Below are positions 1 through 64,000 of a stretch of DNA of 64,000 nucleotides, one piece after another. The notes under the pieces are model-generated. The model saw nothing but the letters and a program-made list of their open reading frames with translations. It ran no database searches and was not told the DNA's origin. This DNA comes from Cellulophaga sp. F20128 (GTDB lineage Bacteria; Bacteroidota; Bacteroidia; Flavobacteriales; Flavobacteriaceae): positions 1-64,000 of the forward strand of contig NZ_JALKBA010000005.1 in the NCBI RefSeq assembly GCF_023015805.1, written 5' to 3'. Each line of letters begins with the position of its first letter. Position 1 is the first letter of the stretch. A program made the translations under genes and the position numbers.

Positions 1-584
1 AACCGTCAACCAACAACGATCAACCATTATAAAGCATTTAGATTTCCAAAGTTCTCGATACAATTTTTCGTGCCTCAAAATCACTCGAACTGACAGTGCC
101 TATTAACCATCAACAGTCAACGAACAACAGTCAACGAACAACAGTCAACCATTTTAAAGCATTTAGATTTCAAAAGTTCTCGATACAATTTTTCGTGCCT
201 TAAAATCACTCGAACTGACAGTGCCTTATATCCATCAACCAAAAACGGTCAACCACTATAAACCATTTAGATTTTAAAAGTTCTCGATACAATTTTTCGT
301 GCCTCAAAATTACTCGAACTGACAGTGCCTAAAAACCATCAACCGTCAACGAACAACAGTCAACCACTATAAAAAATTTGGATTTCAAAAGTTCTCGATA
401 CAATTCTTCGTGCCTCAAAATCACTCGAACTGACATTCCCTATTAACCATCAACCATCAACCAACAACGGTCAACCATTATAAAGCATTTGGATTTTAAA
501 AGTTCTCGATACAATTTTTCGTGCCTCAAAATCACTCGAACTGACATTGCCTAATAACCAACAACCAACAAAGATCAACCAGTA
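1..584. repeat. Five tandem copies of a ~111-bp intergenic repeat
   Basis: A conserved ~50-bp core beginning GTTCTCGATACAATTTTTCG recurs with its first base at about 51, 176, 280, 391 and 502, giving periods of 125, 104, 111 and 111 bp. Each core holds an interrupted inverted repeat: AGTTC pairs with GAACT, and ATTTT pairs with AAAAT inside it (first copy about 50-91). Cores are separated by degenerate runs of CAAC-type words (for example aacaacagtcaacg, repeated back to back near 120-150), which account for the length variation. No open reading frame is conserved. It resembles the palindromic intergenic repeats scattered in Flavobacteriaceae genomes. The window starts inside the array, so more copies may lie upstream. 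Confidence 0.9.
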
Positions 585-802
585 ACTTTAACAGGTCATT
601 CGAATCTTTATCCCAAAGTATCCAAAGCCATTTAGACCACCCCTATTACCCAAACTGACCAGCTCTACAACCAACTATTTTAAAATGAAGAGAAGGTTTC
701 TTTTTAAATAAGATACAATTCAACGGAATTAACGTTGCTTTAAAATAAAAAAACAAGGTAATTCCCTTTCATTTAATGATATTTGTACTTCAAAATTTAC
801 AT
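585..802 (+). other. AT-rich leader of the polysaccharide operon, no gene seen
   Basis: About 220 bp between the repeat array and the first sugar-nucleotide gene. I see no credible coding sequence, RNA gene or intrinsic terminator. No clear TTG...TAnnTTTG promoter stands out either, although the operon promoter must lie here or upstream. Confidence 0.5.
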
Positions 803-1801
803 ATGAATAGTACTACATTACAACTCAACCCAGATTTTCATATTTTAGTTACTGGTGGCGCTGGCTTTATCGGTTCTAATTTATGCGAAACACTGTTAGA
901 AAACGGCAATAAAGTAAGCTGTTTAGACAATTTTGCAACTGGGAAAAGAGAAAATATAAATCACTTGCTTTCCAATAACAAATTTTCCTTGATTGAAGGA
1001 GACATTAGAAACCTTGAAGATTGTCACAAAGCATGTACCGGTGTAGATTATATCTTACACCAAGCTGCATTGGGTTCTGTACCAAGATCTATAAATGACC
1101 CTATTACTACCAATGATGTCAATGTATCTGGCTTTTTAAATATGTTGGTAGCTGCAAGAGATGCTAAAATAAAACGTTTTGTATATGCTGCGAGCTCCTC
1201 TACCTATGGTGATTCTAAAGGACTTCCAAAGGTTGAAGATGTTATTGGAAAACCGCTATCTCCTTATGCCATTACAAAGTATGTAAATGAATTGTATGCC
1301 GACATTTTTTCTAAAACCTATGGTTTAGAATGTATCGGTCTGCGTTATTTTAATGTATTTGGTAGAAAACAAGATCCTAATGGTGCCTATGCTGCCGTAA
1401 TCCCTAAATTTGTAATGCAATTTATGAATTATGAGTCGCCCGTAATTAATGGAGATGGCACCTATTCTAGAGACTTTACCTATATTGACAATGTATTACA
1501 GATGAATATTAGAGCCTTAGTATCTACAAATACAGCTGCGGTAAATACAGTGTACAATGTTGCCTATGGCGAACGTACAGATCTAAAAGAATTAACTTCA
1601 TTGTTACGAGAATATTTAGGAGAATTTGACGCTAAAATAAAGGAGGTAGACGTTATTCACGGTCCAAACAGACAAGGAGATATTCCTCATAGTTTAGCCT
1701 CAATTGATAAAGCAAAAGAATTATTAGGATACAGCCCTGAATTCAATATTAAAAATGGTTTAAAAGAAGCCGTTCAATGGTATTGGAAAAATTTAAAATA
1801 G
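803..1801 (+). CDS. UDP-N-acetylglucosamine C4-epimerase-like SDR (WbpP/TviC type)
   Basis: Extended short-chain dehydrogenase that should interconvert UDP-GlcNAc(A) and UDP-GalNAc(A) in the cytoplasm for polysaccharide precursor supply. Visible are the NAD-binding TGGAGFIG motif near the N-terminus, the SSSTYGDS segment and the catalytic YAITK motif (Tyr155 and Lys159 from this start), and the substrate-region RYFNVFG. The length of 332 residues is normal. The frame is open from an ATG at 776, but the ATG at 803 puts the Rossmann strand at the usual distance from the N-terminus, so I prefer it. It lies 7 bp upstream of ugd. Together with the gene at 3162 it matches the TviB/TviC pair that makes UDP-GalNAcA. 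Exact substrate is inferred. Confidence 0.85.
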   Translation: MNSTTLQLNPDFHILVTGGAGFIGSNLCETLLENGNKVSCLDNFATGKRENINHLLSNNKFSLIEGDIRNLEDCHKACTGVDYILHQAALGSVPRSINDPITTNDVNVSGFLNMLVAARDAKIKRFVYAASSSTYGDSKGLPKVEDVIGKPLSPYAITKYVNELYADIFSKTYGLECIGLRYFNVFGRKQDPNGAYAAVIPKFVMQFMNYESPVINGDGTYSRDFTYIDNVLQMNIRALVSTNTAAVNTVYNVAYGERTDLKELTSLLREYLGEFDAKIKEVDVIHGPNRQGDIPHSLASIDKAKELLGYSPEFNIKNGLKEAVQWYWKNLK

Positions 1802-1808
1802 TTTTAGC

Positions 1809-3137
1809 ATGAATTTAACCGTTATTGGTACTGGTTATGTTGGCCTTGTAAGTGGGAGTTGTTTTGCAGAAATGGGAAATACGGTTACCTGTATTGACGT
1901 AGATACAACAAAAATAGACAACCTAAAAAAAGGAATCATTCCTATTTATGAACCCGGTTTAGAAGCTATGGTACTGCGAAATGTGACGAACAAAACCTTG
2001 CATTTTAGTACGAATTTAAAGGCGCATTTAAAAAAATGTGATATCGCATTTATTGCCGTTGGAACGCCAATGGGCCAAGACGGATCTGCAGATTTACAAT
2101 ATGTACTTCAGGTGGCTAAGGAAATAGGCAGGCACATGCAACAGGATTTAATCATTGTAGATAAATCTACGGTACCTGTGGGCACAGCAGATAAAGTAAC
2201 GGCTACTATTCAAAAAGAACTAGAAAACAGAAACCTTGCTCTAAATTTCAGTGTGGTCTCTAACCCTGAATTTTTAAAAGAAGGAGATGCTTTAGCTGAT
2301 TTTATGAAACCTGATAGGGTTGTAATTGGTTCTAACAATGAAATGGCTTCAGAAAAAATGAGAACCTTGTACGCTCCCTTTTTTAGGAGCAGTATGGATC
2401 GTTTTATAACGATGGATGTACGTTCTGCAGAAATGACAAAATATGTTGCCAATGCAATGCTAGCTACTAAAATTTCATTCATGAATGAAATTGCCAATAT
2501 TTGTGAATTGGTGGGGGCCGATGTCAACAAAGTACGCATTGGTATTGGATCGGATAGTAGAATTGGCTACAGTTTTATCTACCCAGGTAGTGGTTATGGA
2601 GGTTCATGTTTTCCTAAAGACGTTAAAGCCTTACAGAAAACGGCCGAAGCCAATGGATATACCGCAAAACTAATTGGCGCTGTGGAAGCTGTAAATAATG
2701 CTCAAAAATTCATTATTGCCAATAAAGTTATCCAACGTTTTGGAGAAGATTTAACAGGAAAAACCTTTGCTGTATGGGGCTTGGCTTTTAAACCTGAAAC
2801 AGATGATATGCGAGAAGCTCCTTCTATCTATACCATACAGGAACTCACCAAAAGAGGGGCTAAAATACAAGCCTATGACCCCAAAGCAATGGATGAGGCG
2901 CAACATTTCTACCTAAAGGACGTTAAAGATATTGTTTACTGTGATTCTAAGTACAAAACCTTGGCCAATGCAGATGCAATGATTCTGTTAACCGAATGGA
3001 AAGAATTTCGTTCACCAGATTTTGAAGAATTAAAAGTACAGTTAAAACAGCCTATTATTTTTGATGGACGTAACCAATACAATCATGGGTTACTCACCAC
3101 AAAAGGCTTTGAATATTACCAAATTGGAAAAAAATAA
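1809..3137 (+). CDS. ugd: UDP-glucose 6-dehydrogenase
   Basis: Oxidises UDP-glucose to UDP-glucuronate with two NAD+ in the cytoplasm, supplying acidic sugar for the polysaccharide. The 442-residue protein has the N-terminal GTGYVGLVSG Rossmann motif (residues 7-16), an EFLKEGDA segment around 154-161, and the catalytic cysteine in GYGGSCFPKD (Cys267). The C-terminal UDP-binding domain contains the WGLAFKPETDDMREAPS stretch. Length and motif order are those of the UDPGDH family. It is tightly spaced in the operon: 7 bp after the epimerase and 24 bp before a second, different nucleotide-sugar dehydrogenase. I separate the two because this one has the UGD-type active-site loop and the other the GGHCIGVDPYY loop of UDP-HexNAc dehydrogenases. 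Confidence 0.95.
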   Translation: MNLTVIGTGYVGLVSGSCFAEMGNTVTCIDVDTTKIDNLKKGIIPIYEPGLEAMVLRNVTNKTLHFSTNLKAHLKKCDIAFIAVGTPMGQDGSADLQYVLQVAKEIGRHMQQDLIIVDKSTVPVGTADKVTATIQKELENRNLALNFSVVSNPEFLKEGDALADFMKPDRVVIGSNNEMASEKMRTLYAPFFRSSMDRFITMDVRSAEMTKYVANAMLATKISFMNEIANICELVGADVNKVRIGIGSDSRIGYSFIYPGSGYGGSCFPKDVKALQKTAEANGYTAKLIGAVEAVNNAQKFIIANKVIQRFGEDLTGKTFAVWGLAFKPETDDMREAPSIYTIQELTKRGAKIQAYDPKAMDEAQHFYLKDVKDIVYCDSKYKTLANADAMILLTEWKEFRSPDFEELKVQLKQPIIFDGRNQYNHGLLTTKGFEYYQIGKK

Positions 3138-3161
3138 TTAGTAGTTATAGAATTAAAAGAT

Positions 3162-4445
3162 ATGTCAGGAATTAAAATAGGAGTTATAGGATTAGGATAT
3201 GTTGGCTTGCCATTAGCGCGTTTATTTGCCACCAAATACCCCGTAATTGGTTTTGATATTAATGAAGTTAGAATTAAAGAACTACAAACCGGAGTAGACA
3301 ATACCCTAGAGGTAGAAAATGAAGTGCTACAGCAAGTATTGTGTACTACCCCACAAATGGATACGGGTTTGTATTGTTCTAACAAATTAGAGGATATTGC
3401 AGACTGCAACTATTATGTAGTGACCGTGCCAACTCCTGTAGATAAAAATAACAGACCCGATTTAACACCCTTATACAAGTCTAGTGAGACGGTTGCCAAG
3501 GTCTTAAAAAAAGGTGATATTGTAATCTATGAATCTACGGTTTACCCTGGTGTTACGGAAGATGAATGTGTACCGGTATTGGAAAAAATTAGTGGATTAC
3601 AATTTAATGTCGATTTTTTTGCTGGCTATTCTCCAGAACGTATTAACCCAGGAGACAAAGAACATACGGTAGAAAAAATATTAAAGGTTACCGCTGGTTC
3701 CACCCCAGAGATAGGAATTAAAGTAGATGATTTATACAAGTCTGTGATCACGGCAGGTACCCATCTTGCCCCTACTATTAAGGTAGCGGAGGCCGCGAAA
3801 GTAATTGAAAATTCGCAACGTGATATTAATATTGCCTTTGTAAACGAATTGGCTAAAATTTTCAATTTAATGGATATAGATACCCATTCTGTATTGGAAG
3901 CTGCGGGTACCAAATGGAATTTCTTACCCTTTAAACCAGGCTTGGTAGGTGGACATTGTATTGGTGTAGATCCTTATTATTTAGCACAACGCGCACAAGA
4001 ATTTGGGTACCACCCAGAAATTATATTGGCCGGGAGACGATTAAACGATAGTATGGGCGCCTATGTAGCTTCTGAAGTTATAAAAATAATGGTGCGCGAA
4101 GACATCAAAATAAAAAACGCCAATATCTTGGTATTGGGCATCACCTTTAAAGAAAACTGCCCTGATGTTCGTAATACACGAGCGGTAGATGTTATTCACC
4201 AATTGCAGAGTTTTGGAACCAAAGTTACGGTCTACGACCCTTGGGCCAAACCTTCTGAAGTACAACATGAATACAAATTAGAGACTACCAAGGAACTCCC
4301 AACTCAAAAATATGATGCGGTGGTATTAACAGTGGCTCATAAAGAGTTTTTGTCCCTAGATTTAAAATCACTCTTGGTACCCAACGGGGTTTTATACGAC
4401 GTAAAAGGAATTTTAAAACGCAGCGAAGTTCACGGAAGACTTTAA
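3162..4445 (+). CDS. UDP-N-acetylhexosamine 6-dehydrogenase (WbpO/TviB type)
   Basis: Nucleotide-sugar dehydrogenase predicted to oxidise UDP-GlcNAc or UDP-GalNAc to the corresponding uronic acid, as TviB does in Vi antigen synthesis. The 427-residue sequence has the GLGYVGLPLA Rossmann motif (residues 11-20), YESTVYPG around 123-130, SPERINPGD around 157-165 and the catalytic cysteine in GGHCIGVDPYY (Cys266). A C-terminal UDP-binding domain follows, with GITFKENCPDVRNT. Paired with the epimerase at 803 it would give UDP-GalNAcA. The next gene starts 45 bp downstream. Substrate choice between the gluco and galacto forms cannot be read from the sequence. Confidence 0.9.
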   Translation: MSGIKIGVIGLGYVGLPLARLFATKYPVIGFDINEVRIKELQTGVDNTLEVENEVLQQVLCTTPQMDTGLYCSNKLEDIADCNYYVVTVPTPVDKNNRPDLTPLYKSSETVAKVLKKGDIVIYESTVYPGVTEDECVPVLEKISGLQFNVDFFAGYSPERINPGDKEHTVEKILKVTAGSTPEIGIKVDDLYKSVITAGTHLAPTIKVAEAAKVIENSQRDINIAFVNELAKIFNLMDIDTHSVLEAAGTKWNFLPFKPGLVGGHCIGVDPYYLAQRAQEFGYHPEIILAGRRLNDSMGAYVASEVIKIMVREDIKIKNANILVLGITFKENCPDVRNTRAVDVIHQLQSFGTKVTVYDPWAKPSEVQHEYKLETTKELPTQKYDAVVLTVAHKEFLSLDLKSLLVPNGVLYDVKGILKRSEVHGRL

Positions 4446-4490
4446 AATAATACCCTAATCTCAAATATTTTAAATTATTTATTTTAAAAA

Positions 4491-5957
4491 ATGTCCTTAA
4501 AAAAACAAGCAATCGTCGGTACTTTTTGGATTGCACTTAATCAATATAGTTCCGTTCTAATTAACTTAATTGTTTCAATAATTTTAGCAAGACTTTTAGA
4601 TCCAAAAGACTTTGGGTTAATTGCTATGATTGGAATATTTATGGGAATTGGAAATATTTTGATGAGTTCAGGGTTAGGACAGTCTTTAATAAGGAGTACC
4701 AATCCAGATCAAGAAGACTATTCGACTGTTTTCTTTTTTAATTTTGGAGGAAGTATTATAATGTATTTAATCCTTTATTTTACAGCACCATTAATCGCTC
4801 AATTTTACAAGGAAGAAGCGTTAATTAATATCATAAGAGTATTTACTATCTCATTTATAATAAACTCATTTTCAATGGTTCAGTTTACTCGATTAACCAA
4901 GGAAATGGATTTTAAAACACAAATGAAGGTATCAATCCCATCTTTAATTATAGGAGGATTATTAGGTATAATTATGGCATACAATGGCTATGGTGTTTGG
5001 TCACTTGTTTATATGACTTTAGTATCTTCAATTTTAGGTGTTATACTAATTTGGGTAAGAACGAAATGGTCGCCTTCTTTTGTTTTTAATATAAAAAAAT
5101 TTAAGTATCATTTTAATTATGGATATAAATTAACTTTAGCTGCAATTATTGATGTTATCTTCAACAATGCATATGTATTATTAATAGGTAAATATTTTTC
5201 GACAACGCAGGTAGGTTATTATGATAGAGCTAATAACTTAAAACAATTACCTGTGCAAAATATTTCAAATATTATCCATAAGGTAACATTTCCTTTATTT
5301 GTTAAAATAAAAGATAATGATGAAAAATTAAAAGATGTTTATCAAAGAATTTTAAAGCTTGTTATATTTATTGTAGCTCCAATAATGATTTTAATGGCAG
5401 TGTTGGCAGAACCATTATTTAGGTTTGTTTTAACTGAAAAATGGCTTCCTGCCGTTCCCTACTTTCAAATACTTTGTATTAATGGAATTTTGTTTCCTAT
5501 ACACTCCTATAATCTAAATGTATTAAAAGTTAAAGGAAGAACAGATTTATATTTAAAAATAGAAATTATTAAAAAAATTGCAATATTAGTTATAATTTCT
5601 ATTAGTTTTCAATTTGGAATATATGGACTACTTTATGGTAGTGTAGTTCTTTCAATAATTGATTTTTTTATAAATACACATTATACCAAAAAAATTCTTA
5701 ATTATTCTAGCTGGGAACAAATAAATGACCTTATACCTATGATTATTTCCTCAATTTTTTGTGGGTTTATAATTTACATAGAGGACTATTTTTTAAAGGA
5801 TTTTCTAACCTACGATATTGTAAGATTGATTACAGGCAGTATGTTAGGAGTATTAATTTATCTGTTTATTGCTTATCTATTAAAAATGAGTGCTTTAAAT
5901 GAAATCGTAATTATTATAAAAGAGAACCATAACAATAAAACAAACAAAACATTATGA
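4491..5957 (+). CDS. Wzx-type lipid-linked oligosaccharide flippase (MOP superfamily)
   Basis: A 488-residue, almost entirely hydrophobic protein with about 12 to 14 predicted membrane segments. Its N-terminus resembles the WzxC/polysaccharide_synt family (KKQAIVGTFWIALNQ, then an ARLLDPKDFGL loop). It should flip undecaprenyl-pyrophosphate-linked repeat units across the inner membrane for Wzy polymerisation. From here to about 7990 the DNA looks more AT-rich than the dehydrogenase genes before it (judged by eye), as is common for strain-variable polysaccharide genes. Its stop overlaps the next start in an ATGA junction (5954-5957), which implies translational coupling. Confidence 0.9.
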   Translation: MSLKKQAIVGTFWIALNQYSSVLINLIVSIILARLLDPKDFGLIAMIGIFMGIGNILMSSGLGQSLIRSTNPDQEDYSTVFFFNFGGSIIMYLILYFTAPLIAQFYKEEALINIIRVFTISFIINSFSMVQFTRLTKEMDFKTQMKVSIPSLIIGGLLGIIMAYNGYGVWSLVYMTLVSSILGVILIWVRTKWSPSFVFNIKKFKYHFNYGYKLTLAAIIDVIFNNAYVLLIGKYFSTTQVGYYDRANNLKQLPVQNISNIIHKVTFPLFVKIKDNDEKLKDVYQRILKLVIFIVAPIMILMAVLAEPLFRFVLTEKWLPAVPYFQILCINGILFPIHSYNLNVLKVKGRTDLYLKIEIIKKIAILVIISISFQFGIYGLLYGSVVLSIIDFFINTHYTKKILNYSSWEQINDLIPMIISSIFCGFIIYIEDYFLKDFLTYDIVRLITGSMLGVLIYLFIAYLLKMSALNEIVIIIKENHNNKTNKTL

Positions 5958-6829
5958 ACTTTTTAAAAAAAATATACATACATATTTATGGTTATTTCAA
6001 CAATTTAATCATTTGGATTTTTGGTTTATTTAGAAGTGAAATAAAAACATTTTGGTTTGATGATGCTAACAATTTTGGAGATATTTTAACTCCTTATATT
6101 TTCAAAAGTTTCGGACAATTAAAAATAAAAAAAATAGACCCAAAGTATTATTTATTTACTAATTACCTTACAATAGGATCTATATTAACATTATCAAATA
6201 AGAAATCTATAATTTGGGGATCTGGTTTTATAAGTGCAAATAGCGTATTTAAATATGGTAAACCTGCGAAAATTTTAGCAGTAAGAGGTCCTAAAACAAG
6301 GAAAAGAATTTTAGAATTAGGTGTTGATTGCCCTGAAGTGTACGGTGATCCTGCATTACTTTTACCTAATTTTTATAAACCCAAAACAACAATAAAAAAG
6401 TATAAGCTTGGAATCATTCCTCACTACAAAGATAAAATCAGTAGTTTTTTAGAAAATTTTAATGAGGATGAAGTTTTAATAATTGATATTCAAAATCCAA
6501 ATATTTTTGAGTTTATTGACTTAATTAATCAATGTGAAAAAATTGTTTCTAGTTCGCTCCATGGTTTGATTGTAGCTGACGCTTATCAAATACCTTCTCT
6601 TTGGATTCAGTTTTCAAATGAAATAATTGGCGATGGATTTAAATTCTTAGATTATTTTGAATCCGTAAACCGAAGGGATACCAAACCAGTCATAATTGAT
6701 AAAAGTATTAATGCTAAAGATCTATTAACCTGTTTCAAAGAGTATAGAATAAAAATTGATTTAAATAAATTAGCAGAGAGTTGCCCATTTAAAAATAAAG
6801 AGTTAGAAAAATTCATAAGTAGTTTTTAA
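5954..6829 (+). CDS. Polysaccharide pyruvyl transferase family protein (short form)
   Basis: A 291-residue member of the CsaB-like family that transfers a ketal-linked pyruvate from phosphoenolpyruvate to a sugar. Evidence: an N-terminal DDANNFGDILTP motif (about 36-47), RGPKTR (111-116), GDPALLLP (131-138) and the C-terminal SSSLHGLIVADAY motif (about 199-211), in family order. It is shorter than the second family member at 7990 and not closely similar to it, so they probably act on different sugars. It overlaps the flippase by 4 bp and lies 2 bp before a glycosyltransferase. Some family members are not pyruvyl transferases, so activity is inferred. Confidence 0.82.
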   Translation: MNFLKKIYIHIYGYFNNLIIWIFGLFRSEIKTFWFDDANNFGDILTPYIFKSFGQLKIKKIDPKYYLFTNYLTIGSILTLSNKKSIIWGSGFISANSVFKYGKPAKILAVRGPKTRKRILELGVDCPEVYGDPALLLPNFYKPKTTIKKYKLGIIPHYKDKISSFLENFNEDEVLIIDIQNPNIFEFIDLINQCEKIVSSSLHGLIVADAYQIPSLWIQFSNEIIGDGFKFLDYFESVNRRDTKPVIIDKSINAKDLLTCFKEYRIKIDLNKLAESCPFKNKELEKFISSF

Positions 6830-6831
6830 GT

Positions 6832-7986
6832 ATGAAAGATATTGCCTTTGTAATAGAATCACTGCAGTGTGGAGGTGCTGAAAAAAGCTTAGTCACGCTA
6901 TTAAATGTATTAGATTACAATACATTTAATGTTGATTTAATTTTATTTAAAAAAGGTGGTGAATTTGAAAAATTTGTACCTAAACAGGTTGTAATAAATT
7001 ATATTCAACCCCAAAAAGAATCAAAAAAAATTGTTGGTTTTTATAGTCGCTTAAAATTTTGGATTAAAAAAAAAGTAACCAAACAACATGTTGCTCAAAG
7101 CTATTGGGGTGTCTTTAATCATACAATTTCAAATTTCAACAAAAACTACGACATCGCTATTGCTTATAATCAAGGCTTTGCAACCTATTATACAGCAACT
7201 AAAATGTCAGCAAAAATAAAATTTGCATGGTTAAATACAGATTATAAAAATGCTGGATACCATATTAAGTTTGACCTTCCGTATTATAATTGTTACAACA
7301 ATATTGTTTGTGTTTCAAAAGAAAGTGAATTGTCTCTAAATGGAGAGATACAACGTATAAATAAAAATAAATTACCAACCATAGTTATAAAAGACATTTC
7401 AGATCAAGATTTTATAAATAAAATGAGTATTGAAAATACTGGATTTAATTACAATACCAAATTTACCAACATACTTACTGTTGGGCGTTTAGCAAAAGCT
7501 AAGGGATATCATCTTGCTGTTGAAAGTTGTAATATTTTAGTAAATAAAGGTTACCCAGTAAAATGGTATGTTATTGGAGATGGTCCACAACGTAATGATA
7601 TCGAAAATTTAATTAAGGATAAAAATCTTCAAGAGCATTTTTTCCTTTTAGGGTTTAAAGAAAACCCATACCCTTTTATGAAAACCTGTAATTTATATGT
7701 ACAAACTTCATTATTTGAGGGGTTAGGGTTAACTGTTATTGAGGCAACTATATTAAATAAACCCATTGTAACTACAAATTTTCCAACTGCTACTTCAATT
7801 ATTGAACATGGTAAAACCGGATTAATTTGTGATATGAATGCCAATGACATTTCAATGAATATTCAAAAATACCTTGATAACGATTTATTAAAAGACAATG
7901 TTATTAAAAATTTATCATTGCTGAAAAATAATGATAAAGAGCAATCCCTAAAAAAAGTAAATGAATTGTTAAATAATTGTATTTAA
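6832..7986 (+). CDS. GT4-family glycosyltransferase
   Basis: A 384-residue retaining glycosyltransferase of GT-B fold that should add one sugar of the repeat unit on the cytoplasmic face. The N-terminal domain has the LQCGGAEKSLVTLL loop typical of GT4 enzymes. The C-terminal domain has VGRLAKAKGYHLAVE, VIGDGPQRND and the donor-binding E-x7-E region in SLFEGLGLTVIEA. It starts 2 bp after the pyruvyl-transferase-like gene and ends 3 bp before the next. Acceptor and donor cannot be named. Confidence 0.88.
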   Translation: MKDIAFVIESLQCGGAEKSLVTLLNVLDYNTFNVDLILFKKGGEFEKFVPKQVVINYIQPQKESKKIVGFYSRLKFWIKKKVTKQHVAQSYWGVFNHTISNFNKNYDIAIAYNQGFATYYTATKMSAKIKFAWLNTDYKNAGYHIKFDLPYYNCYNNIVCVSKESELSLNGEIQRINKNKLPTIVIKDISDQDFINKMSIENTGFNYNTKFTNILTVGRLAKAKGYHLAVESCNILVNKGYPVKWYVIGDGPQRNDIENLIKDKNLQEHFFLLGFKENPYPFMKTCNLYVQTSLFEGLGLTVIEATILNKPIVTTNFPTATSIIEHGKTGLICDMNANDISMNIQKYLDNDLLKDNVIKNLSLLKNNDKEQSLKKVNELLNNCI

Positions 7987-7989
7987 TTT

Positions 7990-9099
7990 ATGAAAATAAA
8001 AACCATCACCTGCCATGAAGTGTACAATCATGGAGCTAGTCTACAAGAATATGCTTTACTCACCTATTTGGAAAAGCAAGGACATAACGCCGAAACCATC
8101 CATTATAAACCCTATTTTTTAAGCAATCATTTTAAATTATGGGGGGTATCTAACCCTAGGTTTTCTAAAAACTTTCTGTTACGCTTAATTTATATTGCCT
8201 TAAAACTTCCCCGGCGCTTGGGTAATCTAAGACGAAAAAAACAGTTTGATTTATTTTCACAAAGGCACATTAAAGCAACCACAAAACTGTATAAAACCAA
8301 TGAAGATCTAAAAAAGGACCTGCCAGAAGCAGATGCCTATATTTGTGGTAGTGACCAAATTTGGAATTCCTTTTTTGAAAACGGAAAAGACCCCGCTTTT
8401 TATTTGGACTTTGTACCTGATCATAAATTGAAGCTATCGTATGCCGCTAGTTTTGCGATAGACGAATTAGAGGAAGACATTAAACCCTTTGTAAAGCAAA
8501 AAGTAGGAAGGTTAAACCATATCTCTGTACGAGAATCTTCAGGAAAAAAAATCCTGGAAAATTTAGGTTTTACCAATGCCCACCAGGTATTAGACCCTGT
8601 GTTTTTATTAGAACCATCAAGCTATGCAAAATTGGAGGATAATAGCGTAGAAAAAAACAACTATGTATTTGTATATGACTTTGATTCTAACCCACTGATT
8701 CAGCAAATGGCGGAACAATTAAAAAAAGAGCATGGCTGGGATATTATTACTGTTAATGAATTGATTAATTATGCCGATAAAAATTACTTTTTAAAAGGAC
8801 CTGATAAATTTTTAACTTTAATTAAAAATGCAAGTTTTGTAATTTCTAACAGTTTTCATGCAGTTGCATTTTCTATAATTCTTCAAAAAGACTTTGTTGT
8901 TTTCAACAGGTCTTATAAGATTAATACGCGTATGAGAGATATGTTAGGATCCATTGGTTTAGAGCAATTATTAATTTTAAATGAAGATATGGTACAAAAT
9001 CATCAAATTAATGCAATTAACTTTTCTAAGGCACAAGAGAAATTAGATGTTTTAATACATGCATCTAAAACATACCTAAACAACGCTTTAAAACAATAA
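7990..9099 (+). CDS. Polysaccharide pyruvyl transferase family protein (long form)
   Basis: A 369-residue protein of the polysaccharide pyruvyl transferase fold. The N-terminal motif NHGASLQEYALLTYL (about 13-27), CGSDQIWN (119-126), a DPVFLLEP segment and the C-terminal ISNSFHAVAFSI motif are the hallmarks of the longer subfamily found beside GT4 genes in exopolysaccharide loci. It would add pyruvate ketals, giving negative charge to the glycan. It follows the upstream glycosyltransferase by 3 bp and abuts the next gene. It is the second family member in this operon, suggesting either two pyruvylation sites or one non-pyruvyl activity. Confidence 0.83.
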   Translation: MKIKTITCHEVYNHGASLQEYALLTYLEKQGHNAETIHYKPYFLSNHFKLWGVSNPRFSKNFLLRLIYIALKLPRRLGNLRRKKQFDLFSQRHIKATTKLYKTNEDLKKDLPEADAYICGSDQIWNSFFENGKDPAFYLDFVPDHKLKLSYAASFAIDELEEDIKPFVKQKVGRLNHISVRESSGKKILENLGFTNAHQVLDPVFLLEPSSYAKLEDNSVEKNNYVFVYDFDSNPLIQQMAEQLKKEHGWDIITVNELINYADKNYFLKGPDKFLTLIKNASFVISNSFHAVAFSIILQKDFVVFNRSYKINTRMRDMLGSIGLEQLLILNEDMVQNHQINAINFSKAQEKLDVLIHASKTYLNNALKQ

Positions 9100-9102
9100 T
9101 TG

Positions 9103-10212
9103 ATGACTAAAATAGTCTATATCACAAACGGAGTTTCTGGCCCTGGCGGTTTAGAACGTGTCCTTTCTATTAAGACGAGTTATTTTGCAGATGCTATGCA
9201 GTATGATGTGCATATCATAGCTTTGAATAATGACAGTTCCGATTTGTTTTATAATTTTAGTAAAGCCATTACTTTTCATAACGTTAAGGCAACAGGTAAT
9301 CCGCTTTCATATCTAAAACAGTATAGAAAAGGAATTAAACAGGCATTGAATGCACTGCAACCAGATGTAGTTTGTGTGTGCGATGACGGACTTAAAGGCC
9401 TACTCCTACCCTATATTGTAGGCAAGCCTTTTCCAATGGTCTATGAGCGTCATGCATCCAAAAATATAGAAATAAAAAGTGACAACTATTCATTTTTGAA
9501 TTCGCTTAAAAATAGGCTAAAATTTAGGCTTATGGATCTAGGCGCTGCAAAATACGATACATTTGTAGTGCTTACCCACGGCAATACCAAAGAGTGGCAC
9601 CTAAAAAATATACAAGTAATTCCAAATCCTTTATCTTTTTTTCCTGCCCATGAAGAACTTAGCAAGCTAACCAATAAAAAAGTATTGGCCGTAGGCAATC
9701 ACGGATACCAAAAAGGATATGATAGACTATTACAAAGCTGGAAGCTAGTTAATAACAAGCATCCGGATTGGATGCTAGAGATTTATGGTAAAATTGATGC
9801 GGAGGAAAAACATAAAAAACTAGCAAAAGAATTAGGAGTATCACATTCAGTTATAATACACCCACCAATTAAAAATATAGCCGATAAATACCAAGAGGCT
9901 TCCATTTATGTAATGCCTTCAAGGTCTGAAGGTTTTGGTATGGTGCTAATAGAAGCTATGGCTTATGGGGTCCCTTGCATTTCTTTTGATTGTCCTTCTG
10001 GGCCAAAGGACATTATTACAAATGAAAAGGATGGCTATTTAATTGAAAATGGAGAAATAAAAGTTTTTGCCTCAAAAATATGTGAATTAATAGAAAATAA
10101 TGACCTAAGAGTAGAAATGGGTAAAAATGCAAGACTAAAAGCTGAAAAATATTTACTAAAAAATATAATTCCTTTGTGGGAAGAATTGTTTCAGAAATTA
10201 AAACAAGACTAA
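9103..10212 (+). CDS. GT4-family glycosyltransferase (tandem paralogue 1)
   Basis: A 369-residue GT-B glycosyltransferase. It shows the N-terminal GPGGLERVLSIK motif, AVGNHGYQKGYDRLLQSW in the C-terminal domain and SRSEGFGMVLIEAMAYG with the family glutamates, followed by CPSGPKDII. A TTG at 9100 directly precedes the ATG at 9103 and shares the frame; I take the ATG. The next gene begins at the base after this stop and encodes a clear paralogue: both carry xGGxERVLSIK near the N-terminus and YDCP/FDCP-x-GP near the end. The pair probably arose by duplication and adds two related linkages. Confidence 0.88.
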   Translation: MTKIVYITNGVSGPGGLERVLSIKTSYFADAMQYDVHIIALNNDSSDLFYNFSKAITFHNVKATGNPLSYLKQYRKGIKQALNALQPDVVCVCDDGLKGLLLPYIVGKPFPMVYERHASKNIEIKSDNYSFLNSLKNRLKFRLMDLGAAKYDTFVVLTHGNTKEWHLKNIQVIPNPLSFFPAHEELSKLTNKKVLAVGNHGYQKGYDRLLQSWKLVNNKHPDWMLEIYGKIDAEEKHKKLAKELGVSHSVIIHPPIKNIADKYQEASIYVMPSRSEGFGMVLIEAMAYGVPCISFDCPSGPKDIITNEKDGYLIENGEIKVFASKICELIENNDLRVEMGKNARLKAEKYLLKNIIPLWEELFQKLKQD

Positions 10213-11337
10213 ATGAAGATTGTATTTTTTATAGATCAGGTGTATTTGCATGGGGGTATAGAACGTGTATTGTCTATTAAGGCAAACTATTTAGCCGAAA
10301 ACCCAACTAATAAAATACATATTATAACATCAGAACAAAAGCAAAACACACCTTGTTATACATTTAATCCTGCTATTCACTTTTTAGATTTGGATATTAA
10401 TTACGTAAGAGACAAATCTTATTTTCACCCTACAAACCTGAGGAAACTACCAGAGCATATTAGAAAAACCAAACAACTTTTAAAAAAAATAAAACCTGAT
10501 GTTGCGGTGGTGTGCAGCCATAGTACAGACACCTACTTTATGCCTTTTATTGTAAAACGCATTCCTAAAATCAAAGAATTCCACTACTCTAAGTCTATAG
10601 AAGTAAAAAAACGAAAAAATCCAAAAAATAATTTTAAAAAATATTTTATAAAATTTGCAGACTTTGTAGAAACAAAATATGATACTTTGGTGGTATTAAA
10701 CAAAGATGAGCAAGCCTACTATACCTCTAACAATACCGTTGTAATACCAAACCCACTCACATTTTACCCAGAAACAAAGGCTAGCTTGCAAAACAAAATA
10801 GTAATTGCTGCCGGAAGAATTGCTCCTGTTAAAGGCTTTGATTTATTGATTGACATCTGGGAAAAGATAGCCAATAGCAGACCAGATTGGCAATTGCATA
10901 TCTATGGAGACGGCCCTGCTCCCTATGTACAACAACTGCAGCAACAAATTGATGCGAAAAATTTAAATAAAGTAATATTTCTAAAAGGTCCCACAACGAA
11001 CATCAAAGAAAAAATGGTAGGAGCTTCGCTCTACGCCATGACCTCGCACAATGAGTGCTTTCCGTTGGTATTGCTAGAAGCACAAGCCTGTGGATTACCC
11101 ATCATAGCCTATGACTGCCCGCATGGCCCGCGTAACATTTTATCCAAGGACAACGGAGTATTGATAGAACCCTATAATAAGGAAGCATTCAGTAAAAGTA
11201 TGTTGCACTTATTTTCAAAGCCTGAACTTTTGCAAAGAATGGGAACAAATGCGGTACAAAATGCTCAAAATTATACCATCGAAAAAGTAATGACCCAATG
11301 GATACAATTATTTAAAAATTTAAAAACAAATACATAA
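10213..11337 (+). CDS. GT4-family glycosyltransferase (tandem paralogue 2)
   Basis: A 374-residue GT-B enzyme, paralogous to the gene immediately upstream. Shared landmarks are HGGIERVLSIKANYL at the N-terminus, AAGRIAPVKGFDLLIDIW, YGDGPAPY and ECFPLVLLEAQACGLPII followed by YDCPHGPRNIL. The start codon abuts the preceding stop with no spacer, so translation is probably coupled. It ends the first tight gene run: a 147-bp AT-rich gap follows before the polymerase gene. Confidence 0.88.
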   Translation: MKIVFFIDQVYLHGGIERVLSIKANYLAENPTNKIHIITSEQKQNTPCYTFNPAIHFLDLDINYVRDKSYFHPTNLRKLPEHIRKTKQLLKKIKPDVAVVCSHSTDTYFMPFIVKRIPKIKEFHYSKSIEVKKRKNPKNNFKKYFIKFADFVETKYDTLVVLNKDEQAYYTSNNTVVIPNPLTFYPETKASLQNKIVIAAGRIAPVKGFDLLIDIWEKIANSRPDWQLHIYGDGPAPYVQQLQQQIDAKNLNKVIFLKGPTTNIKEKMVGASLYAMTSHNECFPLVLLEAQACGLPIIAYDCPHGPRNILSKDNGVLIEPYNKEAFSKSMLHLFSKPELLQRMGTNAVQNAQNYTIEKVMTQWIQLFKNLKTNT

Positions 11338-11484
11338 TGAGTATTTAATTTTTATACAAAAAAGTATTTGTCGATCTTAATATAGGAAATAACTAAATTT
11401 CAAAATTAGTAAAAAAAAATACTATTTATACTTGTTATATTACCTAAAGTCGAATAAAAAAGCAATATATAAAAAAGCATAGCT
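11338..11484 (+). other. AT-rich intergenic gap before the EpsG-like gene
   Basis: The gap is 147 bp and very AT-rich. It contains an imperfect dyad (ACTAAATTTCAAAATTAGT, about 11392-11410) but no T-run terminator and no TAnnTTTG promoter that I can support. It may allow an internal transcript start for the polymerase, but this is not shown. Confidence 0.3.
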
Positions 11485-12588
11485 ATGGATACCCTAATTC
11501 CTATGGAAAACTACTATGATGTATACATAAACACATGTTTATTTTTAGTCTTATTTACCATTTTCCATACATTGGTTTTAAAAATAGATTCTCCAAAAAA
11601 TCAAATTTTCATCCAATTTTCTGGTTTCACCTTATTAGTTATCTTAATATTTTTTATGGGGCAAAGACCTATTAATGGTTATTATTTTGGAGATACTATT
11701 AATTACTATAGAGCCTATACTGCCTACCAATACGGCGCAGATATAAAAGAAGGCGTGGGTGATTGGGGTTGGCATTTATTTATGAAATCGGCTGCGCAAT
11801 TAATGTCTGTACACACCTTTTTTACTATAATAGAGTTTCTATATATATATCCGATGTATCGCATTTCCAAGGCATTTTTTAAGGAATATTGGTATTACGC
11901 TTTTTTAATGTTTGTGGTTTCTTTTTCCTTTTGGACCTATGGGGTAAATGGAATTCGAAATGGGGCTGCAGCCTCCTTATTTCTATGGGGTGTTAGTTAC
12001 CATCGTAAAAAAATATTAATGATTGGTTTTTTTCTATTAGCCATACAGTTTCATAAAACCTTGCTATTACCCATTTTAGCTTTTGCTGTTACTTTTTTAT
12101 ATAACAATCCTAAAGTATATCTAAAAGGTTGGTTGGCCTGTATTCCCTTATCCCTAGTAATGGGGGGGGTTTGGATTGCACTATTTGCAAGTTTAGGTTT
12201 TGGTGGCGATGATAGGTTATCTGCCTATTTATCAACTGAAGCGGCTGAAGGAACTTCCAGTACTACTGGCTTCCGTTGGGATTTTATTTTCTATAGTGCA
12301 TTTGCAGTTGTTGCAGGTTGGTATTTTATTATAAAAAGAAACTATAAAGACCAAATGTATTTTCAGCTCTTTAATACCTATTTAATTTGCAATGGATTTT
12401 GGATTTTAATCATTCGTGCCAATTACTCAAATCGCTTTGCCTATTTGTCCTGGTTTATGATGGCTGTTGTTATCATATACCCCATGCTAAAACAGCAATT
12501 TTTTAAAAATCAACACTTTATGATTGGTAAAATTATCCTTGCCTATTTTGGGTTTACTTATTTAATGTATAAAATATATTATGGTTAA
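11485..12588 (+). CDS. EpsG-family membrane protein, probable Wzy-type polymerase
   Basis: A 367-residue protein with roughly nine or ten hydrophobic segments. It has the EpsG-family pattern: an early GQRPINGYYFGDTINYY loop, a GDWGWHLFMK segment, and FWTYGVNGIRNGAAASLFLWG followed by a hydrophilic YHRKK turn and HKTLLLPIL. EpsG proteins occupy the polymerase position in Wzx/Wzy loci, joining flipped repeat units at the outer face of the inner membrane. No other polymerase candidate is present in the window, which supports this role. The downstream GT2 gene starts 11 bp later. Confidence 0.8.
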   Translation: MDTLIPMENYYDVYINTCLFLVLFTIFHTLVLKIDSPKNQIFIQFSGFTLLVILIFFMGQRPINGYYFGDTINYYRAYTAYQYGADIKEGVGDWGWHLFMKSAAQLMSVHTFFTIIEFLYIYPMYRISKAFFKEYWYYAFLMFVVSFSFWTYGVNGIRNGAAASLFLWGVSYHRKKILMIGFFLLAIQFHKTLLLPILAFAVTFLYNNPKVYLKGWLACIPLSLVMGGVWIALFASLGFGGDDRLSAYLSTEAAEGTSSTTGFRWDFIFYSAFAVVAGWYFIIKRNYKDQMYFQLFNTYLICNGFWILIIRANYSNRFAYLSWFMMAVVIIYPMLKQQFFKNQHFMIGKIILAYFGFTYLMYKIYYG

Positions 12589-12599
12589 TACATGCTATT

Positions 12600-13487
12600 A
12601 TGAATAAAAAAACAATTACAGTATTTACACCAACCTATAACCGTGCTTACTGCTTAGACCAAGTCTATCAAAGTTTGGTGCAGCAAACCAATCAAGATTT
12701 TAAATGGTTAATCATTGATGATGGCTCTACCGATAATACTAAGCAACTCGTAGCTAGTTGGATAGCAGAACAGAAAATAAGCATCCACTACCATTACCAA
12801 GAAAACCAAGGGATGCATAGTGGTCATAATGCGGCTTATAAAATTATAGACACTGAACTTAACGTATGTATAGATTCAGACGACTTTATGCCTGATGATG
12901 CCGTTGAGAAAATTTTAAATATCTGGACTAAACGAGATCGCAATAAAAACTTAGCTGGTATTATTGGGTTAGATACCTTTAAAGATGGTGACATAGTAGA
13001 AAAAATACCAGAAAAGTTTAAATATGCTACACTTTCTGAACTTGAGGTTGTAAATAAAATTGGAGGAGATAAAAAAGTGGTATTAAGAACAGATGTTGTA
13101 AGAGAATTTCCAAGCTACCCCATTACTAAAGAAGAACGACTTGTCCCTTTAGGTACACTGTATTTGATGATTGATCAGAAATATCAATATATATGTAGTA
13201 ATGAGGTATTGTGTATTATAGAATATCTTGAAGATGGATCTTCAAAAAATATTTTACGCCAATATAAAAAAAGCCCGAACGGATTCCGCTATTCTAGAAT
13301 TATCGAAATGAAATATTCTAATATTTTTTCTTATACCTTTACAAGAGCCATGCATTATATTTCCTCATGTATTTTTACCAAAAAATGGTTTTTCACCTCT
13401 GAAAACCCTAAAAAAGGAATCACACTTTTGGCTTTACCTTTTGGTGTTTTGCTACATATATACATCCTCTTTAAAATTAGAAAATGA
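12600..13487 (+). CDS. GT2-family glycosyltransferase
   Basis: A 295-residue inverting GT-A glycosyltransferase. The N-terminus has VFTPTYNRAYCLDQVYQSL, then the nucleotide-binding LIIDDGSTDNT segment and the metal-binding CIDSDDFMPDDAV stretch with its DxD-like acidic cluster. A short hydrophobic C-terminal segment (about 278-290) may associate it with the membrane. It is the only GT2 enzyme in the operon; the others are GT4. It overlaps the following glycosyltransferase by 4 bp (13484-13487, ATGA). Confidence 0.9.
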   Translation: MNKKTITVFTPTYNRAYCLDQVYQSLVQQTNQDFKWLIIDDGSTDNTKQLVASWIAEQKISIHYHYQENQGMHSGHNAAYKIIDTELNVCIDSDDFMPDDAVEKILNIWTKRDRNKNLAGIIGLDTFKDGDIVEKIPEKFKYATLSELEVVNKIGGDKKVVLRTDVVREFPSYPITKEERLVPLGTLYLMIDQKYQYICSNEVLCIIEYLEDGSSKNILRQYKKSPNGFRYSRIIEMKYSNIFSYTFTRAMHYISSCIFTKKWFFTSENPKKGITLLALPFGVLLHIYILFKIRK

Positions 13488-14578
13488 AAATCCTTCACAT
13501 TATCAATAGTCTAGATACTGGGGGCGCAGAAAAACTTGTTCTTGATTCGCTTCCTTTGTTAAATGAAAAAAATATTCAAACAGATTTGGCCGTTCTAAAT
13601 GGTTCTGAATACCCCTTTTTACAAGCATTAAAAAAAAGTAACTGTTGCACGGTAATTTCATTAGGGGAAAAAAGTGTTTACAATCCTATTTTAATTTTTA
13701 AAATAATTCCGCTTTTAAGAAAGTACAATATTGTACATGTACATATTTTTCCATCCTTATATTGGGTGGCTTTGGCGAAAATAGTAAGTTTTTCTAAAAC
13801 AAAACTAGTATACACAGAGCACAGTACATCTAATAATAGACGAAAACGGTATTTCTTAAAAGTACTGGATAGAATTATTTACAATGTCTATTCTAAAATT
13901 ATTACCATTTCAACAGAGGTAGACTTTAATATAAAAAAACATTTAGAATTTCGCGAAGATAAATTTGTTTTAATCCAGAATGGTATAAATTTAAATACTA
14001 TTAAGAACACAGAAGCAATTTCTAGAAATCAAATTTCAGCAAAATTAGATGGCAGTTTTTCAATACTAACACAAGTATCATCCTTTAGATATCCTAAGGA
14101 TCAAAAAACAGTAATTAAATCATTAAAACATTTAGCAGATACTGTTGTACTTGTTTTAGTTGGTGATGGGCCATTAAGAAAGGAGTGTGAAGAATTAGCA
14201 TACGAATTGGATTTACAGCACAGGGTTATCTTTCTTGGGATAAGAATGGATGTTATGCAAATATTAAAGGCTTCTGACATCGTTTTATTGTCGTCCCATC
14301 ATGAAGGCTTATCACTCTCTTGCGTTGAGGGTATGGCCTCTGGAAAGCCTTTTATGGCATCAGATGCTCCAGGTTTAGGAAATATTGTTAAAGATGCAGG
14401 CGTTTTATTTCCAATAAATGATGAAATAGCCTTAGCAAAAGAAATTGTTAAATTATTTTCTACCAAAGCCCAATATAATGAAGTGGTTACCAATTGTCTG
14501 AAGCGCGCGGAAGACTACAATATTGAAAATACCATTGATAAAGAAATAAATTTATATAAAACCCTATTACAAAAATGA
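13484..14578 (+). CDS. GT4-family glycosyltransferase
   Basis: A 364-residue GT-B glycosyltransferase with the N-terminal NSLDTGGAEKLVLDSL motif, an EHSTSNNRRKRYF segment, and LVGDGPLRKECEELA. The C-terminal SSHHEGLSLSCVEGMASGKP stretch holds the donor-site glutamates. It overlaps both neighbours by 4 bp (upstream GT2 and downstream deacetylase-like gene), so the three are probably translated as a coupled unit. Confidence 0.88.
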   Translation: MKILHIINSLDTGGAEKLVLDSLPLLNEKNIQTDLAVLNGSEYPFLQALKKSNCCTVISLGEKSVYNPILIFKIIPLLRKYNIVHVHIFPSLYWVALAKIVSFSKTKLVYTEHSTSNNRRKRYFLKVLDRIIYNVYSKIITISTEVDFNIKKHLEFREDKFVLIQNGINLNTIKNTEAISRNQISAKLDGSFSILTQVSSFRYPKDQKTVIKSLKHLADTVVLVLVGDGPLRKECEELAYELDLQHRVIFLGIRMDVMQILKASDIVLLSSHHEGLSLSCVEGMASGKPFMASDAPGLGNIVKDAGVLFPINDEIALAKEIVKLFSTKAQYNEVVTNCLKRAEDYNIENTIDKEINLYKTLLQK

Positions 14579-15300
14579 AATATTTAATTCGACTAGATGA
14601 CGCCTGCGAAACTATGAATTGGCAAAGGTGGCTAAAAATGGAAGCTTTACTTGATAAATACGATATAAAACCATTAATTGCTGTAATTCCCAACAATGAA
14701 GATAAGGAACAAAAAATTGATGCTCCTAGAGAAACATTTTGGCAATGGGTTAAGAATCTAGAACAAAAGGGTTGGGAGATTGGGCTTCATGGGAACAATC
14801 ATGTGTACAAGACAAAAGATGGCGGTATCAATCCAATACATAAAAGATCAGAATTTGCAGGACTATCCCTAAACACTCAAAGAGATAAAATACAAAAAGG
14901 ATACCAGAAATTCAATGAAATGGGGTTTAATCCTAGAGTGTTTGTAGCCCCAAGCCATACCTTTGATTTAAATACACTCAAAGCTTTAAAATTTGAATCA
15001 GATATTAAAATAATTTCTGACACCATTGCTTTATTCCCATATCACTATGAAGATTTAATTTTTATTCCCCAACAATTAGGTTCAGCCAGAAACGTGTCAT
15101 TACCTGGAGTGTTCACATTTTGTTATCACCCCAATACGATGAATGAAAAAAGCTTTCTAAAGTTAGAAAGCTTTTTAAAATTAAATCATAGCAAATTTTT
15201 ATCAATCAAGGATATTGCATTAAAAAACTTGAAATCAAAATCAATTATTGATAAATGCATGTCTCATCTATATTTTACATTTAGAAAGTATTTTAGATGA
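14575..15300 (+). CDS. DUF2334/polysaccharide deacetylase-like protein
   Basis: A 241-residue protein resembling the NodB-related DUF2334 group. It begins with YLIRLDDAC (Asp8, Asp9), and has a GLHGNNHVYK motif (His72 and His76, an H-x3-H metal site) and a C-terminal VFTFCYHPN segment. These match the Asp-His-His metal triad of carbohydrate de-N-acetylases. No signal peptide is visible, so it may act on a cytoplasmic lipid-linked sugar, leaving a free amine. That amine would be a natural target for the N-acyltransferase-like genes farther along; this link is inference. It closes the operon and ends 2 bp from the convergent beta-helix gene. Confidence 0.72.
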   Translation: MKYLIRLDDACETMNWQRWLKMEALLDKYDIKPLIAVIPNNEDKEQKIDAPRETFWQWVKNLEQKGWEIGLHGNNHVYKTKDGGINPIHKRSEFAGLSLNTQRDKIQKGYQKFNEMGFNPRVFVAPSHTFDLNTLKALKFESDIKIISDTIALFPYHYEDLIFIPQQLGSARNVSLPGVFTFCYHPNTMNEKSFLKLESFLKLNHSKFLSIKDIALKNLKSKSIIDKCMSHLYFTFRKYFR

Positions 15301-15302
15301 TT

Positions 15303-17348
15303 TTATTTTTCTACTTTACTATTATTTTGGATAACAACGGAACTTGATAATTGAACATTTTTTGCAATTTTGACTGGTTCAACCTTTAATGGAGTTTTTG
15401 AAGTATATAAGGTTATTTTATTACCAGAAAAAGTACTATTTGGCGAATCACTATTAAATAAAATACCACTTGCTCCAATATTTGCATCGATTTCATTGCC
15501 TCCCACAACAACATTACTTGCTCCATTAGCAATTTGAACATCTCCAAATTTATTATTTAAAATTTGAATTGAATTAGCACCTATCAAAATTGGAGGTGCA
15601 CCACTTTCAGATTTGCTTTTAACACCAGTTACTGTATTGTTTTTGACAATAAAATTAGCATCCGCAACCTTATCCCATTTATTACTTAAAACGAATGAAA
15701 AATTAGAACCCATTTGCATTTCTAATGTATTTCCTTCAATGGTAACATTTTCCATAGTATTCATAGAGGTTATACCTCTGCTACTAGCTTTTATGATGTT
15801 ATTCAATAATTTAGAATTAGAAACTCCTTTTTCAGAATCAGTAGACCCAGCACCTAATGCTACTCCAACTACACCCTCTAAATCATTATCATAAGCTAAA
15901 ACACCGTTTCCAGCAATATTTAAAGCCGTCCCCTTTGATGATTTAACAGTATTACCATATATTTCATTCCCATAAACAACATCTGTTCTATTAAAACTTT
16001 CGGCACTTCCTGCTCCAATACTAGCTTCAGTAATTATATTATTTCTAATTATTACTCCATCTACGGTATGAAAGGAAATACCACTACCTATCATTTCATT
16101 ATTTTCAATTATAATGGGGCCATTGCCATGTGATATTAAAAAACCTCCTGCCTTAGTATCACTCTCTAATTTGTTTTTAAAAAATTGTTTATTATTCCGA
16201 ATATAAACATGGCTTACTCTTTGGTACTCTAGCAAATTACCATTTGCGTCCCTACCACGAACAGGTTCAATGTCTATATTAGCTGATGGCGCCCCTGGCA
16301 TTGACTTTTCAGTTTCAATTCCACCGTCTATAAAATCGCAATTTTCAATAGTTATGTTTTTACCATCTGTTATTGTTAAATTAATTCTGCGATTTGCCTC
16401 AAAAACGCAATTTGTAATTTGAATGTCTTTTGAACCTACATAATTAGGATCATAGGTAAACAAATCACTTTCTATTGCTAACCCATCCTCGGTTGCATTA
16501 CTCATATACACATTATCAATAATCACATTTGTTCCCGATTTTATTTTAATAGTATGACTAGGAGGTAAGTTAATTTTTCTATCATATAAATCTCTATCAC
16601 CATGTAAATTTCCGCCTGAAATTTTAACATTCTCAACATTTCGAACTAAAATTAAGAAAGTAGAGTATTCATCAATTGAAGGAAATGTTCGCAAATGCGT
16701 GTCATCTGACATCTGCAAATAAAAATTAGAAGGCATAATAATATTATAATTATAAGATCCTGTTCCATAAAAGAAAGCATCCAACTTATCTATTTTAAAA
16801 GTTGTTCCTTCAATAGAATGTACAAACATTATTAAGTTTTGCAAACTTTTACTATTACTTTTTGCTATGTTCATATCTACCTTTCCTTGTACTACATCCC
16901 AACGACTAGGATGAAATTGAAAGGTTTCACTTATTAAACTAGCATTGCCCTTTATTGCAAGTGTATGATTTAATAAATCTCCATCAATCTTCCCCGCACT
17001 TGTAAAGTTTAGGCTTCCGTTAATGATTTCTCCTCCTTTAAAGATTAAGGTAACCCCAGCAGGAACACTCACTGTTTTACCTTCCAAATCTATCTGGCAT
17101 TCAATAGCCAAGGTTTCATTGGCGGCTAAAGTAGCTAAGGTATAATCACAAGGCGTTGTATTGATCACCAAATCTCCAACAGGATCAGGGTCTGGTTCTG
17201 GGTCCGGATCAGGATCTGGATCTTCCCCAGACGTATTGTCTTGTATTATATTAGCCAATAAATCTTCTTGGGTACAAGAAGTTAAGGAGTTAGTTATAAG
17301 TAGGCAAAAGACAAAAAGTCTAACAAAGATAATGTGGGTTACTTTCAT
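15303..17348 (-). CDS. Surface lipoprotein with right-handed parallel beta-helix
   Basis: A 681-residue lipoprotein. The signal peptide ends in a lipobox LTSC (Cys25), followed by TQEDLL, an acidic stretch resembling the Bacteroidota lipoprotein export signal for surface display. A low-complexity Asp-Pro linker (about 43-56) then leads into many short Asn/Gly-rich repeats such as IENCDF, IRNNIITEA and IEGNTLEMQ, the rungs of a pectate-lyase-like beta-helix. Such folds bind, cleave or epimerise uronic-acid polymers. It is convergent with the uronic-acid polysaccharide operon and could process or anchor its product, but no catalytic residues could be assigned. It has its own promoter at 17368-17400. 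Confidence 0.8.
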   Translation of the reverse strand: MKVTHIIFVRLFVFCLLITNSLTSCTQEDLLANIIQDNTSGEDPDPDPDPEPDPDPVGDLVINTTPCDYTLATLAANETLAIECQIDLEGKTVSVPAGVTLIFKGGEIINGSLNFTSAGKIDGDLLNHTLAIKGNASLISETFQFHPSRWDVVQGKVDMNIAKSNSKSLQNLIMFVHSIEGTTFKIDKLDAFFYGTGSYNYNIIMPSNFYLQMSDDTHLRTFPSIDEYSTFLILVRNVENVKISGGNLHGDRDLYDRKINLPPSHTIKIKSGTNVIIDNVYMSNATEDGLAIESDLFTYDPNYVGSKDIQITNCVFEANRRINLTITDGKNITIENCDFIDGGIETEKSMPGAPSANIDIEPVRGRDANGNLLEYQRVSHVYIRNNKQFFKNKLESDTKAGGFLISHGNGPIIIENNEMIGSGISFHTVDGVIIRNNIITEASIGAGSAESFNRTDVVYGNEIYGNTVKSSKGTALNIAGNGVLAYDNDLEGVVGVALGAGSTDSEKGVSNSKLLNNIIKASSRGITSMNTMENVTIEGNTLEMQMGSNFSFVLSNKWDKVADANFIVKNNTVTGVKSKSESGAPPILIGANSIQILNNKFGDVQIANGASNVVVGGNEIDANIGASGILFNSDSPNSTFSGNKITLYTSKTPLKVEPVKIAKNVQLSSSVVIQNNSKVEK
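17178..17226. repeat. Hexanucleotide microsatellite coding the Asp-Pro linker
   Basis: About seven to eight degenerate copies of a GGATCT/GGTTCT-type hexamer (plus strand) encode alternating Asp-Pro and Glu-Pro residues on the minus strand, right after the lipidated N-terminus. Slipped-strand change in units of six would alter linker length without frameshift. Confidence 0.75.
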
Positions 17349-17367
17349 ACTAAAAAATTAAACGTGA

Positions 17368-17400
17368 CAAAGTTACTATTTAAACGTAAATATCGACCAA
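17368..17400 (-). promoter_or_regulatory. Bacteroidota-type promoter of the beta-helix lipoprotein gene
   Basis: On the minus strand a perfect TAnnTTTG -7 element (TAACTTTG, 17375-17368) is preceded by TTG (17400-17398) with a 22-bp gap, within the reported flavobacterial range. It lies about 20 bp upstream of the start codon at 17348. Confidence 0.6.
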
Positions 17401-17611
17401 TTGTTGATAATTTTCGATAAGTTACACTCTCAAGTACGCAAACTTTCTAATTTTGGACTTTTTGGCTTCTTATTTTAACAAAAAAATCGACGAACTACCT
17501 AGTACACTTTAAATTAAGGCCTTAAAAAACTAAAGTACCAGTCTCTAAATCTGGTTTTTAACGGAAAAAAATACTTATAATAGAATATGTATAAAAGAAA
17601 TAACATTTATA

Positions 17612-17651
17612 AGTAGCTTTGGCAGCTACTAGAATAAAATGAATTTATTCT
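17612..17651 (+). promoter_or_regulatory. Two back-to-back perfect hairpins with a -7-like element
   Basis: AGTAGCT-TTGGC-AGCTACT (17612-17630) is followed with no spacer by AGAATAAA-ATGAA-TTTATTCT (17631-17651). The first contains TAGCTTTG, a match to TAnnTTTG, although I see no TTG at the right upstream spacing. They could form an operator, or lie at the 5' end of the transcript beginning 48 bp or so before the gene at 17699. Confidence 0.45.
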
Positions 17652-17698
17652 AAATGATCTGGGTTTATAATAAACACAAAAACCCCTATTAGCCTAAG

Positions 17699-18847
17699 AT
17701 GAAAAAAAAATTAATACGTATTACCACCATTCCTACTTCTTTAAACGGGCTTCTTACCGGTCAATTGCGGTATATGAACAACTATTATGAGGTTATTGGT
17801 ATCGCTAGTGGCGGAGAAGTTCTAAATCTCGTACAGCGAGAACAAGGGGTGCGGGTAATCCCCGTAGAATTAACACGAAGCATTACCCCCTTAAAGGATA
17901 TGCAATCGGTTTATCATTTATACAAACTCTTTAAAAAAGAAAAACCTTTTATTGTTCATTCGCATACGCCAAAAGCCGGTACTGCTGCTATGTTAGCCGC
18001 CAAACTAGCCGGTGTACCCCATAGATTACACACCATTGCAGGTTTACCCCTATTGGAAGCCACAGGTGTAAAAAGAACTGTGCTAAACCTTGTAGAAAAA
18101 ATCACCTATGCCTGCGCTACTAAAATTTACCCCAACTCCTTTGGGTTACAAGACATTATACTCAAGGCTAAGTTTACCACTAAAAACAAACTAAAGGTGA
18201 TTGGCAATGGGAGTTCTAACGGCATAGATACCACCTATTTTAATCCAGACTTATACAGCACCGAAGCCAACCAAAAACTAAGAGAAACTTTAGGTATTAC
18301 CGCTGATGACATTGTCTATACCTTTGTAGGGCGCTTGGTAGCAGACAAAGGAATTAATGAGTTAATAAGTGCCTTTAAACAATTAATAAGCCTTAAAAAA
18401 AATGTAAAATTATTGCTAGTGGGTACGTTTGAAGAAGAACTAGACCCCCTAAACCAGGAAACACTTACATTTATTAATACTAGTAATGCAGTTGTAGAAG
18501 TTGGCTGGCAAGATGATGTACGCCCCTATTTTGCAATTTCTGATGCCTTAACCTTCCCCAGCTATAGAGAAGGCTTCCCCAATGTAGTTATGCAAGCTGG
18601 TGCTATGAAATTATACAGCATAGTTACTGACATTAATGGTTGTAATGAAATTATTAAAGAAGGGGTTAATGGCACCATTATCCCTGTAAAAGATACAGCC
18701 GCCTTGTTTGCAAAAATGTTGCAGTTCTATGAACAGAAATCCACCTTATATAGTACGGACAGCTGTAGATCGCTAATAATTGCAAATTATGAACGCTCTT
18801 ACGTTTGGGAACAATTACGCAAAGAGTATATTTCCTTGGAAGAATAA
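17699..18847 (+). CDS. PglA-like GT4 glycosyltransferase
   Basis: A 382-residue GT-B enzyme resembling the group that adds the second sugar to an undecaprenyl-linked N-acetylated sugar (PglA type). Visible features are SLNGLLTGQLRYM at the N-terminus, the acceptor-domain HSHTPKAGTAAMLAAKLAG, HTIAGLPLLEATG and, in the C-terminal domain, FVGRLVADKGINELI and SYREGFPNVVMQAGAM. The downstream PglC-like and PglD-like genes fit this assignment. It opens the second plus-strand unit, after the hairpin-containing gap. Sugar specificity is inferred from context. Confidence 0.83.
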   Translation: MKKKLIRITTIPTSLNGLLTGQLRYMNNYYEVIGIASGGEVLNLVQREQGVRVIPVELTRSITPLKDMQSVYHLYKLFKKEKPFIVHSHTPKAGTAAMLAAKLAGVPHRLHTIAGLPLLEATGVKRTVLNLVEKITYACATKIYPNSFGLQDIILKAKFTTKNKLKVIGNGSSNGIDTTYFNPDLYSTEANQKLRETLGITADDIVYTFVGRLVADKGINELISAFKQLISLKKNVKLLLVGTFEEELDPLNQETLTFINTSNAVVEVGWQDDVRPYFAISDALTFPSYREGFPNVVMQAGAMKLYSIVTDINGCNEIIKEGVNGTIIPVKDTAALFAKMLQFYEQKSTLYSTDSCRSLIIANYERSYVWEQLRKEYISLEE

Positions 18848-18905
18848 GTAAAAAACAACTTCGAACTATACACAAAAATAATAATTTTAATTGTACGTTA
18901 AATAG

Positions 18906-18913
18906 TACGTTTG
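18906..18913 (+). promoter_or_regulatory. Isolated -7-like element upstream of the aminotransferase-like gene
   Basis: TACGTTTG fits TAnnTTTG, about 90 bp before the start at 19005. It lies in a direct repeat of GTACGTT. The nearest upstream TTG is only 12 bp away, so support is weak. Confidence 0.25.
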
Positions 18914-19004
18914 TCTATTTAAAACTACTGTATATCTTTATTTATAGATGGCTAGATAAAAATTTAACTATTTTTGATTTTCAATTAATTCAGGAGCATC
19001 CATA

Positions 19005-20060
19005 ATGAGAAACAAAGTTGGTATAGGTTCATTTTTTCACAGCATTGCCGCTGAAGAAATTGTTGATTTTAAAACAGAAATTCTTATTTCCAATTACAGT
19101 TTGTTCTACACTGGTAGACACGCCATAAAATTTATTTTTGATCAATTATCTAAGGAGAAAAAGATTGAAAAAATATGGCTTCCCAACTATTACTGTCAAC
19201 ATGTTACCAGTTGGCTGCAAAACTGCTATACAAACATTCATTTTTACCCTATAGATCCTTTTCACAAAGACCATTCCTTAGCTATTTTAGATTTTGCTAC
19301 AGCTAATGATATTGTATTGCTAAATAATTTCTGGGGGATATTTAACTATACAATTCCCAATACGGCAGACAGACCTATATGTATTGAAGACCATTCTCAC
19401 GGTTGGTTAAGCTCTGGCTGCTTAGAAAGTTCAGCAGATTATTGTGTAGCTTCTTTACGTAAAACGCTACCAGTGCCACTAGGTGGAATTTTGTGGCAAC
19501 CCAACAAAAAACAGCATAAAACTATTCCTTTAAAGGCTATTCCCAATACAGAATTTTATGAAAACTGGGGGCGCATACATGCCGCAATGAACCTAAAACA
19601 GGAATACTTGATTGGAACTGAAGAGGCAACTGCAAAAGACAACTATCTGGCGGCTATTGCCACTTCAGAAAATTATTTGCAGCATCAGTATGAGGTGGTT
19701 CCATTACAGCCAGCCCATCATGAGTTAATCACTTCCTTTTTAACCAAAGACTATACGGTTTATAAAAAACAAAATTTTAAAATACTTTGTAATAACTTAA
19801 CACCAAATACGAGCTTTAAAATTATAACAAACCTGACAAATACCCCTTTTGGATTGCATCTCGTTTTTAAAGACAGAAAAACATTTGCTAGTTTAAAAGC
19901 ACATTTAATTGAAAATGAAATTTATCCGTCTGAATTGTGGCCAGGAAACGACCCAACAAAAAGCTGGTCCTATTTATTAAACATACATATAGACTACCGA
20001 TATACGGAAGCCGATATGATCTATATAGCTACTACCATTAACCAATGGGTAAACCGTTAA
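19005..20060 (+). CDS. PLP-dependent aminotransferase-like protein (fold type I)
   Basis: A 351-residue protein I read as a divergent relative of DegT/DnrJ sugar aminotransferases. Points in favour are YTGRHAIKFIFDQL near the N-terminus, WLPNYYC, an EDHSHGW stretch where DegT proteins carry the cofactor Asp, and SLRKTLPVPLGG, which has the position and shape of the PLP-lysine motif. It is shorter than typical DegT enzymes, and the loops differ, so activity is uncertain. A GGAG precedes the start by about 8 bp. It sits between PglA-like and PglC-like genes, consistent with an amino-sugar step, but no PglF-type dehydratase is in the window. Confidence 0.55.
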   Translation: MRNKVGIGSFFHSIAAEEIVDFKTEILISNYSLFYTGRHAIKFIFDQLSKEKKIEKIWLPNYYCQHVTSWLQNCYTNIHFYPIDPFHKDHSLAILDFATANDIVLLNNFWGIFNYTIPNTADRPICIEDHSHGWLSSGCLESSADYCVASLRKTLPVPLGGILWQPNKKQHKTIPLKAIPNTEFYENWGRIHAAMNLKQEYLIGTEEATAKDNYLAAIATSENYLQHQYEVVPLQPAHHELITSFLTKDYTVYKKQNFKILCNNLTPNTSFKIITNLTNTPFGLHLVFKDRKTFASLKAHLIENEIYPSELWPGNDPTKSWSYLLNIHIDYRYTEADMIYIATTINQWVNR

Positions 20061-20102
20061 ATTGAACTAACACAATTAATCAACAGAACAAAAAATAATT
20101 CT

Positions 20103-20714
20103 ATGTATCTAATTTTTTTTAAGAGAGTCCTTGATATAGTGCTGGCAAGCCTAGGATTTATTATTTTATTTCCTTTCTTTTTTATTGTAGCAATCGTCTT
20201 GTTTTTCTCTAACAATGGAAAAGTTTTCTTTTTTCAACCAAGACCAGGACAGCACGAAGCCATTTTTAAAGTCATCAAATTTAAATCCATGAATGATAAA
20301 AAAGATGCTAATGGAGAATTATTACCCTTTCATTTACGTGTTACTAAATTTGGGAATTTTATTCGTAAATACTCCTTAGATGAAATACCACAATTGCTCA
20401 ATGTTTTAAAAAACGACATGAGTTTGGTGGGTCCCAGACCCCTTTTACTAGAGTATTTACCCCTTTATAACGACTTTCAAAAACAAAGGCATATAGCCAA
20501 ACCTGGCATTACCGGTTGGGCCCAAGTAAATGGTAGAAATGCCATTTCATGGGAACAAAAGTTTGAATTGGATGTTTGGTATGTTAACAATAGATCATTT
20601 ACCACCGACCTTAAAATTATTCTGTTAACTGTGAAAAAAGTATTTTTTAAAGAAGGTGTAAATAGTGATGAAAATTTAAACATGTCTACCTTTACAGGTA
20701 CACCTTTAAAATAA
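20103..20714 (+). CDS. Initiating phosphoglycosyltransferase (PglC/WcaJ-type sugar transferase)
   Basis: A 203-residue small monotopic phosphoglycosyltransferase that moves a sugar-1-phosphate from a UDP-sugar onto undecaprenyl phosphate, starting repeat-unit synthesis. One hydrophobic re-entrant helix lies at about 8-36. Then come QPRPG (46-49 region), FKVIKFKSM, the catalytic Asp-Glu dyad in SLDEIPQL (Asp93, Glu94), SLVGPRPLL and GITGWAQVNGRN. The length matches PglC rather than long WbaP/WcaJ enzymes. A terminator-like hairpin lies just downstream. Confidence 0.92.
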   Translation: MYLIFFKRVLDIVLASLGFIILFPFFFIVAIVLFFSNNGKVFFFQPRPGQHEAIFKVIKFKSMNDKKDANGELLPFHLRVTKFGNFIRKYSLDEIPQLLNVLKNDMSLVGPRPLLLEYLPLYNDFQKQRHIAKPGITGWAQVNGRNAISWEQKFELDVWYVNNRSFTTDLKIILLTVKKVFFKEGVNSDENLNMSTFTGTPLK

Positions 20715-20742
20715 CTATAAATTAAATGTTAAAAATGTTCCC

Positions 20743-20778
20743 CTTTTTAAGAATAATATTGGCTTCTTAAAAGTTTTT
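20743..20778 (+). terminator. Intrinsic terminator after the phosphoglycosyltransferase gene
   Basis: CTTTTTAAGAA (20743-20753) pairs with TTCTTAAAAG (20764-20773) with one bulged T and a 10-nt loop, followed by TTTTT (20774-20778). It lies 16 bp upstream of the PglD-FemAB start, so it may attenuate rather than fully end transcription. Confidence 0.6.
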
Positions 20779-20794
20779 AACAAAAACCTGAGCA

Positions 20795-22489
20795 ATGGAT
20801 AGAATTAGTAAAATAAAAGTACGCCTATATGGGGCAGGAGGCCACGCCCATGTGATTGTTGATGCCTTAAAATCTAATGATTTTGAGGTGAGTGAAATTT
20901 TTGATGATGACCCCAAAAATGGTCTTATTGCTTCCTTAAAAGTAGAAAAGATCGCTGCTAATTATGAAAATTTTCAATTTAAAGGAAGTCCCATGATTAT
21001 TGCCATTGGGAACAATAAGGTCCGTAAAAAAATTGCGAACCAATTAGACGTTGAATATATCACCGTTACCCATAAAAAATCTGCAGTTGCAACAAATACT
21101 ACTATTGGCAATGGTACGGTTATATTTGCAGGCGCCATAATACAACCCAATACCAAAATTGGAAAACACGTGATAATTAATAGTGGTGCAAGCGTTGACC
21201 ATGACAATATTATTGAAGATTTTGCACATATTTCGCCACAGGTAACCCTCTGCGGAGAAGTAACCATAAAAGAAGGGGCCTTTATTGGTGCAAATTCTGT
21301 TATTATCCCCAAAGTAACTATTGGCAAGTGGGCTACTGTTGGTGCCGGTTCAGTGGTACTAGAAAATGTTCCAGATTATGCAACGGTTGTAGGAAACCCC
21401 AGTAGAATAATTACCAAAAAAACCAAAACCAAGGCCTATCATTTATTTGTTAAAAAGCTAAAATCCTTAGAGGATATAAATTCATACAAAAAACTCTTAA
21501 ATCAATATTGGACTAATAATGTTTACTACACCTACGAATATTTAAAATACTACGAGAATCCTACCGACAAGCTCCGTTATTTTTTATTAACCGAAGAGGG
21601 TATTCCCGTAGCGATTATGCCTTTCTATATTCGAAAAATTACAGATTCTGAACATTACAAAGATGTAATTACTCCGTATGGCTACGGGGGGCCTTTATGT
21701 ATAGATTGCAATAACAGTAGTGTACTTCCCAAATTTTGGGAGCAGGTAGATCAGTGGTATCATAAAAACAATATCATTTCTGAATTTGTTCGCTTTAATT
21801 TGGATGGGAATCATAAAGATTACACTGGTAGTTTAACGGAAACATTGATCAATATTAAAGGGGCTATTAAAGAAAATAATGAAGCCCAATGGATTGCCTT
21901 TTCTACCAAAGTTAGAAACAATTATAGAAAAGCTGAAAAATACAATTTATCATTTCGTCTTTTTGAAGGTAAGAATATTACAGATGAAATTATCACTGAG
22001 TTTCACGATGTCTATATTGAAACTATGGAACGCAACAATGCAAAAGACATCTATTTCTTTTCTAAACAGTATTTTGAAAGCATTATTTATAGCAACCCAG
22101 ATAATTTTGCAATTGCCGTGTCTTATAAGGAAAATATAGCAGTTTCCGTAGAACTTATTATTATTAATGCTACAACACTATACGCCTTTTTAGGCGGTAC
22201 AAGAGCCAAGTATTTTGAATGTAGACCCAATGACTTTTTACGGGTTGAAATATTAAAATGGGCCGTTACCAATAAAATGAAATTTTATGTGTTGGGTGGT
22301 GGCCAACAAAATAATGATGGTTTGTATAAAAGTAAAAAGATGTTTTTTCCTAAGGATGAAGATGTGATTTTTTATACCGGGAGAAAAATAATAAATAAGG
22401 AGGTGTACAATTTACTTTCCGAAATTGCACCAACAACTGACGAAAGTATAGAGGCTCACGATTATTTTCCTGCCTATAGAAAACTTTAA
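20795..22489 (+). CDS. PglD-like acetyltransferase fused to a FemAB-like GNAT domain
   Basis: A 564-residue two-domain protein. Residues about 1-210 are a PglD/NeuD-like sugar O/N-acetyltransferase: an N-terminal Rossmann part with LYGAGGHAHVIVDAL, a left-handed beta-helix of hexapeptide repeats (IGNGTVIFAGAIIQ, IGKHVIINSGASVDHD, IKEGAFIGANSVI) and the closing VVGNPSR. Residues about 215-564 are a FemAB-like GNAT domain with TPYGYGGPL, STKVRNNYRKAEKY, AFLGGTRAKYF and VLGGGQQNNDGLYKSKKMF. PglD normally N-acetylates UDP-4-amino sugars and is single-domain. The fusion suggests one protein acylates the same or an adjacent amine twice or with two donors; this is inference. Confidence 0.85.
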   Translation: MDRISKIKVRLYGAGGHAHVIVDALKSNDFEVSEIFDDDPKNGLIASLKVEKIAANYENFQFKGSPMIIAIGNNKVRKKIANQLDVEYITVTHKKSAVATNTTIGNGTVIFAGAIIQPNTKIGKHVIINSGASVDHDNIIEDFAHISPQVTLCGEVTIKEGAFIGANSVIIPKVTIGKWATVGAGSVVLENVPDYATVVGNPSRIITKKTKTKAYHLFVKKLKSLEDINSYKKLLNQYWTNNVYYTYEYLKYYENPTDKLRYFLLTEEGIPVAIMPFYIRKITDSEHYKDVITPYGYGGPLCIDCNNSSVLPKFWEQVDQWYHKNNIISEFVRFNLDGNHKDYTGSLTETLINIKGAIKENNEAQWIAFSTKVRNNYRKAEKYNLSFRLFEGKNITDEIITEFHDVYIETMERNNAKDIYFFSKQYFESIIYSNPDNFAIAVSYKENIAVSVELIIINATTLYAFLGGTRAKYFECRPNDFLRVEILKWAVTNKMKFYVLGGGQQNNDGLYKSKKMFFPKDEDVIFYTGRKIINKEVYNLLSEIAPTTDESIEAHDYFPAYRKL

Positions 22490-22504
22490 TAGAGATGTAA
22501 TTAT

Positions 22505-23539
22505 ATGCTTGAAATTATTACTAAGAAAGAAGAATGGGATGGAGTTTTAAGTGAGGTAGATATGTTTGATTTCTATCATAGCTACGATTATCATAAAAAT
22601 TGTGCCAAAGAAAATGAAGAATCCGTTCTTTTTTGTTATAGGGAAGATGCTATCGTAATCGCTTTACCCCTATTAATTAGACCTATTAAAGACACATCTT
22701 ATTTTGATGCCACATCAGTCTATGGATACGGAGGTCCCCTAAGTAAAAATATTACAGCAGCCGTAAATGTAACCGTGTTTTATACTGAACTGCAACAGTA
22801 CCTTTCAAAAAGAAATATAATTGCAGTGTACAGTAGTTTAAACTCATATATAGACAACCAAAAAAGAATATTATCTGGTTTGGGTAAGATTGAAAAAATT
22901 GGTAAAATTGTTAACATTCGTTTAGACCAAAGTATCAGCGAGCAGGAAGCCAGTTTTTCCAAAACTACAAGACGGTATACCAATAGAAATAAAAAAATAT
23001 TCTATTCTAGATTTGGAAATACCCAAAAGGATGTTGACGTATTTATTGCTTTGTATTACAAAACTATGAACCGTTTAGAGGCCAGTGAAGGGTACTTTTT
23101 TAAAGAAGAATATTTTTACAAACTCATGGAAAGCAATGCCTATACTGCCGAAGTAATTTTTGCTATCACCAAAGACACACATCAAATTGCTTCAGCCGTG
23201 CTTTTTGTAAAAACCAACAACACCATTATTCAATACCATTTGTCCGGTACCTTGGAAGAATACAAACACTTATCCCCTATCCGTTTTCTGCTCAATGAAA
23301 TTCGTATACAAGGCACAAATGATGGCTATACCTATTTTAATTTGGGGGGAGGTTTTGGAGGAAAACAAGATTCTCTGTTCGATTTTAAAGCCTCTTTTTC
23401 TAATGATTATCAGAAATTTAAAGTTTGGAAGTATATTGTAAACCCTAAAATATATAATGCCCTAACCCGAGAAAACACAAATATTACGGCACGGACGAAA
23501 ACCAAATTTTTTCCGTTATACAGGTATAAAAATAGCTAA
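22505..23539 (+). CDS. FemAB-like GNAT-fold acyltransferase
   Basis: A 344-residue stand-alone relative of the C-terminal half of the preceding fusion protein. Shared landmarks are SVYGYGGPLSK, FSKTTRRYTNRNKK (basic helix), a YYKTMNRLEAS helix, a YHLSGTLEEYKHLSP segment and a terminal YFNLGGGFGGKQDSLFDFKASF. FemAB-family members use aminoacyl-tRNA or acyl-CoA to acylate amines on cell-wall or glycan precursors; donor and acceptor here are unknown. It lies 15 bp after the fusion gene. It is distinct from the six-member array downstream but belongs to the same superfamily. Confidence 0.8.
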   Translation: MLEIITKKEEWDGVLSEVDMFDFYHSYDYHKNCAKENEESVLFCYREDAIVIALPLLIRPIKDTSYFDATSVYGYGGPLSKNITAAVNVTVFYTELQQYLSKRNIIAVYSSLNSYIDNQKRILSGLGKIEKIGKIVNIRLDQSISEQEASFSKTTRRYTNRNKKIFYSRFGNTQKDVDVFIALYYKTMNRLEASEGYFFKEEYFYKLMESNAYTAEVIFAITKDTHQIASAVLFVKTNNTIIQYHLSGTLEEYKHLSPIRFLLNEIRIQGTNDGYTYFNLGGGFGGKQDSLFDFKASFSNDYQKFKVWKYIVNPKIYNALTRENTNITARTKTKFFPLYRYKNS

Positions 23540-23607
23540 ATTCCCTTTCCTAGAGGTGGTTGGCTAGTAAAGTATATTAACTTTTAATTACAGTAATTTA
23601 AAACCGT

Positions 23608-24435
23608 ATGAATATTTTAAACGAAATTGAAGAACAGAGTATCCTCCTAGAGGAAGTAGAGGCTATAGACGCTATTTCATTTAAGAAAAAGTATGTTACT
23701 ACAAAAAAGCCTGTTTTATTAAAAGGATATGCTAAAAATTGGGGGGCTACTAAAAAATGGAACCTCGATTATTTGGTAAATTTAGCAGACGATAAAGAAA
23801 TAGGAGTGCTTTCTGGAAATTATATTCAGGGCGACATTCGCTACAAAAAAGCAACCTTAAAAGATTACCTGCTAAAACTTAAAAAAGCAGCAGAAAACAA
23901 AGAATCCTTTACCGAATATTTAACTACTTTAGATATTTTTAATTACCTACCCAATTTAAAAGGAGATACCGATTTTTCAATTTTTGAGAAAAATACAGCC
24001 ATCAATGATATCGCTGCATGGATTGGTCCTAAAGGAACGGTTACAGGATTCCACAATGATTCTGGAGACAATATGTATGCCCAAATAAAAGGGGAAAAAC
24101 TATTTATTTTGGTTGCTCCTGATGACAACAAATTTATGTACCCTAGTCCAAAATATGTAAATGGTGCCATTGCCAGTAAAATAGATATTACCAATTTTGA
24201 TGCGAAAAAGTATGGTGCATTTAAAAAGGCTAGATTTTATAAGGTCGTTTTACAACCTGGAGACGTACTATTTTTACCCAAAAGATGGTGGCATTATGTG
24301 CAGTCGCTAGATAGCTCTATTAGCATTAGCAATTTTGGATACTCCAAATTAGAACTATTTAAAATGAGAGCGCTTAATTTTTTACATAGAAGGGGGTATT
24401 ACAAATCTAAAAATTGTTATTGTTGCTCAAAATAA
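23608..24435 (+). CDS. JmjC/cupin_8-type Fe(II)/2-oxoglutarate dioxygenase-like protein
   Basis: A 275-residue cupin-like protein. The Fe(II)-binding triad reads as His149 and Asp151 in TGFHNDSGDN and His229 in KRWWHYVQSL; Lys164 in IKGEKLFIL is placed to bind 2-oxoglutarate. PGDVLFLP before the distal histidine is typical. Such enzymes hydroxylate protein or peptide side chains, or small molecules. The C-terminus ends in a short cysteine-rich CYCCSK tail, which is unusual. A hydroxylase between FemAB-like genes suggests it modifies an amino acid or acyl group used on the glycan; the substrate is unknown. Confidence 0.8.
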   Translation: MNILNEIEEQSILLEEVEAIDAISFKKKYVTTKKPVLLKGYAKNWGATKKWNLDYLVNLADDKEIGVLSGNYIQGDIRYKKATLKDYLLKLKKAAENKESFTEYLTTLDIFNYLPNLKGDTDFSIFEKNTAINDIAAWIGPKGTVTGFHNDSGDNMYAQIKGEKLFILVAPDDNKFMYPSPKYVNGAIASKIDITNFDAKKYGAFKKARFYKVVLQPGDVLFLPKRWWHYVQSLDSSISISNFGYSKLELFKMRALNFLHRRGYYKSKNCYCCSK

Positions 24436-24496
24436 GTATTACAACCAACCGCTACAGCATACCAACCTAACACAATAGAATGCACAATACTACATT

Positions 24497-25663
24497 ATGA
24501 GGCTCCTTAAAAATGAAGATTTTTATAAAGAATTTACAGAAAATAAAGCTATCCCTGCCTATTATAACAGTCTTATAACTAAATTTAATAAGCAAGCATT
24601 TTACACAGCAGTGCCCACCATGGTTGCTAGTCCAAAAGCAATATGTGTTTCCGTTAAGCTATTTCCAAAGTACCTAGTACCCAGTTTTCATCAAAGTGAA
24701 CAGCTCGGGGTTCACCGCGTTTTTCAAAAAGATGTAAATGGTTGTGCCATTCATATCAAAAATAAAATACCTGTTGCTGAATTTTTGAGAAATGAATACA
24801 GCAAAAAGTTTAGAACAAGTATCAATAGATCTGTAAACCGGTTTGAACTCTGTTTAAACTATAGTTACAAAATGATTAGTGAAGGCATTGAAAAAGAAGA
24901 TTTTCACTTTTTAATGGAAACATTGCGTGAAATGTTAGTTTTTAGGTTTAATCAAAGAAACGAGCCCAATGATGTTCTTACCCATTGGGAGTACTATTAT
25001 AAATTAACGTTTGAATTACTGAATGCAAAAAAAGCATCCATGTTTATCATATCCCATAATAACGAACCTATACATATTTGTATCAATTACCATTTTAAAG
25101 AGATTCTTTTTATTTCGATAGCCTCATTTAATCATAAATTCTCCAAATTTTCATTAGGAAATATATCCATTTATAAAATCTTAGAATGGGCGCTCTGTCA
25201 CAATTATGAACTTCTGGATATGGGCTATGGCGACCTAGAATACAAACGCAATTGGAGTAATTATTCGTACACATACGAAAATCATATTGTGCATACTAAA
25301 AAATGGAACTATACTCTAGCCGCAAACCTGGAAGCATCTAAAATTAGATTAAAAAACTTTTTAAAGAAGTATAGCGTAGCCCAAAAAATAGACAAACTAA
25401 AAGTATTACTACACCAAAACAAAACAATTTTAAACACCTATACTACATTTACCATTGAAGATGTAGCCCAATTACCGACTAAAAATTTACTCCCCATAGC
25501 CCTAGACAACGAAGCATTTGAGATCATTAGCAAAGCTGTCTATGACTCCATTTTCCTACAGTCCGTACCTATTGATACCATTACTGTATTTGAAATTAAA
25601 GCCCATAGCGAATACCTTTTAGTGAGTCCAAAAAGCACTAAAAAAATTACCGTTACGCAGTAA
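24497..25663 (+). CDS. GNAT/FemAB-like acyltransferase, array paralogue 1
   Basis: A 388-residue protein, the first of six paralogues between here and 34110. N-terminal region (1-95) variable; then the basic helix YSKKFRTSINRSVNRFELCL; the central GNAT-type sheet with ASMFIISHNNEPIHICINYHF; the signature LEWALCHNYELLDMGYGDLEYKRNW, equivalent to the D-L-x2-G-x3-YK motif of BioF2-like acetyltransferases; and a C-terminal ~60-residue module (about 325-388) shared by most paralogues. This copy and the one at 32962 are the closest pair by eye (both have HNY and YKRxWSN). No signal peptide, so it is probably cytoplasmic. A terminator overlaps its stop codon. Confidence 0.75.
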   Translation: MRLLKNEDFYKEFTENKAIPAYYNSLITKFNKQAFYTAVPTMVASPKAICVSVKLFPKYLVPSFHQSEQLGVHRVFQKDVNGCAIHIKNKIPVAEFLRNEYSKKFRTSINRSVNRFELCLNYSYKMISEGIEKEDFHFLMETLREMLVFRFNQRNEPNDVLTHWEYYYKLTFELLNAKKASMFIISHNNEPIHICINYHFKEILFISIASFNHKFSKFSLGNISIYKILEWALCHNYELLDMGYGDLEYKRNWSNYSYTYENHIVHTKKWNYTLAANLEASKIRLKNFLKKYSVAQKIDKLKVLLHQNKTILNTYTTFTIEDVAQLPTKNLLPIALDNEAFEIISKAVYDSIFLQSVPIDTITVFEIKAHSEYLLVSPKSTKKITVTQ

Positions 25664-25694
25664 GTAGCCTTTCATTTTTAACAGGCTATTTTTT
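25662..25694 (+). terminator. Intrinsic terminator ending the first acyl-transfer unit
   Basis: AAGTAGCCT (25662-25670) pairs with AGGCTATTT (25683-25691; one G-T pair) around a 12-nt loop, and the T-run extends to 25694. It begins inside the stop codon of the paralogue 1 gene. The MBOAT gene at 25816 therefore probably starts a new transcript. Confidence 0.7.
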
Positions 25695-25815
25695 ATGCCT
25701 TACAAATGTAATTTAGCCTATTTTTTTACGTTTTATCTTTTAAAGAATTGTCCGCAAAAAGAATTGGCTACTTTAGCTAGTCATTTGTGTCCTATCTTTT
25801 AATAATGCACTCTTT

Positions 25816-27261
25816 ATGTTATTTAATTCTTTTGAATTTTTATATTTTTTACCCTTAATTATAATAGGATTCTACATTTTACCCCAAAAAGTTCGATGGC
25901 TATGGTTGTTGATTGGTAGCTATTATTTTTATATGGTATATGAACCTGCTTTGGTTTTGTTACTAGTGGCCTCTACCTTAGTAGACTATTTTTGTGCACT
26001 AAAAATATACAGTGCTAAAACACAGCAAATAAAAAAAATATTTGCAGGTACCAGTATTGCCGTAAATGTTGGAATACTAATAGCTTTTAAATATTTGTTC
26101 TTTTTTTCAGCTTCACTTGCGAGCATTCTGGCATATTTTGGAATCGTTATTCCAATTGATGAAGCGGAGCAAAGTTATCATATAAGTCAAATTTTATTGC
26201 CTGTCGGAATCTCTTTTTATACGTTTCAGACCATGAGTTATACTATTGATGTGTATAGAGGCAGAATAAAACCTGAAAAACATTTAGGAGTTTTTGCGTT
26301 GTATGTCGCTTATTTTCCACAATTGGTAGCAGGGCCAATAGAGCGTGCTTCTAGGCTATTACCACAGCTAAAGAAAAAAGTAGCTATAAACCTAAAAAAC
26401 ATTGAACAAGGTCTTATTATGATGGCCTGGGGATTTTTTCTGAAAATTGTTGTGGCAGATAGACTTGGCATCTATGTAGATGAAGCATTTGCCAACCCTG
26501 AAAGCCCACATGGTTTTTCTTTAATTTTAGGAGCATTTCTTTTTTGTTTTCAAATCTATTATGACTTTTCGGCATATACTACAATTGCAATAGGAATTGC
26601 TAAAGTGTTAGGTGTAGATTTAATACAAAACTTTAACAGACCTATCTTCTTTACGAGTAGTGCAGATTTTTGGAAACGATGGCATATCTCTTTAATGCAA
26701 TGGATGCGAGATTATGTATACAGACCCTTAGTGGTAAACTTAAAATTAAAAAGAGTCCCCGCCGTATTGATCGTTTTTTTTGTAGTTGGCCTGTGGCATG
26801 GAGCTAATTGGACCTTTGTGGTCTGGAGTATGTTAAATGCACTGCTACTCATTGCAGAAGTTAGTACCAATACCTTCAGATCTCGGTTATTTAAAAAACT
26901 ACAGATACCCAAAAAAATTATTTCCTTTTTAGGTTGGTTTTTTGTATTTTGTTATTTAACGATAACCTTAGTCTTTTTTAGATCTTCATCAATAACTACA
27001 GCCTTAGTTTATTTAGAAAATATGTGTAACCTAGGAAGTTTACATATTAATATACTTAATAATTATTTAGAGCTATTTTTATGCTTAATTTTTATAGGTA
27101 TCGTGCAACTAATTCATTATTATAAAGGCAATAATAAAGTGTATGAATTGGTATTAGAACAACCAAAACATTACAAATGGATTGCATATTTTGGTTATAT
27201 TATTATTATTGTACTATTCGGTATTAACAGACAAAGCTCATTCATCTATTTTCAATTTTAG
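25816..27261 (+). CDS. MBOAT-family membrane O-acyltransferase (AlgI/PatA-like), copy 1
   Basis: A 481-residue polytopic protein with about 10 to 12 membrane segments. It has the AlgI-type landmarks LPVGISFYTFQTMSYTIDVYRG (around 128-149), FPQLVAGPIERA, FWKRWHISLMQWMRDYVYRPL with His290, and the invariant histidine in GLWHGANWTF (His328). MBOATs of this group pass an acetyl group from acetyl-CoA across the inner membrane to a partner that O-acetylates a polysaccharide. The partner is probably the SGNH-like protein encoded 4 bp downstream. It has RDYVYRPLV where canonical AlgI and copy 2 have RDYLYIPLGG. A terminator at 25662-25694 isolates it from the gene upstream. Confidence 0.9.
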   Translation: MLFNSFEFLYFLPLIIIGFYILPQKVRWLWLLIGSYYFYMVYEPALVLLLVASTLVDYFCALKIYSAKTQQIKKIFAGTSIAVNVGILIAFKYLFFFSASLASILAYFGIVIPIDEAEQSYHISQILLPVGISFYTFQTMSYTIDVYRGRIKPEKHLGVFALYVAYFPQLVAGPIERASRLLPQLKKKVAINLKNIEQGLIMMAWGFFLKIVVADRLGIYVDEAFANPESPHGFSLILGAFLFCFQIYYDFSAYTTIAIGIAKVLGVDLIQNFNRPIFFTSSADFWKRWHISLMQWMRDYVYRPLVVNLKLKRVPAVLIVFFVVGLWHGANWTFVVWSMLNALLLIAEVSTNTFRSRLFKKLQIPKKIISFLGWFFVFCYLTITLVFFRSSSITTALVYLENMCNLGSLHINILNNYLELFLCLIFIGIVQLIHYYKGNNKVYELVLEQPKHYKWIAYFGYIIIIVLFGINRQSSFIYFQF

Positions 27262-27265
27262 TATT

Positions 27266-28225
27266 ATGAAATATTTCATCTTAAAAATAATTTTATTTTG
27301 CTTCGTTCTAGCCGGTATTTACTTTAGTTTTATGTATAAAATATCTACTGGTTATGTAGATGAAAATTACCCTAAGTTCTGCCAAGAAGCTGGTGGGCTT
27401 ATACTTGGTGTTTCCACAGCCAGTCAAGGTATTTCGCCTCAAATTTTAGAAGATGAGTTGCAGGAATTTAAATTTGAAAAACCAATCGTAAATTTCGCTA
27501 TAAACTTTGAACAATCGCAATATGGAGATATCTATTTAAATAGTGTCAAAAACAAACTAAAAAAACAACATCAGAAAGGATTGTTTATTTTAACAGTAAC
27601 TCCGGCCAGTTTTACCACTACAAAAAATTTGGATGAGAAAGCACTACGGAAACTAGACCAAGAAAAGATATTAGGCAAAATTAGTAATTTTTCCAAAGCT
27701 CCTAATTTTGATTATATTAGTAATTGCTACCCAATTTCCTTGTACAATGCAATTTACCCTACTAATAAATGGGATAATCTGGTGGTCCATGCCAATGGAT
27801 GGAATGAATTTAAACTAAAGAGTAACTCTTACACCGTAACAAAGGAAGATTTAACTTTGTGGAAAAAACAAACCCTAGAATTCCAAACTAAATTCATTAA
27901 AACTCAAGAATTTAGTAAACTAAGGCTACAAAGTTTCGTTGAAACCATAAACTTCTTAAAAGAAAAAGGAGATGTGTTTATTGTACGCATGCCTTTGACT
28001 GCTGAAATGCTGGCTCTTGAAGATGAAAAATGGAAAAATTTTGATGCTCAGTTTGATAGTATTGCCAAGACAGAGAACGTTCCGTTTTTAAATTATTCAC
28101 AAAAAGAGTTGGGCTTTAACACATACGATGGCACACATTTGGTATCTGAAAGTGCCAAAGAATTTACTTCTCTACTAAGCAAGGATATTAAGAATTCATT
28201 GCAAATTGATGCCAATAAAAAATAG
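27266..28225 (+). CDS. SGNH-hydrolase-like membrane-anchored partner of MBOAT copy 1
   Basis: A 319-residue protein with an N-terminal membrane anchor (about 4-22) and a periplasmic domain. GLILGVSTASQG (Ser50) sits where SGNH enzymes carry the nucleophile, and YDGTHLVSESA near the C-terminus has the DxxH pair. The frame is open from 27182, inside the MBOAT gene, but the ATG at 27266, 4 bp after the MBOAT stop, gives a proper signal anchor and I use it. By analogy with PatB and AlgJ/AlgX, it should transfer acetyl from the MBOAT to the glycan. The serine motif is GVS rather than GDS, so family assignment is moderate. Confidence 0.65.
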   Translation: MKYFILKIILFCFVLAGIYFSFMYKISTGYVDENYPKFCQEAGGLILGVSTASQGISPQILEDELQEFKFEKPIVNFAINFEQSQYGDIYLNSVKNKLKKQHQKGLFILTVTPASFTTTKNLDEKALRKLDQEKILGKISNFSKAPNFDYISNCYPISLYNAIYPTNKWDNLVVHANGWNEFKLKSNSYTVTKEDLTLWKKQTLEFQTKFIKTQEFSKLRLQSFVETINFLKEKGDVFIVRMPLTAEMLALEDEKWKNFDAQFDSIAKTENVPFLNYSQKELGFNTYDGTHLVSESAKEFTSLLSKDIKNSLQIDANKK

Positions 28226-28239
28226 TCATACTTTATATA

Positions 28240-29481
28240 ATGATAAAAAATAATCCCTTTTTAAATACTTTATTTGCAAAAACTTGGCTTGCTCATTTCT
28301 CTCCTACAACTAAGGAATATTCATTTTCTTTATTTCCAGAAATTAGCTTTTTAAAAAGTAAATGGTTACCGTTATTTGTTAATTTAGGAAAAACAAATAC
28401 AAAAGGGATAAATTATACACTTGCCAACGAAGACAATAACCTATTAAAAAATAAGACCTTTTTAATTTATGATGTACATACCTATTTTAATACAGTTGAA
28501 GCAGGCACAAAAACGCAGCTAAAACTAAAAAAAATTACACAATATCCTGGTTATTTGTGTGAACTAGAAAATTTTTCTAGCGTAGCAGCTTATATGAAAA
28601 AAAACTTAAGCAAGAATAGCAACTATAAGTTTAATTTATACAAGAGAAAGCTAGAACATTGCTTTGATATCAGCTATACGATGTATTATGGAGCCATTCC
28701 CAAAGAAACCTATACCCATTTATTTACTGTATTTCACCAACTATTGGTAAAACGCTTTGCTGAAAAACAAGAATCTAATAATAATTTAGATACAACCGAA
28801 TGGGATTTTTACTTTGATGTAACCTACCCCATGATCCTTGAAAAAAAAGCAGCTTTATTTGTGACCTACAATAAAGAAATACCCATTGCGATAACCTTAT
28901 TAAATTTCTCTGACAGCATTGCTTTTGACACCATTAGAGTCTTTGATACAGACTACGCTCCCTTTAGGCTTGGTACCATTAGTATTATTGAGCAGCTACA
29001 ATGGTGTATTGAAAATGGAATAAAATATTTAGATTTTTCTAAAGGACACTATGAATATAAGGAACGTTGGGCTACTACAAAATACAATTTTGAATACCAT
29101 ATACTATATGATTCAAAAGGCGGCATATCTCGTTTAATTGCTCATACAATCCTATCCTATTTTAGGCTTAAAAATTATTTAAGAGAGAAAAATATTAATA
29201 CGGTTTTTCACAAATTCACGTTTTTATTAAAAAACAAAAAAAACAATGTAACCCTTAAAAAAAAGGCTGACTTATTAGATACTACAAATAGGCCGTTGGC
29301 GACCTACTTAAAACCTATTGATATGGATACCAAAGAAAATGCGGCACTTTTAAAATTCACCTATCAATTCATGTACAATACATCTGAAAAGTTAACTGAT
29401 ATTCAACTATATGAAATAACCAATAAAGCCAATTGTTTTTATATAGAAGGTTTAGAAAACGGGTATACCTTTGTTGCCTAG
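28240..29481 (+). CDS. GNAT/FemAB-like acyltransferase, array paralogue 2
   Basis: A 413-residue array member, the longest. It has LSKNSNYKFNLYKRKLEHCF (basic helix), YYGAIPKETYTHLFTVF, AALFVTYNKEIPIAITLL, FDTDYAPFRLGTISI and the signature LQWCIENGIKYLDFSKGHYEYKERW. The shared C-terminal module begins near residue 350 (KPIDMDTKEN, then YQFMYNTSEKLTDIQLYEI). It follows the SGNH-like gene by 14 bp, so MBOAT, SGNH and this gene form one run. The same enzyme class and cytoplasmic location as paralogue 1 are expected; the substrate is unknown. Confidence 0.75.
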   Translation: MIKNNPFLNTLFAKTWLAHFSPTTKEYSFSLFPEISFLKSKWLPLFVNLGKTNTKGINYTLANEDNNLLKNKTFLIYDVHTYFNTVEAGTKTQLKLKKITQYPGYLCELENFSSVAAYMKKNLSKNSNYKFNLYKRKLEHCFDISYTMYYGAIPKETYTHLFTVFHQLLVKRFAEKQESNNNLDTTEWDFYFDVTYPMILEKKAALFVTYNKEIPIAITLLNFSDSIAFDTIRVFDTDYAPFRLGTISIIEQLQWCIENGIKYLDFSKGHYEYKERWATTKYNFEYHILYDSKGGISRLIAHTILSYFRLKNYLREKNINTVFHKFTFLLKNKKNNVTLKKKADLLDTTNRPLATYLKPIDMDTKENAALLKFTYQFMYNTSEKLTDIQLYEITNKANCFYIEGLENGYTFVA

Positions 29482-29513
29482 AATTTAATTAAATTAGTAC
29501 CAGAAGTGAATGT

Positions 29514-30455
29514 ATGCTAGAGAAATACTTTTCAAATAAAATAACCAATCTTGTTTTCTGTTTCTTCTTGGAAAGAAGCTTGCCTTCCTTTTTTAGGGAT
29601 ACGGTTGCTAATTCCCTATCGGGCCACACCATTACCATTCCAAAAAAATTAGCATTAAACAACAAGCATAGGCACCTCATTAAAAATATTCCCAATTACC
29701 TATTATTTTCAGACAATAAAGAAGGCCTAGGCTCCTTAAAGTTTAAGGATGTACCCCAATACAAAGGCTTTTTATTGGACTTTTCCAAATATCAGACAGC
29801 ATCACAATTTATAGAAAACCAACTCAGTAAAAGAAATCAAAAAAATTTACGTGCAAAACAAAAAAAGTTAGAGCATACTCATAAAATATCGCATCGTTTT
29901 TATTTTGGATGTATTGAAAAGAAAGAGTATACTATTATATTTAGCGCTTTTTATCAATTCTTAAAAAATAGGTTTGATCAAAAAAAAACACAAAACAGGT
30001 ACCTTGCAGATTGGGAAGCTATGCAGACAGAAATCTATGGTAAAATTTTAAACAAAGAAGCTTCACTATTTGTTATTTATGATGATTGCGCACCCATTGG
30101 CATAACCTTAAACTTTCATCTTGATACTATTGTATTTAGCCATATACAAGCCTACAACATAGACTATTCTAGTTACAATATTGGAGATATTTGTATGCTT
30201 CATCACATTGATTGGTGTATGGCCAATAATATATCAGTTTTTGATTTATCTATGGGAGAAACGTATTACAAACTAAAATGGAGTAACCATCACTACCTTT
30301 TTTTAAATAGACTCTATTACAACAACACTGCTGTGGTAGACAATATTTGGGTAAAAACACAGTTTTTTAAATTTAAATTGCTTCAGTTTTTAAGAGACAA
30401 ACAAATTTTAGGGAACTATTTTTCTTTAGACAAACTTTTATATAAACTTAAATAA
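29514..30455 (+). CDS. GNAT/FemAB-like acyltransferase, array paralogue 3 (short form)
   Basis: A 313-residue array member that ends about 70 residues earlier than its sisters and lacks their C-terminal module. It keeps LSKRNQKNLRAKQKKLEHTH, FGCIEKKEYTIIFSAFYQFL, ASLFVIYDDCAPIGITLNFH, YNIDYSSYNIGDICM and the signature IDWCMANNISVFDLSMGETYYKLKW. The last helix (FFKFKLLQFLRDKQI) is present, so the GNAT core appears complete and the loss looks like a clean C-terminal truncation rather than decay. No in-frame continuation of the module is evident in the 38-bp gap that follows. Confidence 0.75.
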   Translation: MLEKYFSNKITNLVFCFFLERSLPSFFRDTVANSLSGHTITIPKKLALNNKHRHLIKNIPNYLLFSDNKEGLGSLKFKDVPQYKGFLLDFSKYQTASQFIENQLSKRNQKNLRAKQKKLEHTHKISHRFYFGCIEKKEYTIIFSAFYQFLKNRFDQKKTQNRYLADWEAMQTEIYGKILNKEASLFVIYDDCAPIGITLNFHLDTIVFSHIQAYNIDYSSYNIGDICMLHHIDWCMANNISVFDLSMGETYYKLKWSNHHYLFLNRLYYNNTAVVDNIWVKTQFFKFKLLQFLRDKQILGNYFSLDKLLYKLK

Positions 30456-30493
30456 CACCAATTCCTAAGCGTACCTATATTAAATAATAATAA

Positions 30494-31672
30494 ATGTTAA
30501 TAAAGATAGATTTTATCGAGTGCTTATTATTAAAGCCAAAAGATTTCTTTTTGTTTTACACAAAATTAAAAAACAAATTATGTAACAGTACGTTATTTAC
30601 AAGCAAACCATCAAATAAGATGGATGTTGATAAAAACACCTATCTCTTTTCTGATGTGCCACATTACATTATTCCTTCCTTCAATACATCTAGTAAAACG
30701 GTTAAAGTAATTACATTAAATACGCATATGGGTTCCATGATTAACCTGAAAAATTATAAGAATTTAGATGAGTATTTGAAAACCAACTTTAGCGGCAAGA
30801 GTAGATACGAGTTTAGGAATTACAAAAAAAGGATAGCGAAATGCTTTCCAATTAGCTACAAAGTGTATTATGGAAATATAGATAAAAAAGAATATGACCG
30901 CCTTTTTACTATATTTCCGGAAATGATAAAAAAACGTTTTGATTCCTTAGGAGTGGAACATTATGCCCTAGATATTTGGGATAATTATGAGGAAAATGGT
31001 TTTTCTCTAATTAATGAAAAAAGAGCTTGTTTATTTGTAATCTACGATAGAGGTATTCCTATTAGCATTGCTTTTAACCCCATATTAAATAAAACACTCT
31101 ATGGCTATATGAGAAGTTATGATATTAATTATTCTAAGTTTTATTTAGGTTTTATAGACTTAATATGGCAATTAGAATGGTGTTTTGAAAATAACATCGA
31201 AGTTTTTGATTTATTAAAAGGTACGTATAGCTATAAATCTAAATTTACAGATAGCACCTACTTTTTTCAAAAGCATATTGTTTACAATTCAAAATCCATA
31301 GTTTCTATATCAATAGCAGCCATGTATTCTATTAAACTTAAGAGCTTTTATTATATCATTAAATTACTAAAAAAGTGTAGCGTAGATACTGTGTATCATC
31401 ACTATAAACAACGAAAAGAAAAGTCAAAATTGACACCTAAAAATAAGAGTTACATTAGTACGGAAATTGATTACGAAACTAATTTATTTGATAGCTTATC
31501 AACAATAGACATTAATAAAGAAGCATATTCATTTTTAAGAAAACCTATCTACGATTGTATTTATACAGCTAAAGAGTCCATTAATAGCGTGCTTGTTTAT
31601 AAAAACAATAACGCTTACATTCTTAAAGGTGAGAAAAAATGTTATTTAATAACAACCGCAGAAACATTATAA
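30494..31672 (+). CDS. GNAT/FemAB-like acyltransferase, array paralogue 4
   Basis: A 392-residue array member. The N-terminal part carries LFSDVPHYIIPSF (a DVPxY motif seen in several paralogues); then FSGKSRYEFRNYKKRIAKCF, YYGNIDKKEYDRLF, ACLFVIYDRGIPISIAF, SYDINYSKFYLGFIDL and LEWCFENNIEVFDLLKGTYSYKSKF. The C-terminal module reads FLRKPIYDCIYTAKESINSVLVYK. Most similar by eye to paralogue 5 next to it, with which it shares DLLKG and exact length. Substrate unknown. Confidence 0.75.
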   Translation: MLIKIDFIECLLLKPKDFFLFYTKLKNKLCNSTLFTSKPSNKMDVDKNTYLFSDVPHYIIPSFNTSSKTVKVITLNTHMGSMINLKNYKNLDEYLKTNFSGKSRYEFRNYKKRIAKCFPISYKVYYGNIDKKEYDRLFTIFPEMIKKRFDSLGVEHYALDIWDNYEENGFSLINEKRACLFVIYDRGIPISIAFNPILNKTLYGYMRSYDINYSKFYLGFIDLIWQLEWCFENNIEVFDLLKGTYSYKSKFTDSTYFFQKHIVYNSKSIVSISIAAMYSIKLKSFYYIIKLLKKCSVDTVYHHYKQRKEKSKLTPKNKSYISTEIDYETNLFDSLSTIDINKEAYSFLRKPIYDCIYTAKESINSVLVYKNNNAYILKGEKKCYLITTAETL

Positions 31673-31676
31673 TGAT

Positions 31677-32855
31677 ATGCTAAAACCGAATAGAATTGTT
31701 TTTTTAAAAGCTTTGTTTTACGCTAGTGATTTCTTTTATGTATTTGATAAGGTAACCTATAAAACCAAGGTTGTTTATTCTGAAAAAACAATTAAAAACA
31801 CCAATGCTGATCAGGGTTTGTATTTAATACAGGATGTTCCAAACTATTTAAAAACCCATACTCCAGAAAAGTCTAAGTTTAAAAAAACAGAGGTACAAAC
31901 ACTGCAAGGGTTTTTAGTTGAAACCAATAAATTTGATACCTTAGAAGCCTATTTAAAACATAATTTTGGTGCCAAAAGTAGGTCTAATTTAAGACGGTAT
32001 CAAAATAGATTAGAAAAGTGTTTTACCATAGATTATACTTGTTATTATGGCAGTATCCCCAAAGAAGAGTATAACAAACTTTTTATCGCCCTTAAAGAAC
32101 TATTAATTAGACGTTTTGAAGAAAAAAAAGAAAGTAATTATGAATTGCAGCATTTTGATGAATATCACGACCTAATTTATAATTTAATTTTAAAAAAAGA
32201 AGCGAGCCTATTTGTAATTTATCACAACAAAAAACCAATAAGCATTCGCATTAATATGTTTAAGGCAAATTTGGGATTTTATATAATGAGCTGTTATGAT
32301 ATTGACTATTCTAAATTTCATTTAGGTGCAATAGATATGCTTAAAAATATTGAATGGTGTTTTAAAAATGATATTGCTACATATGATCTTTTAAAAGGAT
32401 ATGAGTATTACAAAAAAGACTGGATGACTACAACTTACTCCTATTACAATCATATAATTTATGATGCTAATTCTAGTAAAGCTACCCTAGTTGCCTTTTT
32501 TACTAAATTAAGAATAAGTTACCGTTATAAATTATATTATATATTAAAACGTATCAACCTTCATCATCCGTATAAAAAAATTAAACAATTTCTTTATAAC
32601 CTATCAAACAAAAATAAAAATCATAAAGAATTAAAACAGCTAACTGTTTCTGACCTAAATTTAAATAAAAAAGAGAACCGTATTGATTTTGAAAACAATA
32701 CTAATTATCATTTCATAAAAAAATATGTTATAGATTTACTTTTTATATCCAAAGAGCACTACAATGATATTAAAGTTTATAGAATATTAGCGGAAGAAAA
32801 TTACATCGTTATTGAAGGAAAAAACAAGGAATGGTTCTTTAAAATATTAAATTAA
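31677..32855 (+). CDS. GNAT/FemAB-like acyltransferase, array paralogue 5
   Basis: A 392-residue array member starting 4 bp after paralogue 4, so the two are probably translationally coupled. Landmarks: LIQDVPNYLKTH, FGAKSRSNLRRYQNRLEKCF, YYGSIPKEEYNKLF, ASLFVIYHNKKPISIRINMF, CYDIDYSKFHLGAIDM, IEWCFKNDIATYDLLKGYEYYKKDW, and a C-terminal module with FIKKYVIDLLFISKEHYNDIK. A 20-bp stretch coding YDIDYSK (32295-32314) is identical to one in paralogue 6 (33574-33593), indicating fairly recent duplication or gene conversion. Confidence 0.75.
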   Translation: MLKPNRIVFLKALFYASDFFYVFDKVTYKTKVVYSEKTIKNTNADQGLYLIQDVPNYLKTHTPEKSKFKKTEVQTLQGFLVETNKFDTLEAYLKHNFGAKSRSNLRRYQNRLEKCFTIDYTCYYGSIPKEEYNKLFIALKELLIRRFEEKKESNYELQHFDEYHDLIYNLILKKEASLFVIYHNKKPISIRINMFKANLGFYIMSCYDIDYSKFHLGAIDMLKNIEWCFKNDIATYDLLKGYEYYKKDWMTTTYSYYNHIIYDANSSKATLVAFFTKLRISYRYKLYYILKRINLHHPYKKIKQFLYNLSNKNKNHKELKQLTVSDLNLNKKENRIDFENNTNYHFIKKYVIDLLFISKEHYNDIKVYRILAEENYIVIEGKNKEWFFKILN

Positions 32856-32902
32856 ATAGTACTATTGAACGCACATCACTAAATTTATTTTAAACAAAAA
32901 CT

Positions 32903-32910
32903 TAATTTTG
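32903..32910 (+). promoter_or_regulatory. -7-like element upstream of paralogue 6
   Basis: TAATTTTG matches TAnnTTTG and lies 52 bp before the ATG at 32962. No TTG at proper spacing is seen. Its own TTG (32908-32910) is in frame with the gene, which makes a false upstream start. Confidence 0.35.
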
Positions 32911-32961
32911 CATACGGTTGTATGTAGATATAACCAATACAGTAAACCAGGACTTTTTTTA

Positions 32962-34110
32962 ATGATCACAACAAACAAAATAGTATTTAACACCCATGTA
33001 TTTAAAGGTGAAGCTATTTCTCCATTATTCCCTTCTCTTGAATATTTTGAAGAAAAAATAACCAACACAATTAAGGAGGATACCTTCCCTATTCCTAATT
33101 ATTCATTGAGTTTGGTACCCAGCTATATTAAATTACAACTCACAGATCCTAAATTTTCGCATACCATTATAAAACAAAACAATTGGGGCTATGCCATACA
33201 TTTAAAATCCAACTCCACCATAGATGATTATCTACAGGAACAATACAATTCTAAAAAAAGGAGTATTATTCGCAGGTATGTAAATAGATTGGAGGCCTGT
33301 TTTACAATAAACTACAAGCTTTACTATGGGGCTATTACTAAAGAAGAATATCATTTTATAATGGATTCTTTAAAAGAAATGATTGTTCATAGATTTAAGC
33401 AACGGAACGAACAAAACAAGGAATTGCCAAATTGGGATGCCCTTTTAGAAGAAACATATCCTAAAATACAAAACAAACAAGCTTCTTTATTTGTAATTTA
33501 TGACGACAATAAACCTATAGAAATCTCCTTAAATTATCATTTTGGAAAAATACTATTTAGCACTATTTCTTCCTATGATATTGACTATTCTAAGTTTGGT
33601 TTGGGCCATGTAGAAATATACAAACAAATAGAATGGTGCTGTGCTCATAACTATATCCTTTTTGAAATGGGTGTTGGGGGAATGGATTACAAACGAAGAT
33701 GGAGCAATACTATTTACAATTTTGAACACCATATAATTTACAACACTACTAATTTTGCTTCTAAAATGATGGGGCAATTGGAAGTGATAAAAATAAAAAC
33801 GAAAGAATATTTAAAGTCTAAAAAGATCAACGAAATTGTACCTAATCTAAAACACAAATACTTTGCTAACAAAGAAGTTGAAACCGATATACAAATTTCA
33901 ACTATTGATAAAAACACTACTAAAGATCATTTAAATCTGATTGAGATTACAATAGCGAGCCCAGAGTATGATTTTTTAAAAAAATACGTGTATGATTTTC
34001 TTTATACAACTATAGCACATATAAGCACCGTAAAAACATATAAGTTGACTAAAAACACCTATCTAATTGTAGGCAATAAACACCATCAAAAAATATTAAA
34101 AGAGAGCTAA
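32962..34110 (+). CDS. GNAT/FemAB-like acyltransferase, array paralogue 6
   Basis: A 382-residue array member. The frame opens with a TTG at 32908, but that TTG belongs to a -7-like element, and the ATG at 32962 aligns with the N-termini of the paralogues (MITTNKIVF beside MLKPNRIVF in paralogue 5). Landmarks: YNSKKRSIIRRYVNRLEACF, YYGAITKEEYHFIM, ASLFVIYDDNKPIEISLNYH, SYDIDYSKFGLGHVEI, IEWCCAHNYILFEMGVGGMDYKRRW, and the C-terminal module FLKKYVYDFLYTTIAHISTVK. It ends the array, 19 bp from the convergent SGNH gene, with a small hairpin GCTAA-CCTA-TTAGC (34106-34119) at the junction. Confidence 0.75.
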   Translation: MITTNKIVFNTHVFKGEAISPLFPSLEYFEEKITNTIKEDTFPIPNYSLSLVPSYIKLQLTDPKFSHTIIKQNNWGYAIHLKSNSTIDDYLQEQYNSKKRSIIRRYVNRLEACFTINYKLYYGAITKEEYHFIMDSLKEMIVHRFKQRNEQNKELPNWDALLEETYPKIQNKQASLFVIYDDNKPIEISLNYHFGKILFSTISSYDIDYSKFGLGHVEIYKQIEWCCAHNYILFEMGVGGMDYKRRWSNTIYNFEHHIIYNTTNFASKMMGQLEVIKIKTKEYLKSKKINEIVPNLKHKYFANKEVETDIQISTIDKNTTKDHLNLIEITIASPEYDFLKKYVYDFLYTTIAHISTVKTYKLTKNTYLIVGNKHHQKILKES

Positions 34111-34129
34111 CCTATTAGCGATATTAGTC

Positions 34130-35077
34130 TTAACGTATACTTAGGTTTTCATTTTTTATATATTCAGCAATTCTATCCGCAATAATTTCTCTTCCAGCAT
34201 CATTCCAATGTTGATCATAAATTAAGGTTTTAGGTATATTATCCTTCTTAAAATCAGCATTAAAATCAATTGTTCTAAAATCATTTACTTTTAAGTAGTT
34301 TAAAAACTCTTGGGAACACAGACTGTAATCAACCAATAAAATATTCTTCTCTTTGTTGTAATTGTAAAAGTTTACAAGCTTTTTAAAATTTTCTAGGTAT
34401 AAGGAATCGTTATTTTTCTTTTTATGAATATCTCCTGAAACCCCTTTACTGAAATTAACTACAGCTGCTATTTTTTCCTTAATAGGGTCAAAAAATCCAA
34501 TATCTTTGGCATATACTATTAATTTACTACGCTTAAGCAATTTATTTAAGGGGGTATTCAATGACAACCTATTAGACAATTTATACTCGCCCGTAATTAA
34601 ATCATCTGTGAACCTTATATAAACGACCACCCTATCTATATCTTTAAACAAGTGATTGTATGCCTGCATTAAATTTAATTGATCAGCCAGGTTATATCCG
34701 GCATATCCAAACTCGAATACCTTGACATTTGGAATTTTCTTTTCTACTTTTCTACTGATTGAGTTTGTATAATCCTGATGAAAACCTTCAATAAAAGAAT
34801 CCCCAACTATCGCAATTTCTATACTATCTTTTGAGGGCAGATAATTGTTATACACAGAATTAAAACCAAAATCATTAATACGATATTCGCCTACATTTTG
34901 CTTTCTATTTCCAGTTACCGAATAACCAGCTTGGTTTGGAACCCATTTTTCAACACCGTATTCATCAGCATATCTTTCCGGTCTTTCATTGTGTAAATGA
35001 AATACACGAACAAGCAACTCTAGCGAAACTAGTAGAACAATACTATATACTATAAATTTTAATAAAATCTTTTTCAT
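34130..35077 (-). CDS. SGNH-hydrolase-like partner of MBOAT copy 2
   Basis: A 315-residue protein with an N-terminal membrane anchor (about 5-24) and a periplasmic SGNH domain. The catalytic serine is in IAIVGDSFIEGF (Ser94), a GYAGYN block follows, and the Asp/His pair is in YDQHWNDAGREI near the C-terminus. This is a clearer SGNH protein than the one at 27266. It starts 3 bp after the MBOAT gene, so the two should act together in O-acetylation of an exported glycan. Confidence 0.82.
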   Translation of the reverse strand: MKKILLKFIVYSIVLLVSLELLVRVFHLHNERPERYADEYGVEKWVPNQAGYSVTGNRKQNVGEYRINDFGFNSVYNNYLPSKDSIEIAIVGDSFIEGFHQDYTNSISRKVEKKIPNVKVFEFGYAGYNLADQLNLMQAYNHLFKDIDRVVVYIRFTDDLITGEYKLSNRLSLNTPLNKLLKRSKLIVYAKDIGFFDPIKEKIAAVVNFSKGVSGDIHKKKNNDSLYLENFKKLVNFYNYNKEKNILLVDYSLCSQEFLNYLKVNDFRTIDFNADFKKDNIPKTLIYDQHWNDAGREIIADRIAEYIKNENLSIR

Positions 35078-35080
35078 ACC

Positions 35081-36532
35081 CTAAAATTGAAAATAAATAA
35101 ATGATCTATCTACGCCATCATCATAAAACAATAACATTAAAAACACCAATAAAATATACATTGCTAAACGCAAATATCTATTTTTAAAAGCTATTGGATT
35201 ACGCTCATTATTTCTAATTATGTATTCATACACCAGAAAGAATAAAAGCAATAAAAAATAATCTATTATGCGATATCCATTTGGATGTATATAATTCTCT
35301 ACAGAAAAGTCAGTGAAAATAATTTTTAAATATGCAAAGGAATCTGTAAGCGTATTACTTCTAAAAAATACCCAACCAATAGTGACTAATATAAATGTTA
35401 GCAATGTGTTGTATACATTTGAAAATACCTTTAAAATATTAAATGACGACAAACTAGCATCATTCTTATATTTTCTATTGGTGCCTAATAAAAAACTAGG
35501 TAAAAACAGTAGGGCGTGAAAGAGACCCCAAAAAATAAATGTCCAATTGGCACCATGCCAAAACCCACTAACCAAAAATATAATAAAAATATTACGGATT
35601 CCAATGGCTTTAGATTGCTTAGAACCCCCTAGTGGGATGTATAAATAATCTCTGAACCAAGTAGACAATGAGATATGCCAACGTCTCCAAAACTCACCTA
35701 TATTCCTAGATAAATAGGGAAATTTGAAATTGGACATTAATTCAATACCAAATAATTTGGCAGTACCAATGGCTATATCTGAATACCCACTAAAATCACC
35801 ATAAATTTGAAAAGCAAAAAATACGGCTCCCATTATTAGAACAGGAGAAGAATGCGTTTCATAGTTCGCAAAAATATCATTAACTATAGGTGATAAAGAA
35901 TCTGCTATGACCACCTTTTTAAATAATCCCCATAAAATTAATCGCAATCCATCTTTTGACTGACAGTAATTTAATTTTCGTTTTTGTAGTATTTGTGGTA
36001 ATAGGTTACTAGCCCTTTCTATAGGTCCTGCAACTAATTGAGGAAAGAAACTAACAAAGGCTGCAAAGGCTACAATCTTTCTAGTTGGTTCTAAATTTCT
36101 TTTGTAAACATCTATAGTATAACTTAAGGTCTGAAATGTATAAAAACTTATACCTACAGGAAGTATTATATACAAAGTTTCAACTTTTATCTCTTGCCCA
36201 AAGAATGTAAATGCTTCTACAAAACTATCTACAAAGAAGTTATAGTATTTAAAAAAACCTAAAAAACCTAAATTAATACCTATACTCGTCCATAAATAAA
36301 GTTTTCGTTTTTTCTCATTTTCTTCTTTTTCCAAAAGAATGCCTAAGGTGTAATCTACGATTGTACTGAAAATTATTAATGATAAAAACCGCCAGTCCCA
36401 CCAACCGTAAAACACATAACTTGCCACTACTAATAGAAAGTTTTGTACTCTTAAATTTTTATTTAAAACAAACCAATAAAGTATAAAAACAATTGGCAAA
36501 AAAATTACAAAATCTATGGAGTTAAAAAGCAT
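35081..36532 (-). CDS. MBOAT-family O-acyltransferase (AlgI-like), copy 2
   Basis: A 483-residue polytopic protein closely following AlgI: ILPVGISFYTFQTLSYTIDVYKR, FPQLVAGPIERASNLLPQ, FWRRWHISLSTWFRDYLYIPLGGS and GFWHGANWTFIFWG with the invariant histidine. It should deliver acetyl groups across the inner membrane for polysaccharide O-acetylation with its SGNH partner. It is the second MBOAT within 11 kb, transcribed against the first, and differs from it in the RDY loop, so the two are probably not redundant. A 268-bp gap separates it from bshA upstream. Confidence 0.92.
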   Translation of the reverse strand: MLFNSIDFVIFLPIVFILYWFVLNKNLRVQNFLLVVASYVFYGWWDWRFLSLIIFSTIVDYTLGILLEKEENEKKRKLYLWTSIGINLGFLGFFKYYNFFVDSFVEAFTFFGQEIKVETLYIILPVGISFYTFQTLSYTIDVYKRNLEPTRKIVAFAAFVSFFPQLVAGPIERASNLLPQILQKRKLNYCQSKDGLRLILWGLFKKVVIADSLSPIVNDIFANYETHSSPVLIMGAVFFAFQIYGDFSGYSDIAIGTAKLFGIELMSNFKFPYLSRNIGEFWRRWHISLSTWFRDYLYIPLGGSKQSKAIGIRNIFIIFLVSGFWHGANWTFIFWGLFHALLFLPSFLLGTNRKYKNDASLSSFNILKVFSNVYNTLLTFILVTIGWVFFRSNTLTDSFAYLKIIFTDFSVENYIHPNGYRIIDYFLLLLFFLVYEYIIRNNERNPIAFKNRYLRLAMYILLVFLMLLFYDDGVDRSFIYFQF

Positions 36533-36604
36533 ATAAAAGTATTAATATGGGTAATTTTGTACGCAAACCCTCTTGGCTTTTTTGATAAAAAAACAACAGG
36601 AGTG

Positions 36605-36628
36605 CTATGTTTAAATTTAAAAACATAG
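36605..36628. other. Hairpin in the gap between bshA and MBOAT copy 2
   Basis: CTATGTTT (36605-36612) and AAACATAG (36621-36628) form a perfect 8-bp stem with an 8-nt AT loop. There is no T-run, so it is not a standard terminator. The rest of the 268-bp gap shows no gene. Confidence 0.4.
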
Positions 36629-36800
36629 GATTAATTCAATAAAAGATGGGGGGTATCCGGTACTACTATAAATTGATTTTTGTACTAATATTTCTTAATT
36701 AAAATCATATAAGCCCACAAGGTATTTGTTAAATCAGCGACATACAATAAAAATCTATCAAGTGTTTTTTTTAATCGATAGGAAGTGAATTAGTATGCAT

Positions 36801-37943
36801 TTAATACGAAATTTTATAATAGGTTTTAAAAGCCTCTTCGTACACTTTTTCATACAGTGGCAATACGTTTGCAATATCAAACTTATGAGCTACCTTTTCT
36901 GCATTGTCTTTAAATTTCGTTAAAGTAGTATCATCACTAAGAATTTTAAGCGCATTGAAGGCCATTTCATCTACATCACCTACATTGCTCATAAAACCAG
37001 TAATACCCTGTACATTTACCTCTGGAATGCCTCCTGTGTTGCTCGAGATCACCGGCACCCTGTGCATCATTGCTTCTAAAGCCGCCAGGCCAAAGCTTTC
37101 TGTTTCTGAAGGCAATAAAAATAAATCTGAAAAACATAAAATACGATCTACCTGGTTGCTATTTCCTAGAAAAACGACCTTGTCTTTGATACCCAACTTT
37201 TCGGCCAATTCTTCTGCCTTTTCTTTTTCGGGCCCCTCACCTACCATCATTAACTTTGCAGGAATCTTATCTTGAATTTGTTTGAAAATCTGAATCACAT
37301 CTGGGATACGCTTTACCTTTCTAAAGTTACTAATATGGGTAATTATTCGTTCATTCTCATTTGCCATTAAGGAACGCTGACACTCTTTATTATCTACATT
37401 GTAATTACTCTTATCAATAAAATTAGGAATCACATGGATTTCCTTTTTGATATGAAATAAGTCTAAGGTACTTTGTTTTAAATTTTCGGATACAGAGGTA
37501 ACAACATCCGATTTATTGATACTAAAGGTTACCGCCGGTTTATAAAATGGATGCTTGCCTACAAGTGTAATATCCGTTCCATGCAAGGTGGTGACCATTG
37601 GAATATATATTCCGTCTTCTTCTAGCATTTTTTTAGCCATATAGCCCGCATAGGCATGTGGAATGGCATAGTGGACATGTAATAATTCGATACCAAAAAA
37701 TTTGATGGTATCAACCAGCTTACTAGAAAGGGCCAACTCATAGGGTTGGTATTGAAATAATGGGTATTCCGGCACATGTACTTCATGAAAATGAATACGT
37801 TCATTAAGTAACTCCAACCGTACGGGTTGCTTATAGGTTATAAAATGAATTTCATGCCCCCTATTAGCAAGCGCAATTCCTAATTCTGTGGCTACTACGC
37901 CACTGCCTCCAAACGTTGGGTAACAAACTATAGCTATTTTCAT
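36801..37943 (-). CDS. bshA: N-acetyl-alpha-D-glucosaminyl L-malate synthase
   Basis: A 380-residue GT4 enzyme that joins GlcNAc from UDP-GlcNAc to L-malate, the first step of bacillithiol synthesis. Diagnostic BshA features are IAIVCYPTFGGSGVVATELG at the N-terminus, the RGHEIHFITYKQPVRL segment, HVPEYPLFQYQPYELALSSKL, HYAIPHAYAGYMAK, and the C-terminal SETESFGLAALEAM. Bacillithiol use is widespread in Bacteroidota. It lies 17 bp downstream of the GH3-beta-lactamase gene and is the last gene of the long minus-strand run. Confidence 0.95.
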   Translation of the reverse strand: MKIAIVCYPTFGGSGVVATELGIALANRGHEIHFITYKQPVRLELLNERIHFHEVHVPEYPLFQYQPYELALSSKLVDTIKFFGIELLHVHYAIPHAYAGYMAKKMLEEDGIYIPMVTTLHGTDITLVGKHPFYKPAVTFSINKSDVVTSVSENLKQSTLDLFHIKKEIHVIPNFIDKSNYNVDNKECQRSLMANENERIITHISNFRKVKRIPDVIQIFKQIQDKIPAKLMMVGEGPEKEKAEELAEKLGIKDKVVFLGNSNQVDRILCFSDLFLLPSETESFGLAALEAMMHRVPVISSNTGGIPEVNVQGITGFMSNVGDVDEMAFNALKILSDDTTLTKFKDNAEKVAHKFDIANVLPLYEKVYEEAFKTYYKISY

Positions 37944-37960
37944 TACTACAAAACTACTAT

Positions 37961-40924
37961 TTAATTTATAATTGAATCATAAATTACTTGCTGAATCCTA
38001 GTTCTTAACCCAGATTTAACTAATAAATTATTATTTTGACTGGGATATGTTCTATTGGAAAGAAATACATAAACAATTTCCTCATCAGGATCTGCCCAAG
38101 TATAGGTGCCCGTAAACCCGCTATGTCCAAAACTTTTTCGAGACACGCATCCGCAGGTAGGTCCGGATTCATTAATTTGAGGTTTATCAAAACCGACACC
38201 CCTACGCACATCTTCATCACAAAAATAACAGGTGTTAAATTTTTTGATGGTTCGCTCTTGAAAATATCGTGTTCCTCCGTAATAACCACCTTGCAAATAC
38301 ATCTGCATAATTTTAGCTACATCATTGGCATTACTAAACAAGCCTGCATGACCCCCAACGCCTCCTTGCATTGCAGCACCCATATCATGTACATATCCTT
38401 GTACCGTGTCATAACGGTAATAGTTATCTATTTCTGTAGGTACAATACTTGCCTTTGAGAATTTATCTAAGGGATTAAAACTAGTATGTGTTGCCCCCAA
38501 AGACTGATATAAAAAATCATCTACCAAACTATCTAAGCCATTGTTATAGGTGTCTTCAATGTATTTTTTAAAAACATAATATCCTACATCACTATAGCGG
38601 TACCGATTAGACTTTAAGTCTTGCCGGCCAATTCTATTGTAAATGGAATCTTTATACGCCTTAATTAAAAATAACTTTTCATTTACCTTATACGGATAAG
38701 CGTCAGATTGTGTACTGCTATAAAATTCTCGAGATGGTTTGCGCTTATCATCCAATGTACTTGCGTAAAAGGCAATCCAAGCAGGCAAGCGCCCATAATG
38801 AGATAATGCTTTTAAAACCGTAACATCTTTTAGCTCGGTATCTGCATAGGCTGGTATCAAGTCTTTAAAGGTATTATTTAAGGCGATTTTATGTTCTTCC
38901 TCCATTTTCATTACCATAGGCAATGTTGCCAAAATTTTTGTCAAAGAGGCCAAATCATAGATATGATCGTTGGTTATTTTTTCCTTAGACTCATAGGTAG
39001 GTTTTCCAAAACTTTTGTTGTAAATCACTTTTCCCTTACGAGCAACCAGTACCTGCGCCCCAGGAAACATCAAGGAATCTATACCTACGTTAACCAACTC
39101 ATCTATTTTTTTCAAGCCTTCTGCGCTTAACCCTACACGTTCGGGCTGGTCATACCCCAATCGCTGTAAAGACCCATAGGTAACACCAGAATATACAGGA
39201 AATTCTATACCTAAAGAAACTGGTAACTTCCCTTTGGCGGCAATTGCTCCAAACAACAACTGGGCTGTTTTTTGTTGTGCCAATTCACTATTTTGATAGC
39301 CTAAGACCACTGCATCAATACTGCTTAGATCTACATCTAATAAAGAATAGGGTTTTGCAAAATTTACTAAAATGGAATTCGAGCTACGCGCTTGCGATAT
39401 TGCTTTTAAAGTGGCTAAATCCTTGTCTGAAAATCGATACGATTTCCATGGGCTTTCATTACTTTTATGATGCCCAATTATAAGGAGATTGTATTCCTTT
39501 AATTTTTGAGTTAACAGCTGTAGATTCGCTTCCTTTACCTCCGTTACGGTAATATATTCATTGAGTTCTTTTAAAAAACTAGCACCAGACGAATCCCCTA
39601 ATTGAACATAGGCTATCTTTTTATTTTCTAGTTTCACAATGGGTAACAAATCAATTTTATTCTTTACCACAGTGATGGCATTCTCTATGGCTTCTGCATA
39701 GACTAAATCATTCTCTAAACCATTTAAATCTTTATACAAATTATCTTCTACCACGGGGCTATAACTATGTAAACCCACTTTGTACTTTGCTTTTAATATT
39801 TTCTTTACGGAATGTGCCAAGCGTTCTTCCGTAATTACACCGTAGTTATACGCCTCAATGATTTTTTCTTTTCCCTTAGTTACATCCAAGGGCATTAATA
39901 AGATATCGTTACCTGCTAAAAATGCAGTGAGGTCTGCGTCACCTGGGGCCGTAAAATCTGCTACGCCTTTCATATTTAAAGCATCGGTAAAAACCAATCC
40001 TTTAAAGCCTAACTTCTGCTGTAATAGTTTTGTTACAATATTTGCAGACAATGATGAGGGGTAATCTGGTCTTGCTTCCAAACTAGGAATTCCTAAATGC
40101 GCAATCATAACACTGCTTAACCCTTCCTGAATTAACCGTTTAAAGGGGTACAATTCAATACTATCTATTCGATGTTCTGTAAATCCAATAATGGGTAAGG
40201 TTTTATGTGAATCCGTTGCAGTATCCCCATGCCCTGGAAAGTGTTTTCCGCTAGAAAGTACACCTGCTTTTTCTAAGCCCTTCATATAAGCAATTCCCTT
40301 ATGGGCTACATTTTCTCTGTCTTCACCAAAAGACCTATTTCCAATAATAGGATTTAAGGGGTTGGTATTAATATCGATGTCTGGCGCAAAATTAATATGC
40401 ACCCCAAGCCTTTTCGCATGTTCTCCAATCTGATACCCAACCTTTTCTACAATAGCATTCTTTTGTATAGCTCCTAAGGTCATATTCCAAGGAAAGGCAT
40501 AGGTAGAATCTAACCGCATGGCCAAACCCCACTCCGCATCCATTCCTATTAACAATGGTATTTTTGAAGCCTTTTGATACTCATTATTTAGTTTCGCCTG
40601 CCGCATAGGTCCCCCTGAGGAAAATATAACACCGCCAATGTGTTCTGAACCAATAAGCTTTTTAATTTTATCTGTACTTGCTTTATTTTGGTTTGAGGCT
40701 ACACTAACCATAAATAATTGGCCCACCTTTTCTTCCAAGGTCATGGAAGCATAGATCCCATTCACCCACTTTTCTTGAGTCAATGTATCTTTGGTAACCA
40801 ACGGATCTATACGCACTATGCTATCCTGCTCCACAAAAGTTCGGATGATAGACAGCGAATCTACCTGTGCTTGAGCAGCATACATGCATATCATAAATAA
40901 AAATAGGGTACTATATAATCGCAT
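37961..40924 (-). CDS. GH3 N-terminal (NagZ-like) hydrolase fused to a class C beta-lactamase-like domain
   Basis: A 987-residue exported protein. After a signal peptide (about 1-19, ending AAQA), residues about 50-400 form a GH3 domain with GKHFPGHGDT (226-235), the DSH dyad (238-240) used as acid/base by NagZ enzymes, and VFTDALNM holding the nucleophile Asp314. Residues about 595-987 form a serine beta-lactamase/transpeptidase-like domain with SLTK (Ser660, Lys663), a later YSDVGYY motif and FGHSGFTGT. This fusion is common in Bacteroidota and suggests peptidoglycan recycling or remodelling. It precedes bshA by 17 bp. Confidence 0.92.
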   Translation of the reverse strand: MRLYSTLFLFMICMYAAQAQVDSLSIIRTFVEQDSIVRIDPLVTKDTLTQEKWVNGIYASMTLEEKVGQLFMVSVASNQNKASTDKIKKLIGSEHIGGVIFSSGGPMRQAKLNNEYQKASKIPLLIGMDAEWGLAMRLDSTYAFPWNMTLGAIQKNAIVEKVGYQIGEHAKRLGVHINFAPDIDINTNPLNPIIGNRSFGEDRENVAHKGIAYMKGLEKAGVLSSGKHFPGHGDTATDSHKTLPIIGFTEHRIDSIELYPFKRLIQEGLSSVMIAHLGIPSLEARPDYPSSLSANIVTKLLQQKLGFKGLVFTDALNMKGVADFTAPGDADLTAFLAGNDILLMPLDVTKGKEKIIEAYNYGVITEERLAHSVKKILKAKYKVGLHSYSPVVEDNLYKDLNGLENDLVYAEAIENAITVVKNKIDLLPIVKLENKKIAYVQLGDSSGASFLKELNEYITVTEVKEANLQLLTQKLKEYNLLIIGHHKSNESPWKSYRFSDKDLATLKAISQARSSNSILVNFAKPYSLLDVDLSSIDAVVLGYQNSELAQQKTAQLLFGAIAAKGKLPVSLGIEFPVYSGVTYGSLQRLGYDQPERVGLSAEGLKKIDELVNVGIDSLMFPGAQVLVARKGKVIYNKSFGKPTYESKEKITNDHIYDLASLTKILATLPMVMKMEEEHKIALNNTFKDLIPAYADTELKDVTVLKALSHYGRLPAWIAFYASTLDDKRKPSREFYSSTQSDAYPYKVNEKLFLIKAYKDSIYNRIGRQDLKSNRYRYSDVGYYVFKKYIEDTYNNGLDSLVDDFLYQSLGATHTSFNPLDKFSKASIVPTEIDNYYRYDTVQGYVHDMGAAMQGGVGGHAGLFSNANDVAKIMQMYLQGGYYGGTRYFQERTIKKFNTCYFCDEDVRRGVGFDKPQINESGPTCGCVSRKSFGHSGFTGTYTWADPDEEIVYVFLSNRTYPSQNNNLLVKSGLRTRIQQVIYDSIIN

Positions 40925-41017
40925 AGAATAATCTAATAAAATCTCTTCTTGTGAAATTTAGAGTTTATTAATAAGGAGAACAAAAATTTAGGCTAATTTG
41001 AAGAAATAGCCTTTGAA

Positions 41018-41500
41018 TTACATAAACCGACCATGCCAGCTTTCTTCAGCCGGTACTTCCCAATGATTTAAATATTCCTGTTTGTTCGCTACCAAATTAT
41101 TGAAAACGATGGTACTTTTTGTAACAGATTTGTTTTTGGCCATCTTTTTAAAATCGACCAATGTTTTATAGGCTACAAATTCCCCTTGCTTATAAGACAC
41201 ATTCATCTTATCCAATAAATTAATATTGTATTTTTTTTCCAAGCCTTGAATAAAATGCACTGAAGCATCTATAGAACAACCTGATGCAGAAGCATTGGAT
41301 TGATCTAAGGCCAAGGCAATAAATCGCTTGTATTTTATTTCATACCCAGCCGTTAACGCACTACCGTGGGCGGTCCAATCCACTATAAATGCATCTAAAT
41401 CTGCTTTAATCTCAGCCAATTCTTCTGGGGTTAACGATCTACTGGCCTGGTATATCCAAATGCGAGAGGTATCTGGTAATGTATTGAAGTCTACTAACAT
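41018..41500 (-). CDS. Conserved Bacteroidota protein (named ABC transporter ATPase in databases)
   Basis: A 160-residue soluble protein with no Walker motif, despite the name usually carried by this family. It begins MLVDFNTLPDTSRIWIYQASR and contains a GCSIDASVHFIQGLEKKYNI segment and a C-terminal WEVPAEESWHGRFM. No signal peptide or membrane segment is visible. Function is unknown. It sits 9 bp after the PH-domain gene in the minus-strand run. Confidence 0.8.
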   Translation of the reverse strand: MLVDFNTLPDTSRIWIYQASRSLTPEELAEIKADLDAFIVDWTAHGSALTAGYEIKYKRFIALALDQSNASASGCSIDASVHFIQGLEKKYNINLLDKMNVSYKQGEFVAYKTLVDFKKMAKNKSVTKSTIVFNNLVANKQEYLNHWEVPAEESWHGRFM

Positions 41501-41509
41501 ATTTTATTT

Positions 41510-42997
41510 TTAAATCCAATCTTTATTGGATGATTCTACATGAAACAATAAATAATTATACATTTTTATTGCCCTATCATATTCTACACAAGGAAAAGTA
41601 ATTTTCGTTGAAGCTACAAAGATATTCAAATCTGCTACCTTTTTCCGTTTTTGAAAAAAGTTTTGATGAATAGTAACGCTTTGCATTTTATGACTCTCAA
41701 CAATTGAAGTAAAGGTAGAAATACTTCCCGACCCCAATATTATAAAATCACGCGATAATACATAATACCTTTTCTGATACTTTAAAAAGAGTAGTCGAAC
41801 TACAATGGGAATAATTACAATAAGAAGCAACAAAAATTGGCTGCCAAAACCAATAAAACCAACACAACTTACCAGCAGTAACACAAAAGCAGCCCTATAC
41901 AATAATTGGGTACGGTAATAGGTATGTGGTTTTTCTTTGTTTCCGCTTGTAAAAGGGTTAATTGCAAACAAAAGTTTTTCTACAAAGCGCAACTCACCCT
42001 CTTGGATTCCAACAATCTGAATGTTTTTTTTCGACTTTTCGGTAGCCATCGCTTGCAGAATCTTTAGGTTGTACAAGCCTAACATTCGTTTTAAATAATT
42101 AGTTTCATAATGCACAGATTGCACCCTATTTATATTTAAGGAATAAGAAATCTTATTAAAAAATCCCTTACTTACCTCTACTTTATTTTTCTTGGTTGCA
42201 ATTGTAAGTCCATAATTTTTAATGAATATGGAACTAATGGAATACAATATAGAGATCATTAAAACCAATGCTACTCCAATTAATAGCAATAGCAAGCCAT
42301 CTGGATTAAAACCCAATACATCATTTTCTATGGTCTGATACAATTCTTCCTGCCCCATACTCTTAAGGACATCTTCTACATCTGAAAACAACCCCATACA
42401 AGCTGCTGCTAAAAACATAAAGCTTTTTAGGTGATTTTCAGAAATACCAGTTAGGAACAAGCTGCGTGTAGAAATTCTTATTTTATCTTTGGGTTGTTCT
42501 TTATTTTCTTCAATGAGAGCTGCTTTTTCAGAGCTTAACAATATCTTTTTTAAGGCCATCGCCTTGCTTTTCTCCAAGGCAGTAATACTAATTTCTGTTG
42601 CCTTATCTCCAGCGGTATCAATGTCTAGCTGCACCACATTTAAAATTTGATGCAACACATTTTGCTTCATATTTACATTCTGAATCTTATCAAAAGAAAC
42701 TGCCGTATTCTTCTTATTTAAAATCCCTTCAGACAAAATAAACTGATCGCCTTCCAAATGAAATTTAAAATTCTTGAATTTTAAATAATTAAAAATGAGC
42801 AAATATACTAGCAGAGCAAAAAAAGCGAGCCCCAAGTACGGCAGGGAGCTTAGAAATTTAGAAGGATCACTTATAAACCGAAAAGCAAAAATAATGACAA
42901 GGATATAAGCTTGCTTGATGAATTTTAAGAAAGACAAAAATAGTAATACAGCGACTCCCTTGGCAGATTGTTGAGATGGTATACTAAAATTATGCAT
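41510..42997 (-). CDS. Membrane protein with bacterial PH domains (YdbT-like)
   Basis: A 495-residue membrane protein with tandem bPH_2 (DUF304) modules separated by paired hydrophobic segments (around 15-65, 180-260, 360-405). Repeated motifs such as FDKIQNVNMKQNVLHQILNVVQLDIDTAGD and the later NRVQSVHYETNYLKRMLGLYNLKI mark two PH modules, and HKMQSVTIHQNFFQKRKKVADL a third. The ATG at 42997 is used; a TTG just before it shares the frame. It overlaps the upstream small PH-domain gene by 8 bp, the usual YdbS-YdbT arrangement. Role unknown; these pairs are sometimes linked to envelope stress. Confidence 0.88.
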   Translation of the reverse strand: MHNFSIPSQQSAKGVAVLLFLSFLKFIKQAYILVIIFAFRFISDPSKFLSSLPYLGLAFFALLVYLLIFNYLKFKNFKFHLEGDQFILSEGILNKKNTAVSFDKIQNVNMKQNVLHQILNVVQLDIDTAGDKATEISITALEKSKAMALKKILLSSEKAALIEENKEQPKDKIRISTRSLFLTGISENHLKSFMFLAAACMGLFSDVEDVLKSMGQEELYQTIENDVLGFNPDGLLLLLIGVALVLMISILYSISSIFIKNYGLTIATKKNKVEVSKGFFNKISYSLNINRVQSVHYETNYLKRMLGLYNLKILQAMATEKSKKNIQIVGIQEGELRFVEKLLFAINPFTSGNKEKPHTYYRTQLLYRAAFVLLLVSCVGFIGFGSQFLLLLIVIIPIVVRLLFLKYQKRYYVLSRDFIILGSGSISTFTSIVESHKMQSVTIHQNFFQKRKKVADLNIFVASTKITFPCVEYDRAIKMYNYLLFHVESSNKDWI

Positions 42998-43502
42998 CAA
43001 TTTTAGACATTATGTATTCCCTTATGCTGTTTGCATCTTGGTATTTTAAACCTTTAATGGTTAGGTCGCCTCCACTTTCACCTGCGGTATACACTTCTAG
43101 ATTGGCTAAATTCAATTTTCTAGAAAAAAATCCCTGCTTTACATCTATATGTTGCACCCTCACAAAAGGAACAGTCGTTAGCGTAGTAGTAAACAATCCT
43201 TTTTTATAGGAAATATCCCTTGTTCTAAGCGCGTATTTACGTTTACTAAAACTTAGTACAGATACTATAAATGAAACTGTGAGCAGCAAGAAAAGCAGCA
43301 AAACTATTCCTCCAAACAAAACCTCTGACAAAGGCACATGGAAAAGAAAAACCGCTAAACCAACAGAAGAGAATAAAAGGAGCAGTAGGAATATATAGTT
43401 GACCACAACCACCCTTAGGTATTTTTTTTCAATAGATTTAAAAGGAACATTTTCAATATTGGGAACTGTATAATCTTCCAGTACTTGATTTTCAAAACCC
43501 AT
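42990..43502 (-). CDS. Small PH-domain membrane protein (YdbS-like)
   Basis: A 170-residue protein with two hydrophobic helices (about 33-51 and 57-80) followed by one bPH_2 domain. It has TRDISYKKGLFTTT and the family motif PFVRVQHIDVKQGFFSRKLNLANLEVYTAG. It overlaps the YdbT-like gene by 8 bp and lies 3 bp after the Fe-S protein gene. It probably forms a membrane complex with the YdbT-like protein. Confidence 0.88.
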   Translation of the reverse strand: MGFENQVLEDYTVPNIENVPFKSIEKKYLRVVVVNYIFLLLLLFSSVGLAVFLFHVPLSEVLFGGIVLLLFLLLTVSFIVSVLSFSKRKYALRTRDISYKKGLFTTTLTTVPFVRVQHIDVKQGFFSRKLNLANLEVYTAGESGGDLTIKGLKYQDANSIREYIMSKIDA

Positions 43503-43505
43503 AGG

Positions 43506-44297
43506 TTATAAATCTTCGGCTTGCGCAATAAGTTCTGCAATATCTAAAACGGCAATATCTCCTTCTTTTTCCTTGTTTTTAACACCGTCGGTCATCATCG
43601 TATTACAAAAAGGACAACCCGCTGCAATAATTTCTGGTTTGGTGTCTATAGCCTGTTCGGTGCGTTCAATATTGATATCCTTTGTTCCTTTTTCAGGTTC
43701 TTTAAACATTTGTGCTCCTCCTGCACCACAACACAAGCCTTTTTTCTTGCAATTCTTCATTTCTACCAATTCGGCATCCAACTTGCGGATAAGGGCTCTT
43801 GGCGCTTCATAAACCCCATTTGCTCTTCCCAAATAACAAGGGTCGTGAAAGGTAATACGCTTGCCTTTAAACTGTCCGCCTTCCATTGTTATTTTACCAG
43901 AATCCAGTAAGTCTTTTAAAAATTGTGTATGGTGAACTACCTCATAATTGCCACCCAATCCTGGGTATTCATTCTTTATGGTATTAAAACAATGAGGACA
44001 AGCAGTAACAATTTTTTTTATTTCATAAGCATTGAGTACTTCTATATTAGTCGCTGCTTGCATCTGAAACAAAAATTCGTTCCCAGCTCTTTTGGCAGGA
44101 TCACCAGTACAACTTTCTTCGGTGCCTAATACAGCAAAACTAACATTGGCCTTGTTTAATATTTTAACAAAAGCCTTGGTGATTTTTTTTGCTCTATCAT
44201 CAAAACTACCAGCACAACCCACCCAAAATAAAACTTCTGGCTGTTTTCCTTCTGCATTTAACTCTGCCATTGTTGGCACTCTTAGTTCTGTACTCAT
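43506..44297 (-). CDS. CCG-domain (Fe-S)-binding protein (LutA/GlpC/HdrB-like)
   Basis: A 263-residue cytoplasmic protein with the two cysteine-rich repeats of the CCG family: CPHCFNTIKNEYP with later GLCCGAGGAQMF, and the final AAGCPFCNTMM. An early WVGCAGSFDDRA belongs to the first repeat. Such proteins pair with membrane 4Fe-4S partners in quinone or heterodisulfide-type electron transfer. It starts 19 bp after the 4Fe-4S membrane protein gene, its obvious partner. The substrate is not evident. Confidence 0.9.
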   Translation of the reverse strand: MSTELRVPTMAELNAEGKQPEVLFWVGCAGSFDDRAKKITKAFVKILNKANVSFAVLGTEESCTGDPAKRAGNEFLFQMQAATNIEVLNAYEIKKIVTACPHCFNTIKNEYPGLGGNYEVVHHTQFLKDLLDSGKITMEGGQFKGKRITFHDPCYLGRANGVYEAPRALIRKLDAELVEMKNCKKKGLCCGAGGAQMFKEPEKGTKDINIERTEQAIDTKPEIIAAGCPFCNTMMTDGVKNKEKEGDIAVLDIAELIAQAEDL

Positions 44298-44316
44298 AGC
44301 TATTTTTAATTTCTAT

Positions 44317-45648
44317 TTAGGATTCGTTTTTCCAGTTCAATCGATCCATTTGATTAAACGGCCATGGTGCACCATTGTTTTCTATATTCCCCATCATATT
44401 GTTTAAATCTGAAGGTGCTGCAGATTGCTCCATAACCAAATAACGGCGCATATCTATTATAATTGACAATGGATCTATACTCACCGGACAAGCCTCTGTA
44501 CATGCATTACAAGACGTACATGCCCATAATTCTTCACTGCTGATATAATCTCCTAACAATTGTTTGCCGTCTGCGACAAACGTTCCCTTGTTTTTATCAA
44601 TATTTTCACCCACCTCGGCCAACCTATCTCGCGTATCCATCATGATTTTTCTAGGCGATAGTAATTTCCCAGTCTGGCTGGCAGGACACTCACTTGTGCA
44701 TCTACCACATTCTGTACAGGTATAGGCATTTAGCAATTGTACCCAATTTAAATCGGTAACATCTGATGCCCCAAATTTTTCAGGAGCTGCATCTTCAGTT
44801 CCCTCAGCCGGTGCTGCAAAAGGATCTGCATCTGGATCCATCATCAGTTGTACTTCTGCAGTAACTGCTGCCAAATTATCTAATTGCCCCTTAGGATTTA
44901 CCTTTCCAAAATACGTATTCGGAAAAGCAAGAATAATATGCAAGTGTTTGGAATAATACAGGTAATTTAAGAATAGTAAAATTCCGACAATGTGCAACCA
45001 CCATGCAGTACGTTCTACGAGTATTAAAGTAGCTTCAGACATACCACCAAACAAAGGCGATAAAAACTGACTAATAGGAAAAGAACCCGCCTTTACGTAA
45101 TGTAGGGAATCCATAGCCTGCAATTGGTAATCTGCTCCATTCATGGTTAAAAAAAGAACCATTAAAACCAATTCTATATAAAGAATCATGTTTCCATCTT
45201 TCTTAGGCCATCCCTTCATTTCTGGACTCATAAATCGCTTTATGCGAATTATGTTTCTTCTAATCCAAAAAACAACAACGGCCACTATAACTAGAAAAGC
45301 CAAAACCTCAAAAGATGCTATTAATACATCATAGACTGCACCGAGTGGTGCAAAAATTCGATGCGTTCCCAATAGTCCATCTATAATTATTTCTAATACT
45401 TCTATATTGATAATGATAAACCCTACATATACAATAATGTGCAAAAACCCGGCTACCGGACGCACTACCATTTTTGTTTGCCCCAAAGCAATACGTGCCA
45501 TATTTTTTAAACGCTGAGGCTTGTGATCACTAACATCTACGTCTTTCCCTAATTTTATATTACGAGCAAGTTTCTTTACATTTCTTGCAAAATATCCAAT
45601 TCCGGCAAAGAGTACCAATAAAAATAATAAGTTGGGAAGGTATTCCAT
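44317..45648 (-). CDS. Membrane protein with two 4Fe-4S clusters (electron transfer)
   Basis: A 443-residue protein. The N-terminal part has about five or six hydrophobic segments with histidines that may ligate haem, as in DsrM/NarI-like subunits. The soluble C-terminal part has two CxxCxxCxxxCP motifs, CTECGRCTSECPASQTG and CTSCNACTEACPVSIDP, for two 4Fe-4S clusters. With the CCG protein downstream it forms a quinone-linked iron-sulfur module found widely in Bacteroidota. An Ala/Glu/Asp-rich linker lies between the domains. Confidence 0.9.
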   Translation of the reverse strand: MEYLPNLLFLLVLFAGIGYFARNVKKLARNIKLGKDVDVSDHKPQRLKNMARIALGQTKMVVRPVAGFLHIIVYVGFIIINIEVLEIIIDGLLGTHRIFAPLGAVYDVLIASFEVLAFLVIVAVVVFWIRRNIIRIKRFMSPEMKGWPKKDGNMILYIELVLMVLFLTMNGADYQLQAMDSLHYVKAGSFPISQFLSPLFGGMSEATLILVERTAWWLHIVGILLFLNYLYYSKHLHIILAFPNTYFGKVNPKGQLDNLAAVTAEVQLMMDPDADPFAAPAEGTEDAAPEKFGASDVTDLNWVQLLNAYTCTECGRCTSECPASQTGKLLSPRKIMMDTRDRLAEVGENIDKNKGTFVADGKQLLGDYISSEELWACTSCNACTEACPVSIDPLSIIIDMRRYLVMEQSAAPSDLNNMMGNIENNGAPWPFNQMDRLNWKNES

Positions 45649-45652
45649 ATGT

Positions 45653-46618
45653 TTAGTTGTCTATAGTAGCTGCTGGGTCATTTTCTGGAACTTCATATTC
45701 CACTTGCTTTTTTCCAAAAACAGAAACATTTACATAGCGTTTTGGGTTTAACCTAAAGTCTTGCAATAACAAATCCAATTCTTTTGATGCGCCAGTTAAA
45801 TTATTATAAAGTTCTTCGTTATTCATTAATTTGCCTAATGTTCCTTCGCCATTGTCTATCTTAAGCAATAAATTATCCAAGTTGGTTACCGTCTTTTGCA
45901 AACCAGCTATACTTTTTTCTAATCCTGCTTCTGACAATCCTTTGGAAATTTTAGAAAAATCATCCGTAATGGATTTTATATTTGTCAAAGAACTTTCTAA
46001 CTGCTCCTTATTATTTGCCATTAGGGTATTTAATGCGGTAGTTGTCACATTAAAATTTTGAATCAATTGGTTTAACCCACTAATACTCTCCTGAAGGTCC
46101 TTTTTAGTTTTGGGATCTAAAATATCATTAAAATTAATCAATAAGGAATCTGCATTAGAAATTGCTCCTTCTACCTTAGATTGTAAGGGAGCAAGATTTT
46201 CTTGCACCAAATCTGTTAAGCCTGGTTTGGTTTTAGACGTTAAGGTATCCCCAGACACTGCCAAGGAAACTCCATCAAAAACTGGTACTATTTGAATACC
46301 CTTGCCTCCAATAATACCCGTATCATATAACTCTGCAATACTATTTTTTGAAAACTCAAAACTATTATCAACAGAAAATGTTACTAATAAATTGCCTTCT
46401 CTATCCTTAAATCGGATGTCATTTACCTTACCCACGGCATACCCATTTATAGATACTTGCGTGCCTGGTTGCAGCCCACCGACATTTTCATAGATCGCGT
46501 AAAAAGTTTTGTTATTATCAAACAAGGGAGTTGCTTTTAAATAACTAAAACCTAATATGAATAGCAAGATGCCTCCAATTGCAATAATACCTGTTTTTAA
46601 TTCTCTGGATAGTTTCAA
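45653..46618 (-). CDS. MlaD/MCE-family lipid transport protein
   Basis: A 321-residue protein with one N-terminal membrane helix (about 8-25) and an MCE domain (about 35-115) containing YENVGGLQPGTQVSINGYAVGKV and IGGKGIQIVPV. The rest is a long heptad-like helical region rich in Leu, Ser and Asn that may form a coiled-coil channel. It is the substrate-binding component of a phospholipid ABC system between membranes. The cognate MlaE/MlaF genes are not in this window. It lies 4 bp before the Fe-S gene and 49 bp after the amidase gene. Confidence 0.92.
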   Translation of the reverse strand: MKLSRELKTGIIAIGGILLFILGFSYLKATPLFDNNKTFYAIYENVGGLQPGTQVSINGYAVGKVNDIRFKDREGNLLVTFSVDNSFEFSKNSIAELYDTGIIGGKGIQIVPVFDGVSLAVSGDTLTSKTKPGLTDLVQENLAPLQSKVEGAISNADSLLINFNDILDPKTKKDLQESISGLNQLIQNFNVTTTALNTLMANNKEQLESSLTNIKSITDDFSKISKGLSEAGLEKSIAGLQKTVTNLDNLLLKIDNGEGTLGKLMNNEELYNNLTGASKELDLLLQDFRLNPKRYVNVSVFGKKQVEYEVPENDPAATIDN

Positions 46619-46667
46619 TAGAAATGGTTTTTCTCTAATTTAATTAGAATTAATTATAGATTTAAAA

Positions 46668-47939
46668 TTACTCTGAAATATATTTTAATGCCTTGTCTAC
46701 ACTGATACGAACACCGTCTTTATAAGCTACAATAAAGGAGGTTTTATACCCTTTAATGTCGGCATTAGCTTTTATTAATTTTGCATCATAAAAGGTCTTT
46801 GCCTTACCCGTCATATAACGATACATACTATTTACGGGCTCCTTAGTTAACGTATTTAAGCCTTTAAAATTACTAGAACTAAGTCCAATATTTTTTGAAC
46901 TAGCAAATAATTGCACTCTAAATTCAACAGTAGAATTCGTTTTATGTTCCGGGTCAATTTTTTCGACTTCTTTTTTAACGGGCGCTATTACTTCTTTTGT
47001 TGGTACTTCTTTTACTACCGCTATTTCCTTTTCTTCAATTGGTGGCTGTATCTTTTCTTCAACCCTAGTCACTACAACATCTTCTTTTTCATCTTTTACT
47101 GCTGCAGTATTATCTTGTGTGCTTAAAGTATTTCTTACCAATTGGTCCATATAGCTTAAAACCGATTCTGCAATTACAGTTCCCATCTCTAACTGACCCG
47201 ATTTAGAATTTAAATAGGTACCTTCATTTTTATTTGTTAAAAATCCAGTTTCTACCAGGACACTTGGCATAAAGGTTTGATGCAATACAATAAAACCAGC
47301 CTGCTTTACCTTACGATCTGTACGCTTTAATTTATTGGCAAACTTATCTTGCATCAATTTTGCCAATGCAATACTTTGATCTAAGAACTCCTCTTGCATA
47401 ATAGTTAAGCCTATTACAGATTCGGGTGAATTAATATCATACTCAGAATACTTGGCTTGATAGTTGTCTTCCAAATAAATTACAGAGTTTTCCTTTTGGG
47501 CTATTTCAAAATTCTGTTTGTTGGCATGGAGGCCTAACACAAAAGTTCCTGCCCCATGCGCATCCGAAGAATGCGAATCACAATGTACAGAAACGAATAA
47601 ATCTGCATTGGCCTTATTGGCAATTTCTCCGCGCACGAACAAATCAACAAAAGTGTCGTCCTTTCTCGTATAAATCACTTTAATATTCGGATTTTGTTCT
47701 AGCAACTCCCCTGCTTTAAGAACAATATTCAAGGCTATATTTTTCTCTAAAAAACCATTACCCAAATTCCCAGGATCATGGCCGCCATGCCCCGCATCTA
47801 AAACTACAATAAATTTATCTTGTGGATTTATGGTATTGTATATAGTACGAAATGATGATAGTACAAAAATTAATAGAACGAACATTAGGGGATAAAACCT
47901 ATTGCGTTTTAGTATGTTTTTTAAAAATGATTTTTTCAT
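46668..47939 (-). CDS. N-acetylmuramoyl-L-alanine amidase with C-terminal SPOR-like domain
   Basis: A 423-residue cell-wall hydrolase. A signal anchor (about 15-32) precedes an Amidase_3 domain with VLDAGHGGHDPGN, SVHCDSH and VLVETGFLTNKNE, which carry the zinc ligands and catalytic Glu. A charged, proline-containing linker (about 275-340, rich in Glu, Lys and Val) leads to a C-terminal SPOR-like domain starting FRVQLFASSKNI. It cleaves the peptide stem from glycan strands, probably at the septum. It is divergent from the lptD-like gene, and its start is about 50 bp from that gene's predicted promoter. Confidence 0.93.
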   Translation of the reverse strand: MKKSFLKNILKRNRFYPLMFVLLIFVLSSFRTIYNTINPQDKFIVVLDAGHGGHDPGNLGNGFLEKNIALNIVLKAGELLEQNPNIKVIYTRKDDTFVDLFVRGEIANKANADLFVSVHCDSHSSDAHGAGTFVLGLHANKQNFEIAQKENSVIYLEDNYQAKYSEYDINSPESVIGLTIMQEEFLDQSIALAKLMQDKFANKLKRTDRKVKQAGFIVLHQTFMPSVLVETGFLTNKNEGTYLNSKSGQLEMGTVIAESVLSYMDQLVRNTLSTQDNTAAVKDEKEDVVVTRVEEKIQPPIEEKEIAVVKEVPTKEVIAPVKKEVEKIDPEHKTNSTVEFRVQLFASSKNIGLSSSNFKGLNTLTKEPVNSMYRYMTGKAKTFYDAKLIKANADIKGYKTSFIVAYKDGVRISVDKALKYISE

Positions 47940-47968
47940 TTAGGTTAAATTTATTCTAATGCGTATTC

Positions 47969-47995
47969 TTGAAATAAAAAATATCCGTAAGTTTG
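47969..47995 (+). promoter_or_regulatory. Candidate promoter of the LptD-like gene
   Basis: TTG (47969-47971), a 16-bp gap, then TAAGTTTG (47988-47995), a match to TAnnTTTG. The gap is slightly short. The final TTG is also the first possible start codon of the lptD frame, so if the promoter is real the true start is farther on. Confidence 0.45.
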
Positions 47996-48043
47996 ACTTC
48001 CGAAATACAAAGCCAAGTCATTACAAAAATAGGATTTATAGCC

Positions 48044-50740
48044 TTGCAATCAAACAAACAGCGTTTACTTTTTTATATAGTCCTATTTATAGGGGCTGTA
48101 AGCCTTTATGGTCAAGAAGATAAGGTAATTCCACTATCTATTAAATTAGAAAAAGATACGATAGTAGCACCTCTTTTACCCGCAGATTTCCTTCTTAGAT
48201 CCCGAAAAAAAGACAGCATTACCAAAGATACCGTCAAAATTAAAGATCCCATCTTAGTTGATCAGATAAAAAGAAATGCTGTAGGTTATATGCAATACAA
48301 TAGTAAAGAGCAAAAAATCTACCTGTATGACAAAGCTGAACTCTACTATCAAAACACCGAATTAAAAGCAGGTGTCATTGTATTGGATTTAGCTAAAAAT
48401 GAAGTTTATGCCGGTAGAATTAAGGATTCTACAGGCACTTACACACAAATACCAGACTTTAAACAAGGCAACCAAGTTGTAAAACCAGATTCTATTCGGT
48501 TTAATTTTGATACACAGAAAGCAATCATTTGGAATTCTAGAACTGAACAACAAGCGGGACTGGGAAATTTAGGCAGCGATGCTATGAAGGTGTATGCCGA
48601 AATCACAAAAAAAGAAAATGACTCTGTATATTTTATGAACAGAGCCAAAGTTACCACCGCCACGGACACCATAAATCCTGATTATTATATTCTAGTACGA
48701 AAAGGCAAATTTGTTCCTGGTAAAAAAATGATTGCCGGGTTTAGCAATTTGTTTATTGCAGATGTACCTACGCCAATAGCTTTGCCCTTTGCCTACTTTC
48801 CCTTAACTACAGGAAGTACGGCTGGCTTAATTTTCCCTACCTTTGGTAGTGACCCTAACCGAGGCTATTTTTTACAAAATGGAGGGTACTATTTTCCTAT
48901 TAATGACTATGTAGATTTAACGGTACTAGGAGATTTTTATACCAATGGTAGTTATGGTTTTAGAACACAGTCTGTTTATACAAAACGATATCAATACAAA
49001 GGAAATGTAAATATTAGGTATGAAAACCAGATTAACAGTCAAAAAGGATTTGATGACTATAGCAGAAGTTCTAATTACAATATACAAATATCACATTCAC
49101 AAGATCCAAAATCGAATCCTAATTCAAGATTATCGGCATCTGTTAACCTAGGTAGTAGTGAGTATTACAGAAACTCTCTTAACCAATACAATGTACCAAA
49201 TACACAAAATAACAACCTTTCGTCATCCATTTCGTACTCCAAGACTTTTCCAGAATATCCTGCTGTAAATATGAGTTTAACAGCAACACACAACCAAAAC
49301 ACAAATACCCAACTTATAAATTTAACGCTACCAACAGTACAAGCAAGTATGGAGCGTATTTTTCCATTTGCAAAAAGGGACGGCATTAAAAAGGGTATTA
49401 TTCAAAATATAAATTTTCAATATACCGTTCGGGGTGAAAATAGGATTCAGACAACAGACTCTCTCTTTTTTAAATCCGGAATGTTTAAAAATGCAAGGGT
49501 TGGTGCCACCCATAGTATTCCGATTAGCACCAACTTTAAAATTTTAAAAAATTTCAGCGTAAGTGTTGGGGCCTCCTATGATGATGTATGGACCTTAGAT
49601 ACGTTTAACAAATCGTATGACGCCGTTACAGAAACCGTTGTGAATGATACTATAAAAGGTTTTGACCGTTACGGCAAATACAACTTAAGCGCCAGTCTTG
49701 GAACTACCGTTTACGGTACCTATACCTTTGCAGAAGGCAATAAAATACAGGCAATACGGCATGTTATGCGCCCTTCTATAGGCTATGGTTACACCCCTTC
49801 GTTTGAAGACACCTATGACGAATATATGGATGCCGATGGTGTCTATATACCCTATAGCAGGTTTGAAGGCACCTTATACGGGGCTCCTGGACGTACCCAA
49901 AGCAGCGCCATGAGCTTTTCATTACAAAATACCTTAGAGGCTAAAGTGACCGATAGGGACTCTACTGCGACAGAACCAAAAAAAATATCTATTTTTAATA
50001 GCTTAAACCTATCTACTAATTATAATTTTCAGGCAGATTCCTTGCGATTAAGCCCAGTAAGATTAAGTGGAGGTACCAGTATTTTAGACAAAAAAATGTC
50101 TATCAATTTTTCAGCTGGTTTAGACCCCTATGCTATTGATAATAAAGGAACTCGAATAAATACATTTAATATTGATAATGGGGGTAGCCTTTTTAGATTA
50201 ACATCGGCAAGAGCAAACATTGGATACTCAATTAGCAGTAAAATGTTTGACAAGGATAAAAAGAAAGAAGAAGACGAAGAGGAAGACGATTCTTATTTAG
50301 GAGCAAGTGGTGGTAATATAGATGGTTTATTTGGTGAGAGCGAAGATTTTAACAACGCCAGATCACGCCCAGATGAAGAGGACGAGGAAAAGGAAGATAA
50401 CCCCTTGTACGGCAACAAAGTACCCTGGGATTTACGATTAGCCTATGCCGTTAGTTACAATAATACAAACAGGCAAAATGAAATTAATAACCAGTCCCTG
50501 ATGTTTTCAGGAAATATAGAGTTAACTCCAGGTTGGAAGGTTGGACTTTCTTCTGGTTATGATTTTAAGAACAAAGGTTTTTCTCTGACGCAATTGCGTT
50601 TTGAAAGAGATTTAAAAAGTTTTAGAATGAACTTTAATTGGACCCCATTTGGAACCTATGAGCGGTGGTATTTCTTTATTGGTATTAAGAGTTCTATTCT
50701 TAAGGACCTTAAATGGGAACAAAGAAGCCAATCTAGATAA
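48044..50740 (+). CDS. lptD: LptD-like outer-membrane LPS assembly protein
   Basis: An outer-membrane beta-barrel of about 898 residues that should place lipopolysaccharide into the outer leaflet. A signal peptide ending near LYGQ is followed by an OstA-like jellyroll (VGYMQYNSKEQKIYLYDKAELYYQ) and a long barrel domain containing PTPIALPFAYFPLTTGSTAGLIFPTFG. It ends in aromatic strands near WYFFIGI. There is no ATG near the 5' end. The TTG at 47993 lies inside a probable -7 element, whereas the TTG at 48044 gives a compact signal peptide, so I choose it. A very acidic Glu/Asp/Lys insert occupies roughly residues 742-790 (coding about 50260-50410). It is divergent from the amidase gene. Confidence 0.88.
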   Translation: MQSNKQRLLFYIVLFIGAVSLYGQEDKVIPLSIKLEKDTIVAPLLPADFLLRSRKKDSITKDTVKIKDPILVDQIKRNAVGYMQYNSKEQKIYLYDKAELYYQNTELKAGVIVLDLAKNEVYAGRIKDSTGTYTQIPDFKQGNQVVKPDSIRFNFDTQKAIIWNSRTEQQAGLGNLGSDAMKVYAEITKKENDSVYFMNRAKVTTATDTINPDYYILVRKGKFVPGKKMIAGFSNLFIADVPTPIALPFAYFPLTTGSTAGLIFPTFGSDPNRGYFLQNGGYYFPINDYVDLTVLGDFYTNGSYGFRTQSVYTKRYQYKGNVNIRYENQINSQKGFDDYSRSSNYNIQISHSQDPKSNPNSRLSASVNLGSSEYYRNSLNQYNVPNTQNNNLSSSISYSKTFPEYPAVNMSLTATHNQNTNTQLINLTLPTVQASMERIFPFAKRDGIKKGIIQNINFQYTVRGENRIQTTDSLFFKSGMFKNARVGATHSIPISTNFKILKNFSVSVGASYDDVWTLDTFNKSYDAVTETVVNDTIKGFDRYGKYNLSASLGTTVYGTYTFAEGNKIQAIRHVMRPSIGYGYTPSFEDTYDEYMDADGVYIPYSRFEGTLYGAPGRTQSSAMSFSLQNTLEAKVTDRDSTATEPKKISIFNSLNLSTNYNFQADSLRLSPVRLSGGTSILDKKMSINFSAGLDPYAIDNKGTRINTFNIDNGGSLFRLTSARANIGYSISSKMFDKDKKKEEDEEEDDSYLGASGGNIDGLFGESEDFNNARSRPDEEDEEKEDNPLYGNKVPWDLRLAYAVSYNNTNRQNEINNQSLMFSGNIELTPGWKVGLSSGYDFKNKGFSLTQLRFERDLKSFRMNFNWTPFGTYERWYFFIGIKSSILKDLKWEQRSQSR

Positions 50741-50757
50741 AGGGTTCTAGTGCTTTT

Positions 50758-50773
50758 CTATAGTAAACTATAG
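50758..50773. promoter_or_regulatory. 16-bp dyad upstream of fabV
   Basis: CTATAGT-AA-ACTATAG is a perfect inverted repeat 43 bp before the fabV start. It is a plausible operator for a dimeric regulator. There is no T-run for termination. Confidence 0.4.
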
Positions 50774-50816
50774 CGAATTATTTTGTTAACCAGCAGTACT
50801 ATTTAAATAAAAACTT

Positions 50817-52007
50817 ATGATAATTGAACCAAAAACACGCGGATTTATTTGCATAACATCACATCCTGATGGCTGTGAAAAAAATGTATTAAATCAAATT
50901 GAATATATCAAATCTCAAGGTAAAATTGAAGGCGCCAAAAACATTTTGGTTATTGGTGCATCTACTGGTTTTGGACTAGCCTCCAGAATAGCTGGGGCTT
51001 ATGGATCTGATGCCGCAACCATTGGTGTCTTTTTTGAAAAGCCGCCCGCAGAAGGCAAAACAGCCTCTTCGGGATGGTACAACACCGCTGCCTTTGAAAA
51101 ACAAGCACATAAGGATGGTCTTTATGCTAGCAGTATCAATGGAGATGCCTTTTCTAACGAAATTAAAGAACAGACCATTGCATTAATCAAAAAAGATTTG
51201 GGAGCAATAGACTTAGTCATCTACAGTCTAGCATCACCTGTTCGTACCCATCCTACTACTGGAGTTCGGCATAAGTCTACCCTAAAACCAATTGGAGCAC
51301 CTTTTACGAATAAAACCGTAGATTTTCATAGTGGAGAAGTTAAAGAAATCACCATAGAACCTAGCACCCCTGAAGATGTTGAAAATACGGTGACCGTTAT
51401 GGGAGGTGAAGATTGGGAAATGTGGATTACAGCACTAAAAGACGCCAACGTACTAGCAACTGGTTTTAAAACAGTAGCCTACTCTTATATTGGCCCAGAA
51501 CTTACAAAGGCAGTCTATAGAAACGGAACAATTGGCCAAGCAAAAGATCACCTAGAAGAAACAGCTTTTACCATCACTGATGCCTTAAAAGACATTGAGG
51601 GCTCAGCATATGTATCTGTTAACAAAGCACTTGTAACACAATCTAGTTCTGCAATTCCTGTGATTCCTTTGTATATTTCATTACTGTATAAAGTCATGAA
51701 AGAAAAAGGATTACACGAAGGCTGTATTGAACAAATACACAGACTTTTTAAAGAGAGATTGTTCGAAGACAAAATACCTATGGATGAATTGGGTAGAATA
51801 CGAATAGATGATTTGGAAATGCGGGCGGATGTTCAAGAAGAAGTTGCTAAATTATGGAAGCAAGCCACTACAGAATCTTTGCCTTCAATAGGTGATTTGG
51901 AAGGATATAGAATAGATTTCTTTAATCTTTTTGGCTTTGAGTTAGCAGGCGTAAATTACGACGCAGACGCCAACGAAATGGTCGCTATTCCAGGCTTAGA
52001 CCAATAA
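50817..52007 (+). CDS. fabV: trans-2-enoyl-ACP/CoA reductase, FabV type
   Basis: A 396-residue NADH-dependent reductase for the last step of fatty-acid elongation, a triclosan-tolerant alternative to FabI. Diagnostic features are VIGASTGFGLASRIAGAYG in the Rossmann domain, YSLASPVRTHP, and the FabV Y-x8-K active site in YSYIGPELTK. It is followed 32 bp later by ridA. I see no other enoyl reductase in the window. Confidence 0.95.
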   Translation: MIIEPKTRGFICITSHPDGCEKNVLNQIEYIKSQGKIEGAKNILVIGASTGFGLASRIAGAYGSDAATIGVFFEKPPAEGKTASSGWYNTAAFEKQAHKDGLYASSINGDAFSNEIKEQTIALIKKDLGAIDLVIYSLASPVRTHPTTGVRHKSTLKPIGAPFTNKTVDFHSGEVKEITIEPSTPEDVENTVTVMGGEDWEMWITALKDANVLATGFKTVAYSYIGPELTKAVYRNGTIGQAKDHLEETAFTITDALKDIEGSAYVSVNKALVTQSSSAIPVIPLYISLLYKVMKEKGLHEGCIEQIHRLFKERLFEDKIPMDELGRIRIDDLEMRADVQEEVAKLWKQATTESLPSIGDLEGYRIDFFNLFGFELAGVNYDADANEMVAIPGLDQ

Positions 52008-52039
52008 CAGTTATTCAGAACACTTTAAATACTAAGAAA

Positions 52040-52420
52040 ATGAAAAAAATAATCACAACCCCTAATGCCCCCGCACCAATTGGCCCGTATAACCAAGCTG
52101 TATTGAGCGGAAATACACTCTATATTTCAGGTCAGATTCCTATTAACCCTAAAACTGGTGAATTGGTTGAAGGCAATATTAAGGCAGAAACCGAGCAAAG
52201 TATGGAAAATTTAAAAGCCATTCTTACCGAGGCTGGAATGACATTTGAAGATGTTGTTAAATCAACTATTTTTGTAAAAGACATGCATCAATTTTCAGAA
52301 ATTAATGACGTTTACGGTCGGTATTTTAATGCAGAAACTGCTCCTGCAAGAGAAACCGTTGAAGTAGCAAACTTACCTAAGTTTGTGAATGTAGAAATAA
52401 GTATGTTGGCCGTTAAATAA
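52040..52420 (+). CDS. ridA: RidA family enamine/imine deaminase
   Basis: A 126-residue protein of normal length that hydrolyses reactive 2-aminoacrylate-type enamines. It has APAPIGPYNQAVLSG at the N-terminus, LYISGQIPINPKTGE and the C-terminal APARETVEVANLP containing the conserved arginine. It probably shares a transcript with fabV. A large bidirectional terminator follows. Confidence 0.93.
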   Translation: MKKIITTPNAPAPIGPYNQAVLSGNTLYISGQIPINPKTGELVEGNIKAETEQSMENLKAILTEAGMTFEDVVKSTIFVKDMHQFSEINDVYGRYFNAETAPARETVEVANLPKFVNVEISMLAVK

Positions 52421-52441
52421 CCAACCGCTTACAAGCTGTAC

Positions 52442-52498
52442 ATTTTGAGGGAAATTTAGGACTACCGTAAGTCCGGAAGTTTAATTTTCCCTCAAAAT
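52442..52498. terminator. Bidirectional stem-loop between convergent genes
   Basis: ATTTTGAGGGAAA (52442-52454) pairs perfectly with TTTCCCTCAAAAT (52486-52498) over 13 bp; inside the loop GGACT (52459-52463) pairs with AGTCC (52470-52474). It lies between ridA (+) and the kinase gene (-), and its A/T-rich ends serve either strand. Confidence 0.75.
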
Positions 52499-52513
52499 AC
52501 ACAACAAGTTATA

Positions 52514-53365
52514 CTATAAGTTTTGTTTGTGAAATTCTACCAAACCATCAATTGGTTTTTGTAGAATAGTACCCACAACAATATCATTACGCTCCAATAC
52601 CTTAACCAATTCTTCCTTTAAATAGTAGGCAATACTCCCTACAAAACTTACCGGAACTTTAGTGGCTAACTCAAACTGCATAATGTAGTTATTAATAAAC
52701 TGCTGAAATCCTTTATCTATAACTCCCTTGCAATACGGGTGCGCTTTATTTTCTACAATAAAACGAGCAAAGGTAGCAAGATATGTGTTTGGGTTTGGTT
52801 GCTTGTATAAATTTTCCTTTATAACATCAGCTTCCAAATCATACTCACTCGCAAATTTTTCGGCTAAATCTTTAGGCATTTTATGAAAGTAATAATCGCG
52901 GATTAATTTTCTTCCAAAGAAGTTACCACTCCCGTCATCCATAGGAATATAACCTAAGGATGTTACTTTTTGATGCAAGCCCACACCATCGTAATAACTG
53001 CAATTAGATCCCGTACCTAAAATACAAACAATACTTTGATCTCCTATTTTTGTAGTTGCATAAACAGCAGCAAAGGTATCTTCTTTTACTTCTGCTACAG
53101 CATTGGGAAAGAAAGAATTAAAAATTTCTTTTAAAAACTTTTGCATGCGCTCAGTTCCACAACCTGCTCCGTAAAAAAACAAATGTGTTACTTTTTTACT
53201 GTTTTTTGAAAGTTCAAAATTATTGGCTAATCTATCTTCTATAACAGGCCTTGTTAAAACCTCTGGACTTAACCCAAGGGTTTGCGTAAGAAATAGCCTT
53301 TCCCCTTTTTCGTTTAAGGCAATCCAATCAGATTTGGTAGCACCACTATCTACAATTAAAATCAT
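52514..53365 (-). CDS. BadF/BadG/BcrA-type N-acetylglucosamine kinase-like protein
   Basis: A 283-residue ASKHA-fold kinase. The N-terminal phosphate loop VDSGATKSDWIAL, CILGTGSNCSYYDG, and MDDGSGNFFGRKLIRDYYF are family hallmarks. Relatives phosphorylate GlcNAc salvaged from cell-wall sugars, which fits the NagZ-like enzyme elsewhere in the window. It is encoded downstream of gap and pfkA on the same strand, but separated by a hairpin. Confidence 0.88.
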   Translation of the reverse strand: MILIVDSGATKSDWIALNEKGERLFLTQTLGLSPEVLTRPVIEDRLANNFELSKNSKKVTHLFFYGAGCGTERMQKFLKEIFNSFFPNAVAEVKEDTFAAVYATTKIGDQSIVCILGTGSNCSYYDGVGLHQKVTSLGYIPMDDGSGNFFGRKLIRDYYFHKMPKDLAEKFASEYDLEADVIKENLYKQPNPNTYLATFARFIVENKAHPYCKGVIDKGFQQFINNYIMQFELATKVPVSFVGSIAYYLKEELVKVLERNDIVVGTILQKPIDGLVEFHKQNL

Positions 53366-53386
53366 AAGCTATTGTTTTAAATTATA

Positions 53387-53427
53387 GTATCCTGAAAAAA
53401 AGCAGTATTCACCGATTTTCAGGATAC
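53387..53427 (-). terminator. Stem-loop between gap and the kinase gene
   Basis: GTATCCTGAAAA (53387-53398) pairs perfectly with TTTTCAGGATAC (53416-53427) over 12 bp around a 17-nt loop. The T-run after it is weak, so it may act as a terminator of gap or as a transcript-stabilising 3' hairpin. Confidence 0.55.
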
Positions 53428-53447
53428 AATATATAGAATAAAAATGA

Positions 53448-54461
<1,014 letters not shown>

Positions 54462-54471
54462 TTATATTAAT

Positions 54472-55458
54472 TTATGTTGACATTATCTCTGAAACTCTAA
54501 TGAGTTCTTTATCAATTTTTGTATGGCCTTTTATAGCCTGCTCTATGGGCGTTAGGGTTATTGTATTGTCTGCAATACCCACCATTAGATTGCTTTTTCC
54601 ATCCAACAAGGCTTCCACTGCTTTTACGCCCATTCTACTGGCTAACACCCGGTCATAGCACGATGGTGAACCTCCACGCTGCATGTGGCCTAAAACAGAC
54701 ACACGTACGTCGTATATAGGTAAATGTTCCTCTACATATTCTTTCAATTCAAAAACATTTTTACCGGATTTATCGCCTTCCGCAACGATTACAATACTAG
54801 AAGATTTTCCTGATTTTTTACTTCGCTTCAAGGAATCTAACAAACGCTCTAAGCCTAAGTTTTCTTCGGGAATTAAAATGACTTCAGCACCTGCTCCTAC
54901 TCCAGCATTTAAAGCGATATGCCCAACATCCCTACCCATAACTTCTACAAAGAAAAGTCTGTTGTGTGAACTGGCGGTATCTCTAATTTTATCTATGGCT
55001 TCTACCACTGTATTTAAGGCTGTATCAAAACCTAAGGTAAAGGTGGTGCCAAAAATATCATTATCAATAGTTCCTGGAATTCCAATAACAGGGAAATCAA
55101 ATTCTTTATTAAAGATCATTGCTCCGGTAAAACTACCATCTCCGCCAATAACAACTAAGGCATCAATTTTTTCTGCAAGCAATTGCTCATGGGCTTTTTT
55201 ACGTCCTTCCGGGGTTCTAAAGTCTTCACATCGAGCCGATTTAAGGACTGTACCTCCTTTATTTATGATATTATTGACGCTACGAGCATCCATAGGCTTA
55301 AAATCGCCTTCAATCATCCCCTGAAATCCTCTGTAGATACCTACACAATCTATTTTTAAATAGGCACAAGTACGTACTACAGATCTTATTGCTGCATTCA
55401 TCCCTGGAGAGTCACCACCAGAAGTAAATACGGCTATTTTTTTAATGTTTGAGTTCAT
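54472..55458 (-). CDS. pfkA: ATP-dependent 6-phosphofructokinase
   Basis: A 328-residue bacterial phosphofructokinase. It has TSGGDSPGMNAAIR at the N-terminus, the ATP-site GGDGSFTGA, GIPGTIDND containing the catalytic aspartates, and EVMGRDVGHIAL. The GGDGS form indicates ATP rather than pyrophosphate as phosphoryl donor. It opens the pfkA-gap operon. About 85-110 bp upstream on the minus strand TTG and a 7-of-8 match to TAnnTTTG (AACGTTTG, 55550-55543) are spaced by 17 bp and may be its promoter. Confidence 0.97.
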   Translation of the reverse strand: MNSNIKKIAVFTSGGDSPGMNAAIRSVVRTCAYLKIDCVGIYRGFQGMIEGDFKPMDARSVNNIINKGGTVLKSARCEDFRTPEGRKKAHEQLLAEKIDALVVIGGDGSFTGAMIFNKEFDFPVIGIPGTIDNDIFGTTFTLGFDTALNTVVEAIDKIRDTASSHNRLFFVEVMGRDVGHIALNAGVGAGAEVILIPEENLGLERLLDSLKRSKKSGKSSSIVIVAEGDKSGKNVFELKEYVEEHLPIYDVRVSVLGHMQRGGSPSCYDRVLASRMGVKAVEALLDGKSNLMVGIADNTITLTPIEQAIKGHTKIDKELIRVSEIMST

Positions 55459-55542
55459 TTATTATTTTATAAAAGTAAAACTAGGAAACTTATTTTAATA
55501 TATTAATCGTATGATACTTTAATTTCAGTATCCGAGAAACTT

Positions 55543-55570
55543 CAAACGTTTTCGTTAATAAGTTTTTCAA
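55543..55570 (-). promoter_or_regulatory. Candidate pfkA promoter
   Basis: On the minus strand TTG (55570-55568), a 17-bp gap, then AACGTTTG (55550-55543), which differs from TAnnTTTG at one position. It lies in the ~200-bp gap after tamB and about 85 bp before pfkA. Confidence 0.35.
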
Positions 55571-55657
55571 AAAGCACACTAAAAACGCTAATTTTAATGC
55601 GATTGGGAAGGGAAAATTAATTCCAAAGTAGCCTAAAAAAAATTGACCTGAATTGAA

Positions 55658-58600
55658 CTACAAATTACTTTCTACGCCCTGTCGCTTTTCTTTTTTTCTG
55701 AAAATTTTAGACATCAACTCCTTAAAGGTATCAAAATCTACTTGATATGAAAGTCCAACACCTTGGGTATATCCTTGGTGATCTGCCAAAAATTGTTGAA
55801 TTTCATTTTCTCTGTTAAATACTTTTGCACTAAGTGTGCCTTCTTCGTTTAAAATTACCTGTACCTCCATATCGCCCGCAACAACCGTTTCGCCTACGCC
55901 ACCTACTGGAACACCAAACTCTCCATTAAACAGAACTTTATCGCCTAATTTGGTAGAAACGGTAACCCCAAATCTATTTTCGGTCTGAATTGAATTTGGA
56001 TTTAAATTTCCTTGTTCATAGATAATTCCCAAATCTAAATTATCATTATTACTATTAAAGACCGAATTCAATAAACTAGATGCTGTTTGCGTTAAATTAC
56101 TACTCAGTGCCTGTGCATTAAGCCCGGTATTCTCATTGACAAACGTTCCTTGTCCCAACAGAAAAAATGCATTTTTATCCGCAAAATTAGGATCTTGTAA
56201 TCGGTATTGCAATTCCGACTTTACAATAGATCCTGCTCCCGGAAATTGAATTCCAAATTCGATATTGGGTTTTTCCAATTGCCCTTCTAAACTCACAACT
56301 ACATCTACTGGTATCCTGCTTGTATACTGTGTATTATCTAATAATGGTGCAGGGTTAGCCTCTAAAGAATAAATAGCCTTCATATTTACGGTTGCAGCTA
56401 ATGGTGACCCATTCCAAACAATGGTTCCCCCCGGTTCTACCGTAAACTTACGATTAATAATACCGCCATATTTATAATTATACTCCCCAGTTGCCGTTGC
56501 AAATTCACCGTACATATTAAATTTTCCATTGGTATTTATCTCCATTAAAATAGTACCACCTCCAGTGCCTTTTAAAGAACTTTTTGTACTTGGATCTATC
56601 ACAATTTCTACTTCTGCTTCTGGAGTTACATCCAAATCAAAAATTAATTCTAATCCCTCATATTCATTGAGTACTCTATTCGTATCCTGGTTTAAATCTT
56701 CTGAGGTTACAAAATTTATAAACGAATAATCGCCAACCGTTGCCACATCACTAAGTGGGATTTTTAGAGAAGTCCCCCTTGCAGTAGCCCCTATAACATT
56801 GATGGTAAGCGCCTTGGTTGAACCAAAAATTCTTCCTGTACCGTTTAAATACCCCGTTCCATAATATAAACTCTCTTCGCTAAACCCTGTATTTAAAATT
56901 AAAAAACGGTCGTTTTTTGTATCTACATTTAGATCCAAATCCCAAGTAGAAAATCCGTGATGACTAATAGAACCATCTAAGGTGGCTTCGGTTTTAGCGG
57001 AAGTGTCTGTTAATTGTATTTCCTCAAAATGAAAGGTCTGCTTGTAAAGGTTTACTACGGAATTATCCGAAAAATTATAATCCACCTTTAGATAATCTAT
57101 CGCTAAGCCCGCCTTGTTTAATAGTAATTTTCCCGTAATATCCGGATTAGATAGATTCTCCGTGACCTTGGCTTCTCCATTAATAACTCCCCTAATATTG
57201 GTAATCACCCCTTCTCCAATGGCAGAAAAAGGATCTAACAAAAAGTCATCAAACTTAATGTCCAAATCTGCTGTTTGAATATTATCCTTATTGTAAATGT
57301 TTCCAAAAACACTAAAGCGATCTACGCCATTGTTTTTTAGATGTGTTTCTACTTCAAAACTAGACAAATCATCATTCCCTACTATTTCTACACCCAAGTT
57401 GCCCAACCTAACATTATTCACGGCAAAGTCTGTCATTGTGAGATTACTAGAGGGTAAATATTTACCGTTTTCCTGGTATATATTAAGGGTGCCATTTACT
57501 TCTCCTTCTAATTTTAGGTTTTTAATATCTGGAGTGATTTTCCCTAAGGAAACAATATTAAACTCTAACAATAAATCCTTATAGGTAGAATCTATGAGTT
57601 TACCGCTAAGTTTAATTTGCTCACCTACCCCATTATTCATTACTATTTCTTGTATATCTATGGAGTCTAACGTCTTATTAATTATAACTTTATTTTTCTT
57701 GTTTTTTCTTTTATTAATAACCCATTCGTTTCCTTTAAGGATAATATTAGAACGTTTTAATCCAATTACAGATTTATTTTCTTCATTGAAGGTGTGGTAA
57801 AAATTTAAAAAGTAACTATCATCATAGCCTCGACCACCCGCAAATTCAGTTCTAAAAAACAAAGTGTCTTTCAGTTTTGTATTTATCAATTGAAACTTCT
57901 TTACATCATAAAAATTTGTCGTAGCATCATCTACAGAGATAAAGGTGTTAAACAAAGGGTTCTTGTTGTCAATTTTAACATCGATAACATCTAGTTTATT
58001 TCCGTAAGCTTCTATTCCCGGAGATTTAAAGGTGAGCTTAAAATCTCCTTCATCTGCTACAATGCTTCCTCTTATAAATGTATCCGCACCAAAGATAACT
58101 TGTGGAAAAAACACATCTACAATCTTATTGTAAATATTAAACTTGAAGTCTACACGCTGTCCGCTCGATATTTCATACGGTTTATAGTTGGTGTAAACAC
58201 TACCAATAGAGTTTTGAATAAGTTTCCCCAACTCGTTCACTTTAAAATTCCCTGTTAAATGCCCCGTAATAATATCTGGGGAATTTATTGTTATTTTCCG
58301 AACGGTATCGTTTTCAAATTCCGATGCCACTTTAAAATCCTCAAAATAATAGGTGTCGTTTTTATTCTGATAACTCGTTTCTGTAAAATTGATAGCCCCA
58401 ACAATATTATCTAGGGTATTGCCAGTAATATCCATAGTAATATTCCCCTTAAAAACAGAAACACTGTCATTAATAAAATTAAGGGCATTAAAATCTGCAT
58501 GATCTACAGATGCAATAAAATCGAAGGTGTTTTCATTGTCTGAAAAATCAGCTAGCCCTTTAAAGCTGAGTTTTAAATTTTCATCATTACTAATTAGTGC

Positions 58601-60019
58601 TCCATCAAAAAATTGTTCTTTTAAGGTACCAGAGATAACTTTTATGTCTTTGTATTCATATCCATTAAATTGAATACTATACACTTCTCCCGTAATCTCC
58701 GTATTCATTTTTCGCAACACAAACCCTTTTCCATCTACATTTATATCTACCGTTGCTTTACCAAAATTAGGATTGCCAAGTAAATTTGATAAATCAAAGT
58801 CTATCAAGGAAACAAATCCGTGGTAAGAGGAGTTGTCAATATTGTTAATATCTGATATTTGAATATCTGCATAACTACTTCCTATGGCTGTATTAATATT
58901 GATTTTAGCGCCTATTAAAGCCTCTGTTATGGATGCATTTCCTCTTATCGTAAATTGCCCAAGTTTTGAAAAAGATGACGGCAAAACATTCCCCAAGATA
59001 TTTGGCAACAACGATCTCAATTGAAAATAACTAGTGGTGACATTTTTCATATCGGCTTCAATGACAAATGGCTTCTCTTTAGAAAAAAGGTTTTTAAAAT
59101 TAAAATCCCCTCGAACCCCCGTATCATCAGAAAACAACATCAATTTTGTAGTGTTTAAATCGTTTAAAACACCACTAACTTGCGAAGATAAATTGACGAC
59201 TTTCCCTTTTCCAAACTCATTGTACAACATATTAATATCATCCAAGGCTACATTAGAGTCTTCAAAATTAGCATCAATCTTAACCTTGTTTATAAAATCC
59301 TTAAAATCGATACGTTCGTAATCAAAAACAAGATTACCTTTAATATTAGAAGCCGCAGTCTTAATAGAAAGCGAATCAAATCTCATTTGAGTTCTTGAAT
59401 ACTTGAAATCTGTTTGCAATTGCTCTACAAACGGCCCTCTTCTACTCTTAAAAGACAACTCTTTAATTTTTGTAGCTACATCCGGTCCTAAAATTTGAAA
59501 ATCTTGCGATGCAATTTCTAAGTTCGTAAAATCCAATAGATTTGATTTCTCTAGATTTTCATTAATCAATTGAAATCTACTCTCCTTTATACGCACATTA
59601 GAAGAGACAAGTTTAAACATAGGTCTACCTTCTTCTCTTGGTTTACGGTCATCTAATTTATCTATAAATATTTCTAAATTAGACTGATCTTCTCCTTGGT
59701 AGGTTTTTAACTTTAAATGAAGATTTTCTATAGCTATATCTCCAAATTCTAACTGCCCCTTTATAAGGTTATTTACACTTAGGATTGAAGTAGTTAAATC
59801 TCCAATATAAAATAGTGTGTCTTTTTTTTCATCTTCTGCAAAAATTCCTTTGGCAGAGGTATTCCAAGAAATTAGGGAAATTTTTAACTTATCAATTTTA
59901 AGATTTGTTCCAAACTCAGTGTTTATCGTATCTGTAGCATAATTAGCCAAACGTGTTTGCACCGATGACAAGGAAAAAATAAAAGTCGCAATGAGACAGA
60001 GCAGTACTAAAACTAGCAA
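55658..60019 (-). CDS. tamB: TamB/AsmA-like inter-membrane transport protein
   Basis: A 1453-residue protein with an N-terminal membrane anchor, a long beta-taco rich in alternating hydrophobic strands and a C-terminal TamB (DUF490) domain. The last includes YGEFATATGEYNYKYGGIINRKFTVEPGGTIVW and QYRLQDPNFADKNAFFLLGQG. It probably bridges the inner and outer membranes for lipid transport or barrel assembly. The first allowed start is TTG at 60019, but the frame is open 11 codons farther and encodes a basic KKLFKILLR segment, a better anchor start, with no ATG/GTG/TTG available there. Divergent from tsaD. Confidence 0.92.
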   Translation of the reverse strand: MLVLVLLCLIATFIFSLSSVQTRLANYATDTINTEFGTNLKIDKLKISLISWNTSAKGIFAEDEKKDTLFYIGDLTTSILSVNNLIKGQLEFGDIAIENLHLKLKTYQGEDQSNLEIFIDKLDDRKPREEGRPMFKLVSSNVRIKESRFQLINENLEKSNLLDFTNLEIASQDFQILGPDVATKIKELSFKSRRGPFVEQLQTDFKYSRTQMRFDSLSIKTAASNIKGNLVFDYERIDFKDFINKVKIDANFEDSNVALDDINMLYNEFGKGKVVNLSSQVSGVLNDLNTTKLMLFSDDTGVRGDFNFKNLFSKEKPFVIEADMKNVTTSYFQLRSLLPNILGNVLPSSFSKLGQFTIRGNASITEALIGAKININTAIGSSYADIQISDINNIDNSSYHGFVSLIDFDLSNLLGNPNFGKATVDINVDGKGFVLRKMNTEITGEVYSIQFNGYEYKDIKVISGTLKEQFFDGALISNDENLKLSFKGLADFSDNENTFDFIASVDHADFNALNFINDSVSVFKGNITMDITGNTLDNIVGAINFTETSYQNKNDTYYFEDFKVASEFENDTVRKITINSPDIITGHLTGNFKVNELGKLIQNSIGSVYTNYKPYEISSGQRVDFKFNIYNKIVDVFFPQVIFGADTFIRGSIVADEGDFKLTFKSPGIEAYGNKLDVIDVKIDNKNPLFNTFISVDDATTNFYDVKKFQLINTKLKDTLFFRTEFAGGRGYDDSYFLNFYHTFNEENKSVIGLKRSNIILKGNEWVINKRKNKKNKVIINKTLDSIDIQEIVMNNGVGEQIKLSGKLIDSTYKDLLLEFNIVSLGKITPDIKNLKLEGEVNGTLNIYQENGKYLPSSNLTMTDFAVNNVRLGNLGVEIVGNDDLSSFEVETHLKNNGVDRFSVFGNIYNKDNIQTADLDIKFDDFLLDPFSAIGEGVITNIRGVINGEAKVTENLSNPDITGKLLLNKAGLAIDYLKVDYNFSDNSVVNLYKQTFHFEEIQLTDTSAKTEATLDGSISHHGFSTWDLDLNVDTKNDRFLILNTGFSEESLYYGTGYLNGTGRIFGSTKALTINVIGATARGTSLKIPLSDVATVGDYSFINFVTSEDLNQDTNRVLNEYEGLELIFDLDVTPEAEVEIVIDPSTKSSLKGTGGGTILMEINTNGKFNMYGEFATATGEYNYKYGGIINRKFTVEPGGTIVWNGSPLAATVNMKAIYSLEANPAPLLDNTQYTSRIPVDVVVSLEGQLEKPNIEFGIQFPGAGSIVKSELQYRLQDPNFADKNAFFLLGQGTFVNENTGLNAQALSSNLTQTASSLLNSVFNSNNDNLDLGIIYEQGNLNPNSIQTENRFGVTVSTKLGDKVLFNGEFGVPVGGVGETVVAGDMEVQVILNEEGTLSAKVFNRENEIQQFLADHQGYTQGVGLSYQVDFDTFKELMSKIFRKKEKRQGVESNL

Positions 60020-60047
60020 TATCCTTAGTAGTATTTTAAATAGTTTT

Positions 60048-60074
60048 TTGATAACCCTTTATGTTTTACCTTTG
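60048..60074 (+). promoter_or_regulatory. Candidate tsaD promoter
   Basis: TTG (60048-60050), a 16-bp gap and TACCTTTG (60067-60074), a full TAnnTTTG match, 27 bp before the GTG start at 60102. It lies in the short divergent region with tamB. Confidence 0.5.
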
Positions 60075-60101
60075 TTACTTCAATTTTTATTCCAAAAATA
60101 C

Positions 60102-61130
60102 GTGGAAAAAAACAATATTTACATACTTGCGATAGAATCTTCTTGTGATGATACTTCTGCGGCCGTTTTACACAACAATAAAATGCTCAGCAATGTTGTT
60201 GCTACGCAAAAAATTCACGAAGAATTTGGAGGCGTTGTGCCTGAATTAGCATCAAGGGCACATCAACAAAATATAGTCCCTGTGGTTCACCAAGCCTTAG
60301 CGAAAGCAAAGATCGATAAAAAAGATCTATCTGCAATTGCTTTTACGAGAGGACCTGGATTAATGGGATCCTTATTAGTAGGTACGTCGTTTGCCAAATC
60401 GTTAGCCTTAGGACTTCATATCCCGCTAATAGAAGTGAATCATATGCAGGCACATATCTTGGCCCATTTTATAGACAATACAACCAACAGTATGCCTGTA
60501 TTTCCGTTTTTAGCAATGACCATTAGTGGTGGACACACCCAAATAGTCCTAGTTAAAAATTATTTTGATATGGAAATATTAGGGCAGACCATAGATGATG
60601 CCGTAGGCGAAGCTTTTGACAAAAGCGCTAAAATTCTTGGTCTTCCATACCCTGGTGGTCCTTTAATAGATAAATATGCGCAACTGGGAAACCCAAAAGC
60701 CTTCCTTTTTCCAAAGCCTAAGGTGGGCGACTTAAACTTTAGTTTTAGTGGATTAAAAACGAGTATTTTATATTTTATTCAGCGTGAAACATTAAAAAAT
60801 CCGAATTTCATATCGGAAAATTTAAATGACATATGCGCCTCTATACAATATACAATTATTAAAATCTTACTTGATAAATTAAAAAAAGCGGTAGCACAAA
60901 CAGGTGTAAAACAAATAGCCATTGGCGGGGGTGTATCTGCAAATTCAGGGATTCGCAATGTATTAAAGGAGGCCGAAAAGAAGCACGGTTGGAAAACCTA
61001 TATTCCTCCCTTTGAGTTTTGCACTGACAATGCTGCTATGATTGGCATTGTAGGTTATTTAAAATACAAAGAAGGGATATTTTCTGAACAAGATGTAACG
61101 GCCAAAGCTAGGTACGTCATTAACGAATAA
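60102..61130 (+). CDS. tsaD: tRNA N6-threonylcarbamoyladenosine synthase subunit TsaD
   Basis: A 342-residue essential tRNA-modifying enzyme that transfers the threonylcarbamoyl group to A37 of ANN-decoding tRNAs. It has ILAIESSCDDTSAAV, the metal-binding VNHMQAHILAH (H-x3-H), TISGGHTQIVLV, GEAFDKSAKILGLPYPGGP and GGGVSANSGIR. The frame is open from 59991, but GTG at 60102 gives the standard TsaD length and N-terminus and lies just downstream of a -7 element at 60067, so I use it. The rsmE gene follows 19 bp later. Confidence 0.95.
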   Translation: MEKNNIYILAIESSCDDTSAAVLHNNKMLSNVVATQKIHEEFGGVVPELASRAHQQNIVPVVHQALAKAKIDKKDLSAIAFTRGPGLMGSLLVGTSFAKSLALGLHIPLIEVNHMQAHILAHFIDNTTNSMPVFPFLAMTISGGHTQIVLVKNYFDMEILGQTIDDAVGEAFDKSAKILGLPYPGGPLIDKYAQLGNPKAFLFPKPKVGDLNFSFSGLKTSILYFIQRETLKNPNFISENLNDICASIQYTIIKILLDKLKKAVAQTGVKQIAIGGGVSANSGIRNVLKEAEKKHGWKTYIPPFEFCTDNAAMIGIVGYLKYKEGIFSEQDVTAKARYVINE

Positions 61131-61149
61131 ATTAGAATAAAACATATTT

Positions 61150-61857
61150 ATGCAACTATTTTACAACAGCACAATAGATAACAGTATCTCTCAATTTGTA
61201 TTTCCTACCGAAGAAAGCAAACACATCGTAAAAGTTTTGCGAAAAACAGAAGGCGACACACTTTACATTACCAATGGTAAAGGGTATATTTATGCTGCTG
61301 AAGTAATGATTGCCGACTTAAAAAAATGTAAGGTTAAGATTATTTCTAAACAGAAAAAACACAAACCCATGCACCACTTACATCTGGTCGTGGCACCAAC
61401 CAAAATGAACGATAGGTTTGAATGGTTTTTAGAGAAGGCCACGGAAATAGGAGTCAATGAGATTACGCCTATTATTTGTGATCATTCAGAACGTAAAGTA
61501 TTAAAAATGGAACGCTTGCAAAAAGTGATTCAATCTGCAATGAAACAATCTCTGCAAGCCTACCTACCACTACTAAACGACCCTATTTCCTTTTCAGACT
61601 TCATGAAAAAAGAACAGCGCGAACTCCTATTTATTGCACATTGTGAAGAGGAAGAAAAAGCGGAATTAAAAAGGCGGGTGGCCCCTGATAAAGATGTTAC
61701 CGTACTTATTGGCCCAGAAGGTGATTTTTCATCGACAGAAATAAAATTAGCCTATGAGAAAGGCTTTATACCCGTTTCCTTGGGTAAAAACAGATTGCGC
61801 ACAGAAACTGCGGCTATTGTAGCTTGTACTACAGTTGCTATGATAAATAACGGCTAA
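61150..61857 (+). CDS. rsmE: 16S rRNA m3U1498 methyltransferase
   Basis: A 235-residue SPOUT methyltransferase acting on U1498 of 16S rRNA. An N-terminal PUA-like part (about 1-70, with ESKHIVKVLRKTEGD) is followed by KATEIGVNEITPIICDHSERK and the knot motif LIGPEGDFSSTEI, then VSLGKNRLRTETAAI. Length and motifs are standard. It lies between tsaD and a DUF4159 gene in a plus-strand run. Confidence 0.95.
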   Translation: MQLFYNSTIDNSISQFVFPTEESKHIVKVLRKTEGDTLYITNGKGYIYAAEVMIADLKKCKVKIISKQKKHKPMHHLHLVVAPTKMNDRFEWFLEKATEIGVNEITPIICDHSERKVLKMERLQKVIQSAMKQSLQAYLPLLNDPISFSDFMKKEQRELLFIAHCEEEEKAELKRRVAPDKDVTVLIGPEGDFSSTEIKLAYEKGFIPVSLGKNRLRTETAAIVACTTVAMINNG

Positions 61858-61895
61858 TTTTTTAGATATGACGTCTAATCATTACATTTGATACT

Positions 61896-62546
61896 ATGAA
61901 CAGATTAGGTTTCTTTATTTTAGCAATCGTTTTTAGCTTCCACACAGCTATAAACGGTCAAGAAATTGCTGTTTTAAAATACAATGGCGGGGGCGATTGG
62001 TATTCCAATCCAACTGCCTTGCCAAACTTAATTCAGTTTTGCAATGCAAACCTAAACACAACAATAAAAGCCAAACCGGAAACAGTGGAAGTAGACAAGG
62101 TTACTATTTTTCAATATCCCTTTATACACATGACAGGACACGGCAATGTACATTTCTCAGAGGACGAAGCGGAAAACCTAAAAACATACTTACTAGCCGG
62201 TGGTTTTTTACATATAGATGACAATTATGGAATGGAACCTTACCTACGAAAGGAACTCCTTAAACTATTTCCTGACAAAAAACTGGAAGAACTAGGGAGC
62301 AACCACCCTATTTTTAACCAGAAATACAAGTTTGCTAATGGTCTACCAAAAATTCATGAACACGACGGAAAAAGGCCGCAAGCCTTAGGAATAACACACC
62401 ACAACAGGTTAGTATTGCTATTTACTTTTGAAAGTGATTTAGGTGATGGTTGGGAAGATCCTGAGGTTCATAATGATCCGCCTGAAGTAAGAGAAAAAGC
62501 CTTACAAATGGGTGCCAATATCATACAATACGTATTCAATAACTAA
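61896..62546 (+). CDS. DUF4159 domain-containing exported protein
   Basis: A 216-residue protein with an N-terminal signal peptide (about 1-21, ending NGQ) and a DUF4159 domain containing YNGGGDWYSNP, HMTGHGNVHFSEDEAENL and LLAGGFLHIDDNYGMEPY. It resembles the ThuA/glutamine-amidotransferase-like fold, but no catalytic cysteine is evident in the expected place. In Flavobacteriaceae it commonly follows rsmE. Function unknown. Confidence 0.9.
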   Translation: MNRLGFFILAIVFSFHTAINGQEIAVLKYNGGGDWYSNPTALPNLIQFCNANLNTTIKAKPETVEVDKVTIFQYPFIHMTGHGNVHFSEDEAENLKTYLLAGGFLHIDDNYGMEPYLRKELLKLFPDKKLEELGSNHPIFNQKYKFANGLPKIHEHDGKRPQALGITHHNRLVLLFTFESDLGDGWEDPEVHNDPPEVREKALQMGANIIQYVFNN

Positions 62547-62548
62547 CT

Positions 62549-63637
62549 ATGAAAGCAAAAACCATTGCAGACGGAATATTACGGGCAATAGCTGTAATTG
62601 CCGGTGTTGTGCTACTCGGGTATTTTCTATTTAAAATAAGCTCTGTTCTTGTCTACATTTCTATAGCGGCCATAGCTTCGTTAATTGGAAGACCTATTGT
62701 ACTCTTTTTACGAAATAAATTAAAGTTTAACAATACAATAGCCGTGATAACCACAATGCTATTCCTAATTAGTATCATTGGAGGCATTATAGCGCTCTTT
62801 ATTCCTTTAATTGTTCAACAAGGTCATAACTTATCACTATTAAATATAGATCAATTACAAGCCAATCTAGAAAACCTTTACACGCAAGTTATCCAATATT
62901 TTGGATTCAGCACCTATGACATTGAATCCAATCTGAAGTCATCTACAATTTTTAGCAGCTTGGATTTTAAATTTATTCCAGATTTTCTAAATTCCATTGT
63001 CGGTATTTTAGGCAGCTTAAGTATTGGCCTATTTTCAATTCTTTTTATTACTTTTTTCTTTTTAAAAGACAGCAAACTGTTTGAAGATGGTATCATGGTT
63101 TTGGTTCCCGAAAACAAAGAAAGCAGGTTAAAAAAATCCATGGATACCATTGGCAACTTACTCTCGCGCTACTTTGTTGGATTAGTATTTCAGATCTTAA
63201 TTTTGTTTGTAATTTACACCGTAGTATTACTTATGTTTGGCATTGAAAATGCCATCGTAATTGCCTTCCTATGCGCCCTATTAAATCTTATCCCTTACGT
63301 GGGTCCAATCATTGGTGGGATATTGATGATTACACTCTCTATGACCAGTAATTTAGGAGCCGATTTTAGTGCCGTTATTTTACCAAAAACCATCTATGTG
63401 ATGATTGGTTTTACAATTGGACAATTGGTTGATAATTTCTTCTCCCAACCCTTTATTTTTTCAAGCAGTGTAAAGTCACACCCCCTTGAAATTTTTCTTG
63501 TTATCATTATTGGAGGTTTGCTTTTTGGTGTTACTGGAATGATTATTGCCGTACCCGGTTATACCGCGATTAAGGTGATTTTAAAGGAATTTTTTGCAGA
63601 AAACAAAATTGTAAGGTCCGTTACTAAAAATTTATAG
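62549..63637 (+). CDS. AI-2E family transporter (PerM-like permease)
   Basis: A 362-residue membrane protein with about seven or eight hydrophobic segments. It has the family pattern SIAAIASLIGRPIVLFLRNK, a charged middle region, and a C-terminal NLIPYVGPIIGGILM followed by PLEIFLVIIIGGLLFGVTGMIIAVPGYT. Family members export small molecules or ions; an autoinducer role is not implied. It starts 2 bp after the DUF4159 gene, so the two are co-translated or nearly so. Confidence 0.9.
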   Translation: MKAKTIADGILRAIAVIAGVVLLGYFLFKISSVLVYISIAAIASLIGRPIVLFLRNKLKFNNTIAVITTMLFLISIIGGIIALFIPLIVQQGHNLSLLNIDQLQANLENLYTQVIQYFGFSTYDIESNLKSSTIFSSLDFKFIPDFLNSIVGILGSLSIGLFSILFITFFFLKDSKLFEDGIMVLVPENKESRLKKSMDTIGNLLSRYFVGLVFQILILFVIYTVVLLMFGIENAIVIAFLCALLNLIPYVGPIIGGILMITLSMTSNLGADFSAVILPKTIYVMIGFTIGQLVDNFFSQPFIFSSSVKSHPLEIFLVIIIGGLLFGVTGMIIAVPGYTAIKVILKEFFAENKIVRSVTKNL

Positions 63638-63644
63638 TTTAACT

Positions 63645-64000
63645 TTGAATAACAATATACTAAATACTGGGGTACAACAATTTATAAATGAAAATTTAAA
63701 CACTGACATCCTGTCACTTTTGCTAAAAAAGAGTGTTTTCGCATCTGTTTTATCCAAAGAATTGGTTGCACAGATAGAAGCCAAAAAGAAATGCAGAGAC
63801 AAGCTCCCCACTTGGTTCCAGACCAAGAATATTTACTACCCCAACAAATTAAATATTGAGCAAACCTCATCGGAACAAACCGCGATTTACAAAGCATCAA
63901 TCCCCACTAAAAACACCCTCCTAGATCTCACTGGTGGCTTTGGAGTGGATAGCTATTTTTTTAGTAAAAAAATGACTGCCGTTGTCCATTGTGAAATTGA
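63645..64000 (+). CDS. SAM-dependent methyltransferase-like protein, 5' part (cut by window end)
   Basis: An open frame runs from a TTG at 63645 to the window end, 118 codons. An N-terminal helical part precedes LLDLTGGFGVDSYFFSK, a typical class I methyltransferase SAM-binding motif, as in the THUMP-like-domain methyltransferases of Bacteroidota. No in-frame ATG precedes it: the frame is closed by a TAA at 63612-63614. The TTG start is provisional. It lies 7 bp after the AI-2E-type gene. Confidence 0.7.
   Translation, partial: MNNNILNTGVQQFINENLNTDILSLLLKKSVFASVLSKELVAQIEAKKKCRDKLPTWFQTKNIYYPNKLNIEQTSSEQTAIYKASIPTKNTLLDLTGGFGVDSYFFSKKMTAVVHCEI

Follow-up and report, generated by a model that had tools for sequence, protein, structure and literature searches.

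An ordered array of PF13480 transferases in a glycan locus of Cellulophaga sp. F20128: candidate FemX-like enzymes for decoration of an exopolysaccharide

Six paralogous genes, A to F, in the window (the whole 64,000-nt stretch of DNA analysed) encode PF13480 transferases of a set that recurs in the same order in other genera. Relatives keep these enzymes in an almost identical order, which points to decoration of the sugar coat in several fixed steps. With about even confidence, A to F are read here as FemX-like, probably tRNA-dependent transferases that would decorate an amino sugar of an exopolysaccharide, each with its own fixed step.

The array and its locus

All six genes lie on the forward strand: A (orthogroup A) at 24497-25663, B at 28240-29481, C at 29514-30455, D at 30494-31672, E at 31677-32855 and F at 32962-34110. 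For F, the ORF caller placed the start at a TTG (32908; ORF 32908-34110), and the ATG at 32962, which matches the F orthologs, is the likelier start. The six paralogous genes that an earlier note had placed here were confirmed as ORFs, and all members (6/6) matched PF13480 (Acetyltransf_6) with at least 31.8 bits (cut-off 22). The motifs quoted in that note were present, but YYGxIxKEEY and YDIDYSKFxLG fitted some members only. Its description of one run of genes did not hold, as A is separated from B-F by an MBOAT membrane O-acyltransferase gene (MB1, 25816-27261, forward; PF03062, E 3e-27) and an SGNH-like gene (SG1, 27266-28225, forward), in a layout of 1+5. SG1 was named as the MB1 partner by eye and by position; it had no Pfam match and one N-terminal hydrophobic segment, and its homologs adjoin MB1 homologs in relatives.

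The array consists of tandem paralogs inside a low-G+C variable locus, and the other five members are 21-33% identical to A. Proteins A-F have 313-413 aa (C is the short member, 313 aa, without the C-terminal domain) and no strongly hydrophobic segment (maximum KD19 1.29). An MprF-type N-terminal membrane flippase domain was absent from A-F, and the window held no dedicated tRNA gene. Purifying selection acts on A, B, C and F (dN/dS about 0.14-0.19 between the congeners G003 and G006). Genome-wide (4.17 Mb), PF13480 had eight matches at E up to 0.001, all eight within the array locus, where two extra PF13480 genes stand upstream of A. One, Fem1 (20795-22489, forward), encodes a fusion of a NeuD/PglD-type acetyltransferase with a FemAB-like domain (TIGR03570, PF04339 and PF02388 above cut-off). 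The other, Fem2 (22505-23539, forward), is a FemX homolog by sequence (E 8e-9 to FemX with a profile of 22 Fem2-type proteins), and its K295 aligns with FemX K305, the residue being counted by hand on the alignment.

Between Fem2 and A lies a JmjC/Cupin_8 hydroxylase-like gene (23608-24435, forward; PF13621), whose product is JMJD5-like (E 2e-35). To the left of Fem1 are a PglC-like initiating sugar transferase (20103-20714, forward; PF02397, E 1e-60) and a glycosyltransferase of group 1, GTx (17699-18847, forward), homologs of which stand near the array in relatives; the genome has two PF02397 genes only. Ten proteins to the left of Fem1 were scanned; besides glycosyltransferase and PglC-like proteins, they comprised UDP-glucose dehydrogenase-type, epimerase, flippase-type, EpsG-type and two pyruvyltransferase proteins, and such a set marks a polysaccharide locus. 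To the right of F, on the reverse strand, are SG2 (34130-35077), the SGNH-like partner of MB2 with an ALGX profile match below cut-off, and MB2 itself (35081-36532), a second MBOAT that forms the right border of the cassette site described below. No ligase or carrier family was matched among window ORFs of at least 60 aa from 17.7 to 36.5 kb. A 351-aa protein at 19005-20060 is PLP-enzyme-like by eye only, without a Pfam or PDB sequence match, and its homologs adjoin PglC in 3/5 of the array-less congeners (L205, L208, L209). At 15303-17348, on the reverse strand, is a probably secreted protein that is beta-helix-like by eye and has homologs in 16/82 loci, the window included.

Across loci, a PglC or GTx homolog was present in the stretch fetched in 66/82, and 16/82 had neither in that stretch. 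The glycan locus proposed in the earlier note was thereby supported, and the genes did not occur mostly away from glycan loci. Labels of neighbouring genes came from BLAST against window, G003 and G023 proteins, the names CapK, ATPgr, PLP, Pect and SGNH being given by eye. A PylC-like ATP-grasp gene, of an amino-acid-ligase-type family, was labelled in 33/82 loci (the ATPgr label was Pfam-confirmed for one protein, and CapK had no Pfam match), an AMP-ligase in 17, a carrier protein in 13 and JmjC in 15. The 22 loci with at least five members comprised 10 with an AMP-ligase or carrier label, 12 with a CapK or ATP-grasp label and six with neither; these ligase and carrier labels led us to abandon the generalisation that the array has no accompanying ligase. 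JmjC was commoner in loci with A (7/12) than in those without it (8/70; Fisher p = 8e-4, relatedness ignored), and the association of a JMJD5-like hydroxylase with A-type loci fits an amino-acid substrate.

Three further features were observed in other loci. One is a PylC-like ATP-grasp protein (L039:13167-14192), which may serve the same pathway as an amino-acid ligase. A block that recurs in other genera (L045:7324-10173) combines an AMP-ligase and a carrier protein with a 364-aa protein that has no Pfam or credible PDB match. The same locus encodes a 1236-aa fusion of an FAD/NAD-binding domain with Fem1-like and Fem2-like parts (L045:1621-5328).

Orthologous groups, gene order and distribution

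From 86 fetched loci plus the window, 238 members were called above 80 bits and 235 entered the first tree, the three under 250 aa being left out; two fragments (76 and 35 bits) fell below the cut-off. Gene counts come from an ORF caller of our own, which takes the longest ORFs and leaves them open at stretch ends, and the first tree was divided into orthogroups by hand, with clade sizes chosen for the purpose. Four clades were well supported: A (12 members, 12 genomes, support 1.0), B (88 members, 71 genomes, 0.993), C (23 members, 23 genomes, 1.0) and E (13 members, 13 genomes, 0.995). Groups F (21 members, support 0.75) and D (22 members, 0.51) were weaker. In a second tree (119 members, 19 loci), A (98), B (100), C (100), E (100), F (76) and an extra member X (99), which is missing from the window, were clades; D formed none, nor did a1 and a2, two minor groups. 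Separate jobs, as the earlier note had supposed, are supported by separate clades for all members but D and by the conserved order.

The relative order B-C-D-E-X-F was kept in 228/240 gene pairs, and 10 of the 12 exceptions were due to extra B copies in G287. B genes stood directly after a gene labelled FADfem or Fem2 in 59/94 cases (named loci). Loci held 1 to 8 members, and 34/75 genomes had B only in the stretches fetched (the whole genome held one match in G022, G025, G120 and G197), which leaves six unsupported as a special number. B was the commonest member (71/75 genomes): 37 of the 41 other genomes also had it. The presence of F without B in G217 and G254 ruled out B as an obligatory member, and D occurred without C in G101 and G251. 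The locus of G342 was cut by contig ends, and G032 had a B-like piece at a contig end, as read from scores. A second array type, B with a2/a1/A, and partial sets also exist; within one array type, though, set and order are fixed across genera, so that the combinatorial or tunable set of decorations envisaged in the earlier note is not supported.

A profile of the six members matched 11/60 near relatives (own genome included), with 3/17 congeners among them. In Flavobacteriaceae the array family was patchy, being found in 88/397 genomes and 69/237 genera; no more than four candidates were scored in any genome of this survey, and the copy numbers from it are therefore minimum values. The examined genomes were 75 of 91 with a match (the 88, own genome included, plus G003, G006 and G014). 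Two wider draws gave 5/196 and 5/395 matching genomes, all of the own family (the draws do not show the size of the out-of-family sample), and 0/23 genomes from other families of the same order matched. Named genomes were also scanned with a DNA pattern, and 80 of 162 confirmed loci were retained, including Zobellia, Maribacter, Arenibacter, Flagellimonas and Winogradskyella. No plasmid-borne relative of B was matched in a collection of 72,556 plasmid records.

The corresponding site was examined in congeners. Six matched a flanking gene (37961-40924); the five array-less ones were fetched, and the sixth, near a contig end, was left out. An MBOAT/SGNH-like pair and a PglC homolog were present at the corresponding site in 5/5, as was a Fem1-type protein with a PF13480 domain, and a Fem2-type gene in 2/5. 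In G004 the series MBOAT-SGNH-Fem2-Fem1-PglC-PLP was complete, with no array member. As the flanking genes are kept in all five array-less congeners, the array is an optional cassette within a FemAB-containing glycan locus.

The Cellulophaga fucicola genome carries a seven-member array, and its strain, DSM 24786, is presumably that of the published O-antigen study. That O-antigen is Gal-Glc-Pse, with no amino acids according to the part of the paper available (PMC3210612). The NeuB-type genes of C. fucicola are on a contig other than that of the array, which makes it unlikely that the array product is this O-antigen. From both observations, the array probably serves another glycan.

Fold, motifs and choice among explanations

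AlphaFold models of two of the six members, B (pLDDT 91.3, pTM 0.89) and F (pLDDT 91.5, pTM 0.89), were both double GNATs. The GNAT fold and FemX-type likeness expected in the earlier note were thus recovered, and neither model lacked a GNAT fold. Foldseek top ranks were LPG synthase/MprF (5vrv, a putative LPG synthase, and 9j8s, MprF), 2hqy (second) and FemX (E 1.1e-7) for B, and 2hqy, FemX (E 8.5e-9) and the tRNA-dependent peptide synthase Sbb17, a match of both models, for F; 2hqy is a protein without known function. Double GNATs that use acetyl-CoA ranked lower (B: 2wpw, 7.6e-6, and VipF, 1.1e-5; F: VipF, 1.2e-6), and the known-function matches ahead of them (LPG synthase/MprF, FemX, Sbb17) are aminoacyl-tRNA-dependent or annotated so. 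With F, the CoA-dependent VipF ranked above ATE1. TM-scores were modest (0.36-0.46 by query, both top tens).

The basic helix pointed out in the earlier note had a net charge of at least +3 in 235/235 members (mean +5.2; mean 98th percentile within own sequence), and an invariant Lys (235/235) stood five residues past a nearly invariant Gly. This Lys is Lys274 in B and Lys244 in F, counted from 32962. The motif [QR]xxGx[GA], which we take to be the pyrophosphate loop of CoA-dependent GNATs, was found in 2/235 members in a search confined to the surroundings of the invariant Gly215 of F. At sequence level, A-F did not match PF02388 at E up to 0.1, FemX was absent from the matches of the A-F profile in PDB sequences at E up to 1, and profile-profile comparisons of A-F with Fem2 were not significant, the alignment stopping before the Lys. 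These searches leave sequence homology of A-F to FemX unsupported, and the putative equivalence of the Lys to FemX Lys305 is therefore read from motif and register. In FemX, Lys305 is reactive and the basic helix of GNAT domain 2 has been proposed to bind tRNA, according to the part of the source available (PMC12945691).

The proposed transferases would act in the cytoplasm as soluble double-GNAT aminoacyl (or acyl) transferases. Before export, amino acids would be drawn from charged tRNAs and attached, directly or successively, to an amino sugar of a repeat unit linked to a lipid or a nucleotide; the exopolysaccharide locus is presumed to be of Wzx/Wzy type. Outside the cell, the exported polymer would be O-acylated by the MBOAT/SGNH pairs; hydroxylation of an attached residue may be the role of the JmjC enzyme. 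The absence of a ligase or carrier family from the window locus points, for that locus, to donors from a general pool, most easily aminoacyl-tRNAs. The fold matches, the basic helix, the invariant Lys, the rarity of the CoA loop motif and Fem2, an adjacent FemX homolog with an aligned counterpart of Lys305, count for this reading. Against it count the modest TM-scores, the high rank of 2hqy, the place of VipF above ATE1 for F, the non-significant sequence comparisons and the 16/82 loci without PglC and GTx homologs in the stretch fetched. The one polymer structure located for a species with an array, that of the C. fucicola O-antigen, also counts against it, having no amino acids in the part of that source available.

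The main alternative concerns the donor. PF13480 includes many non-tRNA enzymes, and A-F may instead be acyl-CoA or acyl-carrier-protein N-acyltransferases, each with a different acyl group, their FemX likeness reflecting the shared GNAT fold only. The double GNATs VipF and 2wpw do match the models of B and F, and the AMP-ligase (17/82) and carrier-protein (13/82) labels in other loci would suit such donors. This possibility is judged to be the less probable one in view of the near absence of the CoA loop motif, the window locus without ligase or carrier family and the better known-function fold matches with tRNA-dependent enzymes.

Two further explanations concern the division of labour among the members. 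Tandem paralogs in a low-G+C variable locus, the lack of X in the window and short member fragments in G251 might suggest duplicates that are partly redundant or decaying and lack roles of their own; the low identity to A, the cross-genus clades and the low dN/dS of A, B, C and F make this very improbable, and the trees led to the rejection of simple redundancy. The tRNA-dependent reading also has a bolder form, compatible with it: a stepwise line in which the first residue is added by B and the later ones by C, D, E, X and F, one enzyme per residue, to give a short peptide on the sugar. Besides the conserved gene order, it draws on the nested presence B>C>D>E (3 violations among the 75 genomes, compared with an average of 23.6 and a minimum of 14 over 5000 shuffles that ignore relatedness). 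Inheritance as a block would also yield nesting, and F without B, D without C and the other array type fit a stepwise line poorly, so that it is considered doubtful. Somewhat less likely still is its full elaboration, in which one FemX-like ligase per residue, in gene order, would place a sequence-defined, non-ribosomal oligopeptide with a JmjC-hydroxylated residue on each exopolysaccharide repeat.

Relation to known systems

FemABX proteins (FemX of Weissella) share with A-F the double GNAT, as modelled for B and F, and putatively the basic helix in the second GNAT and a Lys that follows a Gly where a strand ends, the presumed Lys305 equivalent. They differ in that A-F have no significant sequence match to them, that the acceptor of the array seems to be a glycan repeat unit and that up to eight paralogs occur per locus. 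The soluble domain of MprF, or lysyl- or alanyl-phosphatidylglycerol synthase, was the top fold match of B, whereas A-F have neither the membrane flippase domain nor a lipid context. Aminoacyl-tRNA is diverted to cell walls, lipids and antibiotics by known enzymes and, to our knowledge, by few of them per pathway. Colwellia belongs to a different phylum from Cellulophaga. In the part of the source available, the polysaccharide of Colwellia psychrerythraea, with Thr or Ala, is a precedent for amino acids on a marine surface polysaccharide, but with one kind of amino acid per polymer (PMC5852497). HfsK of the Caulobacter holdfast is a FemX-like tandem GNAT that acts in an exopolysaccharide adhesin, its donor and acceptor being unknown; unlike the array, it is described in the available part of the paper as a single, c-di-GMP-controlled gene (PMC5362036). 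The natural-product enzymes VlmA, DhpH-C, PacB and Orf11 (PMC12945691, in part) and, by their PDB titles, Sbb17/Sba18 add amino acids from tRNA to small acceptors; in contrast to the array, one or two such GNAT-fold ligases are named per pathway in that source, for antibiotics rather than polysaccharides. A literature search of titles and abstract openings, with most subscription papers outside its range, returned no account of such an array.

If the preferred reading of A-F as tRNA-dependent transferases is true, five to eight ordered enzymes extend aminoacyl-tRNA chemistry to the surface polysaccharides of marine bacteria. They would open a way to marine glycans that bear amino acids and supply a ready-made set of enzymes that differ in specificity. 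Were the assembly line also true, the sugar coat would bear a sequence-defined, non-ribosomal peptide.
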